IMG/VR virus record: IMGVR_UViG_3300050821_003341
Location: 1-40,824 of that record
DNA length: 40,824 bases
From: a virus
Reading direction: 5' to 3' (one strand)
Shown here: piece after piece, positions 1-40,824 of the stretch
How positions within the stretch are numbered: the first letter of the stretch is position 1
Layout: each line of letters starts with the position of its first letter
The notes under the pieces: generated by a model
Databases searched by the model: none
What the model was told of the DNA's origin: nothing
Seen by the model: only the letters and a program-made list of their open reading frames with translations
Program-made: the position numbers and the translations under genes

Positions 1-114
1 GTGCTGCAACAGTACAAGGGCGCTCTAGCGGTTGTGATCGCTGTCGTTGCCCTCACCTTCGTCGTCATGTTTCTCCGGCGATTCCATACTGGTGGCCGTA
101 ATGACGAGATGTAG
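1..114 (+). CDS. C-terminal end of a membrane protein (5'-truncated by window)
   Basis: The frame is open from base 1 to a TAG at 112-114 and encodes 37 residues: a hydrophobic run rich in Ala, Val, Leu and Phe (about residues 8-25), then a short Arg/His/Asp/Glu-containing tail. This is a typical membrane anchor followed by a cytosolic tail. The frame begins exactly at the window edge with GTG, so I treat it as the end of a longer gene rather than a complete one. It lies 35 bases upstream of the type IV secretion ATPase on the same strand, so it may belong to the same secretion gene cluster. Confidence 0.5.
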   Translation: MLQQYKGALAVVIAVVALTFVVMFLRRFHTGGRNDEM

Positions 115-149
115 ACAAATCAAAGCGGTTGTGTTAAAGCATCTTTCGA

Positions 150-2528
150 ATGGATGTAGGGATCATATCAGTCGGTCTGCCGACACTTGGCTTCGTTATC
201 TGGAAGATAGCGGACATGAATAAGCAGGCGCAGTTCAAGCTCGACCAAAGCCGCAAGGCTTATGAGGTCACTTTTCCGCGTGGCACGTCTGAACAAATGA
301 TTGTCTCATTTTTGTCCCAGCTGGGGGGCGGCTTGCGTCGCCCCCATCAGCACCTCATACCAACCATCGTGTCCGAAGTCCGTTGGACCTCAAAGGATGT
401 CCGCCACATCATTCGTGTTGCACCACAAAATTGTTCACACGTCCTGGGCATGATCGACGCCCACATACCAGGTGCATCGGTCAATGAGGTTGAACTGCCC
501 CACTTCTCCCCTACTCTAGCCGTCGATGTCTCAATGACTGATACAAGCCGGATGCTGCGTATCAATAAGCGCGACAACATCGAAACGCTGGCAGTCTCAA
601 TCCTGCACAGCTTTCAAGATGGCCTGCGCGCCGGTGAGGTCGTCAGCTACCAGCTCGTCCTGGCGCACACGACTGGCGTCAAGCTACCCCTACCCAACTC
701 CCCCAAGTCCAAGGTCACGGCACGGGACTACTTGATCGGCAACGTCGTCGCTGACAGGTTCGAGATCACCGACCGACAGAAGAAAGCTATTGAGCCAAAC
801 TTCAACGTAGCGATCAGGATTGGTGTTCAGGCTGAGAGTGATGTCCGAGCAAAAATGTTGATCGGCAACGTCCTACACAAGCTACGGAACGCTGAGAGCA
901 ACGAAGTTAAACTGCGAGCAAAACTTGTGCGCAAAGGACTCGATCCCCTACTCAACCTGGCACCCACACCGAACAAGAAAAGTGCGCAACTTACGGTGAC
1001 TGAGTTGTCGGCATTGATGGCACCTCCTATTGGTGATCCTGCGGTGCCTGGACTGAGCCAGGGAGCTACGCGCCGGATTGCGGCGACGGAAGCCGTTGCT
1101 CGCGATGGACGGCTGCTCGGGCAAAGTAACGTGTCTCATCGTCCAGTGGCACTCGCCTATGGTGACGAGGGCACCCCGTACAAGTTCGTTACTCAGAACG
1201 CCATCTATATAGGTGGTATCGGGTCAGGGAAGTCGGTTGGGATGGCAAACAACTTCTACGACGACGTATCGCGGGGCTTCGGAGCTATCGTCATCGACGC
1301 GTCTGGTTCTGACTCTGCACAATCTTTGTATTCACGTGCGCGCCAATACATTCCAGAGGATCGCATAAAAGATGTACTCGACATCCATGTCCGCGACAAC
1401 GCCGAGAACCCCGTGGCGTTTGATGTGTTCAAGCAAGGGCTTGGCCTGGGCGTCATTGACCAGATCGTCAACATCTTTGCGGGACTGTACCCAGAGATTG
1501 AAAGCAAGGGCGTCACAGTACGCGAGTTGCTGCATCACGGCCTGTGGACCTTAGTGCAAGGCAACATGAATCTGGTCGACCTTGAATCATTACTACGGCC
1601 GAAACCGGATGAAACAGCCTGGGCGCGAAGGGTAGTTGGCAGTGTGAGCGATCCCGAACTGAAAGACTTCTGGGACCGGATGAAAGCAAGCGGCTGGTTG
1701 GCGACCGAACCCAGCAAGCGCATGAGGTGGGATAGCTATACCGATCCGCTTTACCGGCGACTGTGGCAACTGACAGAACGTCCCGAAATCCGGCACATGG
1801 TAGGGCAGTCGGTGAGGGAAGGTGAGGGACTGAACTGGGAGCGCGCGCTACTGCATAACAAAATTGTTCTCATCAGTCTTGCCGGCCTACCGCCAAAGAC
1901 CGCGCAACTGCTAGGCACGCTGTTACTCGGCACGCTCTGGACGACGGCGCAGCATTTCGATGACCAGACGTTACGCAAGCCAAACGCGCTCTACCTCGAC
2001 GAGTTTCAAATATCAGCCAGCATCCGCGACATGCTTGAGGACATACTGGCACGAGGTCGCAAGCACCTGTTACCGGTAACGCTTGGGACGCAGTACATCA
2101 CCGGACTACCGAAAGACATCCAAACGGCAGTCTTCAACAACGTCATGACACGGGTGATCTATCCGCTCAAGTCCATCGACGAGGCGACGGCCTGGCGCCG
2201 GAACATGGGTACCGACAAGCTCACCGAGTGGGACTTCCAGAACGGCGAACCGTATAACCCAATTGTTCAGTTGCCCACGGCCAATGGGCAACAAATCGTC
2301 ACTGTGACGGCTCTGCCGCCGAGACCGGCCACCGGAACCGGCCAGGAGGTCATTGCTACGTCCCGCAGTCGCTACGGGACGCCAGTAGGTGATGTACGGG
2401 ACCGAATTGCCGCCAGGCGCTACACAGCGCCGCCAGAAGCGTCTCAGGGCGCAGATGAGAAAAAGGTCGGACCAACGCCATACGACATGAGCGTTGACGA
2501 CTTTAACGGGCTAGGGAGGTCTTCATGA
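150..2528 (+). CDS. Type IV secretion / conjugative transfer ATPase (VirD4/TraG-like)
   Basis: 792-residue P-loop ATPase of the type IV secretory DNA-transfer family. Residues 1-20 form one hydrophobic segment, so the protein is probably membrane anchored with its motor in the cytosol. A Walker A motif GGIGSGKS lies at 355-362 and a Walker B LYLDEF at 614-619, followed by a GTQYITGLP stretch that resembles the sensor region of TraG/VirD4 and VirB4 ATPases. The N-terminal 300 residues are family-specific and I do not recognise a named domain there. No clear Shine-Dalgarno precedes the ATG at 150; an internal Met at residue 23 is a less likely start because it would lose the anchor. Its stop overlaps the next ATG by 4 bases, so the two are translationally coupled. 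Probably host or conjugative-element DNA rather than phage. Confidence 0.85.
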   Translation: MDVGIISVGLPTLGFVIWKIADMNKQAQFKLDQSRKAYEVTFPRGTSEQMIVSFLSQLGGGLRRPHQHLIPTIVSEVRWTSKDVRHIIRVAPQNCSHVLGMIDAHIPGASVNEVELPHFSPTLAVDVSMTDTSRMLRINKRDNIETLAVSILHSFQDGLRAGEVVSYQLVLAHTTGVKLPLPNSPKSKVTARDYLIGNVVADRFEITDRQKKAIEPNFNVAIRIGVQAESDVRAKMLIGNVLHKLRNAESNEVKLRAKLVRKGLDPLLNLAPTPNKKSAQLTVTELSALMAPPIGDPAVPGLSQGATRRIAATEAVARDGRLLGQSNVSHRPVALAYGDEGTPYKFVTQNAIYIGGIGSGKSVGMANNFYDDVSRGFGAIVIDASGSDSAQSLYSRARQYIPEDRIKDVLDIHVRDNAENPVAFDVFKQGLGLGVIDQIVNIFAGLYPEIESKGVTVRELLHHGLWTLVQGNMNLVDLESLLRPKPDETAWARRVVGSVSDPELKDFWDRMKASGWLATEPSKRMRWDSYTDPLYRRLWQLTERPEIRHMVGQSVREGEGLNWERALLHNKIVLISLAGLPPKTAQLLGTLLLGTLWTTAQHFDDQTLRKPNALYLDEFQISASIRDMLEDILARGRKHLLPVTLGTQYITGLPKDIQTAVFNNVMTRVIYPLKSIDEATAWRRNMGTDKLTEWDFQNGEPYNPIVQLPTANGQQIVTVTALPPRPATGTGQEVIATSRSRYGTPVGDVRDRIAARRYTAPPEASQGADEKKVGPTPYDMSVDDFNGLGRSS

Positions 2529-2944
2529 ACAAATTAAGTGCTCTCGAACGGATGGCCGTCTACGGGGATTCTCTGCAATACATGGATCTTGAACATGCCC
2601 AGACGCTCATCGAGATCAATGGTGAGCCGGATGACATGCTCGACATGGTGAACGATGAGCGCGCTCGTTATGGTACCAGGCCGCTTGTACTCAGCCAGGA
2701 ATTAATGTGTTCAGCTCAAGCCAAAGCCGATGACATGTATAACCGCGACTACTACAACCACGTCGATCCAGATGGAAACTGCTCACGCTATGCCGAGAAC
2801 ATCGCCATGGGTCAGGCGACACTTCACGCGGTTTTTGAGGCATGGCGCACAAGCTCTGGCCATCATGCCAACATGATTGACCGGCGTTGGCAGCGTCTCG
2901 GAATCGGCTATAACAACCGGCTATGGACGCAACACTTTAGCTAG
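2525..2944 (+). CDS. CAP (SCP-like) domain protein, no signal peptide
   Basis: 139 residues. From about residue 38 to the end this is a bacterial CAP domain: the opening MVNDERARYG, an alpha-helical SAQAKADDM, the metal-site style YNHVDP, then YAENIA and a GHHANMID block, with His and Glu at the places used for the CAP cavity. There is no signal peptide; the first 37 residues are hydrophilic. Translation is coupled to the upstream secretion ATPase by an ATGA overlap, so it may be a secreted substrate or an accessory of that machine (inference). A second, signal-peptide-bearing CAP protein is encoded at 15381-15875 inside the phage virion genes; the two are only distantly alike. Confidence 0.8.
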   Translation: MNKLSALERMAVYGDSLQYMDLEHAQTLIEINGEPDDMLDMVNDERARYGTRPLVLSQELMCSAQAKADDMYNRDYYNHVDPDGNCSRYAENIAMGQATLHAVFEAWRTSSGHHANMIDRRWQRLGIGYNNRLWTQHFS

Positions 2945-3320
2945 CTGGTGTTGGTGCTGGTGCGTGCGCCTGATCGTAGAGAGCAAGCAAATCCGCCTTT
3001 ATACGGCCACGCTCGCTCACCTCATGACCGTTGCGCCTTAGCCACTCACGGATGTTGGCCAACTCCTCCTTACTAAGGCCAGAGCCGGTGCTAGCCCGCG
3101 ACGTTCCAGTGCCCTTCGGCCGTCCACGACCACCGCTGATCTTTTGAGCAGCCTCAACGTAAGGGTGAAGTAGCCGGTCTAGCTTGTCGGCGTTGGGTTT
3201 CGATAGATCCATGCGGTAGTTGGTGCCTTTATAGCCGAACACAACTTCCACGGCGTCAGTGAGTTCAGTACCGTCCAGGTCGTCGATGATAGTGACGATG
3301 GTCTGGGTCTTTTTAGCCAC
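2937..3320 (-). CDS. lsr2: Lsr2-like nucleoid-associated protein (xenogeneic silencer)
   Basis: 127 residues. The N-terminus MAKKTQTIVTIIDDLDG matches the Lsr2 dimerisation domain (usual opening MAKKV..LVDDLDG), followed by a beta-hairpin and a helix to about residue 60. A GRGRPKG patch at 64-70 looks like an extra AT-hook in the linker. The C-terminal DNA-binding domain (82-115) keeps the REWLRRNGHEVSERGRI signature, including the RGR (104-106) that inserts into the minor groove of AT-rich DNA in Lsr2. Known family role: H-NS-like silencing of horizontally acquired genes in Actinobacteria. The gene converges with the CAP gene, overlapping it by 8 bases, and its promoter carries the palindrome also found at the phage replication-relaxation gene, which suggests it is a phage or island gene. 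Confidence 0.9.
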   Translation of the reverse strand: MAKKTQTIVTIIDDLDGTELTDAVEVVFGYKGTNYRMDLSKPNADKLDRLLHPYVEAAQKISGGRGRPKGTGTSRASTGSGLSKEELANIREWLRRNGHEVSERGRIKADLLALYDQAHAPAPTPAS

Positions 3321-3333
3321 GAGCGTCTCCTAA

Positions 3334-3354
3334 CTGAACAACTATTATGTTCAG
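3334..3354. promoter_or_regulatory. Operator palindrome at lsr2 promoter (GAAC-N9-GTTC)
   Basis: A perfect inverted repeat CTGAACA-N7-TGTTCAG lies 14 bases upstream of the lsr2 start codon. Read on the minus strand, a CATAAT -10-like hexamer sits between the arms, so a bound protein would block the promoter. The same GAAC-N9-GTTC spacing, followed by the same CAGTT on the gene side, occurs at 33518-33536. The arms resemble Gram-positive LexA boxes, but the centre is longer than the GAAC-N4-GTTC box, so LexA is not the obvious reader. Confidence 0.6.
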
Positions 3355-3364
3355 AGTAGCAGGT

Positions 3365-3835
3365 TCATGCTCGTCTGCGGCGACGGCGGCGCTTCGTCGG
3401 ACCAACGCCGAGAATGCGGAAAATGTTTTTCACTGCCTGTAGGAGGATGAGGTAATCATAACTTGTCCAGGAGCGCTGGGTCGATGTGGGTGCGCTGACA
3501 CGGTTGATTGGCCATACTTTGCCAGTCGATTCATAGAGAAACAGGTTAATGCCAACATCATCGGCATACGCGATAGCAGGCGCACTGTAACCGGCTGACG
3601 AGAAGAAGAACAGCTGTTTCGTTGTGTCAGAGCCACGAGCACCATACAGCGCTTGAAGCTCGGGTCTATTGGCCAATGAACTCTTCCACTTGACTTGAGC
3701 GAGCGCACCGCGTGAGCGGACGTCGATACCGCCGTCCGCGCCGCCTGTGGTGGCCTTAGCATCAAGATAACCCCAGCCGCGCATGATCTTGGCGGCATTT
3801 AGTTCTGCTTGGTGAGGACTGGTAATGTAGTCCAT
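3365..3835 (-). CDS. Mrr-like restriction endonuclease (PD-(D/E)XK)
   Basis: 156 residues. The core GGADGGIDV (31-39) followed by QVKWK (47-51) is the Mrr_cat signature: Asp38 and Gln47-x-Lys49 match the D...QxK active site of this restriction-endonuclease family, and Glu11 falls in the usual N-terminal helix. The length suits a bare catalytic domain, so DNA targeting would need a partner or the C-terminal tail, which ends in eight consecutive Arg residues. Family knowledge: Mrr-type enzymes cut modified or foreign DNA. It lies next to lsr2 and downstream of the lysis genes on the same strand, so it is probably an accessory defence or superinfection-exclusion gene of the prophage (inference). 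Confidence 0.75.
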   Translation of the reverse strand: MDYITSPHQAELNAAKIMRGWGYLDAKATTGGADGGIDVRSRGALAQVKWKSSLANRPELQALYGARGSDTTKQLFFFSSAGYSAPAIAYADDVGINLFLYESTGKVWPINRVSAPTSTQRSWTSYDYLILLQAVKNIFRILGVGPTKRRRRRRRA

Positions 3836-3871
3836 TCACCATCATTATCTCATATTTTGATGATTTCGAGA

Positions 3872-4111
3872 TTACGCAGCTTCACCGGAATCAGACATCA
3901 TCTGCCTTAGCGCGTTGGTATCGAGCCCTACGGTCGGACACTCAACGCTGGCCAGTTCGCCACGTAGGGCAGTAAGAGCGAGGTCACGGCCAAGCATCCC
4001 AATGTCTTCGAGTTCCATATAGTCTTCGAAACGTTTGCGTTGATAGAGGCGGATTTCCTCTTCAATCTTACGAGGCGACTTCCAATTGCCGGTCTTCTCG
4101 TAGTCGTTCAT
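3872..4111 (-). CDS. Small hypothetical protein
   Basis: 79 residues, charged and probably helical in the first 55 (many Glu, Arg, Lys), with no membrane segment, Cys pairs or recognisable motif. The ATG at 4111 lacks a strong Shine-Dalgarno but lies 3 bases after the stop of the 20-residue membrane peptide, so translation may be coupled. It closes the lysis-end cluster of the late operon. Not recognised. Confidence 0.6.
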   Translation of the reverse strand: MNDYEKTGNWKSPRKIEEEIRLYQRKRFEDYMELEDIGMLGRDLALTALRGELASVECPTVGLDTNALRQMMSDSGEAA

Positions 4112-4114
4112 TAT

Positions 4115-4177
4115 TCATATGCCCAGTCTGTCGCCTAACGCAACGACTAAAAATACGATGATCGCGCGAAGAAGCAT
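4115..4177 (-). CDS. 20-residue single-pass membrane peptide
   Basis: Very short ORF encoding MLLRAIIVFLVVALGDRLGI: one hydrophobic helix (residues 5-14) and little else. It is supported by a good Shine-Dalgarno, GGAGAA, 6 bases before the ATG, and by its place 2 bases after the stop of the holin candidate and just before the 79-residue gene. In a phage lysis cassette such peptides can be holin modulators or membrane-acting toxins, but nothing here shows which. Confidence 0.45.
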   Translation of the reverse strand: MLLRAIIVFLVVALGDRLGI

Positions 4178-4179
4178 TA

Positions 4180-4554
4180 TTAATTCTCCGATACCGCCGT
4201 ATCGGCGGTTTGTTCAGTTGCAGGTGTTGCGACCGGTGGCTGCGCAACAACAGGGGGTTCGACCACACTAGTTACGACGTCTGCGGCGGTTTGTTCGAGT
4301 TCGGGCGCCAGGACCTGTACATCAGTTTGAAGACTTGGTGATAGGTGATCGAGCGCAGCGGTTTCCTCTTGTGTGAAGATGCCCTGAAAAACGACACCGA
4401 CCAGGTTCCATACTGGCATCGAAAACAGACCGAACAGGTTTTTCGTGATTGCGGCTGTCGCGGCAGCGCAGGCAGCCGATACAACTAGCCAGAGGCAGAC
4501 CGAACCGACTTTGGCCCATTGTTTTTTGTTTAGGGGGGTTAGTGTGATTGTCAT
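4180..4554 (-). CDS. Holin candidate (two TM segments, Pro/Thr tail)
   Basis: 124 residues. A basic N-terminus (NKKQWAK) precedes a TM helix at about 15-37 (Ala, Val, Leu rich), a short loop, and a second hydrophobic stretch at 42-60 (LFSMPVWNLVGVVFQGIF). The rest is a hydrophilic, Val/Pro/Ala/Thr-rich tail. This topology and its place directly after the endolysin gene fit a class II-like holin, which makes the membrane lesion that lets the endolysin reach the wall. A TM anchor for a structural protein is the alternative. It begins 13 bases after the endolysin stop. Confidence 0.55.
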   Translation of the reverse strand: MTITLTPLNKKQWAKVGSVCLWLVVSAACAAATAAITKNLFGLFSMPVWNLVGVVFQGIFTQEETAALDHLSPSLQTDVQVLAPELEQTAADVVTSVVEPPVVAQPPVATPATEQTADTAVSEN

Positions 4555-4567
4555 AAAGTTTTTCTCC

Positions 4568-5209
4568 TTACTTAAGATTTTGATTGATATACGTCATCAC
4601 GGCAGTACGGTTCACGGATTGCCCACTCTCAAATGCCGCAGCATCGTTGATGACCTTGGTAATATATGCCTGGCGGGATGGATCATCCCTGATGGCGTTT
4701 AGTGCATTGTCTACAGATTGCCCGGTGAATGCTTTTACCCAGTTCTCGTTCACCGGCTGATTGGGGAAAGCCAGTGAATAGAGAACTGTACAGGCGTCTT
4801 CTGACATAGTTTCTCCTTCTTTTATTACTGTTGTATCCTCGACGTCATTCGTCCAGCCTAAATACGTTAATATCGTCCCGTTGGCCCAATACTGTTGCAT
4901 TGCAGCGAGATTCGGATGATGCACGAACGTGCTAGATGTCGAGCTACTCGATGAATAGATAGAATTGTCTGGCGCATGAATTGCCACATGTCCTGCCGTT
5001 ATTCCTTTTACAGTGAACCAAATGGGAAACCAGAATGAAGGCCAATCCTCGTCCTCGTGTTTGGTTGGGCTGGCGTTCCAGTTACTTATAGCCGTTGGAT
5101 ATTTACCAGTCGCTGCGATACCGAATGCTTCACGCACGTCTTGCAGGCATTCGTCAGGGACGACTGTGATATTAGTGTTCGGTGTCAGTAACTGGGTATA
5201 CTCCATCAT
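4568..5209 (-). CDS. Endolysin, CHAP/NlpC-like cysteine peptidase
   Basis: 213 residues. The N-terminal domain (about 15-130) shows the layout of phage cysteine peptidoglycan hydrolases: a DECLQDVREAFG helix with candidate nucleophile Cys21, then Trp-rich strands (FWFPIWFTVKG) and GHVAIHAP with candidate catalytic His74, followed by IYSSSS. Family role: cleavage of peptide bonds in host peptidoglycan to release virions. The C-terminal 80 residues (about 133-213) look like a compact helical domain and may bind the wall; I do not recognise it. No signal peptide, so export would need the holin encoded just downstream. The stop of the upstream basic protein touches this start codon. Confidence 0.7.
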   Translation of the reverse strand: MMEYTQLLTPNTNITVVPDECLQDVREAFGIAATGKYPTAISNWNASPTKHEDEDWPSFWFPIWFTVKGITAGHVAIHAPDNSIYSSSSSTSSTFVHHPNLAAMQQYWANGTILTYLGWTNDVEDTTVIKEGETMSEDACTVLYSLAFPNQPVNENWVKAFTGQSVDNALNAIRDDPSRQAYITKVINDAAAFESGQSVNRTAVMTYINQNLK

Positions 5210-5383
5210 CTATTTTTTCCATTTAGCTGCGTTCTTTGCGAAGACCGCTTGCTTCTTAGTGGCGGCGCTCGCTTTACTACCTTTGGCTAAGACTTTATTC
5301 TCATACTGTTTCACGGTCAGGTTATGCTTTTGCGCCTTAGCTTTGAACTGTCCACGGTGTGATCGTTTGATATAAATGCCCAT
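5210..5383 (-). CDS. 57-residue basic protein
   Basis: The minus-strand ORF starts MGIYIKRSHRGQF and is about one quarter Lys, ending AAKWKK. A Shine-Dalgarno (AGGAGG, reverse complement of cttcctcctt) precedes the ATG at 5383, and its stop at 5210-5212 directly follows the endolysin start region. It is small, helical by composition and probably binds nucleic acid or the membrane surface. I recall similar short basic proteins near the lysis genes of other phages, but cannot assign a function. Confidence 0.6.
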   Translation of the reverse strand: MGIYIKRSHRGQFKAKAQKHNLTVKQYENKVLAKGSKASAATKKQAVFAKNAAKWKK

Positions 5384-5392
5384 ACTTCCTCC

Positions 5393-5734
5393 TTACCTTG
5401 TTTTAATCGCGGTTATGATCGCTGCCGTCGCTACGACGATGGCTAATCCCGTTGCGATCCACCAGCGGGCGCTACGATTGATTCTGTCGATAGCCTCCCA
5501 AAGTTTTTTATGTTCTTTATCGGCTATGACCTGTAGCTCTTTAACGTCATCTCTCGTGGCAAATTGACTAGTGAAAGTGTCAATCTTGTCGGTCAACTTA
5601 TCGAAGCGATCTCCTGATTCTTTCTTGAGTTCGGCGACTGCTTTGTCATTTTGATCGAAGCGAAGTTGAATATAGTCGGCACTTGGTAGCGGGATTGATG
5701 CGATCGGTTGTGGGGTTTCGACTTCGCTTTTCAT
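5393..5734 (-). CDS. Coiled-coil protein with C-terminal TM helix (XhlA-like lysis protein)
   Basis: 113 residues: a Pro-rich start, a charged helical segment (about 30-85) with heptad-like spacing, then a single TM helix (about 91-108) and a short basic tail (IKTR). This plan matches hemolysin XhlA-type phage proteins, which assist lysis with a holin. Its start codon overlaps the stop of the fibre gene by one base (TAATG), so it is co-translated with the virion genes and opens the lysis cassette. It could instead be a membrane-anchored spanin-like factor. Confidence 0.55.
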   Translation of the reverse strand: MKSEVETPQPIASIPLPSADYIQLRFDQNDKAVAELKKESGDRFDKLTDKIDTFTSQFATRDDVKELQVIADKEHKKLWEAIDRINRSARWWIATGLAIVVATAAIITAIKTR

Positions 5735-6777
5735 TACGTTGTACTCACTAGAGAGCCTGAGAAATAATTATTTGTTGATGTACCCGATACCATAGCGGCG
5801 GTTCCGTTACAAAATACCCATAACTCAACATAGTCATTGGCAGCCAGCGATATTATGTCGCTGACATTAGCTGCGACAGAACTTGTGCCAGCTGTGGAAC
5901 CATAGAGAGAACCTTGCGAGTAAAGTGATCCATTTTTATAAAGAGCCGCATAGATTACGGTGGTTCCACTAGCCGCAGATATACCAGTACATCCATTGAA
6001 CTGATAGAACCCTGCTATGGGAGCTGTAAATCTTCCTTTGTTTGTCGTTACATCAACATTCGATCCAGTATCGTATGTCTTTGTATCACACAGAACTACT
6101 GTTGCAGCATTATTGCCTGTATTTTGAGCTGCGCTTCGATATACACGAAACTTATATGGATTCTGTAAAGTTACACCTCCGACTCCTTTACCGACTATGC
6201 TCAGAGTGACGTTCGAATCTGAACCAGTCGCAGAAATCGTTGGGGCGTGTGTAGTCGCGGCGTTAGTGACAGTGACTTGATTAACCGCTGATGCTGTAGC
6301 AGCCACCTTGATCAGGGAGTTGCCATTGGTGTCATTAACACCAGTGATGATCTTTGGTGTCGTGAGTGCGGCGTTCGTAGAGGTGATCGCCCCGTGGGTG
6401 CCGTCCTGGTTGTGCTCGACGAGAAGCCCGTCAGCAAGGCGATTTTCGCGTGTTGAGGACACGGGGATGTAGACACGGGTCAGTGCGCCAGCAGCGTAGT
6501 TCTGTGGGTTGCCATAAGTTAGAGCGACATTGGTGACCGACGAGCCGCCGCTCACCGTTCCAACGAATTCACAATAGGTGCCATCAACCCGAACCTCGAC
6601 ACTATTAACAACCTGGACGACATCAATCGCGAAAGCAACGCCGGTAGTTGTCGGCCAGTTAGCAGTACTCCCCACGGTGATACTGCTATTACCGATCGTA
6701 TAGCCGGGAGCGCTGAGGGTTGTGGCGCTACCAGGAACGCCTACTTCCATGAATTTGTCTGTTGCTTGTGCTGTCAT
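5734..6777 (-). CDS. Tail fibre / receptor-binding protein with C1q-like tip
   Basis: 347 residues. The N-terminal 100 residues are beta-rich (Gly, Ser, Thr, Val) and probably attach to the virion. Residues 100-200 are fibre-like. The C-terminal 140 residues form a C1q/TNF-like jelly roll: KGRFTAPIAGFYQF is a textbook C1q opening strand, and SLAANDYVELWVF and the final FSGSL strands match the end of the fold. In other phages such trimeric heads recognise the host surface. It follows the nozzle-like gene and precedes the lysis cassette, the usual site of receptor-binding proteins. Confidence 0.7.
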   Translation of the reverse strand: MTAQATDKFMEVGVPGSATTLSAPGYTIGNSSITVGSTANWPTTTGVAFAIDVVQVVNSVEVRVDGTYCEFVGTVSGGSSVTNVALTYGNPQNYAAGALTRVYIPVSSTRENRLADGLLVEHNQDGTHGAITSTNAALTTPKIITGVNDTNGNSLIKVAATASAVNQVTVTNAATTHAPTISATGSDSNVTLSIVGKGVGGVTLQNPYKFRVYRSAAQNTGNNAATVVLCDTKTYDTGSNVDVTTNKGRFTAPIAGFYQFNGCTGISAASGTTVIYAALYKNGSLYSQGSLYGSTAGTSSVAANVSDIISLAANDYVELWVFCNGTAAMVSGTSTNNYFSGSLVSTT

Positions 6778-6789
6778 ACATTAGTTCTC

Positions 6790-8772
6790 CTATGTCTTTA
6801 ACGTTAAATTAGCGAGCGAGAAGCCAACAGTGTTGACGGCACTCAGGATGTAATCGGTATTAGCGGTATCTGCGACAACTTCCCAGTCGAGCTGGTTGAC
6901 TAATCCTCGGGGTTTTATCTGCAAAACGGCCACACTCTTGCCATATGTACTGATAGAGCCGGGATCATCGCCGTACTTGTAATCACCGGAGTAATCCCAT
7001 ATACCGATACCAGTTGGAGTAGTCACACTTGAGAACGCCGCCGAACCCGCTGACGACTGGACACCGGTGCGACTAAGGCCTGTCGCGTTGACGTTGATGT
7101 TGCCCTTTGGAAAAAGGAACTTAAAGTACTGGCGGCGGATGCTGGCGAGTGTGAGGCCATCTTCATCCCAGACAAGCGATTGGAAACCGATACGGCTGCG
7201 CCATGGCACGTTGTCGTCTTGATGGGTCTGAGAGCCGGCACGGGTGAACTCGAGGATCACGTTATCGACGAGCACACAGTGATGGGTGACGCCATCGTTG
7301 TCTTCGTAGAGCCACATGTCTTTCGCGGCGATCGGCCAACGGAGCACCCATAGACTGTTGCGAGATAGGTCGAGGTACCAGATTTCACTGTTCTCTGTTG
7401 AGCCAACCGGGAGTGCCCAGAACAAGCGGTCGCGCAGTTCGATACCAACGCTCTTATAGAGGTTCTCGGCATTGATGTTCGCCATGTCGGGGATGATGAC
7501 TTGCGAGATAATCTGTGTAGTCAGGATGTTGAGGATGTTCTGGCTGATACCAGTCGTTCGAACATCTTCGCCAGTGAAGTAATACAGTGCATCGCGGGCT
7601 TTGATCGTGCCGCGAGCAGAGTAGGTACCAAACTCACTTGGCGCTTCAACCACGTTCGGGAAGATGATGATCTGGTCACCGACAGTCTCTTGGTCGAAGG
7701 TGACGTGAAATAGCTTGCCCTTACCGGCCGCACCACGTGCCGAGACGGTGATGACAGGATCGCCATGGCCATCATGAAAGCCGTCGACATAGTTGAGTTG
7801 CGTTGCGCCCTGGTCATCGATGGCTACCCAACCACCACCGTTGAAAGGGCTGAAGTCCGCCGTGCCAGCGGCTGAGTAATAGAGCTTGCCGTCAGTAGAT
7901 ATACCGTAGATTTGCGAGTTCTTTGCATCGACGTACATCCAGAGGAAAATTGCGCCAGCACTTGAATCACCAACTGGCGTAATCTTGTACGGGTTAACGG
8001 ATAGTGTGCCGTCGTCAGTGAAGGACGTCGTCGCGTTACCACTCACGGTATACAACTCGTTCTGCGTATCGGCGGTTGTGCCGTAGTAGACGGTATAACC
8101 AACTGCGCCCGGGACCGCCGTCCAACTAATAGCCATGGAATCAGTGCCATCGAGCCATGAGTCACGAACCTTGCCGGTAGCGATCGAAGTCGCGACCGAT
8201 CCGATTGATTCACCCACGTCATTGATCGCACTAACGGCGTAGTAGTGAGGGAAGGTTGAACCACTCATGCCAGTTGGGGTGAGTGATGGCGCGCTTGGTG
8301 TCGCCAAGCCGGTATAAGTGTGGATCGAGTTGTCAGACAGGAGGACATAACTCAGGTTGTCAACGGCGTTGAACGGAAAGACTTTGCCCTGCGCCTGGAC
8401 GAAGCCTGCCCACGCTGAATCGTCATACGAACCACCGACACTGGTAAACGAGCCACCATCGGTCTGCTGGAAGATCTCACCAGTTCCACTGACATTCATC
8501 ATGAAGAACTGACTGCGGAGACCACCGTAGTGGGCGTTGCCACGTCCGATGACCGGATAACTCGGCTGCATACCATAACGGACCAATGATGGCCGTGGTT
8601 GCAAGACACTATCCTGTACCACTTCGATGTTGGTCATGTCGGCTAAAGAATCGGTTGGCCGGCGCGAGTTATCGATGGTGGATATATAGCCCTTGTCGAA
8701 CTTGTTTTGGTGGACGTCAACCGGGATACGGGATTTTCGGGTACTTCGCTTTGTTGATAATTCCGGCTGCAT
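6790..8772 (-). CDS. Tail nozzle / tubular protein B-like structural protein with FN3-like domain
   Basis: 660 residues. The start (VDVHQNKFDKGYISTIDNSRRPTDSL...TNIEV...RPSLVRYG, about 18-68) is the pattern at the beginning of podovirus nozzle or stabilisation proteins, which open with a 'few errors allowed, gauge then rescale' beta-propeller segment. A fibronectin type III-like domain sits near 165-255 (SAINDVGESIGS, then SWTAVPGAVGYTVYYGTT). The remainder is Trp- and Asp-rich beta propeller. It should form the distal end of a short tail through which DNA leaves the capsid. It directly follows the adaptor gene, as in T7-like and P22-like tails. Assignment rests on pattern and gene order. Confidence 0.6.
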   Translation of the reverse strand: MQPELSTKRSTRKSRIPVDVHQNKFDKGYISTIDNSRRPTDSLADMTNIEVVQDSVLQPRPSLVRYGMQPSYPVIGRGNAHYGGLRSQFFMMNVSGTGEIFQQTDGGSFTSVGGSYDDSAWAGFVQAQGKVFPFNAVDNLSYVLLSDNSIHTYTGLATPSAPSLTPTGMSGSTFPHYYAVSAINDVGESIGSVATSIATGKVRDSWLDGTDSMAISWTAVPGAVGYTVYYGTTADTQNELYTVSGNATTSFTDDGTLSVNPYKITPVGDSSAGAIFLWMYVDAKNSQIYGISTDGKLYYSAAGTADFSPFNGGGWVAIDDQGATQLNYVDGFHDGHGDPVITVSARGAAGKGKLFHVTFDQETVGDQIIIFPNVVEAPSEFGTYSARGTIKARDALYYFTGEDVRTTGISQNILNILTTQIISQVIIPDMANINAENLYKSVGIELRDRLFWALPVGSTENSEIWYLDLSRNSLWVLRWPIAAKDMWLYEDNDGVTHHCVLVDNVILEFTRAGSQTHQDDNVPWRSRIGFQSLVWDEDGLTLASIRRQYFKFLFPKGNINVNATGLSRTGVQSSAGSAAFSSVTTPTGIGIWDYSGDYKYGDDPGSISTYGKSVAVLQIKPRGLVNQLDWEVVADTANTDYILSAVNTVGFSLANLTLKT

Positions 8773-8775
8773 GGC

Positions 8776-9459
8776 TTATCTCCGTGTCGGTTTAGGGATG
8801 CGCCACACTCTGACAGGAATCTTGCGGCTATTGCCATAGGTATCAACGCGGTCAGTACTCATCATCTGTTGCCAGAGGGTGTCAGCTTCGGTTTGGAGGT
8901 CAGGAGCCTTGTCTTCATAGACAAGGTCGTTGAAGGCGATTTCTGCCGCTGCCGCCATGATGACCCACTGCGGATCGTTGAACGGCAGATCATCGTTATC
9001 ATTAGCGACGTCGTCTGGGAGGTAATAACCCGGTACGGACAACGTCGCACCAACGATGGGCTCACCAGCCAGGATCGCGTTAGTGAAGTACAGGGTCTTA
9101 GGATTGTTTCCGGCAATAAACACGTTCCGTTTCAGCGGGTCGCGTTCACGCGGTGGAATAATGTCAAAGTCGGTGCGCCGGCCGTCTGCATCGACACAGT
9201 AGATCGAATCGCTGGGGCCAATGAAGCTATCAGCCAAGGTAAATGATGGGGCAGCGTCAGCAGCGATAGTGCCGACATCTTTGACGTCCCAGATATCAGA
9301 CAGGTTAATCTTCGAGTTGAGGTAGAGTTCGTTTTTCTTTTTATTGAGAGTACGGAGCCAATAATTCCATTCGTCGCTTCCCTCAATAGGTACAACGTCA
9401 TCAAGGCCTCGGAAGGCGTCATTGATTTCATTCATTGCATCTGAGACTATCATCGACAT
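8776..9459 (-). CDS. Head-tail adaptor / tail tubular protein A-like
   Basis: 227 residues, mostly helical: an N-terminal segment with MNEINDAFRGLD, then a region with DPLKRNVFI and beta strands, a FNDPQWVIMAAAAEIAFNDLVYED helix, and a C-terminal helix with a final Arg-rich tail. The layout and the position just before the nozzle-like gene resemble gatekeeper or adaptor rings that sit between portal and tail in podoviruses. It begins downstream of the 1587-residue protein. Function inferred from neighbours and composition. Confidence 0.5.
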   Translation of the reverse strand: MSMIVSDAMNEINDAFRGLDDVVPIEGSDEWNYWLRTLNKKKNELYLNSKINLSDIWDVKDVGTIAADAAPSFTLADSFIGPSDSIYCVDADGRRTDFDIIPPRERDPLKRNVFIAGNNPKTLYFTNAILAGEPIVGATLSVPGYYLPDDVANDNDDLPFNDPQWVIMAAAAEIAFNDLVYEDKAPDLQTEADTLWQQMMSTDRVDTYGNSRKIPVRVWRIPKPTRR

Positions 9460-9508
9460 TTACCTCTTGGCAGGGTCGATGATACGGTCGCTGCTTTCTT
9501 CCATCTTA

Positions 9509-12500
9509 TCATGCTTTTACCTTTTTGCCAGCGGCTTTCTGTGGAGCTTTTAATTTATGCGTGGCGCCTTTCTTGATAGCGTTTTCGAGTGCATTCGTGA
9601 ATGCATCTTTGGGGGCTTGCTTACTAGAGTGACTGATTTTGTATGCTTTATAGGCCGATGCACCGTGGTTGTTGCTCGGCTTCATGCGTGGGCCAGTCGT
9701 CTTGCTGTAACTCTTCTTCTTACTGCTGTAGCCCTTCACACCAGTGAAGCCGATGCCACCTTGAGTGATCGCAGATAGCGGGCTGATGTTGGCTGTTGAG
9801 CCAGGTGCGCCGTTGGTCGATGGGAACCACTGGAAGGCCGTCGAGCCATCTGGCGCAGTGCCTTTAGCGATGTCGTACTGACCAAGACCGAACGCGGCTT
9901 TTTGGAAGGCTTGGCCTGGCGCAGTCAGATTGTTCTGCCCGGGACCGAGCAGTTGATCAAGCCCGGCCTGCTTGTCGAGCTGGTACCTATCGTTGTTAGC
10001 CATGTAGTTTTCCATTGCCAAGTAGTTCTGCGGATCAGCCGTGCGCAGTGCGCTACGGCCTGATGTGCTGGTGGCAAAGTACTTATCCATAAACTGTTGA
10101 GTTGATGGGCCAGCTTGCGGATAGGTTCGTAATGGATCTTCACCCTGCGCAACAAGCATTTTATTCGTATAGGCAGACATGTTATCAAAGAACTGTCCGA
10201 TGTCAGGGTGAGCGGTCATAAATTGGGCTTTGGTTTGACTATCGGTGATGCCGTCATACTGATTGAGCAAGCCTTGTAATTGTGGAGATGCTGTCGGCGG
10301 TTGGATAGGGAGTTGCGGTTTATTCGGATCAGCAGGTGGCAGACTATTGAAGTAAGCCGTTCGAGCGTCAGAGAGTGGTTGATACCAACTACTGTTTTGC
10401 AACATCCACTTATCTTTTTGCGAACTACCCAAGTCCATAGATTGGTACTGCAACACCTTGGTGATGGTAGATTTTGACTGGTTGTACAACGGATCGACTT
10501 GTTGACCTTCTGATTTGAGCTTCTGATTCATCGTGATGAGCGCATTGAGGGCGTTCGGCTGATCGAGGAGTGCCGTTGCTTTGGATTTTGAGTCAAAGAC
10601 GCTCGGCTGGACGATGTATTGGCCGGTCTGCGGATCTTTCGAACTGGCCGTGGCCAGGTCGAGCGCGGCGGTTTCTTTGGCATTCAAGCCCTGGTGCGCC
10701 TGATCGAGAGTGCTGTAGTACTGATTGGCCTGTTGCGTCTTCGGAGAGTTAGGGTCATTGTGCAGCCGGCCACCGGCAGCTGAGATGGCGACGTTAGCGA
10801 AGTTGATCGGTTGGTTGCCACTCTTAGTTGAACTGATAGCACTTGCGACCGGGATCGGACCGAACTGGGATGCCACGTTGAACGCGGTGCGTTTGGCGTC
10901 GCCAGGGACGATGATCGGGTTGCCGTAGTAGTCCTGGTTGGTTGCAAGGCTTGTGACGCCGCGAAGACCGGCTGCTGTACGAGCGTCGACTTCATGCTCG
11001 ACACCGCTGAACTTGTTCGGATCACCATTGAACAACGGTTCAGCCATTTTGGCGAGGACGTTGACAAAGGTGTTCGGCAGACCAACTGATTGTGGCGTTC
11101 CGTCTGGATCACCTTTGTAGCGTTGGGATTTCAGTCCAGTCTCGACCTCTGGATCAAGCATGTTGCCCAGGAAGCGTTTGAACAGTGAGACAGGATCTTG
11201 GTTCTCCTTATTTGGGTTGGTGAGGGCATTGACTGCGGTCACGGCGGCGGATACGCCGATGATGCGACCAAACAACATCTGAGCCGCGAGCTTGTCTGCC
11301 TTATCAGCTTTGGCAGTACCACCGATGATCTTGGCTGCTCCGATGAAACCTTGCGCCGTACCGCGCATCTGGCCTTCGAGGAAGTCCGGTGCCAACAGGA
11401 CACGGGATAGTGACTTGAAGACGCGCGGTGACCAGGAGCCACTCATCAGGCGGTTGATGCCACCAAAGAAGTTGTTGACGACCTCGGCGACATGACGGCC
11501 TTCAGCCAGGTCGTCAGCTTTCGAGAAGTCAAGATCCTTTGTGACAGAGTTAAAGATAGCTTTCTTGAAGTTGGTGATACCAGTATCGAACGTCAGGTGA
11601 TGCGTGACATTGATGACACCCTTACCAGCATTGAGTACCTTCTTGGCATCGGACGGCTCTTTGAGCGCATCGTTGATGGCTTTGTCGTAGTCGTCGCTCT
11701 TGCCGGATTTAAAGTCAGCACCAAGTTTGTCTGCGCCGGTCGTCAAACCGGCCAGCTTTTGGCGTGATGCCTGTAGTGGTGTCTCTAATGCGTCGTCGAT
11801 TTTGCCGTTGGTGACGTACTTCAAAAGAGCGACCGGTTTCGTCAGGGCATACATACCGGTGTTGCCTAAGTGGAACAGACCACCCCCGAGCAGCGTCTGC
11901 TTGGCAGCTCGGTTGACGACGTCATAGCCTTTGAGTGCGCCCTGCGCTGCTGTCTCCATCTTTGTCGTAGCTGGTGACTGTTCCGGGAACGCGTGCTTAT
12001 TGATCTCGGCGGCTATCTCTTTAGGGACCGCGATCTTTGAGCCTTGATTGCCAAAGACTTGAACCTGTTTGTAGACGCCACCGGATTGATCCTGTGGTAG
12101 TTCACCGACTGCAACTTGGCCTGGATACATCTGATCGAGCTCGCGGGCCAGGATGTTGGCGCGGATTGATGGTGTCGAGGACGTGTAGTCATGCAGCACA
12201 TCATGTAAGGCATCATTGAAGCGTGGGTTCAAGCCGAACTTGGCCGCAGTGGCGTAGCTGTCGAGCTTACGGCCTTTGGTAAAGCTCGGATGCTTCAGTA
12301 GGTATGTCTGGAACCGTTCCATTGCTTTGACGGCATCAGGTGAGCCAAGGTCATATTGGTGACGGAAGTAGTTCTTGATGTACGGCGTACTCTGACCGGC
12401 GATGTTGGCGATAGCGTGACGGGCATCGTAGTAGTCGCGGATCGCTTTAAGCGTTTTGCCGACGTCCTCTGGCTTGTGCGCCTCTTTAAGGATGTCTTTA

Positions 12501-14272
12501 TCAGAGGTCGTTTCAGCTTTACGGAGCAGTGACTTATCAGCCTCGTCGAGGCCACGACTCTTGTTGAAGACGTGGGCAGCCTTATCAGCCAGGATGTCTT
12601 GCCCGGCTTGTGATTTGAGTAAGGCATCATTGATCGTCTGTGATGGTGCGGCGAACAACTTGTTGTACTCGTTGTAGTGTGGGTTGTCCTCAAGATTGAG
12701 CCGGCCGTTGTACTTGGCATCCGGCAAGATCTGATTTTGGGAGCGCTTCGCTTCGGCATCAGCTAACGCCTTCCGCATATCGTCGTCACTCAGGTTGAGT
12801 GTCTTACCGATGTTTCGTTGTTTTCCGGACAACTTCTGTTGTTTGAGTTGCTGTTCGGCAGCATCGGTACGTTGATTGCGTGCCCAATCCTTCAGCTGCT
12901 TGGCTTGGGTAGCCCAGTCATGGAAGGAATCGAGCTTGCCCTGGACGAGGGATTCATACTTGTTGAGTTTGTTCACTTGATCCTGGTCGCCGTGTTCGGC
13001 GGCCATTTCTTTCATCCGGGTGAAGGTCGCCGAGAACTTGGCTTTGTCTGGATACCTCTCAGCCATGACCGCCAGCGGCTTCAATTCCTCTGGGATTTCA
13101 GGTAATAACTGTGGTGCTTGCTGCTGAACTCGACGCGCAGCGATCTGACCGGCAGACTCCATGTTGTCGACAGGTTCTGGGTTGACCTTGTTATAGAGAT
13201 CGTTGACGGAATCCTTTCCTGGAAGCTGGTTAATAGCTTTTGCGACATTAGGATCTGTGTCCGATCTTGAGTTCAGGACCGCTAATTTCGTTTCAAAGTC
13301 GTCTGCGTTCTTCGCAGATTGAGCAATCGGCACTAACGCCTTGAAGTCGTCGGGGATGTTCGATGGTTGTTTCGGTGTGCCGCTTGGCAATTGGACTGAT
13401 CCGCTCTCGAGCAAGCGGGAGCGTGGGATTACTGTGTCGTCACTTAGAAGCTTGCTACTTGCGTGCGCCGCTGCTGATACGCCACCGTGGAGTGCATCGC
13501 CAACCAGTGAGCCGCCGAGGGCCATGCCGCCCGCCTGTAGGCCACTCTGAAGGGCTTGGGACGGGTCAAACTTGCCGGTGTTGAGTACCTGGTCGCCAGC
13601 GTTCAATGCTGCGAACGTCGGTGCTGCAACAGCGGCTTGAGCTCCGGCCTGGGCAGCTTTATTGGCGATAGTTCCCGCCAGGCCGTCACCAACCTTGCTA
13701 CCGACCGTTGCGCCGAAGTCGTCGAGCAGTTTGGACTCAGGACCGCCGACAGCGTATGGCGCGAGGTGGATACCAGTCTTGGTGATGTCCTGACCGAACT
13801 CTGCCGGTGATGCTGTACCCGCTGCGACATTCCTTGGCACGAACGAGTTTTGAAGCATCTGGTTAAGGTGTTGCTGGACTTGAGGGTTATTGGCTTGGCC
13901 AGTGATAGCAGCAGTGGTCGCGGCGATTGGCAAGCCAACAGTGTTGGCTACTTTGGAAGCATCCTGCAGTGCCGGTTGAACAACATTGTTGTTCACGAAA
14001 TTACCGACATTGTGTACGGCACTGCCAATGACATCCAGAGGAGTGTTTGGGTGTGGTGGAGTAACTGGTGCGGGTGCCGGGGGCTGAAGGTTGAATCCCT
14101 GGAAACTAAACGGTGATTGCTGCTGTGGTTGCGACACAGTTTGAGCAGGTGCCGCGGTGTGCCCTGGCGCCGTGCTGACAGTCTTTGCGGTCGGCGCAGG
14201 AGCACTCGGGTGATTACCACCAGTGAGGCCGGTAATCAGATCCTGGAATTTATGCGCGAGGAAGTCGAACAT
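9509..14272 (-). CDS. Giant internal virion / DNA-ejection protein (1587 residues)
   Basis: The longest gene in the window. The first 110 residues are Ala/Pro/Gln/Thr-rich and low in complexity. From about 115 to 300 there are Ala/Gly-rich, weakly hydrophobic stretches that could insert in a membrane (for example GDGLAGTIANKAAQAGAQAAVAA). The middle 350-1100 is charged and helical, with a hydrophobic helix near 1035-1050 (LFGRIIGVSAAVTAVNALT). The end is strongly basic (SKKKSYSK, KKGATHKLKAPQKAAGKKVKA). Podoviruses carry such giant proteins inside the head and eject them to build a channel across the cell envelope. No lysozyme or transglycosylase motif was seen. The neighbouring 351-residue gene is probably its partner. 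Confidence 0.65.
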   Translation of the reverse strand: MFDFLAHKFQDLITGLTGGNHPSAPAPTAKTVSTAPGHTAAPAQTVSQPQQQSPFSFQGFNLQPPAPAPVTPPHPNTPLDVIGSAVHNVGNFVNNNVVQPALQDASKVANTVGLPIAATTAAITGQANNPQVQQHLNQMLQNSFVPRNVAAGTASPAEFGQDITKTGIHLAPYAVGGPESKLLDDFGATVGSKVGDGLAGTIANKAAQAGAQAAVAAPTFAALNAGDQVLNTGKFDPSQALQSGLQAGGMALGGSLVGDALHGGVSAAAHASSKLLSDDTVIPRSRLLESGSVQLPSGTPKQPSNIPDDFKALVPIAQSAKNADDFETKLAVLNSRSDTDPNVAKAINQLPGKDSVNDLYNKVNPEPVDNMESAGQIAARRVQQQAPQLLPEIPEELKPLAVMAERYPDKAKFSATFTRMKEMAAEHGDQDQVNKLNKYESLVQGKLDSFHDWATQAKQLKDWARNQRTDAAEQQLKQQKLSGKQRNIGKTLNLSDDDMRKALADAEAKRSQNQILPDAKYNGRLNLEDNPHYNEYNKLFAAPSQTINDALLKSQAGQDILADKAAHVFNKSRGLDEADKSLLRKAETTSDKDILKEAHKPEDVGKTLKAIRDYYDARHAIANIAGQSTPYIKNYFRHQYDLGSPDAVKAMERFQTYLLKHPSFTKGRKLDSYATAAKFGLNPRFNDALHDVLHDYTSSTPSIRANILARELDQMYPGQVAVGELPQDQSGGVYKQVQVFGNQGSKIAVPKEIAAEINKHAFPEQSPATTKMETAAQGALKGYDVVNRAAKQTLLGGGLFHLGNTGMYALTKPVALLKYVTNGKIDDALETPLQASRQKLAGLTTGADKLGADFKSGKSDDYDKAINDALKEPSDAKKVLNAGKGVINVTHHLTFDTGITNFKKAIFNSVTKDLDFSKADDLAEGRHVAEVVNNFFGGINRLMSGSWSPRVFKSLSRVLLAPDFLEGQMRGTAQGFIGAAKIIGGTAKADKADKLAAQMLFGRIIGVSAAVTAVNALTNPNKENQDPVSLFKRFLGNMLDPEVETGLKSQRYKGDPDGTPQSVGLPNTFVNVLAKMAEPLFNGDPNKFSGVEHEVDARTAAGLRGVTSLATNQDYYGNPIIVPGDAKRTAFNVASQFGPIPVASAISSTKSGNQPINFANVAISAAGGRLHNDPNSPKTQQANQYYSTLDQAHQGLNAKETAALDLATASSKDPQTGQYIVQPSVFDSKSKATALLDQPNALNALITMNQKLKSEGQQVDPLYNQSKSTITKVLQYQSMDLGSSQKDKWMLQNSSWYQPLSDARTAYFNSLPPADPNKPQLPIQPPTASPQLQGLLNQYDGITDSQTKAQFMTAHPDIGQFFDNMSAYTNKMLVAQGEDPLRTYPQAGPSTQQFMDKYFATSTSGRSALRTADPQNYLAMENYMANNDRYQLDKQAGLDQLLGPGQNNLTAPGQAFQKAAFGLGQYDIAKGTAPDGSTAFQWFPSTNGAPGSTANISPLSAITQGGIGFTGVKGYSSKKKSYSKTTGPRMKPSNNHGASAYKAYKISHSSKQAPKDAFTNALENAIKKGATHKLKAPQKAAGKKVKA

Positions 14273-14291
14273 GCGGAGCCTCGGTTATGGT

Positions 14292-15347
14292 TTATGAACT
14301 TAGTGCGCCCGACGTAGCCGCGCTGTTGTCGTCGAGTTTCTTCTGCAGCAGCGTCGAGTAGTCGTTGGTGCTGGTATCAGTTGGTGTGTTGGAGGCGATC
14401 GTCGGCGTTTGAGCGGTGTAGTCAAGGAGTGTTGGCGTCGCGTAGTTGACCGGTGTGACCGTCCACGGTGTGCGGTACTGGTTGAAGAGGCTGTCAATCG
14501 CGTTCTGGCGGGTGCTCATGTCCTGTTCGTATGGTTGCATCGCCGCGTTGGTGGAAGCTTCGCCTCCACCAGATACCAGTTGCTTTTGGAAGGCCAACGT
14601 TGCCAGTGACTGATCAATCTGGTTCATCTCGTTCAACATGCTGTTGCTGAAATCGCTTGACTGCTGGTTCTTTTGACCGAGCAGGCTTTGGAGCAGCGTC
14701 TGGTAGGACTGGTTGTCACGGTTTTGCGTGACGTCGAGGTTGCGGAAGTTCTCGCCGTAGTTCTGTTGGACACCAGTACGTTGGATCGAGGAGTTACGAG
14801 CAACGGCTTCAGGTGCGGCTAATTGATAAGCCGATGAATCGGCGCCACCCTCCATGCCAATCTTGTTGCGCAAGCTGTTCGCGAGGGTCATCGCGTCGTT
14901 GTTGATTTGACCGAGTGCAGTGTTCTTGTCGTCGGTCGTGTTTTCACGCTGCATCTCAAGATCTTGGATGGCGTTCGATTGGTTGGTGTTCGCTTGATTG
15001 AGTTGTTGGTTGTACTGGTCACCGATGCCAGTCAGGCCTTGTTGAAGAGCCGTCTGTGCTGACTGCTGCTGTCTTGCCAACTGGTCTGCCTGGTTTTGAA
15101 AGTAGGCAATATAAGCCGGGCTGTACCCGGTACCTGTGCCAGTTCCCGTTCCAGTCGCGCCGCCAAGGCCAACGGACGCGGCGACTGGCGATGCAGCTGT
15201 CGATGTACCACTGTTACCGGGTGTGGTTGCTGGCTGTGTACTAGCAGCAATTGGATATTGTTTCTGTCCTTGCTGACCGTTAGTGGCATACAAAGGGTTA
15301 TTGTTGGTCTGGATTTGCCCAATAGTAGGGATAGCTGAGTTGAACAT
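14292..15347 (-). CDS. Gln/Asn-rich internal virion protein
   Basis: 351 residues, rich in Gln, Asn, Ser and Thr. The first 90 residues are disordered and include a Gly-Thr repeat (GTGTGTGTGYSP). Residues 100-280 form long polar helices of coiled-coil character (QDLEMQRENTTDDKNTALGQIN, LNEMNQIDQSLATLAFQKQL). The composition is typical of internal core or ejection proteins of short-tailed phages, and it is encoded just upstream of the giant internal protein. A 6-bp hairpin in the leader (GATCTC/GAGATC) overlaps its AGGAG Shine-Dalgarno at about 15353-15372, which could restrict ribosome access. Confidence 0.55.
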   Translation of the reverse strand: MFNSAIPTIGQIQTNNNPLYATNGQQGQKQYPIAASTQPATTPGNSGTSTAASPVAASVGLGGATGTGTGTGTGYSPAYIAYFQNQADQLARQQQSAQTALQQGLTGIGDQYNQQLNQANTNQSNAIQDLEMQRENTTDDKNTALGQINNDAMTLANSLRNKIGMEGGADSSAYQLAAPEAVARNSSIQRTGVQQNYGENFRNLDVTQNRDNQSYQTLLQSLLGQKNQQSSDFSNSMLNEMNQIDQSLATLAFQKQLVSGGGEASTNAAMQPYEQDMSTRQNAIDSLFNQYRTPWTVTPVNYATPTLLDYTAQTPTIASNTPTDTSTNDYSTLLQKKLDDNSAATSGALSS

Positions 15348-15380
15348 AATCGATCTCCTATGATGAGAGATCGGGAGAAT

Positions 15381-15875
15381 CTAGCGTAATTGGCAGAAGT
15401 GTTCGACAGCCAGGTTTCCGTCGATACCGAATCCGGTGAGGGTATACCTCGAATTGAGCATTGCTTCACGGTGCAGAGTTGAATGCATCCATGAGTATAC
15501 GTGCAGAGCGGCTGTAATCTTAGTCGGATCATCAGTATCAATCTCGTCGATATTCTCTGAGATGTAAGAACAAGTGTATTGTCCCATCGTGTCTTCGATA
15601 TATAAGTAGCCTTGTCGACCGGTCACTGGACTGATATGACTGTAATAGTGGTTTTTCAGCATGTCATCGGCCTTCATCTGAGCCGACTGATCTAACCTCG
15701 CATCTTCAGTCAGTGGTGCGACTCCGACTTTGGCTCGTTCGGCATTGACAAGTTTTAAGAGTTCTACCCGCGTTGGTGGGTTAACCACACTCGCGCTGCT
15801 CTGTATTGACCCCATGTATATGGCTGAACCGACCAAAGCGGCGAAGACTGAAACTATGATGACATATTGCTTCAT
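15381..15875 (-). CDS. Secreted CAP (SCP-like) domain protein, probable moron
   Basis: 164 residues. A signal peptide or N-terminal anchor is clear: basic MKQ, hydrophobic YVIIVSVFAALVGSAIY, then a polar region. A CAP domain follows from about 38: LLKLVNAERAKVGVAPL, SAQMKADDM, YYSHISP, YISENI, a WMHSTLHREAMLNSRYTLTGFGI block, and a final Cys. The His/Glu CAP cavity residues appear present. CAP proteins are generally secreted and bind lipids or act on surfaces; they are not phage virion components. Its own promoter (see 15885-15913), with no other gene reading in, suggests a moron expressed from the prophage, altering the host surface (inference). Confidence 0.85.
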   Translation of the reverse strand: MKQYVIIVSVFAALVGSAIYMGSIQSSASVVNPPTRVELLKLVNAERAKVGVAPLTEDARLDQSAQMKADDMLKNHYYSHISPVTGRQGYLYIEDTMGQYTCSYISENIDEIDTDDPTKITAALHVYSWMHSTLHREAMLNSRYTLTGFGIDGNLAVEHFCQLR

Positions 15876-15884
15876 CCTACTTCT

Positions 15885-15913
15885 GTTATAGCAGTATTCT
15901 CCCGAATTGTGAA
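15885..15913 (-). promoter_or_regulatory. Promoter of the CAP moron
   Basis: On the minus strand TTCACA (15908-15913) and TATAAC (15885-15890) are separated by exactly 17 bases. The -10 lies 9 bases before the ATG codon, so the transcript would have a very short or no leader. This gives the gene transcription independent of the late operon. Confidence 0.55.
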
Positions 15914-16039
15914 GTTACTAATAATGTCTGTGTCTGGCTCATCATCGAGTAAAAGACATACCCTCGCGCCTGGCCGTTAATAAGGTAGAGGTCTGATTAC
16001 TTAGAATATAGCACATTAAAATGAAATTATTCAAGGTGA

Positions 16040-17434
16040 TTACTGAATAGTCGTGCTATCACCGACTGCTATGATCGCGACCGTATCGTCTGAGTTACTA
16101 ATCGCTACCGTATCCTCGACGCCGGTAATCGATAGACTGTCTTCGACACTGGTAATGGTGAGAGTGTCAGGAGTCGATGTGTTAGTGATGCTTACGGAAT
16201 CTTCAACTACGCTGATTTTCACTGTGTCTTCGACCGCTTGGATCGTAATGTCGTCGTGTGGTATGACGTTATGGATAATCCGAGCTGTTACTAACTGAGC
16301 GACACCGGTAAGAGTTAGGGTCGCCGCTAACTGATTGATAGAAACATTATTCAAGATAGCCAGCGTTTGAGTACGACCAGTGAAGGTTAGCGTTGCGGCA
16401 GATTGGGCAATAGTGGCGTTCACGATAAGAGCAACCGCTTGCGTATTGCCAGTAAAAGTCAAAGTAGCGTGGGTCTGGGTAATACTGGCGTCTTGGATAG
16501 AAGCAACGGCTTGTGTGCCACCACTGAATGTCAGTGTGACTGCTGCCTGAGCGACCTGAACATCTTGAACAGTAGCAACTGTCTGGGTATTACCGGTAAG
16601 CGTCAGGGTGGCGTGTGCCTGAGTGATTGCGACATTATTCACCGTGGCGATAGTTTGGGTGCCGCCCGTAAGCGTCAGGGTGGCGGCAGATTGGGCAATA
16701 GTGGTATTTATCTTCGCTGTTTGTGTATTACCTGTGAAGGTAAGAGTTGCGGCAGATTGCGTGATTGCTACGTTGTTAATTGTTGCAAACGCTTGTGTGC
16801 CACCGGTAAGGGTGAGAGTAGCGGCTACTTGAGTAACAGAAGCATTAACACCACTACTAGCAGCGAGAAGTTCAACGGTGTAACAACCCCAACCGCTAGA
16901 AGTTCCACCAACTGATTCCGTCGTCAGTGACCAAGAGGAGACGCCACCATTCGTATCATGAACACCAACCTCACCTGTTGTTATCTGGCTATCTCGATTG
17001 GTCATTCCTGTTGGTGCTACGTCGATAGTTGTATTCGTGGAACGATGACCACCTAATCCAGCCACCCAAGAGCTACCATCCGTAACACTCATCGTTAATG
17101 CACCATAGCTCACAGTCGTACCGGTATTAGTAACCACAGCATGACCGCCAACGGGAGTAGTATTATTAACACCTCTATAAACTTCAAATACCGTATTCGT
17201 GGCATTCGTAAAAGTACCACTAACAAGCGATGTTCCAGTGGCTATTTGATAAGCACAAAGGCTACCAGCCGAGTTTGTAGTTACTGTATTAAGTGATGTC
17301 CACCCACCAGGAAGAGTTGGTGTAGAGTTCGATCCACTACGAAATGAATAAACGAGAACTACATCACCAGATTGAATACCGGTGATAGTTCCACCGCTAG
17401 CGTTTTTTGCAGTAGTGACAAACGAGATAGCCAT
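16040..17434 (-). CDS. Repeat-built tail fibre / adhesin
   Basis: 464 residues. The N-terminal 190 residues form a beta-rich domain of the kind found at the start of phage fibres or surface adhesins (YSFRSGSNSTPTLPGGWTSL). Next come eight tandem units of 23-24 residues (about 196-385) with the core ITQSAATLTFTGNTQ, alternating GGTQ and GNTQ ends. The last 70 residues switch to a shorter repeat, V(E/D)D(T/S)(V/L)xI about every 8 residues. Such repeats make long beta-fibrous shafts. It is encoded between small structural genes and the internal proteins; a host-contact fibre is the best guess. No catalytic motif seen. Confidence 0.6.
   Translation of the reverse strand: MAISFVTTAKNASGGTITGIQSGDVVLVYSFRSGSNSTPTLPGGWTSLNTVTTNSAGSLCAYQIATGTSLVSGTFTNATNTVFEVYRGVNNTTPVGGHAVVTNTGTTVSYGALTMSVTDGSSWVAGLGGHRSTNTTIDVAPTGMTNRDSQITTGEVGVHDTNGGVSSWSLTTESVGGTSSGWGCYTVELLAASSGVNASVTQVAATLTLTGGTQAFATINNVAITQSAATLTFTGNTQTAKINTTIAQSAATLTLTGGTQTIATVNNVAITQAHATLTLTGNTQTVATVQDVQVAQAAVTLTFSGGTQAVASIQDASITQTHATLTFTGNTQAVALIVNATIAQSAATLTFTGRTQTLAILNNVSINQLAATLTLTGVAQLVTARIIHNVIPHDDITIQAVEDTVKISVVEDSVSITNTSTPDTLTITSVEDSLSITGVEDTVAISNSDDTVAIIAVGDSTTIQ
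16290..16850 (-). repeat. Eight tandem ~70-bp repeats inside the fibre gene
   Basis: The DNA coding the ITQSAATLTFTGNTQ-type units is itself repetitive: blocks such as gccgcaactcttacctt (minus) recur every 69-72 bases. These would allow slippage or recombination to lengthen or shorten the fibre. Confidence 0.7.
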
Positions 17435-17464
17435 CGGGGTTTACCCTTCCTAGGCTAAACCCTA

Positions 17465-17917
17465 TTAACTTGAGGCTGCGTTGAATACGCCGTTAGTTGC
17501 ATCCCAGGTAATGACAAATGTGCCACCGCCTGAAGCTGTTTGTGTACCGCCGAAGTCAATGTGAGCGATCGGACTCCCCGAGACGACATATAGTTTGGCG
17601 GCTACGGCTGAGAAGCCAGCACCAGTAGTTGTCCAGGTGGTTGTGCCGGCGCTACCACCACCGAAAGCGCCAGTGATTTTACAAAGTTGAGGGGTTACGG
17701 TTGCGGCGCTAAGCGTTCGAGTGCCGACCGCTCCACCGCCTGTGGTGTAACCGTTCGCTGAGGCAACTTCGGTTCCACTCGTCGTATAAGCTGCATCACC
17801 GTGTGTGAAGGTTGATGCGCTAAACAACGCACAGTTCACCGTGTCGGCCGTCCAACTGTTCGCCTTACTTAAAAACCCGTTAATGATCGCATCATACAGA
17901 TGTGTAACAACTGCCAT
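17465..17917 (-). CDS. Phage minor structural protein
   Basis: 150 residues. Opens MAVVTHLYDAIINGFLSKANSWTADTVNCALFSAS and ends with IDFGGTQTASGGGTFVITWDATNGVFNA. This is the pattern of a widespread small phage structural family (head decoration, tail or fibre-associated): an N-terminal strand-helix, repeated short strands, then IGYVDFG..Q and a final TITW strand. It lies between the fibre gene and the 74-residue gene. The precise place in the virion is unknown. Confidence 0.6.
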   Translation of the reverse strand: MAVVTHLYDAIINGFLSKANSWTADTVNCALFSASTFTHGDAAYTTSGTEVASANGYTTGGGAVGTRTLSAATVTPQLCKITGAFGGGSAGTTTWTTTGAGFSAVAAKLYVVSGSPIAHIDFGGTQTASGGGTFVITWDATNGVFNAASS

Positions 17918-17919
17918 GA

Positions 17920-18144
17920 CTAGACTCCTTCCTTAAATAATTCTTTTAATCGGTCTTGTTCAAGCTCTTCGGGAGTTCTAGGCGTTGCTATAGGGACATT
18001 GATATGGACACTAATTTTAGGGAATCCATCTTCATCAGTCTCACCGTGGTCGGTTGTTGATACTTGACCTTTAATTGTGGAGATGCTGCCATCTTCATTT
18101 GTTACTGTGAACTCTTTTTCTTCTACGGTTGTATTCTCAGCCAT
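17920..18144 (-). CDS. Small acidic hypothetical protein
   Basis: 74 residues, rich in Glu, Asp and Thr. It reads as a short beta strand (EFTVTNEDGSISTIKGQVST) then a charged helix (TPEELEQDRLKELFKEGV). It has a good Shine-Dalgarno (AGGAGAA) and lies 2 bases before the next structural gene, so it is probably real. Not recognised; perhaps a chaperone or minor virion component. Confidence 0.6.
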   Translation of the reverse strand: MAENTTVEEKEFTVTNEDGSISTIKGQVSTTDHGETDEDGFPKISVHINVPIATPRTPEELEQDRLKELFKEGV

Positions 18145-18155
18145 ATTGTTCTCCT

Positions 18156-18506
18156 TTAGCTTGTTGCTACTTTATAGTCGGCCGTGACTTTAATCTTGCC
18201 GGTATCTTCGAGCACCGTCCCATCGGCCAAAACTGCTTGAATACCAACGAAGTAGGTATTTGGGGCGATGCGTGTTTGGGTCGCCGACAGGACGATGCGC
18301 GACTGACCTAGGGTGGGGTTAGTAAACGACGTGATGGGCGTGATGTTGATTGCTGCATCGGTATCATCCGATGGGTCTTTGTCTGTGGTGAACGCACAAA
18401 AGACCGAACCACCGGTCAGGTCGTACGGTGTTCCATCTTTCTGTTTGAATGTAACGTTGATTGCTCGGGTGTTACCACGCACAAGCTGTGCAAGCTCGAA
18501 TGACAT
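18156..18506 (-). CDS. Baseplate-type Ig-like protein (BppU N-terminal-like)
   Basis: 116 residues forming a single immunoglobulin-like beta sandwich: RGNTRAINVTFKQKDGTPYDLTGG, then IVLSATQTRIAPNTYFVGIQAVLADGTVLEDTGKIKV. The opening 'xGDT..I.....QkDGtpvDLTGg' is the pattern of BppU-type N-terminal domains of phage baseplate or fibre proteins, here standing alone. It probably joins fibres to the virion. Confidence 0.55.
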   Translation of the reverse strand: MSFELAQLVRGNTRAINVTFKQKDGTPYDLTGGSVFCAFTTDKDPSDDTDAAINITPITSFTNPTLGQSRIVLSATQTRIAPNTYFVGIQAVLADGTVLEDTGKIKVTADYKVATS

Positions 18507-18516
18507 GAGTAACCTC

Positions 18517-18789
18517 CTAGCGCCAACTGACGGTTATATCTGATGCGCCAGCCGTGACGATGGTGAGGCCAGTGACAAAGGATACATCGTAGTTAAACGT
18601 CTGTTCGACAACCGATGCCTTGAGCGTGCCTATCTTCGTGCCAGATCCGGTGGTGCTGTCATAAATGGTGATCGTGCCAGCCGCGGTTGTATTGACTGTG
18701 ATCGATTCCAACACGCCAGAACCCGTCTTGATAGTCGTCGTCGTAGCGGTGGTAATATTCGTATAATTGAATGGTGCGAGTGATGACAT
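18517..18789 (-). CDS. Small beta-rich structural protein
   Basis: 90 residues, mostly Thr, Ser, Val and Ile in alternating patterns (TATTTTIKTGSGVLESITVNTTAAGTITIYD), with few charged residues. This is a common phage structural type with a single beta sandwich. It ends near the 116-residue gene and follows a structured intergenic rod at 18821-18884. Not named. Confidence 0.55.
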   Translation of the reverse strand: MSSLAPFNYTNITTATTTTIKTGSGVLESITVNTTAAGTITIYDSTTGSGTKIGTLKASVVEQTFNYDVSFVTGLTIVTAGASDITVSWR

Positions 18790-18820
18790 AGTCTTTTCCT
18801 CTATTACGTTTGTTATGGGA

Positions 18821-18884
18821 GGCCGGTGCGCGTTCTGGCTTCGTGCTTATCCAGTCACGAGCGACGCGAGTTTTGCCACCGGCC
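18821..18884 (-). other. Nested three-stem RNA rod between structural genes
   Basis: Three nested perfect stems: GGCCGGTG/CACCGGCC (18821-18828 with 18877-18884), CGCG/CGCG (18829-18832 with 18865-18868) and TCGTG/CACGA (18841-18845 with 18856-18860). No T-tract follows on either strand, so it is not an ordinary terminator. It could stabilise or cleave the late mRNA between the 119- and 90-residue genes. All pairs are Watson-Crick, so they do not show which strand is used. Confidence 0.6.
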
Positions 18885-18900
18885 CCGAGTTAGATCGGCA

Positions 18901-19260
18901 TTACGCTGCGCGTGTTGCCGTACCGCTGATACGGGTGACCATCCAGCCGTTGACACCATCACCAACCAATTGGACAAATGATCCTGCTGGTTGAGTGGTG
19001 AAGATCAACGCTTTGTTGTCTGCACTAGTGAAGCCGTTACCCATGATCTTGTCGACCGAACCCGGCGCGACGGTAACCGTCAGACCTGGTTTGCCAACGC
19101 GGATGATGTAGCTGTAACCGACAACTGTTGCTGGAAGTGTCACTGTTGCTGTAGCGGTGACATTTTGGACAACGCCACAGTCACCTTCAGCAAGCGTTTT
19201 GCCGGCGCCGGTAACAGTCGCAGATTCGTTATACCCGAAGGCTTCGAGATTTACTGCCAT
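18901..19260 (-). CDS. Structural protein, decoration-like
   Basis: 119 residues, beta-rich, opening MAVNLEAFGYNESATVTGAGKTLAEGDCG and continuing with regular strands (TATVTLPATVVGYSYIIRV, LTVTVAPGS). The style resembles short decoration or adhesin heads in phages. It lies between the 93-residue and 90-residue genes on the late transcript. Function inferred from place and composition only. Confidence 0.55.
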   Translation of the reverse strand: MAVNLEAFGYNESATVTGAGKTLAEGDCGVVQNVTATATVTLPATVVGYSYIIRVGKPGLTVTVAPGSVDKIMGNGFTSADNKALIFTTQPAGSFVQLVGDGVNGWMVTRISGTATRAA

Positions 19261-19263
19261 ATA

Positions 19264-19545
19264 CTATTCTCCGTTCTCTGATGAGTCGGTAGCAGGGTCA
19301 GTATCAACTTCGTCTTCGACATCTTGCTCTAGTTCTGGATCGACATCGGATTCGTCGTCAGCGACAGACTGCGCAAGCGCGGCCTGGCGCTCGGCCAGTT
19401 CCTTCTCAACCAGTTCGTCAAGATTGCCTTCTCGCACGGCGTCTTTCATCCGATTGATTTCCTCCTGCTCACGCAGGTGTCGGAAGTAGTTATACTTGGC
19501 TGCCGACCGTACCTCATCAAGGTGGTTAGGTTTTTTATTACTCAT
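19264..19545 (-). CDS. Small acidic helical protein
   Basis: 93 residues, a charged helix (about 12-60: AAKYNYFRHLREQEEINRMKDAVREGNLDELVEKELAERQAALA) then a Glu/Asp-rich disordered tail. It directly follows the major capsid gene. Such proteins can be minor capsid or assembly factors. Not recognised. Confidence 0.55.
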   Translation of the reverse strand: MSNKKPNHLDEVRSAAKYNYFRHLREQEEINRMKDAVREGNLDELVEKELAERQAALAQSVADDESDVDPELEQDVEDEVDTDPATDSSENGE

Positions 19546-19576
19546 GTGAAGACTCCTTTAAAACTTTGGTTAGTGA

Positions 19577-20419
19577 CTACGCAGTCTTGTGGATTGCGAT
19601 AACACCTGTCTTGTTCGTATCGACAAACGCGTCGTAACGGTGTCGGTACTCAAGCAGGTAGCCGCTGACACCCGGAGGGTTATCGTGCAGCGTGTAGTCG
19701 ACCAATTTCTCAGGAGCGATACATGCGATCGGGTGAGAAATAAATAGGTCAACGTTGCTTGGCATACGGCTTGATGGAACAACGACAAGTTTGACGCCAT
19801 CAACGGTGCCAAGGTCGCCACTATCGTGCTTACCCTGACCAGCTTCAGAAGCGAGGATGAATCCACTTTGCTTCAGGAAGTTGTAGTAAGCAGCCGTCAG
19901 AGCAGCCACGCGGCCGTTCTCAGGAGCTTCTTGGTCAGTGATGTTAGCGGTCATAGCGGTGAACTGCGTGTAAGCGTTTGAGCTTGTCGTAGCACCAGTT
20001 GTGAAGCCAGTTAAGTTGTAGCGGCTTGCCGTTTCACCAGCGGTTTCAATGGTCTGGAAGATGTAAGTGTCCATTTCAGGAACAAGTACGTTCTTCGTTG
20101 CTTGTGCCAGGTATGCTCCTGGTTTGCGGATTTCCATTGAATCCTGGAAGTTCTTTTTGTCAATGGTTTTACTCCATGAACGGTCACGAACCAGTGTCCA
20201 CGTCTGTTGAGTGTCCTCAACCTCAGTTGGGTTACCGTATTTGTTCGCTGTACCGTTAACGTCGTAATCACCGATCGTCGGGTCAACTAATGTTGAAGCG
20301 ATGACTTGGTTTACACCGTCCCAAGAATAGTCGGTGTTAGTAAAAGCACTCGACTTTTTCTCGGCTTTCAGAATGTTCGATAGTTTAGTATCGAACTTCG
20401 AGGCAAGGTTTACTGCCAT
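19577..20419 (-). CDS. Major capsid protein (HK97-like)
   Basis: 280 residues. A helical N-terminal arm (ASKFDTKLSNILKAEKK), then alternating strands and helices, with a conserved-looking RDRSWSKTIDKKNFQDS loop, an LYNFLKQSGFILASEAGQG-like helix and a C-terminal strand-rich stretch (SNVDLFISHPIACIAPEK). The length and its place directly after the scaffold identify it as the coat protein. Probably the HK97 fold common to tailed phages; no protease gene is nearby. Confidence 0.75.
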   Translation of the reverse strand: MAVNLASKFDTKLSNILKAEKKSSAFTNTDYSWDGVNQVIASTLVDPTIGDYDVNGTANKYGNPTEVEDTQQTWTLVRDRSWSKTIDKKNFQDSMEIRKPGAYLAQATKNVLVPEMDTYIFQTIETAGETASRYNLTGFTTGATTSSNAYTQFTAMTANITDQEAPENGRVAALTAAYYNFLKQSGFILASEAGQGKHDSGDLGTVDGVKLVVVPSSRMPSNVDLFISHPIACIAPEKLVDYTLHDNPPGVSGYLLEYRHRYDAFVDTNKTGVIAIHKTA

Positions 20420-20446
20420 ACGAGTAGTGTCCTTTCATTACGGACT

Positions 20447-21265
20447 CTAACTCCACTTGGCTACCTCTGCATCAAACCCATCCATGATTTCATCTTTCTT
20501 GGCAGGTTTTGGCGAACGGCTTGGAACGACGTCAGTCCGAGACTTTTGCTTGGACTTACTGGTCGTCTGCTGCCGTGCTCCGACAGCGGTAAGTTTGCGG
20601 AACGAGTCTGCTTTAGCTTGTAAATATTGGAGCACGTCGCCTTTAATCTCGACAGGTTGTTTATGCTGATCCCAAGTAACTTTGCTTTCCAGGAACTCAA
20701 GGTAGGCATCATTCAATGCTTCTTTGAACTCTGGTGAGCCTTTAGTTAGTTCGGGAATCGCAGCCACCGCTTTATCAAGACCAGTTTCGATCTTAGAGGT
20801 GTTGCGTTCAATCTTGCCGATATAGGCTTCGAGTCGGACTTCGCGCAAAGCGCGGTCAGTGTCATCCTTCGAATCATTGAGGTACTGATCGTAACTCTTC
20901 TGAATCTCAGCTTCGTTGGCCTGTCGCTGCGCCTGGCGCTGCTTGAATGCTTCTTCAGCTGATTTTGGTTTGCCACCGTCCTCTGAGGCCGTGCTGTCCT
21001 CAGTGGCATCTGACTCTTCCACATCATCTGTCGATTCTTCCGTGTCATCATCATTGGACTCGGTGGCCGCCTCGTCGTCAGTTGATTCGTCGGACTCATC
21101 AGTTTCTTCAGCATCGTTATCGTCGTCTACGTCGAACGTTGTGTCGTCGTTTTCGAGATCAGCGGCTGCGTCAGTCTCTTGAGTGTCCTCGTTAGTTGTT
21201 GTGGTTGCTTCCGTTGATGGGCCAGCATCGTCGGTTGCGGGTATGGCTGTATCTGGTACAGGCAT
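20447..21265 (-). CDS. Scaffolding protein
   Basis: 272 residues. Residues 20-105 are extraordinarily acidic (Asp/Glu/Ser/Thr runs such as DVDDDNDAEETDESDESTDD), followed by a basic and helical section (AFKQRQAQRQANEAEIQKSYDQYL) and a basic C-terminus (TTSKSKQKSRTDVVPSR). An acidic start and a helical basic end are hallmarks of phage scaffolds, which guide capsid assembly and then leave. It lies directly before the major capsid gene. It begins immediately after the structured element 21266-21609. Confidence 0.7.
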   Translation of the reverse strand: MPVPDTAIPATDDAGPSTEATTTTNEDTQETDAAADLENDDTTFDVDDDNDAEETDESDESTDDEAATESNDDDTEESTDDVEESDATEDSTASEDGGKPKSAEEAFKQRQAQRQANEAEIQKSYDQYLNDSKDDTDRALREVRLEAYIGKIERNTSKIETGLDKAVAAIPELTKGSPEFKEALNDAYLEFLESKVTWDQHKQPVEIKGDVLQYLQAKADSFRKLTAVGARQQTTSKSKQKSRTDVVPSRSPKPAKKDEIMDGFDAEVAKWS

Positions 21266-21609
21266 AATTATTCTCCTTCTGTACTGTTGGAGGCCGTACG
21301 GGCCATGCTATTAAAGGTTGCTAACCATGCAGTTTAGAGTCGTGCTAGACCTGGCTTTGGAGTAAGCCGGATCGACTGCCGATTTGGGAAGCAGCCGATC
21401 TAGTTCACTCCAATTGATTCACATCTCTTAACCACGGCTACGCGGCTGGTACGGTAGATAACAAGAGGAAACACCTGTTTGTTTTATAACTATAAAGAGG
21501 GTTGTATGCCGACATTAGTCGTGGATACGAAACGTGAATTGGTAAGGTGCAGAGGCTTTTGACGTAAGCCTGGTGGATCGTCGGGAGTCTCCGCGACGAC
21601 CCAGCAGGG
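21266..21609 (-). ncRNA. Candidate structured RNA D, in the virion operon
   Basis: 344 bases with no credible gene between the 78-residue gene and scaffold. It holds strong long-range helices: TTGGAGT/ACTCCAA (21357-21363 with 21407-21413) enclosing a 10-bp stem (21370-21379 with 21391-21400); a 7-bp stem (21577-21583 with 21594-21600); AGGCTT/AAGCCT (21553-21558 with 21566-21571); and GGTT/AACC (21316-21326). Two of these stems need one G-U pair to be complete, and the pair works only if the minus strand is the RNA, which is the direction of the operon. It could be a separate RNA, or an mRNA leader for scaffold. I match it to no known family. Confidence 0.65.
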
Positions 21610-21846
21610 TCACTTCAACCGTTTGCCGTGCCGGTGATGCGGATGCCCGGCTCCTTCACAGGAGATGAACATGCCGCGGTCGATCCAGTTGTGCGGTTGC
21701 TTCTTCGGGATACTGTCGAGGTGAACAGTGCCGACCGATGAGTTGATGTACTGTTGCGCCGCTTGATCAATCGGGATTTCTTGCTCAGCGGCGAGACGTT
21801 CAATCTGAAGGTCGACGGCAGTCTTGGTTTGCTCTTGATCGCTCAT
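21610..21846 (-). CDS. Small hypothetical protein
   Basis: 78 residues, mixed charge, with a helical AVDLQIERLAAEQEIPIDQAAQQYI segment and a C-terminal His/Gly/Arg-rich end (SCEGAGHPHHRHGKRLK). It starts in an ATGA overlap with the 114-residue gene upstream and lies directly before RNA D. Not recognised. Confidence 0.55.
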   Translation of the reverse strand: MSDQEQTKTAVDLQIERLAAEQEIPIDQAAQQYINSSVGTVHLDSIPKKQPHNWIDRGMFISCEGAGHPHHRHGKRLK

Positions 21847-22187
21847 TGGTTGTCTCCCTTCTTCCTTGACGCAGCCTTGGGCTCACGCAGGATGTTGTTG
21901 ATTTGCGTCTGAACGGTGACGATGAACCGGTAGTTGCGCTCACGGACGTCGAGTAGAACTTCCAGTTCCTTTTGTGGGTAGCGCGCGCGGTCGAGGACAA
22001 GGTCACCGAGATCAGTGATTTTGGCCTTCTCGTGTTCCAACACTTGGTTGATCAAGATGGTCGCTGGTTCTACTCGCTGTCGCTTGGCCTTTTTGTCGGC
22101 CTGTTCTTTGGCCTTCTGAAGTTGCGTGGCCCGCGACGACGCGCTAGTGATGCCGGTGTAGAGGTATGAATCATCACGCTCGGTCAT
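21843..22187 (-). CDS. Coiled-coil protein
   Basis: 114 residues, nearly all helical and charged (SSRATQLQKAKEQADKKAKRQRVE, then DLVLDRARYPQKELEVLLDVRERNYRF), ending in a basic tail. It is coupled by ATGA overlaps to the portal gene upstream and to the 78-residue gene downstream. Possibly a portal-associated or assembly factor; not recognised. Confidence 0.55.
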   Translation of the reverse strand: MTERDDSYLYTGITSASSRATQLQKAKEQADKKAKRQRVEPATILINQVLEHEKAKITDLGDLVLDRARYPQKELEVLLDVRERNYRFIVTVQTQINNILREPKAASRKKGDNQ

Positions 22188-24388
22188 TTCGCTGCTCCCC
22201 CACTACGCGCTCGTTGTAAGCCAGACAGGATCTCTTCTGGTGGATAGCCCTGGAGCTCGGCGGCACGCATAGCTTTGGCTTCGGGTTCGGAGGCGCTGAA
22301 CTTCGTCATCAGGCCTTGGATGATGTCTGCTTCGCTTGATGGCGTCTGGGCTGATTGTGGTTTGGCTGCAGGCGTTTTGGACGCTGTTTTGGCCGTCTGG
22401 GTAGCTGCTGGCGGCGTTTGTGGCTTCGTGGCGGCGTGTTGCTTAGTGACGACGCCTGCCGTGTCGACAGCGGCCTTGTGGGCGTCAATCAGCTCGTTTG
22501 GCGTTGGCGCACTGGAGGTGTCAGCCTTGATGCCAACTTGAGCTAGCGCCTGGGCGCGCTCATCCGGTTTGAGGTCACCAGGTTTCCACTGAACGGTTTC
22601 ACCAAGCGTCTTCGGTTGCTGCTGTTGATTCTGCTGATCTTGCGCACCGGCCGGCGCCGCAGCTTGTTGCTGCTCCATCTGTGCTTTCTCTTCCGGCTGA
22701 ATATCTTGCAGGATCTTGTCGTTATCGGTTGCGAGACTGATGATCTCGCTAAACAGTTCGCCGGGATCAAGCTTCTTGCTACCAATAATGATTGGCTGCG
22801 GGCTGGCAATGAGTTGCATGTTCTGTGGGTTAGTCAACATCTCGGCAACACTCGTCAGACCATCGAGCTTTTGCTTGTCGTCTTGCGTCTTGTCGTCTGA
22901 TGGATCAATCTCGCACTCAAAGGTGGCGCGGGCGTTGTCCCAGATGACTTCGAGTTGGTTGGTTGGTTGGTTGTTCTCGTCAAGTGGGAACTGCAGACCA
23001 GCTTTCATGAGTCGGTCGCGCTCTTCGTCGTCGAGCTTGAGAAGATCGGTGCCTTGCATGTTGGCGAAGTGGATGTTGATCATGCTGCGGATCAAGGCGT
23101 CGAGCGTCAGGTAGAAGTTGTCTTTAAAGTCTTCGTCGTCGATGGACAGACTCTCTTGTGCCGCCTTGACGCCTTGTGGTGTCTTGCTTTGAGTTGGATC
23201 ACCAGCTTCCGACGAGACGCTGGTGTCGCCCGTTGGAATGAGTTTGTTCAGTGATGACTGGTACATCTCGACGCGGTTCGGCAATGCTTCGTACAAGTTG
23301 CTGCTGAGTTCCAGGCGCTCCACGTCGGCCGCACCGATAATCCACTGGGCGTCTTGCTCGTACACCATTGAATCGAGGTCGGTGTTGCTCATGTCGCCAC
23401 CAACCTTGACTGGAGGGCGAAGACCTATCTGTGTCGCCAACACGTCTGCCTGGCGCATGTAGTCGAGGACGTTTTGCGTGCCGCCGGCCAGCTTGACGAT
23501 ACCGACACCGTAAGGATTGATGAAATCCTGGTAGCAGTAGAGCATGTGGATTTGCATGTCACCCGATGGATCTTGGTTCGACCACTGGCGAACTGGTTCG
23601 CGTTCGTTGTTGTAATACATGAAGAACGGAGCATCGACGCCGCGCTGTTGCGTGACAATGAACTTGATGCCTGATGGTTTGAGCGAGGCGTTCTCGTTGA
23701 AGTCGTTGTGTGACTCGCGCTGCTCACGAGTGTCTTCCTCGGCGTCGGCGAGCGCTTGCTTTAACAGAGGGATGTTCCACTTGTTGTAGCTGTCATCGTC
23801 TTCATCCTTGCCAGTCTTCTTGTCTTTGGTTTCTTCTTCGGCGCGATCGATCAGGTTGCGCACTTGCTGCTTGGTAAAGTAAATCTCCCAAAAGAGAAGG
23901 TCGCTGTCGTAGTCACTCACCTTGCCTGGCTCGAACTTGACGTCTTGCGGTTGGGCAACGATAAAGTCAGCGCCTTCGTAGTTGCCGCGTTCAACGAACA
24001 GAGTGATCAGCGGGACTGAGCCGTAGATAGCAGCCTTGCGCACAGCGTCTTTGAGCTTGCGGAAAAACGGTGCTTGGCTGTTGGCGTTTGGAACGATCTG
24101 CTTGTTCCAGACAATATTGGCCAGCTCCGATACCCACGCATCGTCGCAATCGAGCGCCTTGAACTTGACATCCAGATTGCTGCTGACGATGCGTTTTGGC
24201 AACTTGTATAGGGCAGCGGCCAGTGAGCCGTCGTTGACCTCTGGTAGTGAAGGATCGAGATCAGCAATCAGCTCGTTGTCGGCGAGCCGTTCGAACTCCT
24301 GGTAGTTCCGACGCCAGATGATGGACTCTTCATGAGACTTCGTGAAGAGCTTATAGATTTCATCAGTGTCGGTTATAAACTCTGGCAT
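22184..24388 (-). CDS. Portal protein
   Basis: 734 residues, of the size of large portals such as P22's. Helical and acidic in the core; a region with LPKRIVSSNLDVKFKALD and YGSVPLITLFVERG, and later a helix run ALIRSMINIHFANMQGTDLLKL. The last 180 residues are Gln, Ala, Pro and Thr-rich (disordered or a coiled-coil barrel extension). The place between TerL-linked small genes and scaffold, and the large size, identify the portal, the ring through which DNA enters and leaves. The assignment is by size and order, not by a signature motif. Confidence 0.7.
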   Translation of the reverse strand: MPEFITDTDEIYKLFTKSHEESIIWRRNYQEFERLADNELIADLDPSLPEVNDGSLAAALYKLPKRIVSSNLDVKFKALDCDDAWVSELANIVWNKQIVPNANSQAPFFRKLKDAVRKAAIYGSVPLITLFVERGNYEGADFIVAQPQDVKFEPGKVSDYDSDLLFWEIYFTKQQVRNLIDRAEEETKDKKTGKDEDDDSYNKWNIPLLKQALADAEEDTREQRESHNDFNENASLKPSGIKFIVTQQRGVDAPFFMYYNNEREPVRQWSNQDPSGDMQIHMLYCYQDFINPYGVGIVKLAGGTQNVLDYMRQADVLATQIGLRPPVKVGGDMSNTDLDSMVYEQDAQWIIGAADVERLELSSNLYEALPNRVEMYQSSLNKLIPTGDTSVSSEAGDPTQSKTPQGVKAAQESLSIDDEDFKDNFYLTLDALIRSMINIHFANMQGTDLLKLDDEERDRLMKAGLQFPLDENNQPTNQLEVIWDNARATFECEIDPSDDKTQDDKQKLDGLTSVAEMLTNPQNMQLIASPQPIIIGSKKLDPGELFSEIISLATDNDKILQDIQPEEKAQMEQQQAAAPAGAQDQQNQQQQPKTLGETVQWKPGDLKPDERAQALAQVGIKADTSSAPTPNELIDAHKAAVDTAGVVTKQHAATKPQTPPAATQTAKTASKTPAAKPQSAQTPSSEADIIQGLMTKFSASEPEAKAMRAAELQGYPPEEILSGLQRARSGGAAK

Positions 24389-24392
24389 TACA

Positions 24393-24423
24393 ATCGTCGA
24401 TCCTTTTAAGCAGGGTCGACGAT
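24393..24423. other. Hairpin over the portal leader
   Basis: ATCGTCGA/TCGACGAT arms (24393-24400 with 24416-24423) form an 8-bp hairpin just upstream of the portal ATG; its base reaches the AAAGGA Shine-Dalgarno. On the minus strand the stem carries a TCGACCCTGC block that also occurs upstream of the adaptor gene (near 9472-9482, one base different outside it). Confidence 0.4.
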
Positions 24424-24463
24424 CCGGTAAACTGCCTTATTAGTTAGAATGATAACACACGTA

Positions 24464-24760
24464 TTAACGTCTTGGATAGACTATTTTTTTGGTTGTGTAG
24501 GTCTGAGTGATGAGCGTCGGATTGCCGGCGTTGTCCGTTGTGATGACTAAAGTAAGCTCGGGGGTCTTTTGTGACGTGACAACTTCGACGCACGTGATCA
24601 GATCAGTCATGAATGTATCGCGGTTGGTTTTGATATGTCGCATGACTTCTTGCTTGAGGCCGCTTGGACGTTCGTAATAGGAATCAGTCTGAATCTCAAC
24701 CGTGCCGTCCGGTAGTGAAGTGTAGGTAGTCACTTTGGCATGCTTGATGTCGTCGGTCAT
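24464..24760 (-). CDS. Hypothetical late protein (98 residues)
   Basis: A beta-strand-rich small protein (KVTTYTSLPDGTVEIQTDSYYE, then LTLVITTDNAGNPTLITQTY) with a basic end. ATGA overlap with the upstream 107-residue gene. It is one of three similar-sized coupled genes between terminase and portal; these may be head completion or packaging factors. Not recognised. Confidence 0.55.
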   Translation of the reverse strand: MTDDIKHAKVTTYTSLPDGTVEIQTDSYYERPSGLKQEVMRHIKTNRDTFMTDLITCVEVVTSQKTPELTLVITTDNAGNPTLITQTYTTKKIVYPRR

Positions 24761-25080
24761 AACTCCTGAACCTCAATCTCCATGACGTTATGATTGGTCA
24801 TATACATCTCGACTGGGCCGAACAGATCACTCTTGCGAAAGAAACGCTTTTGATCGTCGTATTGCTCGGGTGTTAGGATGAGGACGTTTGGTAGTTGTTG
24901 GATGAGGACAGACTGGCTATAACCAACTTCATCTTGGATTGCTTTAGCTAAGGTATCGCCGCGTTGCGTGAGCGAGCGCACATCAAGTTCCTTGCGGCCG
25001 GAGAACTGGCCGGCAAACGGTATCTTCGGTTGTAGGTTGGGCTCGTCGTTGCCTGATAGGTGAGTAATTATTTTGTTCAT
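24757..25080 (-). CDS. Hypothetical late protein (107 residues)
   Basis: Mixed alpha/beta, with a SGRKELDVRSLTQRGDTLAKAIQDEVGYSQ helix and a QLPNVLILTPEQYDDQ strand-helix; no Cys pairs or TM segment. Coupled by ATGA overlaps to the neighbours on both sides. Not recognised. Confidence 0.55.
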   Translation of the reverse strand: MNKIITHLSGNDEPNLQPKIPFAGQFSGRKELDVRSLTQRGDTLAKAIQDEVGYSQSVLIQQLPNVLILTPEQYDDQKRFFRKSDLFGPVEMYMTNHNVMEIEVQEL

Positions 25081-25373
25081 GCTGGCTCCTCGTAATGATC
25101 TAGTCTGTTTAGTTCGATGATGGGTACTAGGACGCGGCTGACTGGTCTGCCGTCTTTGAAGTAGATCGGGATACCATCGATAAGTTCTTTGGAATAACCG
25201 AGCGGTACCTTACCAGTGGGCCAGTTTTTATAGGCATTCGGCGGTTCGACCTGATAAACCTTGGGTCTGCCTCGATGTTTGGCAGCGAAAAGCTGAATGT
25301 CATAAGGCAGGCGCATCTTCTCGTTGAGGATGGGTGAGATGAAAACGCGCGGATCTTTTGTCGGTTCAGACAT
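25077..25373 (-). CDS. Hypothetical late protein (98 residues)
   Basis: 98 residues with PKVYQVEPPNAYKNWPTGKVPLGYSKE and a strand-rich end (IPIYFKDGRPVSRVLVPIIEL). The start codon overlaps the terminase stop by 8 bases, so its expression follows TerL. Not recognised. Confidence 0.55.
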   Translation of the reverse strand: MSEPTKDPRVFISPILNEKMRLPYDIQLFAAKHRGRPKVYQVEPPNAYKNWPTGKVPLGYSKELIDGIPIYFKDGRPVSRVLVPIIELNRLDHYEEPA

Positions 25374-26847
25374 GGAAGTTACTCCGTTTCGGACGATCCC
25401 TTGGAGTCATTTGAGCCGGTGTATGTGCGATGTGTGTCTGGTACGCCAGTGAGTCACTCGCATCGTCGTTCGTTGCTTTGGGGAAGAGTGCCAGTTCTTC
25501 TTCGAGGTCAGTACATTGGTTGATTCCACCTTGACTGAGGTGGAAGATCGTACCTGCCGCATAACGCGGTACCAACGCTTCGATCCTCAGTTCTTTTTGA
25601 ACGCCACCATGCTTGACCAGGTCGACCGACGGATAGACTCCGCGCTTACGTTGCTCCTCATGAATCGAGACCATCAGGCCTTGGGTGAACTGGTTGTCTT
25701 CCAGGGCAATCTTATGTAAGTGATACCGCTGCCAATTAGTGAAGAGCAGATCGATCAAGTCTTTGGCGCTGAGTTTCTGACGGTAGGTAATGATGTTCCA
25801 GTTGCCTTCTTTGTCGACGAAGTTGATAGTGATGCCGATGTAGTCATTACCGAGTTTGATGTCATCTTTGCCACGTGGGTCGATGGTCATGACGTTGTAG
25901 GTTGCCCAGGTCGAAACCTCTTCGTAGGTGCGATACCGGAACCACTCTGATTTGAACTTACGGTTTTCCTCATCGACTGGGTACTGCTGATACAGCGCCG
26001 AAAACTCATACGGCCCAACGGCGGTCTTGATCGTCCTCAGTCTGTCGATCGGGAACTTGTTAGGCCACAGCGCATCACCTTCCTTGCGGTACTTGTCATC
26101 TTTGGTGGCAATCGCTTTGAACTTAATAATCTCCCACTTGTCGTATGGTTCACCGTTCTTCTTGGCATCTTCGGCATCTTTGAGAACGCGGCCGGCCAAA
26201 TCGTCGTCATGCCAACGGGTCAGGATGAAGATGATCATCGAGTTACCCTCTTGGCGTGTGTAGAAAGTGGACTGGAACCACTTGTGGCGAGAATCGCGGA
26301 TGACGGGACTGTCGGCTTCTTCCCGGTTCTTAAACGGGTCGTCGACGATACCTATCTTGAAACCACGACCGGTCAAAGCACCACCAACACCAACGGCTGA
26401 GTAGCCACCCTTTTTGTTCGTCATCCATCTGCCCTTGGCCTTCGCATCAGCACGGAGACGAGTGTTGAACATCAATGCGTAGCGATCTGACTGCATGATG
26501 TCTCGGGTTGATTGGCCGAAGTCAGTGGCCAGCGTGTCGGAGTAGGAAGACACCATAATCGGGGTCGTTGGATCTTTGCCCAGTACCCAGGAGGGAAACT
26601 TCTGCGTGGCCTGGTCGGACTTGCCGTGACGCGGTGGCATGAAGATCATGAGTCGTACGCTCTCACCTCGTTGCAGCCGCTTGTATCCGTCCTCAAGCCT
26701 CTGCGCGATGACCTTGTGAAACCACTCCAATTTGTAGTTGGGATCAATAGCAATGCAGTACTCAGCGAATGAGCCCTGCTGCGCGATTTCCCTAAGAATC
26801 AGCGCGGCTTGCTCGTGCTCGGATAAGTTGTTCAGCTTGTTCGCCAC
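25366..26847 (-). CDS. terL: Terminase large subunit (DNA-packaging motor and nuclease)
   Basis: 493 residues from the GTG at 26847. This start has GAGGAG 7 bases upstream; a TTG at 26865 would add 6 residues. Domains: packaging ATPase with Walker A PPRHGKS (71-77) and a coupling-type LTRWHDDDL segment, then a nuclease domain with MTIDPRGKDD (first Asp), a EDNQFTQG region and a final DASDSLAYQT (last Asp), the RNase H-like metal site. Family role: translocates DNA into the procapsid and cuts concatemers. The gene overlaps the small subunit. Confidence 0.9.
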   Translation of the reverse strand: MANKLNNLSEHEQAALILREIAQQGSFAEYCIAIDPNYKLEWFHKVIAQRLEDGYKRLQRGESVRLMIFMPPRHGKSDQATQKFPSWVLGKDPTTPIMVSSYSDTLATDFGQSTRDIMQSDRYALMFNTRLRADAKAKGRWMTNKKGGYSAVGVGGALTGRGFKIGIVDDPFKNREEADSPVIRDSRHKWFQSTFYTRQEGNSMIIFILTRWHDDDLAGRVLKDAEDAKKNGEPYDKWEIIKFKAIATKDDKYRKEGDALWPNKFPIDRLRTIKTAVGPYEFSALYQQYPVDEENRKFKSEWFRYRTYEEVSTWATYNVMTIDPRGKDDIKLGNDYIGITINFVDKEGNWNIITYRQKLSAKDLIDLLFTNWQRYHLHKIALEDNQFTQGLMVSIHEEQRKRGVYPSVDLVKHGGVQKELRIEALVPRYAAGTIFHLSQGGINQCTDLEEELALFPKATNDDASDSLAYQTHIAHTPAQMTPRDRPKRSNFHV

Positions 26848-27352
26848 TGATTTGAATCTCCTCAATGCTTCCAGTTAGTTCAGTTTCGATCTTGTCGCGC
26901 CAGATATGACTCCTACGGTTCTTAAGCCAGAATTGGGCAGCTCGCGCATCTGGTGGTTCAACCTTGAGTGTCGGGATAACTTCCACGTGTTCAATCTCGC
27001 TGACTCGCTTGCCGTTTTCGTACTGCACCTCTTTAACCTTGATCGCTTGCTGTTCGATGTACTCAAAACCGGTGGCACGTTTGTTGAGACTGGCGGCGAT
27101 TTCCATGTCAGCGATTTCTTTACCGTCCCTTATGGACTGTAAAAATTCAGGAACGTTGGTCTTCCAGTTGTTGATCGTCTTCTCGACAACACCGAAGAAC
27201 GCAGCCATTTCCTTATCTGTTGCGCCGAGTAGGCAAAGCTTGCGAGCTTGTTCGGCATACTCATCTTTATAGTCTGTCGGGCGCCCTGGACCTTTTGGAG
27301 GCTCTGGCTTGGGCTCGGGAACCCTCAGAACATCGATACTTTTTTTGGCCAT
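26792..27352 (-). CDS. terS: Terminase small subunit (DNA recognition)
   Basis: 186 residues. A helix-turn-helix is recognisable at about 38-75: ARKLCLLGATDKEMAAFFGVVEKTINNWKTNVPEFLQSIRDGK, the classic small-terminase pattern. The remainder is helical (oligomerisation) with an unusual VKEVQYENGKRVSEIEHVEVIPTLKVEPPD segment. It binds packaging sites and recruits TerL. It overlaps TerL by 56 bases. Confidence 0.8.
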   Translation of the reverse strand: MAKKSIDVLRVPEPKPEPPKGPGRPTDYKDEYAEQARKLCLLGATDKEMAAFFGVVEKTINNWKTNVPEFLQSIRDGKEIADMEIAASLNKRATGFEYIEQQAIKVKEVQYENGKRVSEIEHVEVIPTLKVEPPDARAAQFWLKNRRSHIWRDKIETELTGSIEEIQISGEQAEQLIRARASRADS

Positions 27353-27354
27353 GA

Positions 27355-27654
27355 TTAGTCCTCCGTTCGTTGATTCAATAACTCGTGCTGCAGTGGATAG
27401 TCTTTGAGATGCTGACGACGCAGTCGTTTATGGAGATCAATCGTGCTGTGCTTGTGGCAGGTTTTATAGTGTGTGCCCTGGACCTCGAGATGGGCGTAGC
27501 GCAGGCATTCAGCGCACTTATGATGCCGGTACCAAATAAACCCAGCGGCAAGTAACGGTAGATCACCAAAGAAGCCAGACCAAAATAAATACTGTGGGCC
27601 GCTTGGATCGCTCAGACCAGTTGCAACGTATAACCAGTGAAGAATCTCGCCCAT
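27355..27654 (-). CDS. Membrane protein with zinc-binding tail, actinophage-like
   Basis: 99 residues. A hydrophobic region (GPQYLFWSGFFGDLPLLAAGFIWY, about 19-42) makes one or two TM segments, then a Cys/His module: Cys47-x2-Cys50 and Cys66-x2-His69. I associate this plan (YVATGLSDPSGP then FWSGF, then CxxC...CxxH) with actinobacteriophage proteins, which adds weight to an actinobacterial or epibiont setting. It is the first gene of the late operon after the 27733 promoter region. Function unknown. Confidence 0.6.
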   Translation of the reverse strand: MGEILHWLYVATGLSDPSGPQYLFWSGFFGDLPLLAAGFIWYRHHKCAECLRYAHLEVQGTHYKTCHKHSTIDLHKRLRRQHLKDYPLQHELLNQRTED

Positions 27655-27725
27655 ATGTCTTTCTAGTGTAGCAACCGGCGTTAAAAGAAAGCACCTATGT
27701 TGTCTATTCCGCTACGCTATAGTCT

Positions 27726-27759
27726 TGTTTATATTACTAATACGAGCTATATTAGTAAT
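27726..27759 (+). promoter_or_regulatory. Promoter with 27-bp operator, site 1
   Basis: An inverted repeat ATTACTAAT-N9-ATTAGTAAT (27733-27759, arms perfect) overlaps a plus-strand promoter TTGTTT-N17-TATATT, with the -10 inside the right arm. It stands between the start of the late operon (leftward) and the two small plus-strand genes. The same 27-bp pattern occurs at 29649-29675 and 32601-32627. Confidence 0.7.
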
Positions 27760-27794
27760 GTAAACGTTAATAGCGAAAGGATCTTAAAAAAGCT

Positions 27795-27944
27795 ATGACC
27801 ATTACCTACACAACCATCAAGTATCAAGTACGGCGCGTCTTTGACGACAAACTGCTCGGGACTTTTCCTGACATGGAAGACGCCATCGCCTACGTCAATG
27901 AGTTGGTCGAACAACATATAAACGCAGAGGTCTACGAGGTCTAG
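27795..27944 (+). CDS. 49-residue hypothetical protein
   Basis: MTITYTTIKYQVRRVFDDKLLGTFPDMEDAIAYVNELVEQ followed by a short acidic end: an alpha/beta pattern of about 40 residues. AAAGGA lies upstream of the ATG. Transcribed from promoter site 1 in the opposite direction to the late operon. The position just after a repressor-like operator resembles an early or regulatory gene; no helix-turn-helix is visible. Confidence 0.6.
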   Translation: MTITYTTIKYQVRRVFDDKLLGTFPDMEDAIAYVNELVEQHINAEVYEV

Positions 27945-27946
27945 GT

Positions 27947-28072
27947 ATGACGCCAGACTTCATTTACCTTAGCGGCATAACTGCTGCGCTGCTATCTTGG
28001 CTCGTCGTTGATTGTATGAGAAAATCAGACCGAGAGCGTAAAACGAGCCGAAGTCTTTACGTGGAGCGTTGA
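27947..28072 (+). CDS. 41-residue membrane peptide
   Basis: MTPDFIYLSGITAALLSWLVVDCMRKSD and a basic tail: one TM helix (about 8-24). Starts 2 bases after the preceding stop, so the two form a tiny operon ending at the terminator 28164-28190. A topology seen in phage superinfection-exclusion or lysis-control peptides, but not specific. Confidence 0.5.
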   Translation: MTPDFIYLSGITAALLSWLVVDCMRKSDRERKTSRSLYVER

Positions 28073-28159
28073 CAGAGTCTTTAGATGAGGGACCTGGGTA
28101 TTAAAACCGTTCAGCGGGGGTCTTAAAACTGCCCGATCCAGATTGAGAGATTTATGGAT

Positions 28160-28330
28160 TTATAAAACCGCCTTATGATGAGGCGGTTTTATTGGTTGTC
28201 GTTTCTCGATCTCTTCCTGGACTATTAGGTCAGCCTTAATCCTTAACGCGACTATCTCGCCCCAGGTCTGAGGGTCTAGCTCTTTCCAGAGTTTGATTTC
28301 AATTTGCTTTTTGAGTTGCGCTGTGGTCAT
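28160..28330 (-). CDS. 56-residue hypothetical protein
   Basis: MTTAQLKKQIEIKLWKELDPQTWGEIVALRIKADLIVQEEIEKRQ then a short tail. Helical. ATGA overlap with the upstream gene. Its last codons run through the terminator hairpin at 28164-28190, so the end of this coding sequence is also the transcript end. Confidence 0.6.
   Translation of the reverse strand: MTTAQLKKQIEIKLWKELDPQTWGEIVALRIKADLIVQEEIEKRQPIKPPHHKAVL
28164..28190. terminator. Bidirectional terminator
   Basis: AAAACCGCC and GGCGGTTTT arms (9 bp, 9-base loop). It has A/T runs on both sides, so it can stop the rightward small genes and the leftward early operon. Confidence 0.75.
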
Positions 28331-28602
28331 GATTTTTCTCCTGTTAGGCCAGCACGTTGCCGTATCTGTTTCTTAGCCGTGTTATAACCCTCGATGTAAT
28401 CAATAGCTGACTGCAAGCCAGTGGTTGATGGTGGCATAGTATCGCCGATGATTCGGTCAATCTCTTTAAGGATGGCGGCTTCTAAGTTATTAAATGCTTC
28501 AATGCCACCCTCACGACCACGAACTACAGATTTACCAATAAGCTCACCCTCGAACTCTTTTAGCACCTTTTTCAGCCAGTCTTTGTCTGTGGGAGTTGTC
28601 AT
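28327..28602 (-). CDS. Hypothetical early protein (91 residues)
   Basis: Helical and charged, with LKKVLKEFEGELIGKSVVRGREGGIEAFNNLEAAILKEIDRIIG and a Tyr-rich C-terminus. Coupled by ATGA overlaps to the genes on both sides. Not recognised. Confidence 0.6.
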   Translation of the reverse strand: MTTPTDKDWLKKVLKEFEGELIGKSVVRGREGGIEAFNNLEAAILKEIDRIIGDTMPPSTTGLQSAIDYIEGYNTAKKQIRQRAGLTGEKS

Positions 28603-28850
28603 AACAACGCCTCCTGCTGCGTCTCACTATGTGCGATCAACCAGGCGTAGGCCGCGTCATGTGCCGGCTTCTTTAACTCTCGCTTGAATAGCTGGTTGTT
28701 TAAGATCGTGACCTTCATCTGGTGAGCCGCAGTGGCTTCCGCGTTGGCTATGGCGATGTCGATAGGGCTGACTGTGTTGCAGCCACGACGGATGCACCGG
28801 AGCTTGTCTGGTTCTGAGTGAACACGCCAGTCGTGAGTGTGGTCGGTCAT
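28599..28850 (-). CDS. Small protein with C-x4-C finger half (83 residues)
   Basis: An N-terminal HTHDW..H and CIRRGC (Cys19, Cys24) give four possible zinc ligands (two His, two Cys), followed by a helical AIANAEATAAHQMKVTILNNQLFKRELKK segment. Coupled by ATGA overlaps to both neighbours in the early chain. Not recognised by name. Confidence 0.55.
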   Translation of the reverse strand: MTDHTHDWRVHSEPDKLRCIRRGCNTVSPIDIAIANAEATAAHQMKVTILNNQLFKRELKKPAHDAAYAWLIAHSETQQEALL

Positions 28851-29071
28851 ACTGTCGCCGTCACCTTACGTTCAATCGTCATATCTGGAAGTGCTCTGCG
28901 ATATTGAAGTTCATGAATGAAACATAAATCCACGTTTTCTTCGGTGAAGATTTTGTAGCTGCCATCACCATTTTCTCCATCCTGACGGCATACGAGCATG
29001 GTGTCGAGATGTTCCCTAGCCTCCCTCCGACAGTAAGCAATGTCGCACATTTTGACGGTTACAGTGCTCAC
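28847..29071 (-). CDS. Small C-x4-C / C-x2-H zinc-finger protein (74 residues)
   Basis: Cys9-x4-Cys14 (CDIAYC) and Cys50-x2-His53 (CFIH) with an extra Cys28. The spacing pairs with the same C4C...CxxH plan seen in the 91-residue protein at 31018-31293 and the 71-residue protein at 38086-38301. In phage early regions such fingers usually bind DNA or RNA polymerase; the role here is unknown. Coupled by ATGA overlaps. Confidence 0.55.
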   Translation of the reverse strand: MSTVTVKMCDIAYCRREAREHLDTMLVCRQDGENGDGSYKIFTEENVDLCFIHELQYRRALPDMTIERKVTATV

Positions 29072-29331
29072 TTCTTCTCCTCTATAGCCGCCAGGCGCTT
29101 ACGATCCATGTATGCCTGTTGATGTAGCGCCGCCATCGCTTCTCGCTCGTGAATTAGCTTGATTATCCGTTGACGGACAGCTTTGGCCAGTTTCTCACCT
29201 ACGAGGCCGAGGTCTTGGAGATCATGGTCGAGCGCCTCGTCGGAATCTATACGCGCCGGTCGGGATTTTAAGTATGGACAGTAGTCGATAGTGTGCGCTG
29301 GTGAGTGGCAGTTATCGCAATGGACCTTCAT
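29068..29331 (-). CDS. Zinc-knuckle-like protein (87 residues)
   Basis: Opens MKVHCDNCHSPAHTIDYCPYLK: Cys5-x2-Cys8-x4-His-x4-Cys, the CCHC zinc-knuckle pattern of nucleic acid-binding proteins. The rest is a charged helix (LVGEKLAKAVRQRIIKLIHEREAMAALHQQ). Coupled by ATGA to both neighbours. Probably binds single-stranded nucleic acid (inference). Confidence 0.55.
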   Translation of the reverse strand: MKVHCDNCHSPAHTIDYCPYLKSRPARIDSDEALDHDLQDLGLVGEKLAKAVRQRIIKLIHEREAMAALHQQAYMDRKRLAAIEEKK

Positions 29332-29483
29332 TCGGCTAGTCCCCTCTCAATACCGAGACGACCCAGCATCCGTAGGGCATTTTGACGCATACGATCAGCT
29401 ATTTCTAGTTGTTCTTCCCAGTGCTGCTCTTGTTCAATAGTCAGGTGCTTTGGGGTTGGGAGATAGATGATTTCTGCGCTCAT
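29328..29483 (-). CDS. 51-residue hypothetical protein
   Basis: MSAEIIYLPTPKHLTIEQEQHWEEQLEIADRMRQNALRMLGRLGIERGLAE: a short N-terminal strand then one amphipathic helix. ATGA overlaps on both sides (29329-29331 and 29480-29483) support it as a real gene. Confidence 0.6.
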   Translation of the reverse strand: MSAEIIYLPTPKHLTIEQEQHWEEQLEIADRMRQNALRMLGRLGIERGLAE

Positions 29484-29644
29484 GCCAGCTTCTCCGCTTT
29501 CCGCGCAAGGTAAGCAGCGTTTTTGTGTGAATCGGAGCAGTACATGTGACGCTTACCGCCATTGTACGAAAAGTACTTCTTACATGGTTGGTAATAACAT
29601 TGAAGGTATAGGGGTGGTAGAGTTGGTTTCTTCGATAAGCTCAT
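29480..29644 (-). CDS. 54-residue zinc-finger-like protein, first of the early chain
   Basis: CYYQPCKKYFSYNGGKRHMYCSDSHKNAAYLARKA gives a C-x4-C...C-x2-H treble-clef-like finger, similar to FCS/MYM fingers. I start at 29644 because the 27-bp operator ends 5 bases upstream; the -10 TATATT then gives a leader of only about 3 bases, so the mRNA is near leaderless. A start at 29716 in the same frame would translate the operator and is less likely. It opens a coupled chain of seven genes down to 28160. Confidence 0.6.
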   Translation of the reverse strand: MSLSKKPTLPPLYLQCYYQPCKKYFSYNGGKRHMYCSDSHKNAAYLARKAEKLA

Positions 29645-29648
29645 ATCT

Positions 29649-29675
29649 ATTACTAATATAGGCTGTGTTAGTAAT
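29649..29675 (-). promoter_or_regulatory. Promoter with 27-bp operator, site 2
   Basis: ATTACTAAT-N9-GTTAGTAAT: 8 of 9 arm pairs hold. Read on the minus strand the TATATT -10 lies in the right arm as at site 1. It drives the early small-gene chain. The -35 region (TGGATT) is weak, so an activator may help. Confidence 0.65.
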
Positions 29676-29702
29676 TTAATCCATATATCGGGCGTTGTGG
29701 AA

Positions 29703-30581
29703 TTATCTACGGACATACTTGTCACTCGCTAACATTCCCGCCTCTTTGAGCACGGCTATCGCAGCAGCAGTATCGTCTTCAACTCTGCCGGCCTTAAGTA
29801 TCTTGTCGGTGCCGGTAAAGACACCGCGGATATGCTCATCGCTTGGCGTGTCATCGTGCAACCAGTTCTGGATATAGGCGCGGCTCTCAGATGGATCGAA
29901 GCGGTCATCTAGGTTGAGTTCGGTCATGACGAAGTGAGCCACGCCTTCGGCCTGAAACTCACGGATGCCTTGATGTGGACGATTGTCGTCATCAAAGCTC
30001 GTCATTGCAGTGTGGCCGAGGACGATATGCCCCAGCTCGTGCTTGTGCGTCTTCTCAGGCCACTTGGCAATCGGGTTGATCGCATACTCATGGCCGATGG
30101 AATAGCCCTGCATGTTTGAGTCGAAAGCACCGAACGGTATCCGGCTGACGCCGAGCGTCTGGTCGGCCTGCTCTTGGCTCCAATGTGGTAGCTCAGTCTT
30201 TGGTAACGGCTCGCCGGTTGTGTCTTCTATTGGAAAGATGGCACGGACCAACTTAAAGCGCGTGAACTGTAGTGGTTCGCCGGCTTCGTTGGTTTCATAC
30301 TTCGACTTGACGGTGATCGGGCGTAATACCCATCGAGCTTTGGCGCCCTTGACGACATGCCGGTCGACAGCCTCCCATCCTTTGTAGGTGGCCACGGGTT
30401 GAGGCATGATGCCCTGGTACATGAACAGCGCGCAGTTACCCATGCTGTATTGGGTCATGCGGCGGTAGGTGTCGGACATTGAGCCCTCGACGGTTAGCAG
30501 CGCTTCCATGAAGCCTGGATAGTCGAGTGTTGGTTCTGGTGGTCTGTTTGTTTTGGGCGGCTGGTTATACGCCCGCACCAT
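29703..30581 (-). CDS. ardC: ArdC-type antirestriction protein (ssDNA-binding plus metallopeptidase domain)
   Basis: 292 residues. The N-terminal half has the ArdC ssDNA-binding plan (YSMGNCALFMYQG, then TYKGWEAVDRHVVKGAKARWVLRPI). The C-terminal half has a metallopeptidase-like HELGH (181-185) with downstream EFQAEGVAHFV as the third-ligand region. Family role: protects incoming ssDNA from restriction during plasmid transfer; homologues occur in mobile elements, including actinobacterial ones. It starts in a 1-base overlap with the YopX-like gene. Whether it serves conjugation or phage infection cannot be told from sequence. Confidence 0.75.
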   Translation of the reverse strand: MVRAYNQPPKTNRPPEPTLDYPGFMEALLTVEGSMSDTYRRMTQYSMGNCALFMYQGIMPQPVATYKGWEAVDRHVVKGAKARWVLRPITVKSKYETNEAGEPLQFTRFKLVRAIFPIEDTTGEPLPKTELPHWSQEQADQTLGVSRIPFGAFDSNMQGYSIGHEYAINPIAKWPEKTHKHELGHIVLGHTAMTSFDDDNRPHQGIREFQAEGVAHFVMTELNLDDRFDPSESRAYIQNWLHDDTPSDEHIRGVFTGTDKILKAGRVEDDTAAAIAVLKEAGMLASDKYVRR

Positions 30582-31018
30582 TAGGCGGTACCCTCACCGC
30601 TTTTCAATAGCTCGGGATTCTGATGGACATTCCCGACGATCCGTAGCTTGGTATCCAGACCGAAGACCATGCTACGGCGATCTGGGTAGGCGAAGCTGTG
30701 GCCGCGATGATCCTTCATGCCAAAGCGGCCTTGGCTAAAGACGACAAGATTAGTCTTCATGCCCCGAGCAACGATGTCGTTCTCGTAGAACTCGCGCTTA
30801 TCCTGGTTGTACATGCCGGACGCCTGGTCGCGGTGCCAGTCATCACCTTCAAAGATGCCAGCCTCCCACTCCTTATCATCGAGTGAGAATTGCCAGACAC
30901 CGCCGTCTTTGGTGAGCATCAAACGCTCATAGCCGACGAGCTTGCCTGACTTTGGGTTAATGACGCGGAACTTGACGATCCGGCGTGTAGCGGTAACTGG
31001 AGGAGGAGTGATACGCAT
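30581..31018 (-). CDS. YopX-like phage protein
   Basis: 145 residues. The tail REFYENDIV, then a Gly-rich GRFGMKDHRGHSFAYP, and the ending RIVGNVHQNPELL are the pattern of YopX family phage proteins, which are common in early regions but of unknown role. Single-base overlaps with the genes on both sides place it in one operon with ardC. Confidence 0.65.
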   Translation of the reverse strand: MRITPPPVTATRRIVKFRVINPKSGKLVGYERLMLTKDGGVWQFSLDDKEWEAGIFEGDDWHRDQASGMYNQDKREFYENDIVARGMKTNLVVFSQGRFGMKDHRGHSFAYPDRRSMVFGLDTKLRIVGNVHQNPELLKSGEGTA

Positions 31019-31293
31019 TACTGAGCCTCCAGCGCGGCAACGATCTTGTCGATTGAACGCTGCATCGACCTGTAGTAAGAAAGTTTGCCGGTATCAGTTT
31101 GGCGCCAGCGCTTGCCACGAGCGGCGTTGTGTTCGTGGCAGATGTATTGCTTGCCGATAGTACCGTCTTTACGCTTCCAGCTGCCGATAGCAATGAGGTG
31201 CTCTGATTCGGTACAGCCCTGCTCAAAGCAGACAGGAATGTTATGACTTTTCTTGAAACGCTTGATAGCGTCGGTGGTGGTGTGGTGGTTCAT
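31018..31293 (-). CDS. C-x4-C / C-x2-H zinc-finger protein (91 residues)
   Basis: Cys22-x4-Cys27 (CFEQGC) and Cys52-x2-His55 (CHEH), with a strand-rich loop between (IAIGSWKRKDGTIGKQY). The basic C-terminal half (GKRWRQTDTGKLSYYRSMQRSI) may bind nucleic acid. It resembles small HNH-like or zinc-ribbon proteins, but HNH catalytic residues are not evident. First gene of the operon driven by the promoter at 31330. Confidence 0.55.
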   Translation of the reverse strand: MNHHTTTDAIKRFKKSHNIPVCFEQGCTESEHLIAIGSWKRKDGTIGKQYICHEHNAARGKRWRQTDTGKLSYYRSMQRSIDKIVAALEAQ

Positions 31294-31329
31294 ATAAGGA
31301 TTTACCCTGCTTAATGTTTTACCCCACTA

Positions 31330-31358
31330 TTATTAGCATAAGTTGTATTATATGTCAA
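31330..31358 (-). promoter_or_regulatory. Strong promoter of the ardC operon
   Basis: TTGACA (31353-31358) and TAATAA (31330-31335) with an ideal 17-base spacer on the minus strand, 36 bases upstream of the 91-residue gene. A degenerate version of the 27-bp operator may overlap it (about 17 of 27 bases agree with site 2), but this is not convincing alone. Confidence 0.6.
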
Positions 31359-31386
31359 TATTAAGATGTAGTATACCTCTATAAAT

Positions 31387-31417
31387 AAAGCCTCCCGATA
31401 TAGGACCGAGAGACTTT
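31387..31417 (-). terminator. Terminator after the repeat-bearing gene
   Basis: An 11-bp hairpin (AAAGTCTCTCG with CGGGAGGCTTT, two G-U pairs on the minus strand only), followed by TTTATTTATA on that strand. It should end transcription of the 31475-31849 gene. Confidence 0.65.
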
Positions 31418-31474
31418 GTAAGATGTTGTCACGCCGTGGGACGGCTAGGGGCGCTTGGATAACCCCTCCTTTGA

Positions 31475-31849
31475 TTATACGCTAATCTGGTCTGATTCAC
31501 CCATCGCGCGTTTCAGTAGCCAACCGAAAAGGTTCTTTGGTTTCTGACCCGATCGAGCCATCTTAGCAATAGCTTCATAACGGGATTCTCCTAGTGTTTT
31601 ATACGCTTTACAGTACCAGTCGGTAAGATCATCGTTTGGTTCGGTCTTCGCCAGGTCTCCGGCTATGTGTAACGCTCTTTCCTTGATAACCGAACTAGTT
31701 GAACTAGTTTTATTTAATTTCTTTCGACTAGTTAAACTAGTTGAACTAGTTTTATTTAATTTCTTTCGACTAGTTAAACTAGTTGAACTAGTTACCGTGT
31801 ACTCCTGTTCCAACAACTCTTTTCTCGAAATCATGTTGACAATCTCCAT
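31475..31849 (-). CDS. Putative replication initiation-type protein with internal repeats
   Basis: 124 residues from the ATG at 31849, which has a GAGG Shine-Dalgarno 7 bases upstream; ATG 31861 or TTG 31882 would extend it. The middle is a run of Ser/Thr/Lys repeats, with SLTSRKKLNKTSST occurring twice, coded by the 42-bp DNA repeats listed below. The end (DLTDWYCKAYKTLGESRYEAIAKMARSGQKPKNLFGWLLKRAMG) resembles the C-terminal helices of phage replication or DnaD-like proteins. Repeats inside a coding sequence beside DnaA-box-like DNA recall the lambda O arrangement, where the origin lies in the initiator gene. The identity is inference; the repeats are seen. Confidence 0.45.
   Translation of the reverse strand: MEIVNMISRKELLEQEYTVTSSTSLTSRKKLNKTSSTSLTSRKKLNKTSSTSSVIKERALHIAGDLAKTEPNDDLTDWYCKAYKTLGESRYEAIAKMARSGQKPKNLFGWLLKRAMGESDQISV
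31692..31793. repeat. Two perfect 42-bp direct repeats with ACTAGT palindromes (iteron-like)
   Basis: A 42-bp unit (31700-31741 and 31742-31783, identical) continues as a 10-base partial copy (31784-31793) and is preceded by another partial. Each unit holds three ACTAGT palindromes, giving eight in about 100 bases. The spacing is close to 10 or 8 bases in places, about one helical turn. Spacers are AT-rich. Confidence 0.85.
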
Positions 31850-31919
31850 CAATACCCTCATAATGCTAGGCGGGTAGTTCAAAGGGAATCTTTAAACTAA
31901 CGGCTCTACATCTGCTAGG

Positions 31920-32125
31920 GTCGTTTTATTTTGTGAATATTTTTTGGGATAACAAGCCGTACGCTCTCAGTCGTTCCCGTTTGCCGGTCTTTTTGTTTGG
32001 GTATTCAAAGGCTGGCTATATCAATTTATCATGCTGTCATCATTGTGACAAACAGCCTGTGGATAACTTTCGCAAATATGCGGATAACTCGTCTAATAAC
32101 GGGGAAATATTGCAATCCACAACGT
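31920..32125. other. Candidate replication origin (DnaA-box-like sites)
   Basis: About 200 bases without a credible gene. A perfect DnaA box complement TGTGGATAA (32059-32067) is followed 20 bases later by TGCGGATAA (32079-32087); CAATCCACA (32113-32121) is an opposite-strand near match, and TTGGGATAA (31944-31952) a weaker one. AT-rich stretches (for example 31924-31946) could unwind. With the iteron-like repeats next door this is a reasonable phage or phage-plasmid origin. Confidence 0.45.
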
Positions 32126-32145
32126 TATACTTGTAGATATTAAAT

Positions 32146-32166
32146 AGGACGCCTCGGAGGCGTCCT
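32146..32166. terminator. Hairpin terminator after RNA A
   Basis: AGGACGCC/GGCGTCCT arms (8-9 bp, 4-base loop). On the minus strand it is followed by ATTTAATA, an acceptable terminator tail, and directly ends the RNA A region. Confidence 0.6.
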
Positions 32167-32168
32167 TA

Positions 32169-32398
32169 GCAAACTCGATAACTCGCATGGTGCTAGTAGG
32201 GGCCTCATACTTTTGACAAGCAGCCTAGACGGTCATCGGAACGCCCTCTCGTCCATGGGTGCTACTAGCTGACTGTATAAGGTGCGGTTCGGGTGAGTGT
32301 CTTGCGGTTCGGTACCAACCATTGCAAGGCTTGACCACGCAGGCTTTGAACTTATACAGCCATGTAAGCTATCGAGTTCAGTGGCACATTGCCAGCGG
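32169..32398 (-). ncRNA. Candidate structured RNA A, following the 46-residue ORF
   Basis: On the minus strand a three-way arrangement is visible. P1: AACTCGATA/TATCGAGTT (32370-32378 with 32172-32180), with a second pairing CATGG/CCATG inside. P2: a perfect 9-bp CTGTATAAG/CTTATACAG (32351-32359 with 32273-32281) enclosing a further hairpin. P3: GCTAGTAG/CTACTAGC (32262-32269 with 32192-32199). The blocks CTTATACAGTCA, GCTAGTAG and CTACTAGCAC recur in RNA B at 36250-36474. It is followed by a terminator. Known families (group I intron, tmRNA, 6S, RNase P) do not fit the conserved blocks that I can see. Confidence 0.65.
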
Positions 32399-32579
32399 TT
32401 AAACCGCCGCTAGCTTTTTCTCACATTCTAAGCAAATTTCACTTGCTCCTGTAGGTTCAAATTCGGTGTCGAGCTTTTCTTTACCACATTCGATACAGAT
32501 ATAGGTAAATTCGCCTTCTTTGTCATGTGTGATGTGCATTGTCATATCTCCTGTTTAATAACTGACAATGTGCCACTGA
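32378..32579. repeat. Inverted repeat bracketing the 46-residue ORF
   Basis: TCAGTGGCACATTG (32378-32391) and its complement CAATGTGCCACTGA (32566-32579), 14 bp perfect; with flanks the stem on the minus-strand RNA reaches 16 bp with one wobble T-G pair. It encloses the whole gene 32399-32539. Confidence 0.8.
32399..32539 (-). CDS. 46-residue zinc-ribbon protein inside the RNA A locus
   Basis: MHITHDKEGEFTYICIECGKEKLDTEFEP and on to EICLECEKKLAAV: Cys15-x2-Cys18 and Cys36-x2-Cys39, a minimal zinc ribbon. The start at 32539 is chosen over 32545 because AGGAG lies 8 bases before it. It is bracketed by the 14-bp inverted repeat and transcribed from the site 3 promoter into RNA A. Similar zinc ribbons bind nucleic acids, so it could act on the RNA that follows (inference). 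Confidence 0.65.
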   Translation of the reverse strand: MHITHDKEGEFTYICIECGKEKLDTEFEPTGASEICLECEKKLAAV

Positions 32580-32600
32580 GTTGTTAATGTCCCTTGTTAC

Positions 32601-32627
32601 ATTACTAATATAGCCTATATAAGTAAT
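32601..32627 (-). promoter_or_regulatory. Promoter with 27-bp operator, site 3
   Basis: ATTACTAAT-N9-ATAAGTAAT: 7 of 9 arm pairs hold, same length as sites 1 and 2. On the minus strand a TATATT -10 sits in the right arm. It would transcribe the 46-residue ORF and RNA A. Confidence 0.6.
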
Positions 32628-32640
32628 ACATAAAAGACCC

Positions 32641-33465
32641 TTATTGCTGTAGAATATGCAACACGTCTGCTAACTTCGCGACTTCAAGCACTGTGGCCGG
32701 CAAGTCTTTTAGGTATCTCATCCAATACCGTAGCTCTGCCGCGCGTTCGTCGCGTGTGACCAGGTAGAGCGTTGTCGGGTATATCGGCAACGGATAGTCG
32801 TTTCGGGTTTCATACGCGAGCTTGTACGCGGTCAGTTTCTCGGTCATCTGCTTTTTGTGTTCCGTGCCGAGATCGACTTCTATCCAGCGCGGATGCCGGA
32901 TTGTTTCGCCGTCACGTGACGTAACCACGTCAATGTAAAGGTCTGGCTCTAAGTGGATGCCACCGAAGTCAATGTGGCAGTCGGGTTCGGTTGCCCAGTT
33001 CAGCAGCTTTATCTCACCGCGCCTATCGGCCTCGAACAGTTCCACATACACGTCAGCGATGGCCAGGGCGTGATAATCAACCACGGTCGAGTGACCACGC
33101 CGTCCGCTAAAGATTTTCCGGCCGAGCGTGCCGAGCTGGTAGACGTACATCTGACTACCACCACGAGCGCCGCCAGGAAGGCGTTGATTGACCCGTGCCA
33201 GTAGTTTGTTATTCAGCAGTCTATCTATCGCCTTACGTTGAGGGTTACCGTCTTTGCCTGGGTAGACTAGCCGCTTAATGTGGTTGGTTGTTAGGTGTTT
33301 GAACCTCCCCACCAGCGTCACGATGAGCTGGTCAGTGGCGGACAGTTGCATGTCAGTAGTGTAGACGTACTGAGCGCGTGCCGTGGCGACGACGTTCATG
33401 CTGGTCAGCGCCTGTTTACCGACGCACCGATGGGCGTGGTTGATGTCTGGTTGATGTATTCCCAT
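32641..33465 (-). CDS. Replication-relaxation family protein
   Basis: 274 residues. The first 40 residues may be leader; MQLSATDQLIVTLVGRFKHLTTNHIKRLVYP (from about 40) is a winged-helix start typical of replication-relaxation proteins, then LARVNQRLPGG.RGGSQMYVYQLGTLGRK and HALAIADVYVEL...PDCHIDFGGIHLEPDLYIDV...RWIEVDLGTEHKKQMTEKLTAYKLAYE. This long pattern is that of the Replic_Relax family (plasmid relaxation/replication). The start is uncertain: Met22 or Met39 are possible. Its promoter holds the GAAC-N9-GTTC operator also present at lsr2. Confidence 0.75.
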   Translation of the reverse strand: MGIHQPDINHAHRCVGKQALTSMNVVATARAQYVYTTDMQLSATDQLIVTLVGRFKHLTTNHIKRLVYPGKDGNPQRKAIDRLLNNKLLARVNQRLPGGARGGSQMYVYQLGTLGRKIFSGRRGHSTVVDYHALAIADVYVELFEADRRGEIKLLNWATEPDCHIDFGGIHLEPDLYIDVVTSRDGETIRHPRWIEVDLGTEHKKQMTEKLTAYKLAYETRNDYPLPIYPTTLYLVTRDERAAELRYWMRYLKDLPATVLEVAKLADVLHILQQ

Positions 33466-33517
33466 TTGAAACGCCCTTTAACAGATTTGGGCGCTTTTGT
33501 CCATACCCCACGACAAC

Positions 33518-33555
33518 TGAACACTATATGTGTTCACCAGTTCGCGAAATGTCAA
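33518..33555 (-). promoter_or_regulatory. Operator and promoter of the replication-relaxation gene
   Basis: A perfect 19-bp palindrome TGAACAC-TATAT-GTGTTCA (33518-33536) lies over the -10 region; TTGACA (33550-33555) is a perfect -35 on the minus strand. The spacing is 17 to CACATA or 19 to CATATA. Confidence 0.65.
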
Positions 33556-33584
33556 TATTGCAAATGATTTTGGCGTGACTAATA
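33556..33584 (+). promoter_or_regulatory. Rightward promoter candidate
   Basis: TTGCAA and AATAAT with 17 bases between them on the plus strand, directly before the 58-residue ORF. It is back to back with the replication-relaxation promoter. Confidence 0.4.
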
Positions 33585-33605
33585 ATGAGGTCGGACACGA
33601 ATGAT

Positions 33606-33782
33606 ATGGATATTGGAAGCGGACAACTCGACTACGAACAGTCGAAAACCGACGAAGAGCGTATCGCAGAAGCGATTCTACGCAATCATCTTAAGATATT
33701 CAAAAGTCTTGTCCTACTCGTTAACAAGTCGGGATTACTAGTGCGGCTCCGTTTTGACGGACGCCACAAGCTTGGTGAGTAG
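33606..33782 (+). CDS. 58-residue hypothetical protein
   Basis: MDIGSGQLDYEQSKTDEERIAEAILRNHLKIFKSLVLLVNKSGLLVRLRFDGRHKLGE: an acidic helical start and a hydrophobic middle. The Shine-Dalgarno is weak. The ORF lies between promoter 33556 and structured RNA C, so its reality depends on that transcript. Not recognised. Confidence 0.4.
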   Translation: MDIGSGQLDYEQSKTDEERIAEAILRNHLKIFKSLVLLVNKSGLLVRLRFDGRHKLGE

Positions 33783-33784
33783 CG

Positions 33785-34075
33785 TCCTGCGACGCGGATA
33801 GCAACCTAAACCCTTGAAAGTGTCATTTCCCTCTTATTAAATGGTTTTACTTGTGGGCATGTTGCGGTCATAAGGTTACGTCGTAGGCCACTGGTCATTA
33901 AGCCCGACCAGTAACGGCAGATTGAAGGGCAGCCAAAAGGGAGACCTGCGGCAGCAGCATTTTTTCGAAGATGCTCCCTATGAAGGCCAGTTCAATCTGC
34001 CACGCCATGATGTAACTTTCAGCCGGAGGGTTCAGTAGATGTTCCCACGACCCTCCGCCCGAGCGTTACAGCTCA
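33785..34075 (+). ncRNA. Candidate structured RNA C, upstream of a small membrane protein
   Basis: About 290 bases without a gene. Long helices: a 10-bp stem GTTACGTCGT/ATGATGTAAC (33875-33884 with 34007-34016, two G-U pairs valid only on the plus strand); a hairpin ACTGGTC/GACCAGT (33890-33896 with 33906-33912); an 11-bp stem GGCAGATTGAA/TTCAATCTGCC (33916-33926 with 33991-34001) enclosing an AGCAT/ATGCT hairpin; and GGAGGGT/ACCCTCC (34025-34031 with 34050-34056). Together they suggest a multi-branched fold. It ends 8 bases before the SD of the 41-residue membrane gene, so a cis-acting leader is as likely as a free RNA. Confidence 0.6.
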
Positions 34076-34083
34076 GGAGGTAT

Positions 34084-34209
34084 ATGAAAAAGATTCTCAA
34101 AGAACCGGAAGATTGGATTTTGGTCAGCGTGCTGGCTGGAGTTGTTCTTATATGGTTGTTCGCTCTAGTTATCATCATCAGGTGGGCGTTCGGGCCTGCG
34201 TATGTATAA
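34084..34209 (+). CDS. 41-residue membrane protein
   Basis: MKKILKEPEDWILVSVLAGVVLIWLFALVIIIRWAFG and a short end: one strong TM helix (about 12-33). CAGGAGG lies 5 bases before the ATG, an ideal Shine-Dalgarno. Its stop overlaps the start of the DUF1064 gene. Possible regulator or exclusion peptide; not recognised. Confidence 0.6.
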   Translation: MKKILKEPEDWILVSVLAGVVLIWLFALVIIIRWAFGPAYV

Positions 34210-34693
34210 GCAGCAGCAAGCCACAGACGCAATGAAATCTGCCGAGTGTCCTGAGTGTCACTCTAAACGACTTCTCTACCGTGCTGGCAAGCTAACCTGC
34301 ACCAACTGCGGCCACGTGATCGGCCAGACGTTCAGCAAGTACGGAGCGAAGCGTAGCGAGTTCAACGGCAAGATATTTGATAGCAAGTTTGAGGCCGGTG
34401 TCGCGGCTGATCTGGAAACCAGGAAGCGCGCCAAAGACATCCGAGATTATGAAACGCAGTACAAGGTACATATCCCCGTCTGCCGTCCTGACGGGACGGT
34501 GGCTTTTACCGTGAACCACAAGGTTGACTTCCGCATCCACCATAATGACGGCTCCTACGAGCTGTACGAGGCTAAGGGCGTTGAAACGACTGATTACAGG
34601 TGGCGGCGACGGTTACTGGAAGAGTTGTGGCTACCGGAGCACTTGGACCACACGTACACGGTCATCAAGCAAAACGCGAGGCGTCAGGTATGA
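34202..34693 (+). CDS. DUF1064-type nuclease with zinc ribbon
   Basis: 163 residues. A zinc ribbon at 16-36 (CPEC...CTNC) precedes SKYGAKRSEFNGKIFDSKFEAGVAADLE, then DYETQYKVHIPV, TVNHKVDFRIHHNDGSYELYEAKGVET and YTVIKQNARR. This is the DUF1064 pattern, a phage restriction-endonuclease-like nuclease thought to act as a Holliday junction resolvase or recombination enzyme. Asp and Glu-x-Lys-like active-site residues (DFR, YEAKG) are seen. The start is uncertain between 34202 and 34232; overlap with the upstream stop favours 34202. Confidence 0.7.
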   Translation: MYKQQQATDAMKSAECPECHSKRLLYRAGKLTCTNCGHVIGQTFSKYGAKRSEFNGKIFDSKFEAGVAADLETRKRAKDIRDYETQYKVHIPVCRPDGTVAFTVNHKVDFRIHHNDGSYELYEAKGVETTDYRWRRRLLEELWLPEHLDHTYTVIKQNARRQV

Positions 34694-35094
34694 AGGTCTG
34701 GCACCTCTACGACAAGGTTTACCGAGCTTGGGTATGTATCGTGGTTTCGTCACGTGATGAGTTTGTCGACTTCATAGATGGATGCGGCTATAAAGACATG
34801 GACTTCGTTCGTGAACTCGTCGGTGGCGGCCAGGGCGCCATGATGCGTATCACTCCTGCCGACAACGAAGTTGGCAACAACTGTGTGGTCGTATGGATGC
34901 AGCAGTGGCGCGCTGCCACGTTGGTTCATGAAATCTCACACCTGACATCACAGATACTTAGTGACTGCCTGGTGCCGGTGAACCACGACAACACCGAGGC
35001 AATCGCCTTTTACTCAGAATTCTGGTGGACGGAAATCAACCGAGCGAAACGGCGATGGCCAGACGGCAATAAGCATTCTGACGTTCAAAAATAG
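34690..35094 (+). CDS. HExxH putative metallopeptidase
   Basis: 134 residues from the ATG at 34690, in an ATGA overlap with the upstream nuclease. LVHEISHLTSQIL carries the HEISH motif (His80, Glu81, His84) with Glu103 in DNTEAIAFYSEFWW as possible third ligand, the gluzincin/ImmA-IrrE style. It could relate to cleavage of repressors or to lysis; no partner helix-turn-helix gene is adjacent. It converges with the zinc-finger gene, overlapping by 10 bases. Confidence 0.6.
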   Translation: MKVWHLYDKVYRAWVCIVVSSRDEFVDFIDGCGYKDMDFVRELVGGGQGAMMRITPADNEVGNNCVVVWMQQWRAATLVHEISHLTSQILSDCLVPVNHDNTEAIAFYSEFWWTEINRAKRRWPDGNKHSDVQK

Positions 35095-35708
35095 GGAGCC
35101 CTAACCGGTGGCCGCTTGCCATCAGCTTCCAGGGCTTTGTGTAGTCGACAGGGTTGTTCATAGTCTCGGCAAGCCTGGCAGTTCCAAGGATCAGTAAAAC
35201 GCTTGTCTTTGAAGTACTCGATAGGTTCGACTACACGTTTGGGTAGTATGAACGCTTTAGTCGGCTTGGCCGGCTGTTCGTGAATCGTGCCGACTTTCGG
35301 CTTGTAGTGGGCGCGTGCATACTCGCGCGCTCGCGCCTTCTTACACTCAGAGTCATAGCAGTATGACACGTCAGGCCGCTTTGCCATAAACGATTTGCCA
35401 CACGCTTCACACGTTTTACTGATGGTTTTAGCCTTGACGGGCGGAAGGATTATTGGCGGTGTTGCTATGACGGTGGGCTTGTCTGTCGGCACGGGCTCTG
35501 ATGTACTTGGCACCTTGTCTGTCCAGTACTGATTACGACACTCCGGAGAACAGAACTGTGAGTTGGAACGCTTCTTAATAAACGGCTTTGCACAGACACC
35601 ACAGTTCGCTGACCTCTCATCTGCTGGCTCAGTAACAGTGACAGGTACGCCGTCGTCTACCTGGACCACGACGCGGCCATCCTCGATTGTAATAACAGTC
35701 TTCATCAT
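35085..35708 (-). CDS. Protein with two treble-clef-like zinc fingers
   Basis: 207 residues. CGVCAKPFIKKRSNSQFCSPECR (about 37-59) and CEACGKSFMAKRPDVSYCYDSECKKAR (about 98-124) are two tandem CxxC...CxxxC fingers of the MYM/FCS kind, separated by a Pro/Thr-rich linker; a third Cys cluster lies near the end (CQACRDYEQPCRLH). Such proteins bind nucleic acids. No start signal is strong. Its neighbour on the left is convergent. Confidence 0.6.
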   Translation of the reverse strand: MMKTVITIEDGRVVVQVDDGVPVTVTEPADERSANCGVCAKPFIKKRSNSQFCSPECRNQYWTDKVPSTSEPVPTDKPTVIATPPIILPPVKAKTISKTCEACGKSFMAKRPDVSYCYDSECKKARAREYARAHYKPKVGTIHEQPAKPTKAFILPKRVVEPIEYFKDKRFTDPWNCQACRDYEQPCRLHKALEADGKRPPVRAPYF

Positions 35709-35734
35709 TGCTACTTAGTTAAGCATAAATTATT

Positions 35735-35763
35735 TGTTCAGTCATGCGATGTGTGGTTAATTA
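35735..35763 (+). promoter_or_regulatory. Promoter candidate of the RNA B locus
   Basis: TTGTTC (35735-35740) and TTAATT, 17 bases apart, upstream of the 143-residue gene. The -10 overlaps the GTGGTTAA arm that can pair with 36252-36259. Confidence 0.4.
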
Positions 35764-35817
35764 GTAGTAAGCACTTTTACATCTACGGCCAAGTTCAGTT
35801 TAGAAAGAAGTTTAGTT

Positions 35818-36249
35818 ATGAAAGAAAAGAATACGGGACCAAGCAAGGTATGGCTGATAAGCCAGGAGCCAAGCGGTCTGGCAAAAGCGGGTGATTACAA
35901 TCGTCCGGTAAAGAAAGAGTTACTACTTGAGTATAAAGATGGCAAAGCCATCTACAACGCTGGCACGGAGCCTGTGACGTTCCCTGTTGGGTATGTTATC
36001 GAGCATGAAGACGGTAGTTCCTGGGACAGTTGGGATGGATTTTCAGTAAAGAACAATCTAGTTGCACGTCCCATCTATGATGGTGTAGACATAAGCCACC
36101 TTGAAGGTGAGCTACTTACCATCGTCGATGCAGCATTTGCTGACAAGGAACAACGCGACTCAATCAAAAGCCTGGTGCGCAACACGCTGTGGGGATTCAA
36201 CCACCGGCAGGAGCAGAAGCTACAGGCGATGTGCGAGAGTATTAAATAA
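35818..36249 (+). CDS. Hypothetical protein inside the RNA B locus (143 residues)
   Basis: Opens MKEKNTGPSKVWLISQEPSG; beta-rich centre (PVTFPVGYVIEHEDGSSWDSWDGFSV) and helical charged end (VDAAFADKEQRDSIKSLVRNTLWGFNHRQEQKLQAMCESI). The Shine-Dalgarno-like GAAAGAAG is 10 bases before the ATG. The gene is bracketed by a perfect 10-bp inverted repeat (35785-35794 with 36258-36267), the same design as the RNA A locus. Not recognised. Confidence 0.6.
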   Translation: MKEKNTGPSKVWLISQEPSGLAKAGDYNRPVKKELLLEYKDGKAIYNAGTEPVTFPVGYVIEHEDGSSWDSWDGFSVKNNLVARPIYDGVDISHLEGELLTIVDAAFADKEQRDSIKSLVRNTLWGFNHRQEQKLQAMCESIK

Positions 36250-36474
36250 AGTTAACCACTTGGCCGTGGTTGCGAGACGTGTTTTAATCGAATTGGCAGT
36301 ATAAGTTGATAGTACAGACTCACACGTCCAAGGCCGCTTATACAGTCAAAGCTAGTAGTGTGAGAAGGCGACTGCAAGGTAGATTCTTATATCGGCATCA
36401 GCAGGATTAGTCCGAGCTACTAGCACACTGGTAACGTGTTTGTACTAGGTTTTACAGGTTGCCAGTATATGAGA
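36250..36474 (+). ncRNA. Candidate structured RNA B, homologue of RNA A
   Basis: It follows the stop of the 143-residue gene directly. GTATAAG/CTTATAC (36299-36305 with 36337-36343) and GCTAGTAG/CTACTAGC (36351-36358 with 36417-36424) are the same two helices as P2 and P3 of RNA A, in the same order, joined by ACAGTCA plus two extra A. GACGTGT/ACACGTC (36276-36282 with 36323-36329) is a local alternative. The loops differ in length and sequence. The P1 stem seen in RNA A is only partly recognisable (TTGGCA and ACTGG). A terminator follows. Confidence 0.65.
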
Positions 36475-36500
36475 AGCCCCCGACTTAACGCCGGGGGCTT
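36475..36500. terminator. Bidirectional terminator
   Basis: AGCCCCCG/CGGGGGCT arms (8 bp) with a 9-base loop and TTTAT on the right. It ends RNA B and also stands at the end of the DUF3846 gene, which converges. Confidence 0.8.
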
Positions 36501-36504
36501 TATC

Positions 36505-36999
36505 TCACGCTGCGATGACCTTCACGTTTTCGACCAGTATCCAGCGCTTCGCGAGCGCCAGGCCGCCGTTGTAGGCATCCACCCAGTTATCGTAGGTGAC
36601 GCCGTTGCCGTTCCAGGTATCGTCGTTGGTGACCTGGACCAGATAGCGGTACTGCTCGGTGTGAAAGAGCAGGTTTACCAGTTCTTCCGGCGCACCCATT
36701 GTCCGACCGGCTTTATCAGCTGGACCGAGCACCAGGACGTCACCGACGATGTAGTCGGCTTCGCGAAACTCGGTTCGGTGGACCCAGAGCATGAGGGTTG
36801 CGCGCCGGTTTAGTTCGAGATCGTGGATCTTGCCCTCCTCATTGCTCCAAAGCGAAGCTTCGGGGCGCAAGAGTTCCGTCATTTCAAACGGACCGCCGAC
36901 GTGCTGTTGGATCGACTTGTAGTCGTCCTGGTCGATGTCAACCAGTTCGATTTCACGCAAACCGTCAGCAGGAATCAGTATCCCCTGGATGGTGGTCAT
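36505..36999 (-). CDS. DUF3846 family protein
   Basis: 164 residues from the ATG at 36999, with GAGAGGA 9 bases upstream; a far upstream in-frame start at 37344 would read through structured RNA E and is rejected. The pattern DYKSIQQHVGGPFEMTELL, SNEEGKIHDLELNRRATLML and IVGDVLVLGPADKAG is that of DUF3846, found widely in phages and mobile elements, function unknown. Confidence 0.65.
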   Translation of the reverse strand: MTTIQGILIPADGLREIELVDIDQDDYKSIQQHVGGPFEMTELLRPEASLWSNEEGKIHDLELNRRATLMLWVHRTEFREADYIVGDVLVLGPADKAGRTMGAPEELVNLLFHTEQYRYLVQVTNDDTWNGNGVTYDNWVDAYNGGLALAKRWILVENVKVIAA

Positions 37000-37273
37000 G
37001 AATTGTCCTCTCGTGAGATGTACTCCACTTACCGGTGTTGGTAGGCGGAGTTGATCCCGCGAGTTCGTGCCGAGGACGCCGTGTCTTTTTGCTTTCCGAT
37101 AGATTGTGGAAGAGCGAGCTTTAGAGGCCAAGTGTTCAAAAGGAGACGAGCTGTTGAAAGGTGGTGGAACTAAGCCAAAAGACACGACGCGCTGGGCGCG
37201 AAGGGTTGTTGACTCCCCCACCCTGGCAGCGTGAGCTAAACCAGGAGTGGGAGAGTCGGTAGAGAGTAATGGG
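37000..37273 (-). ncRNA. Candidate structured RNA E, between two accessory genes
   Basis: About 270 bases without a gene. E1: a 47-base hairpin with GACTC...GAGTC ends (37211-37257). E2: a 13-bp long-range stem (37077-37089 with 37177-37189) with one G-U pair valid only on the minus strand. E3: ACTCC/GGAGT (37022-37026 with 37047-37051) enclosing ACC/GGT. The upstream gene ends 17 bases before E1, and E3 ends just before the SD of DUF3846. As with RNA C it could be a leader or a free RNA. Confidence 0.55.
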
Positions 37274-37603
37274 TTAGGAAGCGGATGACGAGCGGATGAG
37301 CGACGAGCCATTCTGTTTCGGGCTGTATCCGCTGCGCCGCCCACGATTGCTGTCGAAGCCGGCCAGCTTGTCGGTAGGGACCAGCTTTTCGTAGTCGGCT
37401 TTCTGAACGAGCAACGTGGCGACCTGGCCGCTGGGATAGCGGTACTCCAGTTCGACGACGTTGACGACGCCCTTGAGGGCTTTCAGTTCATCGGGTGCGG
37501 CGTCGAAGACCTTGCCGTGAGTCTTATCGACCACAGTAACGGCCTCGTTGTCCGCCAGTTCTACGCCAGAGATATCACTCAGGCGCTTCTGTACAAACCC
37601 CAT
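37274..37603 (-). CDS. Hypothetical protein (109 residues)
   Basis: From the ATG at 37603, with AGGAGT 8 bases upstream. MGFVQKRLSDISGVELADNEAVTVVDKTHGKVFDAAPDELKALKGVVNVVELEYRYP then a Ser/Asn/Arg-rich tail: an alpha/beta domain of about 75 residues and a disordered end. It directly precedes RNA E. A TTGACA lies at 37684-37689, but a matching -10 is weak. Not recognised. Confidence 0.55.
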   Translation of the reverse strand: MGFVQKRLSDISGVELADNEAVTVVDKTHGKVFDAAPDELKALKGVVNVVELEYRYPSGQVATLLVQKADYEKLVPTDKLAGFDSNRGRRSGYSPKQNGSSLIRSSSAS

Positions 37604-37813
37604 GATTACTCCTAATGTTGGAAGGTACGAATTATGGCGATTCCATAACTCAGCGTCCTGCTTTAACATAAGAGACTTAATATGTCAATACTAATATTGC
37701 TTTTTATGAGGCGATATGAGTAAATAGATAAGTAATAAAGTAACCCCCGAGATGTATTCGAGGGTCACATGACTAGATTATAAGCCATATGACTCCATCG
37801 GGAAAGGAGCCAT

Positions 37814-38089
37814 ATGAACATAAAACTTATTCAGGACCATGACGACAAGTGCTACATGCTGCCGAAGCTCGCTGCTGGTGAAGTTACTCATCCATGGTGG
37901 ATAGATACCGAGCGTGAACACTTTGATATATTGTGGCGCGATAAAGACGGCAACCGTCATGGCAAGAGCGTTCCGTGGGGAAGAATGTGGTGTGAAGATG
38001 TCCACTGCCCTGGTCAAGTGTTAGTACGGCTTGACTGGCTGTTGGGTAGGGTGCAGGAAGAACTTCAAGCATCGAGGGTTGAGGTGTGA
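37814..38089 (+). CDS. Hypothetical protein (91 residues)
   Basis: MNIKLIQDHDDKCYMLPKLAAGEVTHPWW and RMWCEDVHCPGQVLVRLDWLLGRV: Cys13 and a Cys/His pair near 60-66 suggest metal binding, but spacing is irregular. AAAGGAG lies 7 bases before the ATG. First gene of a three-gene run to the integrase. Confidence 0.55.
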   Translation: MNIKLIQDHDDKCYMLPKLAAGEVTHPWWIDTEREHFDILWRDKDGNRHGKSVPWGRMWCEDVHCPGQVLVRLDWLLGRVQEELQASRVEV

Positions 38090-38301
38090 ACAAGGGACGT
38101 AGAGGGAACGCGCAAAATAAGTGCATATTTCCTGGCTGCGAAAATGACCAGATGTCACGGGGTAAGCGCGGCCAAAATTCGCCACTTTTAGAGCAGGGCG
38201 ATCCGTCCAAGCGGTTCGCATGGTGTAGATACCACCGTAAAGGCAAAGGTAAATCCGAACGGCTGGAACTTTATAAAGCGGAAGATCAAAAGGCCGCATA
38301 A
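38086..38301 (+). CDS. C-x4-C / C-x2-H zinc-finger protein (71 residues)
   Basis: Starts GTG in a GTGA overlap with the 91-residue gene. Cys13-x4-Cys18 (CIFPGC) and Cys47-x2-His50 (CRYH), with a very basic N-terminus (NKGRRGNAQNK) and tail (RKGKGK). The same finger plan as the proteins at 28847-29071 and 31018-31293. Located directly before the integrase, it could act as an excisionase-like or recombination directionality factor (inference from place). Confidence 0.6.
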   Translation: MNKGRRGNAQNKCIFPGCENDQMSRGKRGQNSPLLEQGDPSKRFAWCRYHRKGKGKSERLELYKAEDQKAA

Positions 38302-38310
38302 AATTGTGGT

Positions 38311-39435
38311 ATGAGATCGCAACTCCCACAAGGCATCCGAAAAATTGAGCTCAACCGCCGTAAAGACGGCAGGCCAGTCGTGCGCTACGAGATTCTGACC
38401 GACGTCACTAAGCAAAACGGACAGCGCAAGCGACTTCGCACACGTAAGAATGTCGATGGTCGGCCACTTGCTACCGAGGCTATGGCACGGGCAGAACTGG
38501 CACGTATCCAGAACGATGTTGCCACACACAATTTCGTTGCCAGGCGTCGTGTAACCGTCGAGGAAGCCTGTGAGCAGTGGCTCGGGTCAAAGCACGGACT
38601 CAAGCCGTCCACCCTGCGCTGCTATGAAATGTGGCTCGCTCCCCTACGCCAGGAACTCGGTCACGTCGAGCTTCAACAGTTAGAGAAACACCACATCAAC
38701 ACACTGATAGATGAACTGAAACTAGGAAAGGTGCCAGGCTATAAGTCCTGGGGCGCTGGACCGATCAACGGGATGCTTGGCCGCTTCCATAAACTGATGG
38801 AGGATGCACGGAAACAGGGACACATCCAGCGCAACGTCGTCGAGCTGGTTGATCGGTTGCCTCAAGACAACACAGAACTCAACATTCTCTCTGAGGCCGA
38901 TATGTTCAAAATCCTGGATCATCCAGACAGGGATAGGCACGTTTGGGCGTTGGCTTTATATGGCCTCCGTCGTGGTGAGATGGCCGGCTTACGTTGGGAA
39001 CAGGTTGATTTCACCGCACGCACCCTCTCGATAACCGAAAATCGCGTAACGGTCGGTAAGGACACCTATACGGGCACACCAAAGTCCAAGGCTTCCAAGC
39101 GCATACTGCCGATGCCAGATGAACTGTATGACCTCTTGATTGACGCCCAAGCACGTATTGAGAGTGAGTATGTCGTCTGCGATGAACGCGGTAAGCCGCT
39201 GACTGGCACAACGCTCTCATCACGCTGGACAAGGATGTTGCAACGACTAGAGATTAAACATGTGAGACTCCACGACGCACGTCACTCATGCGCGAGCCTG
39301 CTCCATGCACGAGGAGTACCAGTCGCGACGATTGCCGCCTGGTTAGGCCACGCCTCAAGTGCTTTCACGATGAGCCGATACGTTCACTCGCAGGATGCGG
39401 CGTTAATAGGCGCAGCGCAGAGTTACCGCCAATAG
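38311..39435 (+). CDS. int: Tyrosine recombinase (phage integrase)
   Basis: 374 residues. N-terminal arm-binding domain (1-55), a SAM-like core-binding domain (about 65-170: VEEACEQWLGSKHGLKPSTLRCYEMWL), then the catalytic domain. Active-site residues: Arg220 (GLRRGEMAGLRW), His321 and Arg324 (LHDARHS), His347 (WLGHAS) and Tyr357 (SRYVHS). All are intact. Role: integration and excision at att sites. A dyad-rich region follows directly. Confidence 0.95.
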   Translation: MRSQLPQGIRKIELNRRKDGRPVVRYEILTDVTKQNGQRKRLRTRKNVDGRPLATEAMARAELARIQNDVATHNFVARRRVTVEEACEQWLGSKHGLKPSTLRCYEMWLAPLRQELGHVELQQLEKHHINTLIDELKLGKVPGYKSWGAGPINGMLGRFHKLMEDARKQGHIQRNVVELVDRLPQDNTELNILSEADMFKILDHPDRDRHVWALALYGLRRGEMAGLRWEQVDFTARTLSITENRVTVGKDTYTGTPKSKASKRILPMPDELYDLLIDAQARIESEYVVCDERGKPLTGTTLSSRWTRMLQRLEIKHVRLHDARHSCASLLHARGVPVATIAAWLGHASSAFTMSRYVHSQDAALIGAAQSYRQ

Positions 39436-39623
39436 GAACACTTTTGGGAACAATTAGACGCTATTAGACGATGCGCACCCCTGTTGACCAGCACCGATAG
39501 GACGAATCACACTAAATTTCATATATGAAAACTTAACGGAGGCGGATTAGAACGTGTTGCGCCGCAACATCTTTCGTTAACAGGGGTCTGCCACGCGACG
39601 TGGCTAGGAACACTTTTGGAACA
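39433..39623. other. Attachment-like region (attP/attR candidate)
   Basis: Starts at the integrase stop. Direct repeats TAGGAACACTTTTGGGAACA (39433-39452) and a 19-base near copy (39605-39623) flank a set of dyads: ACCCCTGTT/AACAGGGGT (39477-39485 with 39579-39587), a perfect TTTCATATATGAAA (39517-39530), GTTGC/GCAAC (39556-39568) and CCACG/CGTGG (39591-39603). ATTAGACG occurs twice, 10 bases apart (39453, 39463). These fit arm sites and a core for the adjacent integrase. No matching core was found by eye near the left end. Confidence 0.55.
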
Positions 39624-39753
39624 CTTTAGCTCGCTGATTCAAACCGGCATGTGGTGTACAGCTAATACTGAAACATCAAATGACATGGGTAGACCATCTA
39701 ATCAGCAAATGAGATAATCGAGGTACCTTATCCCAACGCTCGAAAGGCACATC

Positions 39754-40140
39754 ATGAGTAACGAACTGTCACCCCAGCGAGGCAACGTCCCGACCAACTG
39801 GGTGAGCCGTGCGCCACGTCCTACGGCCTCTCGGCTGACGCCCACCGGCCGAGCAATGGTCAGGTCGGACAAGCACACCGAGATAGAGGCTCGCGAGGAC
39901 TACAACGCAGCGCGGCTGATGATGCACCGTACCCAGCTTCGTACGGTCATTGAAAAGGCCGAGGCTCAATCACGCGCCGAGTTGACACAAGATGCACTAC
40001 TCCACTCGCAAGCCGTCGACACGTTGGTTACGGCGCTTTCAGCGGGCAAGCCGGCACTCGAACTGATCCTGCGAGGTATCCAGGAGGCGCACAGTATCGG
40101 TGAACAGCAGCGGATCATCCGACGCGGCTTGGGGCTTTGA
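39754..40140 (+). CDS. Small helical protein, paralogue 1
   Basis: 128 residues. Ser/Pro/Thr-rich basic start, then a charged helical segment ending LSAGKPALELILRGIQEAHSIGEQQRIIRRG. GAAAGG precedes the ATG. Its second half is about 40-45% identical to the next gene's, so a duplication is evident. No known domain recognised. About 300 bases right of the integrase, so it may lie in host DNA. Confidence 0.6.
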   Translation: MSNELSPQRGNVPTNWVSRAPRPTASRLTPTGRAMVRSDKHTEIEAREDYNAARLMMHRTQLRTVIEKAEAQSRAELTQDALLHSQAVDTLVTALSAGKPALELILRGIQEAHSIGEQQRIIRRGLGL

Positions 40141-40242
40141 CCTGGGGCTATAAATCTCTCAGAGATCCCTTAGAGACTATTTGGCTATCGGGTGCGTTGC
40201 TCCACTTACCTAGCACCAACCAACAAGGTAAGGAGCACGATC

Positions 40243-40659
40243 ATGAGCCAGTGGCTCGTACCAACTAACAACACGCAATCAAACCGTTCACTTCCCGAGC
40301 GACAGCGCACCGAGCCGACCGGCTGGGTCGCCAAGCGTGATAACCGTCGCGCTGAGGAAGCGAAGAGCCGTGAACTTGATCGCATCGACTCACAGGCTGA
40401 AATCCAGGCGTACAAGGACTACAGCCAAGCCAAGGTTGCGGTTCACCGTGCTCACCTCACAACCCACGTCGAAAAGGCGAAAGCCAATGCACGGCGTGAG
40501 GTGACGCAAGACATCATGATTCACGCGAAGACGATTCACTCATTGGTATCTGGCCTCTCCGCTGGTGATCCGGGCCTTGAGATGGTGCTACGTGGCATCC
40601 AAGAGGCGCACACCTTGGGTGAACAGCAGCGCATCTTTCGGCTTAGTACGGACGGATAA
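40243..40659 (+). CDS. Small helical protein, paralogue 2
   Basis: 138 residues from the ATG at 40243 with AAGGAG upstream; a start at 40192 would add a stretch before this site. The TQDIMIHAKTIHSLVSGLSAGDPGLEMVLRGIQEAHTLGEQQRIFR segment matches paralogue 1. N-terminus Gln/Arg/Ser/Thr-rich. Not recognised. Confidence 0.6.
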   Translation: MSQWLVPTNNTQSNRSLPERQRTEPTGWVAKRDNRRAEEAKSRELDRIDSQAEIQAYKDYSQAKVAVHRAHLTTHVEKAKANARREVTQDIMIHAKTIHSLVSGLSAGDPGLEMVLRGIQEAHTLGEQQRIFRLSTDG

Positions 40660-40663
40660 GGCG

Positions 40664-40824
40664 ATGGACGTTCCCTACATCTGGCCAGCTGTTCCAGAAC
40701 TGATGGACATCGAGGCGCAGGCGATGGCCGAGAAGCGCGATCACCAGTTGCGGGTCGCTGCGACGTTGGACGCAATACACAAGGCGGCAGCGGAGTATCG
40801 GGAAGTTCCCGCTTACGACGAGCA
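40664..40824 (+). CDS. Start of a further gene (3'-truncated by window)
   Basis: ATG at 40664, 4 bases after the stop of paralogue 2. MDVPYIWPAVPELMDIEAQAMAEKRDHQLRVAATLDAIHKAAAEYREV and continues open to the end. Helical, charged; not recognised. Probably in one operon with the two paralogues. Confidence 0.5.
   Translation, partial: MDVPYIWPAVPELMDIEAQAMAEKRDHQLRVAATLDAIHKAAAEYREVPAYDE

Follow-up and report, generated by a model that had tools for sequence, protein, structure and literature searches.

Two small transcription units on opposite strands

The window analyzed here, the entire 40,824-nucleotide stretch of IMG/VR record IMGVR_UViG_3300050821_003341, holds two short phage genes, each followed by a predicted structured RNA: RNA A on the minus strand and RNA B on the plus strand (Table 1). 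The preliminary description of this DNA had placed a small gene upstream of each RNA and a terminator behind it, and both placements are borne out, with an open reading frame (ORF) directly upstream and a same-direction hairpin terminator downstream in each case. The gene of the A unit encodes a zinc ribbon that weakly matches phrog_34930 (E = 3e-5). Sequence searches with the 143-residue protein of the B unit found no relatives, and an AF2 model made without an alignment was uninformative (pLDDT 52). The palindrome TTACTTATATAGGCTATATTAGTAATGTAACA ahead of the A unit recurs in the window at 27722-27763 and 29644-29679, and also at three sites in G001, a syntenic relative of this phage.

TABLE 1 Features of the A and B units, with positions in the window
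Feature	Position	Strand	Remarks
A unit, promoter/operator-like palindrome TTACTTATATAGGCTATATTAGTAATGTAACA	32597..32638	minus	Putative role
Enclosing stem of zinc-ribbon gene, 5' arm	32553..32579	minus	Ends at AGGAG ribosome-binding site
46-residue ORF, CxxC..CxxC zinc ribbon	32399..32539	minus	48 residues counted from ATG at 32545
Enclosing stem of zinc-ribbon gene, 3' arm	32378..32404	minus	Stop codon inside
RNA A	32169-32398	minus	
RNA A helix P1, 5' strand	32360..32378	minus	A only; 16 Watson-Crick (WC) and 2 G-U of 19 with 32172-32190
RNA A helix P1, 3' strand	32172..32190	minus	
RNA A helix P2, 5' strand TGGCTGTATAAG	32351..32362	minus	11 WC and 1 G-U; common to B
RNA A helix P2, 3' strand CTTATACAGTCA	32270..32281	minus	
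RNA A helix P3, 5' strand GCTAGTAG	32262..32269	minus	
RNA A helix P3, 3' strand CTACTAGC	32192..32199	minus	62-nt loop
A unit, intrinsic terminator	32146..32166	minus	9-bp stem, then ATTTAAT
B unit, possible enclosing stem, 5' arm	35783..35794	plus	12 bp, weak
143-residue ORF without recognizable relatives	35818..36249	plus	
B unit, possible enclosing stem, 3' arm	36258..36269	plus	Within local hairpin 36254-36271
RNA B	36250-36474	plus	
RNA B helix P2, 5' strand TTGGCAGTATAAG	36293..36305	plus	11 WC, 1 G-U, and 1 A-A mismatch
RNA B helix P2, 3' strand CTTATACAGTCAA	36337..36349	plus	
RNA B helix P3, 5' strand GCTAGTAG	36351..36358	plus	
RNA B helix P3, 3' strand CTACTAGC	36417..36424	plus	58-nt loop
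RNA B hairpin P4, 5' strand	36427..36435	plus	B only; 8 WC and 1 G-U
RNA B hairpin P4, 3' strand	36458-36466	plus	
B unit, terminator hairpin, then TTTATC	36474..36500	plus	From the fold; read directly

Both genes had been described as enclosed by an inverted repeat, and this holds strongly for the A unit and weakly for the B unit. The arms around the zinc-ribbon gene are 27 nt long and 85% complementary, and they include 19 contiguous pairs, a run reached in 0 of 2,000 shuffles and the longest such stem among approximately 61 ORFs of the window. The 12-bp enclosure of the 143-residue gene was equaled in 99 of 2,000 shuffles, its 3' arm competes with a local 6-bp hairpin, and enclosures of at least 12 bp surround about 3% of the other ORFs in both phages. 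These stems were judged by their count of contiguous pairs, and an earlier control based on duplex energy was dropped because it was confounded by GC-rich ORFs.

A tandem-hairpin core shared by RNA A and RNA B

Common to RNA A and RNA B are the four strands that form a pair of neighboring hairpins, TGGC[T/A]GTATAAGTT...CTTATACAGTCA(AA)GCTAGTAG...CTACTAGCAC, and the blocks CTTATACAGTCA and GCTAGTAG lie exactly where they had been reported, as do their partner strands. The local alignment of the two RNAs scores 38.8; among 1,000 shuffled pairs the highest score was 30.65, and none equaled that of A and B. Conservation is confined to the stems, where 37 of 38 columns are identical, compared with 43 of 87 (approximately 49%) elsewhere (Fisher p = 3e-8). 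MAFFT misaligned A and B, and a loop-trimmed alignment, A6, was used in its place. P2 is followed by P3 in both RNAs, after a gap of 0 nt in A and 1 to 2 nt in B, and the core spans approximately 174 nt in A and approximately 134 nt in B, with P2 loops of about 69 and 31 nt and P3 loops of 62 and 58 nt, respectively. The claim that the two share the same order and helices is thus correct for P2 and P3 but fails for the remainder, as P1 is absent from B and P4 is absent from A. A pseudoknot between the P2 loop and a P3 strand, sought by eye, is possible in B (CUCACA/UGUGAG), and none was seen in A, so no conserved one was found.

The covariation previously read from the two loci is not there: 18 of the 19 core pairs are identical in A and B, the other is an A-A mismatch in B, and compensatory changes are seen in none, which indicates that the stem sequence itself is what is conserved. 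Whole units fold better than shuffled sequences (z-scores of -4.3 for A and -3.4 for B); without the terminators the scores are modest, at -2.65 for A and -1.46 for B, the latter little better than shuffles. The sense strand of the B unit folds better than its antisense strand (z of -1.5), and over all listed helices the sense reading gives 8 G-U pairs versus 2 A-C oppositions, an excess of the kind that the choice of helices itself favors.

Conservation of stem sequence beyond what pairing requires would also be expected if A and B were repeats at the DNA level only, either inverted repeats bound by a protein or remnants of gene conversion or of a duplication in inverted orientation, with no function as structured RNA; the modest folding of B and the mutually inverted arrangement of the two copies around 4 kb fit such an origin. 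The matching blocks, however, coincide precisely with the four strands that make up the two hairpins, and conservation of all four is not predicted by a single DNA-binding or crossover site. Their spacing also differs between A and B, as hairpins would allow more readily than would a DNA site of fixed spacing or a single crossover core, and we regard repeats of this kind as quite unlikely. The shared core is better called a genuine but unexplained phage RNA element than a newly established class of RNA.

Searches for further copies

A search of Rfam 15 over the whole window gave no family above its gathering threshold, and at E ≤ 10 only chance matches far below threshold, in agreement with the claim that two homologous structured elements outside any known Rfam family lie beside unrelated small genes. 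Exact and gapped P2/P3 pattern scans of IMG/VR yielded no third copy; the matches obtained (L004 and L021 to L027) were dismissed as chance, since L004 and most others fall inside coding sequence and L021 lacks P3. A covariance model run over the fetched loci and the entire related phage G001 found no further copy, nor did blastn of phages and plasmids, in which matches of A to Stenotrophomonas phage recA were 28-nt chance matches. Relatives of the zinc-ribbon protein (L011 to L020) have only the zinc-binding stretch in common, and the covariance model detected no RNA copy beside them. Scans of GTDB genomes with alignments of Replic_Relax and of terminase returned no relative.

The preliminary description had expected further copies with compensatory changes, and the IMG/VR scans, fetched loci, G001, phages, and plasmids contained none. 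Its picture of a constant RNA with a gene as variable cargo is right in that the two genes are unrelated, but with no third copy found in these searches it is founded on two examples from a single phage genome. By that description's own measure, the finding of further homologs with compensatory changes, the claim of a new RNA class stands neither proven nor refuted. Neither self-cleavage nor mobility of the RNA unit gained any support.

Genomic neighborhood and the related phage G001

In G001, the slot that corresponds to the A unit, after the Replic_Relax gene, carries other genes: a 79-residue ORF, approximately 200 nt without special folding (z of -0.46), a 130-residue ORF, and a terminator. 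Different small ORFs and a terminator in this position are what a slot for exchangeable accessory genes would be expected to hold. The P2-P3 module was not found elsewhere in the 55 kb of G001, which keeps the matching terminators. A 13-bp enclosure of the 79-residue ORF was rejected as a counterpart of the enclosing stem, one of its arms falling within the operator region and about 3% of ORFs having enclosures of such length. G001 is the only relative with flanking DNA, and it adjoins a gene for a FadD32-like fatty-acyl-AMP ligase in DNA of 67% GC, which points to a mycolic-acid actinobacterium as host; Patescibacteria as host are unproven.

Module A comes just after the Replic_Relax gene (PF13814; PHROG 'replication initiation by nicking'), and DnaA-box-like repeats at 32058-32087, conserved with their context in G001, are at most 150 bp from the module. 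RSF1010 is known to carry single-strand initiation sites as opposite-strand pairs. A and B might by analogy act as single-stranded DNA, folding in displaced strands as strand-specific initiation sites like plasmid ssi or sso, one per strand, for a phage replicon beside a putative origin. This is highly unlikely, given that terminators in the sense direction stand right behind both modules, that G001 lacks the module where the Replic_Relax gene and the DnaA-box region persist, that 4 kb separate B from the boxes, and that sense G-U pairs are present.

Also next door, at 31836-31925 on the plus strand, is an RNA-like unit of approximately 65 nt with a predicted strong promoter, conserved in G001, which suggests that this phage makes use of small RNAs. 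A trans-acting role could be imagined for the 3' modules as well, each being freed from the small-gene transcript or synthesized together with it, and then titrating an RNA-binding protein of host or phage or pairing with other RNAs, with the ORFs as passengers. Conservation of the module next to unrelated ORFs agrees with this, as does the neighboring unit, and phage-borne small RNAs acting on host regulation have been described (PMC4104026). Neither a processing site nor a target, a partner, or a third copy was found, however, and the module stands directly behind an ORF both times, which suggests linkage in cis. A role in trans is therefore improbable in our estimation.

Comparison with known systems

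Processive antiterminators of phages are nascent hairpins that modify RNA polymerase and so cause terminators to be read through. HK022 put does this alone, binding the beta' zinc-binding domain of the polymerase and suppressing pausing and termination, and lambda nut does it jointly with a phage protein; lambda nutL and nutR lie on opposite strands. A and B resemble put in their plan, two adjacent stem-loops with constrained stem sequence in two related copies per genome, one of which in HK022, putR, is located about 270 nt past the promoter of its transcript (PMC9378689), and they resemble nut in their opposite orientation and, for nutR, in the position between a small gene and a terminator. 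Strict conservation of the stems would fit contact with the polymerase, and RNA A reads toward a long run of minus-strand genes (31.9 to 2.9 kb). The likeness to put is one of plan and description, with no known sequence match, and antitermination is a candidate function here. The modules measure 134 to 174 nt rather than the approximately 70 nt of put. Whereas put precedes genes that need read-through, A and B are at 3' ends with no evident downstream need: a promoter conserved in G001 (TTGTCA-17-TAAATT) lies beyond the A terminator, and convergent minus-strand genes (36505-37669) lie beyond the B terminator. The retention of matching terminators in G001 without the module is a further argument against antitermination, and we think it unlikely to be the function.

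The units also partly recall phage morons, in that each small gene has its own terminator, that of A has an operator-like site with a putative promoter before it, and the slot of A holds other genes in G001; no clear promoter was seen for B. The difference is the shared structured RNA at the 3' end, which to our knowledge has not been described for morons. RNAIII, which includes hld, is a dual-function RNA and likewise has a short ORF within a structured transcript and long-range pairing around that ORF, but it has no sequence relation to A or B. Integron gene cassettes consist of a variable ORF followed by attC, a comparable order of variable gene and constant folded element; here there are two hairpins rather than one, no IntI was recognized, and reading by eye found no RYYYAAC/GTTRRRY core sites at the ends of P1, P2, and P3. 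Because P3 of A ends in CTACTAGC-A-CCA, a tRNA-like reading was considered and rejected: no T-arm was seen, and ARAGORN found 0 tRNA or tmRNA genes.

A possible cis-acting 3'-UTR module

The explanation that we favor, tentatively and at less than even odds, is a cis-acting 3'-UTR module that ends two short phage transcription units and is bound sequence-specifically by one shared partner. A and B would be two diverged copies of one 3'-terminal module made of the tandem hairpins P2 and P3, each following the stop codon of a short phage gene and preceding the terminator that closes the gene's own small transcription unit, in a moron-like plan of promoter, small ORF, structured 3' end, and terminator. 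Transcription of the module, its folding as RNA, its binding by a partner, its action in cis, and its effect on the mRNA are all inferred from the sequence. A partner that reads both strands of both stems directly would hold their sequence constant, and two separately transcribed messages could in this way come under one posttranscriptional control, of stability or of translation. In the A unit, the 19- to 27-bp stem would pair the leader, as far as the ribosome-binding site, with the region of the stop codon, and the zinc-ribbon gene would thus sit in a closed loop for ribosomes to open.

We counted in favor of the 3'-UTR module the homology of A and B, the identity of the stem columns and of all four helix strands, the same-direction terminators, the enclosing stem of A beyond chance, the folding of whole units beyond that of shuffles, the better folding of the sense strand, the sense G-U pairs, the recurring palindrome, and the different content of the slot in G001. 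Against it we counted the presence of just two copies in one genome, the z-score of B without its terminator, and the ability of a terminator hairpin alone to protect a 3' end, so that an extra module needs a reason; uncompensated conservation of the stems would also be expected of a DNA-level site or of recent gene conversion. It is a slightly more doubtful proposition that the whole represents an undescribed type of phage element, a sequence-locked tandem-hairpin module on the 3' ends of unrelated small genes, one of them looped by a stem that joins leader and stop codon, with common control exerted through a single RNA-binding partner or RNA polymerase itself.

It was through paired cis-acting RNAs in one phage, nut and put, that processive antitermination came to light. 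If the proposal is true, A and B would be a second, unrelated pair of phage RNAs, located differently from nut and put, at the 3' ends of small-gene units, and would offer a new, testable example of phage regulation acting where the message ends. The strict conservation of stem sequence would make the partner protein easy to seek by pull-down.

Two homologous hairpin elements with conserved stem sequences

Element A reads, on the minus strand, TGGCTGTATAAGTT-(loop)-CTTATACAGTCA-GCTAGTAG-(62 nt)-CTACTAGCAC, and element B reads, on the plus strand, TGGCAGTATAAGTT-(loop)-CTTATACAGTCA-AA-GCTAGTAG-(58 nt)-CTACTAGCAC; both form the same neighboring hairpins, P2 and P3. Their local alignment scored 38.8 against a maximum of 30.65 among 1000 shuffled pairs, which bears out the relationship proposed in the preliminary description and shows the two to be homologous. 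P1 closes A from outside and is missing from B, and the P4 hairpin follows the module only in B. Each module follows a short ORF and precedes the terminator of that ORF.

In the loop-trimmed A-B alignment, 37 of 38 stem columns were identical versus 43 of 87 others (Fisher p = 3e-8). The P2 and P3 pairs are identical at 18 of 19 positions, the remaining one being an A-A mismatch in B, and none of the 19 carries a compensatory change. The enclosing stems, unrelated in sequence, had been taken as covariation at the level of architecture; the shared helices show no covariation at all. With loops that have diverged nearly to random sequence, compensated pairs would be expected if pairing alone were constrained. 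The conserved trait is the stem sequence, which points to direct sequence recognition or very recent homogenization and would also fit a role at the DNA level.

Of the two genes described as enclosed by a stem, the zinc-ribbon gene of the A unit is securely so. The arms form 23 Watson-Crick and 2 G-U pairs of 27. Their run of 19 contiguous pairs was equaled in 0 of 2000 shuffles and is the longest for any of the window's approximately 61 ORFs. The AGGAG ribosome-binding site marks the end of the 5' arm, and the stop codon lies inside the 3' arm. For the 143-residue gene of the B unit, enclosure is only suggestive, because its best stem is 12 bp (CTACGGCCAAGT/ACTTGGCCGTGG), a length that 5% of shuffles and some 3% of other ORFs also reach, and the 3' arm can alternatively fold into a local hairpin.

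A covariance model of the module matched A and B only in 194 kb. One IMG/VR pattern scan gave no match, another gave a single match in a coding region, and a further one gave seven chance matches, none with P3 behind it. Distant blastn against phages and plasmids yielded no meaningful match. Protein scans found no relative of the 143-residue protein and, for the zinc ribbon, relatives by zinc motif only; two GTDB scans with protein alignments found no relative. With no third copy in the pattern scans, the blastn or the covariance-model search, a general plan of constant RNA and variable gene cargo is unsupported.

Genomic surroundings and comparison with a related phage

The window, a linear IMG/VR virus record of 40,824 bases, comes from a temperate tailed phage. 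Its closest relative is IMGVR_UViG_2802429070_000003 (locus L005; full record G001, 54,952 bases), with many shared blocks at approximately 66 to 80% nucleotide identity. In G001, a phage-like section of about 55% GC lies between flanks of 61 to 68% GC, and one end carries a tRNA-Leu gene and a FadD32-like fatty-acyl-AMP ligase gene. These flanks suggest a mycolic-acid actinobacterium as the host of G001 itself, rather than the Patescibacterium envisaged earlier, for which we found no support.

Features of the window and of its relative
Feature	Record	Position	Strand
Terminase large subunit	window	25366-26865	minus
Tyrosine integrase	window	38311-39435	plus
Replic_Relax replication protein	window	32641-33465	minus
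Zinc-ribbon gene stem arms	window	32553-32579 / 32378-32404	
Terminator behind A, same direction	window	32166-32146	minus
Terminator behind B, same direction	window	36474-36500	plus
Palindrome (last site ahead of A unit)	window	27722-27763, 29644-29679, 32597-32638	
Palindrome	G001	17540-17590, 21348-21387, 28504-28553	
DnaA-box-like repeats and promoter	window	32017-32135	
DnaA-box-like repeats and promoter	L005	11808-11900	
Small RNA-like unit	window	31836-31925	plus
Small RNA-like unit	G001	from 18753	minus
Self-complementary repeats in ORF 31475-31882	window	31693-31793	
GC-rich hairpin region	window	33783-34085	
GC-rich hairpin region	L005	9500-9660	
GTGTTGCGCCGCAACAT block	window	39531-39587	
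GTGTTGCGCCGCAACAT block	G001	42565-42621	
Tandem repeats in ORF 16040-17434	window	16304-16825	

The palindrome TTACTTATATAGGCTATATTAGTAATGTAACA (TTACTAATATAGC..GTATTAGTAA), which we read as a promoter/operator, occurs three times per phage, preceding the terminase operon, a zinc-finger gene and the A unit; the sites are probably repressor operators. Past the A terminator, DnaA-box-like repeats (TTATCCACA) and a promoter, TTGTCA-17-TAAATT (TTGTCA-17-TAAATTGATATA), are kept in both phages and form a candidate replication origin. A single-stranded DNA initiation site adjoining this putative origin is one further rival explanation for the module. The A unit sits in an exchangeable slot, since in G001 the interval between Replic_Relax and the repeats holds a 79-residue ORF, a 200-nt gap of unremarkable folding (z -0.46), a 130-residue ORF and a terminator, and the module is absent from this slot and from the rest of the record.

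Several other features were seen. Beside the putative origin, and divergent from ORF 31475-31882, both phages keep a near-consensus promoter (TTGACA-17-CATAAT; TTGACA-16-TATAAT in G001) that has a terminator hairpin, AACGGCTCTACA..TAGGGTCGTT, no more than about 65 nt behind it; the unit looks like a small RNA gene. That ORF contains tandem self-complementary repeats, AACTAGTTGAACTAGTT, encoding a repeated SSTSLTSRKKLNK stretch; its G001 homologue has another repeat (EQLSTDTTEL..). Between small ORFs, some 300 nt of noncoding DNA contain GC-rich hairpins (GGAGGGTTCAGTAGATGTTCCC..GACCCTCC); the relative has a similar hairpin with CAGTAG in the equivalent position, although the DNA does not align. 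The short noncoding GTGTTGCGCCGCAACAT block near the integrase, 79% identical between the phages in differing gene contexts, is a candidate attachment site. ORF 16040-17434, with imperfect tandem repeats of about 140 nt each (TLTGGTQ repeats), is a structural-protein-like repeat gene.

Possible function

The closest functional parallel is the putL/putR pair of phage HK022. These similar elements, built of two stem-loops apiece, act on RNA polymerase, and putR lies about 270 nt into its transcript (PMC9378689). A and B are likewise two similar elements of two stem-loops, and the parallel is attractive because the two, on opposite strands, each follow a small gene and precede a terminator. However, each module is roughly double the length of put, and nothing downstream would need read-through, A being followed by a separate promoter and the B terminator by convergent minus-strand genes. 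We therefore rate a put-like action on RNA polymerase second; a trans-acting RNA is another rival.

The hairpin element present as A and B is genuine, duplicated and unclassified, and one of its copies comes with a striking gene-enclosing stem; a new phage RNA is plausible but unproven. In the preferred reading, both modules would be transcribed within 3' untranslated regions and would work in cis, bound by a partner that recognizes their sequence, which may place two separately transcribed short messages under one control.
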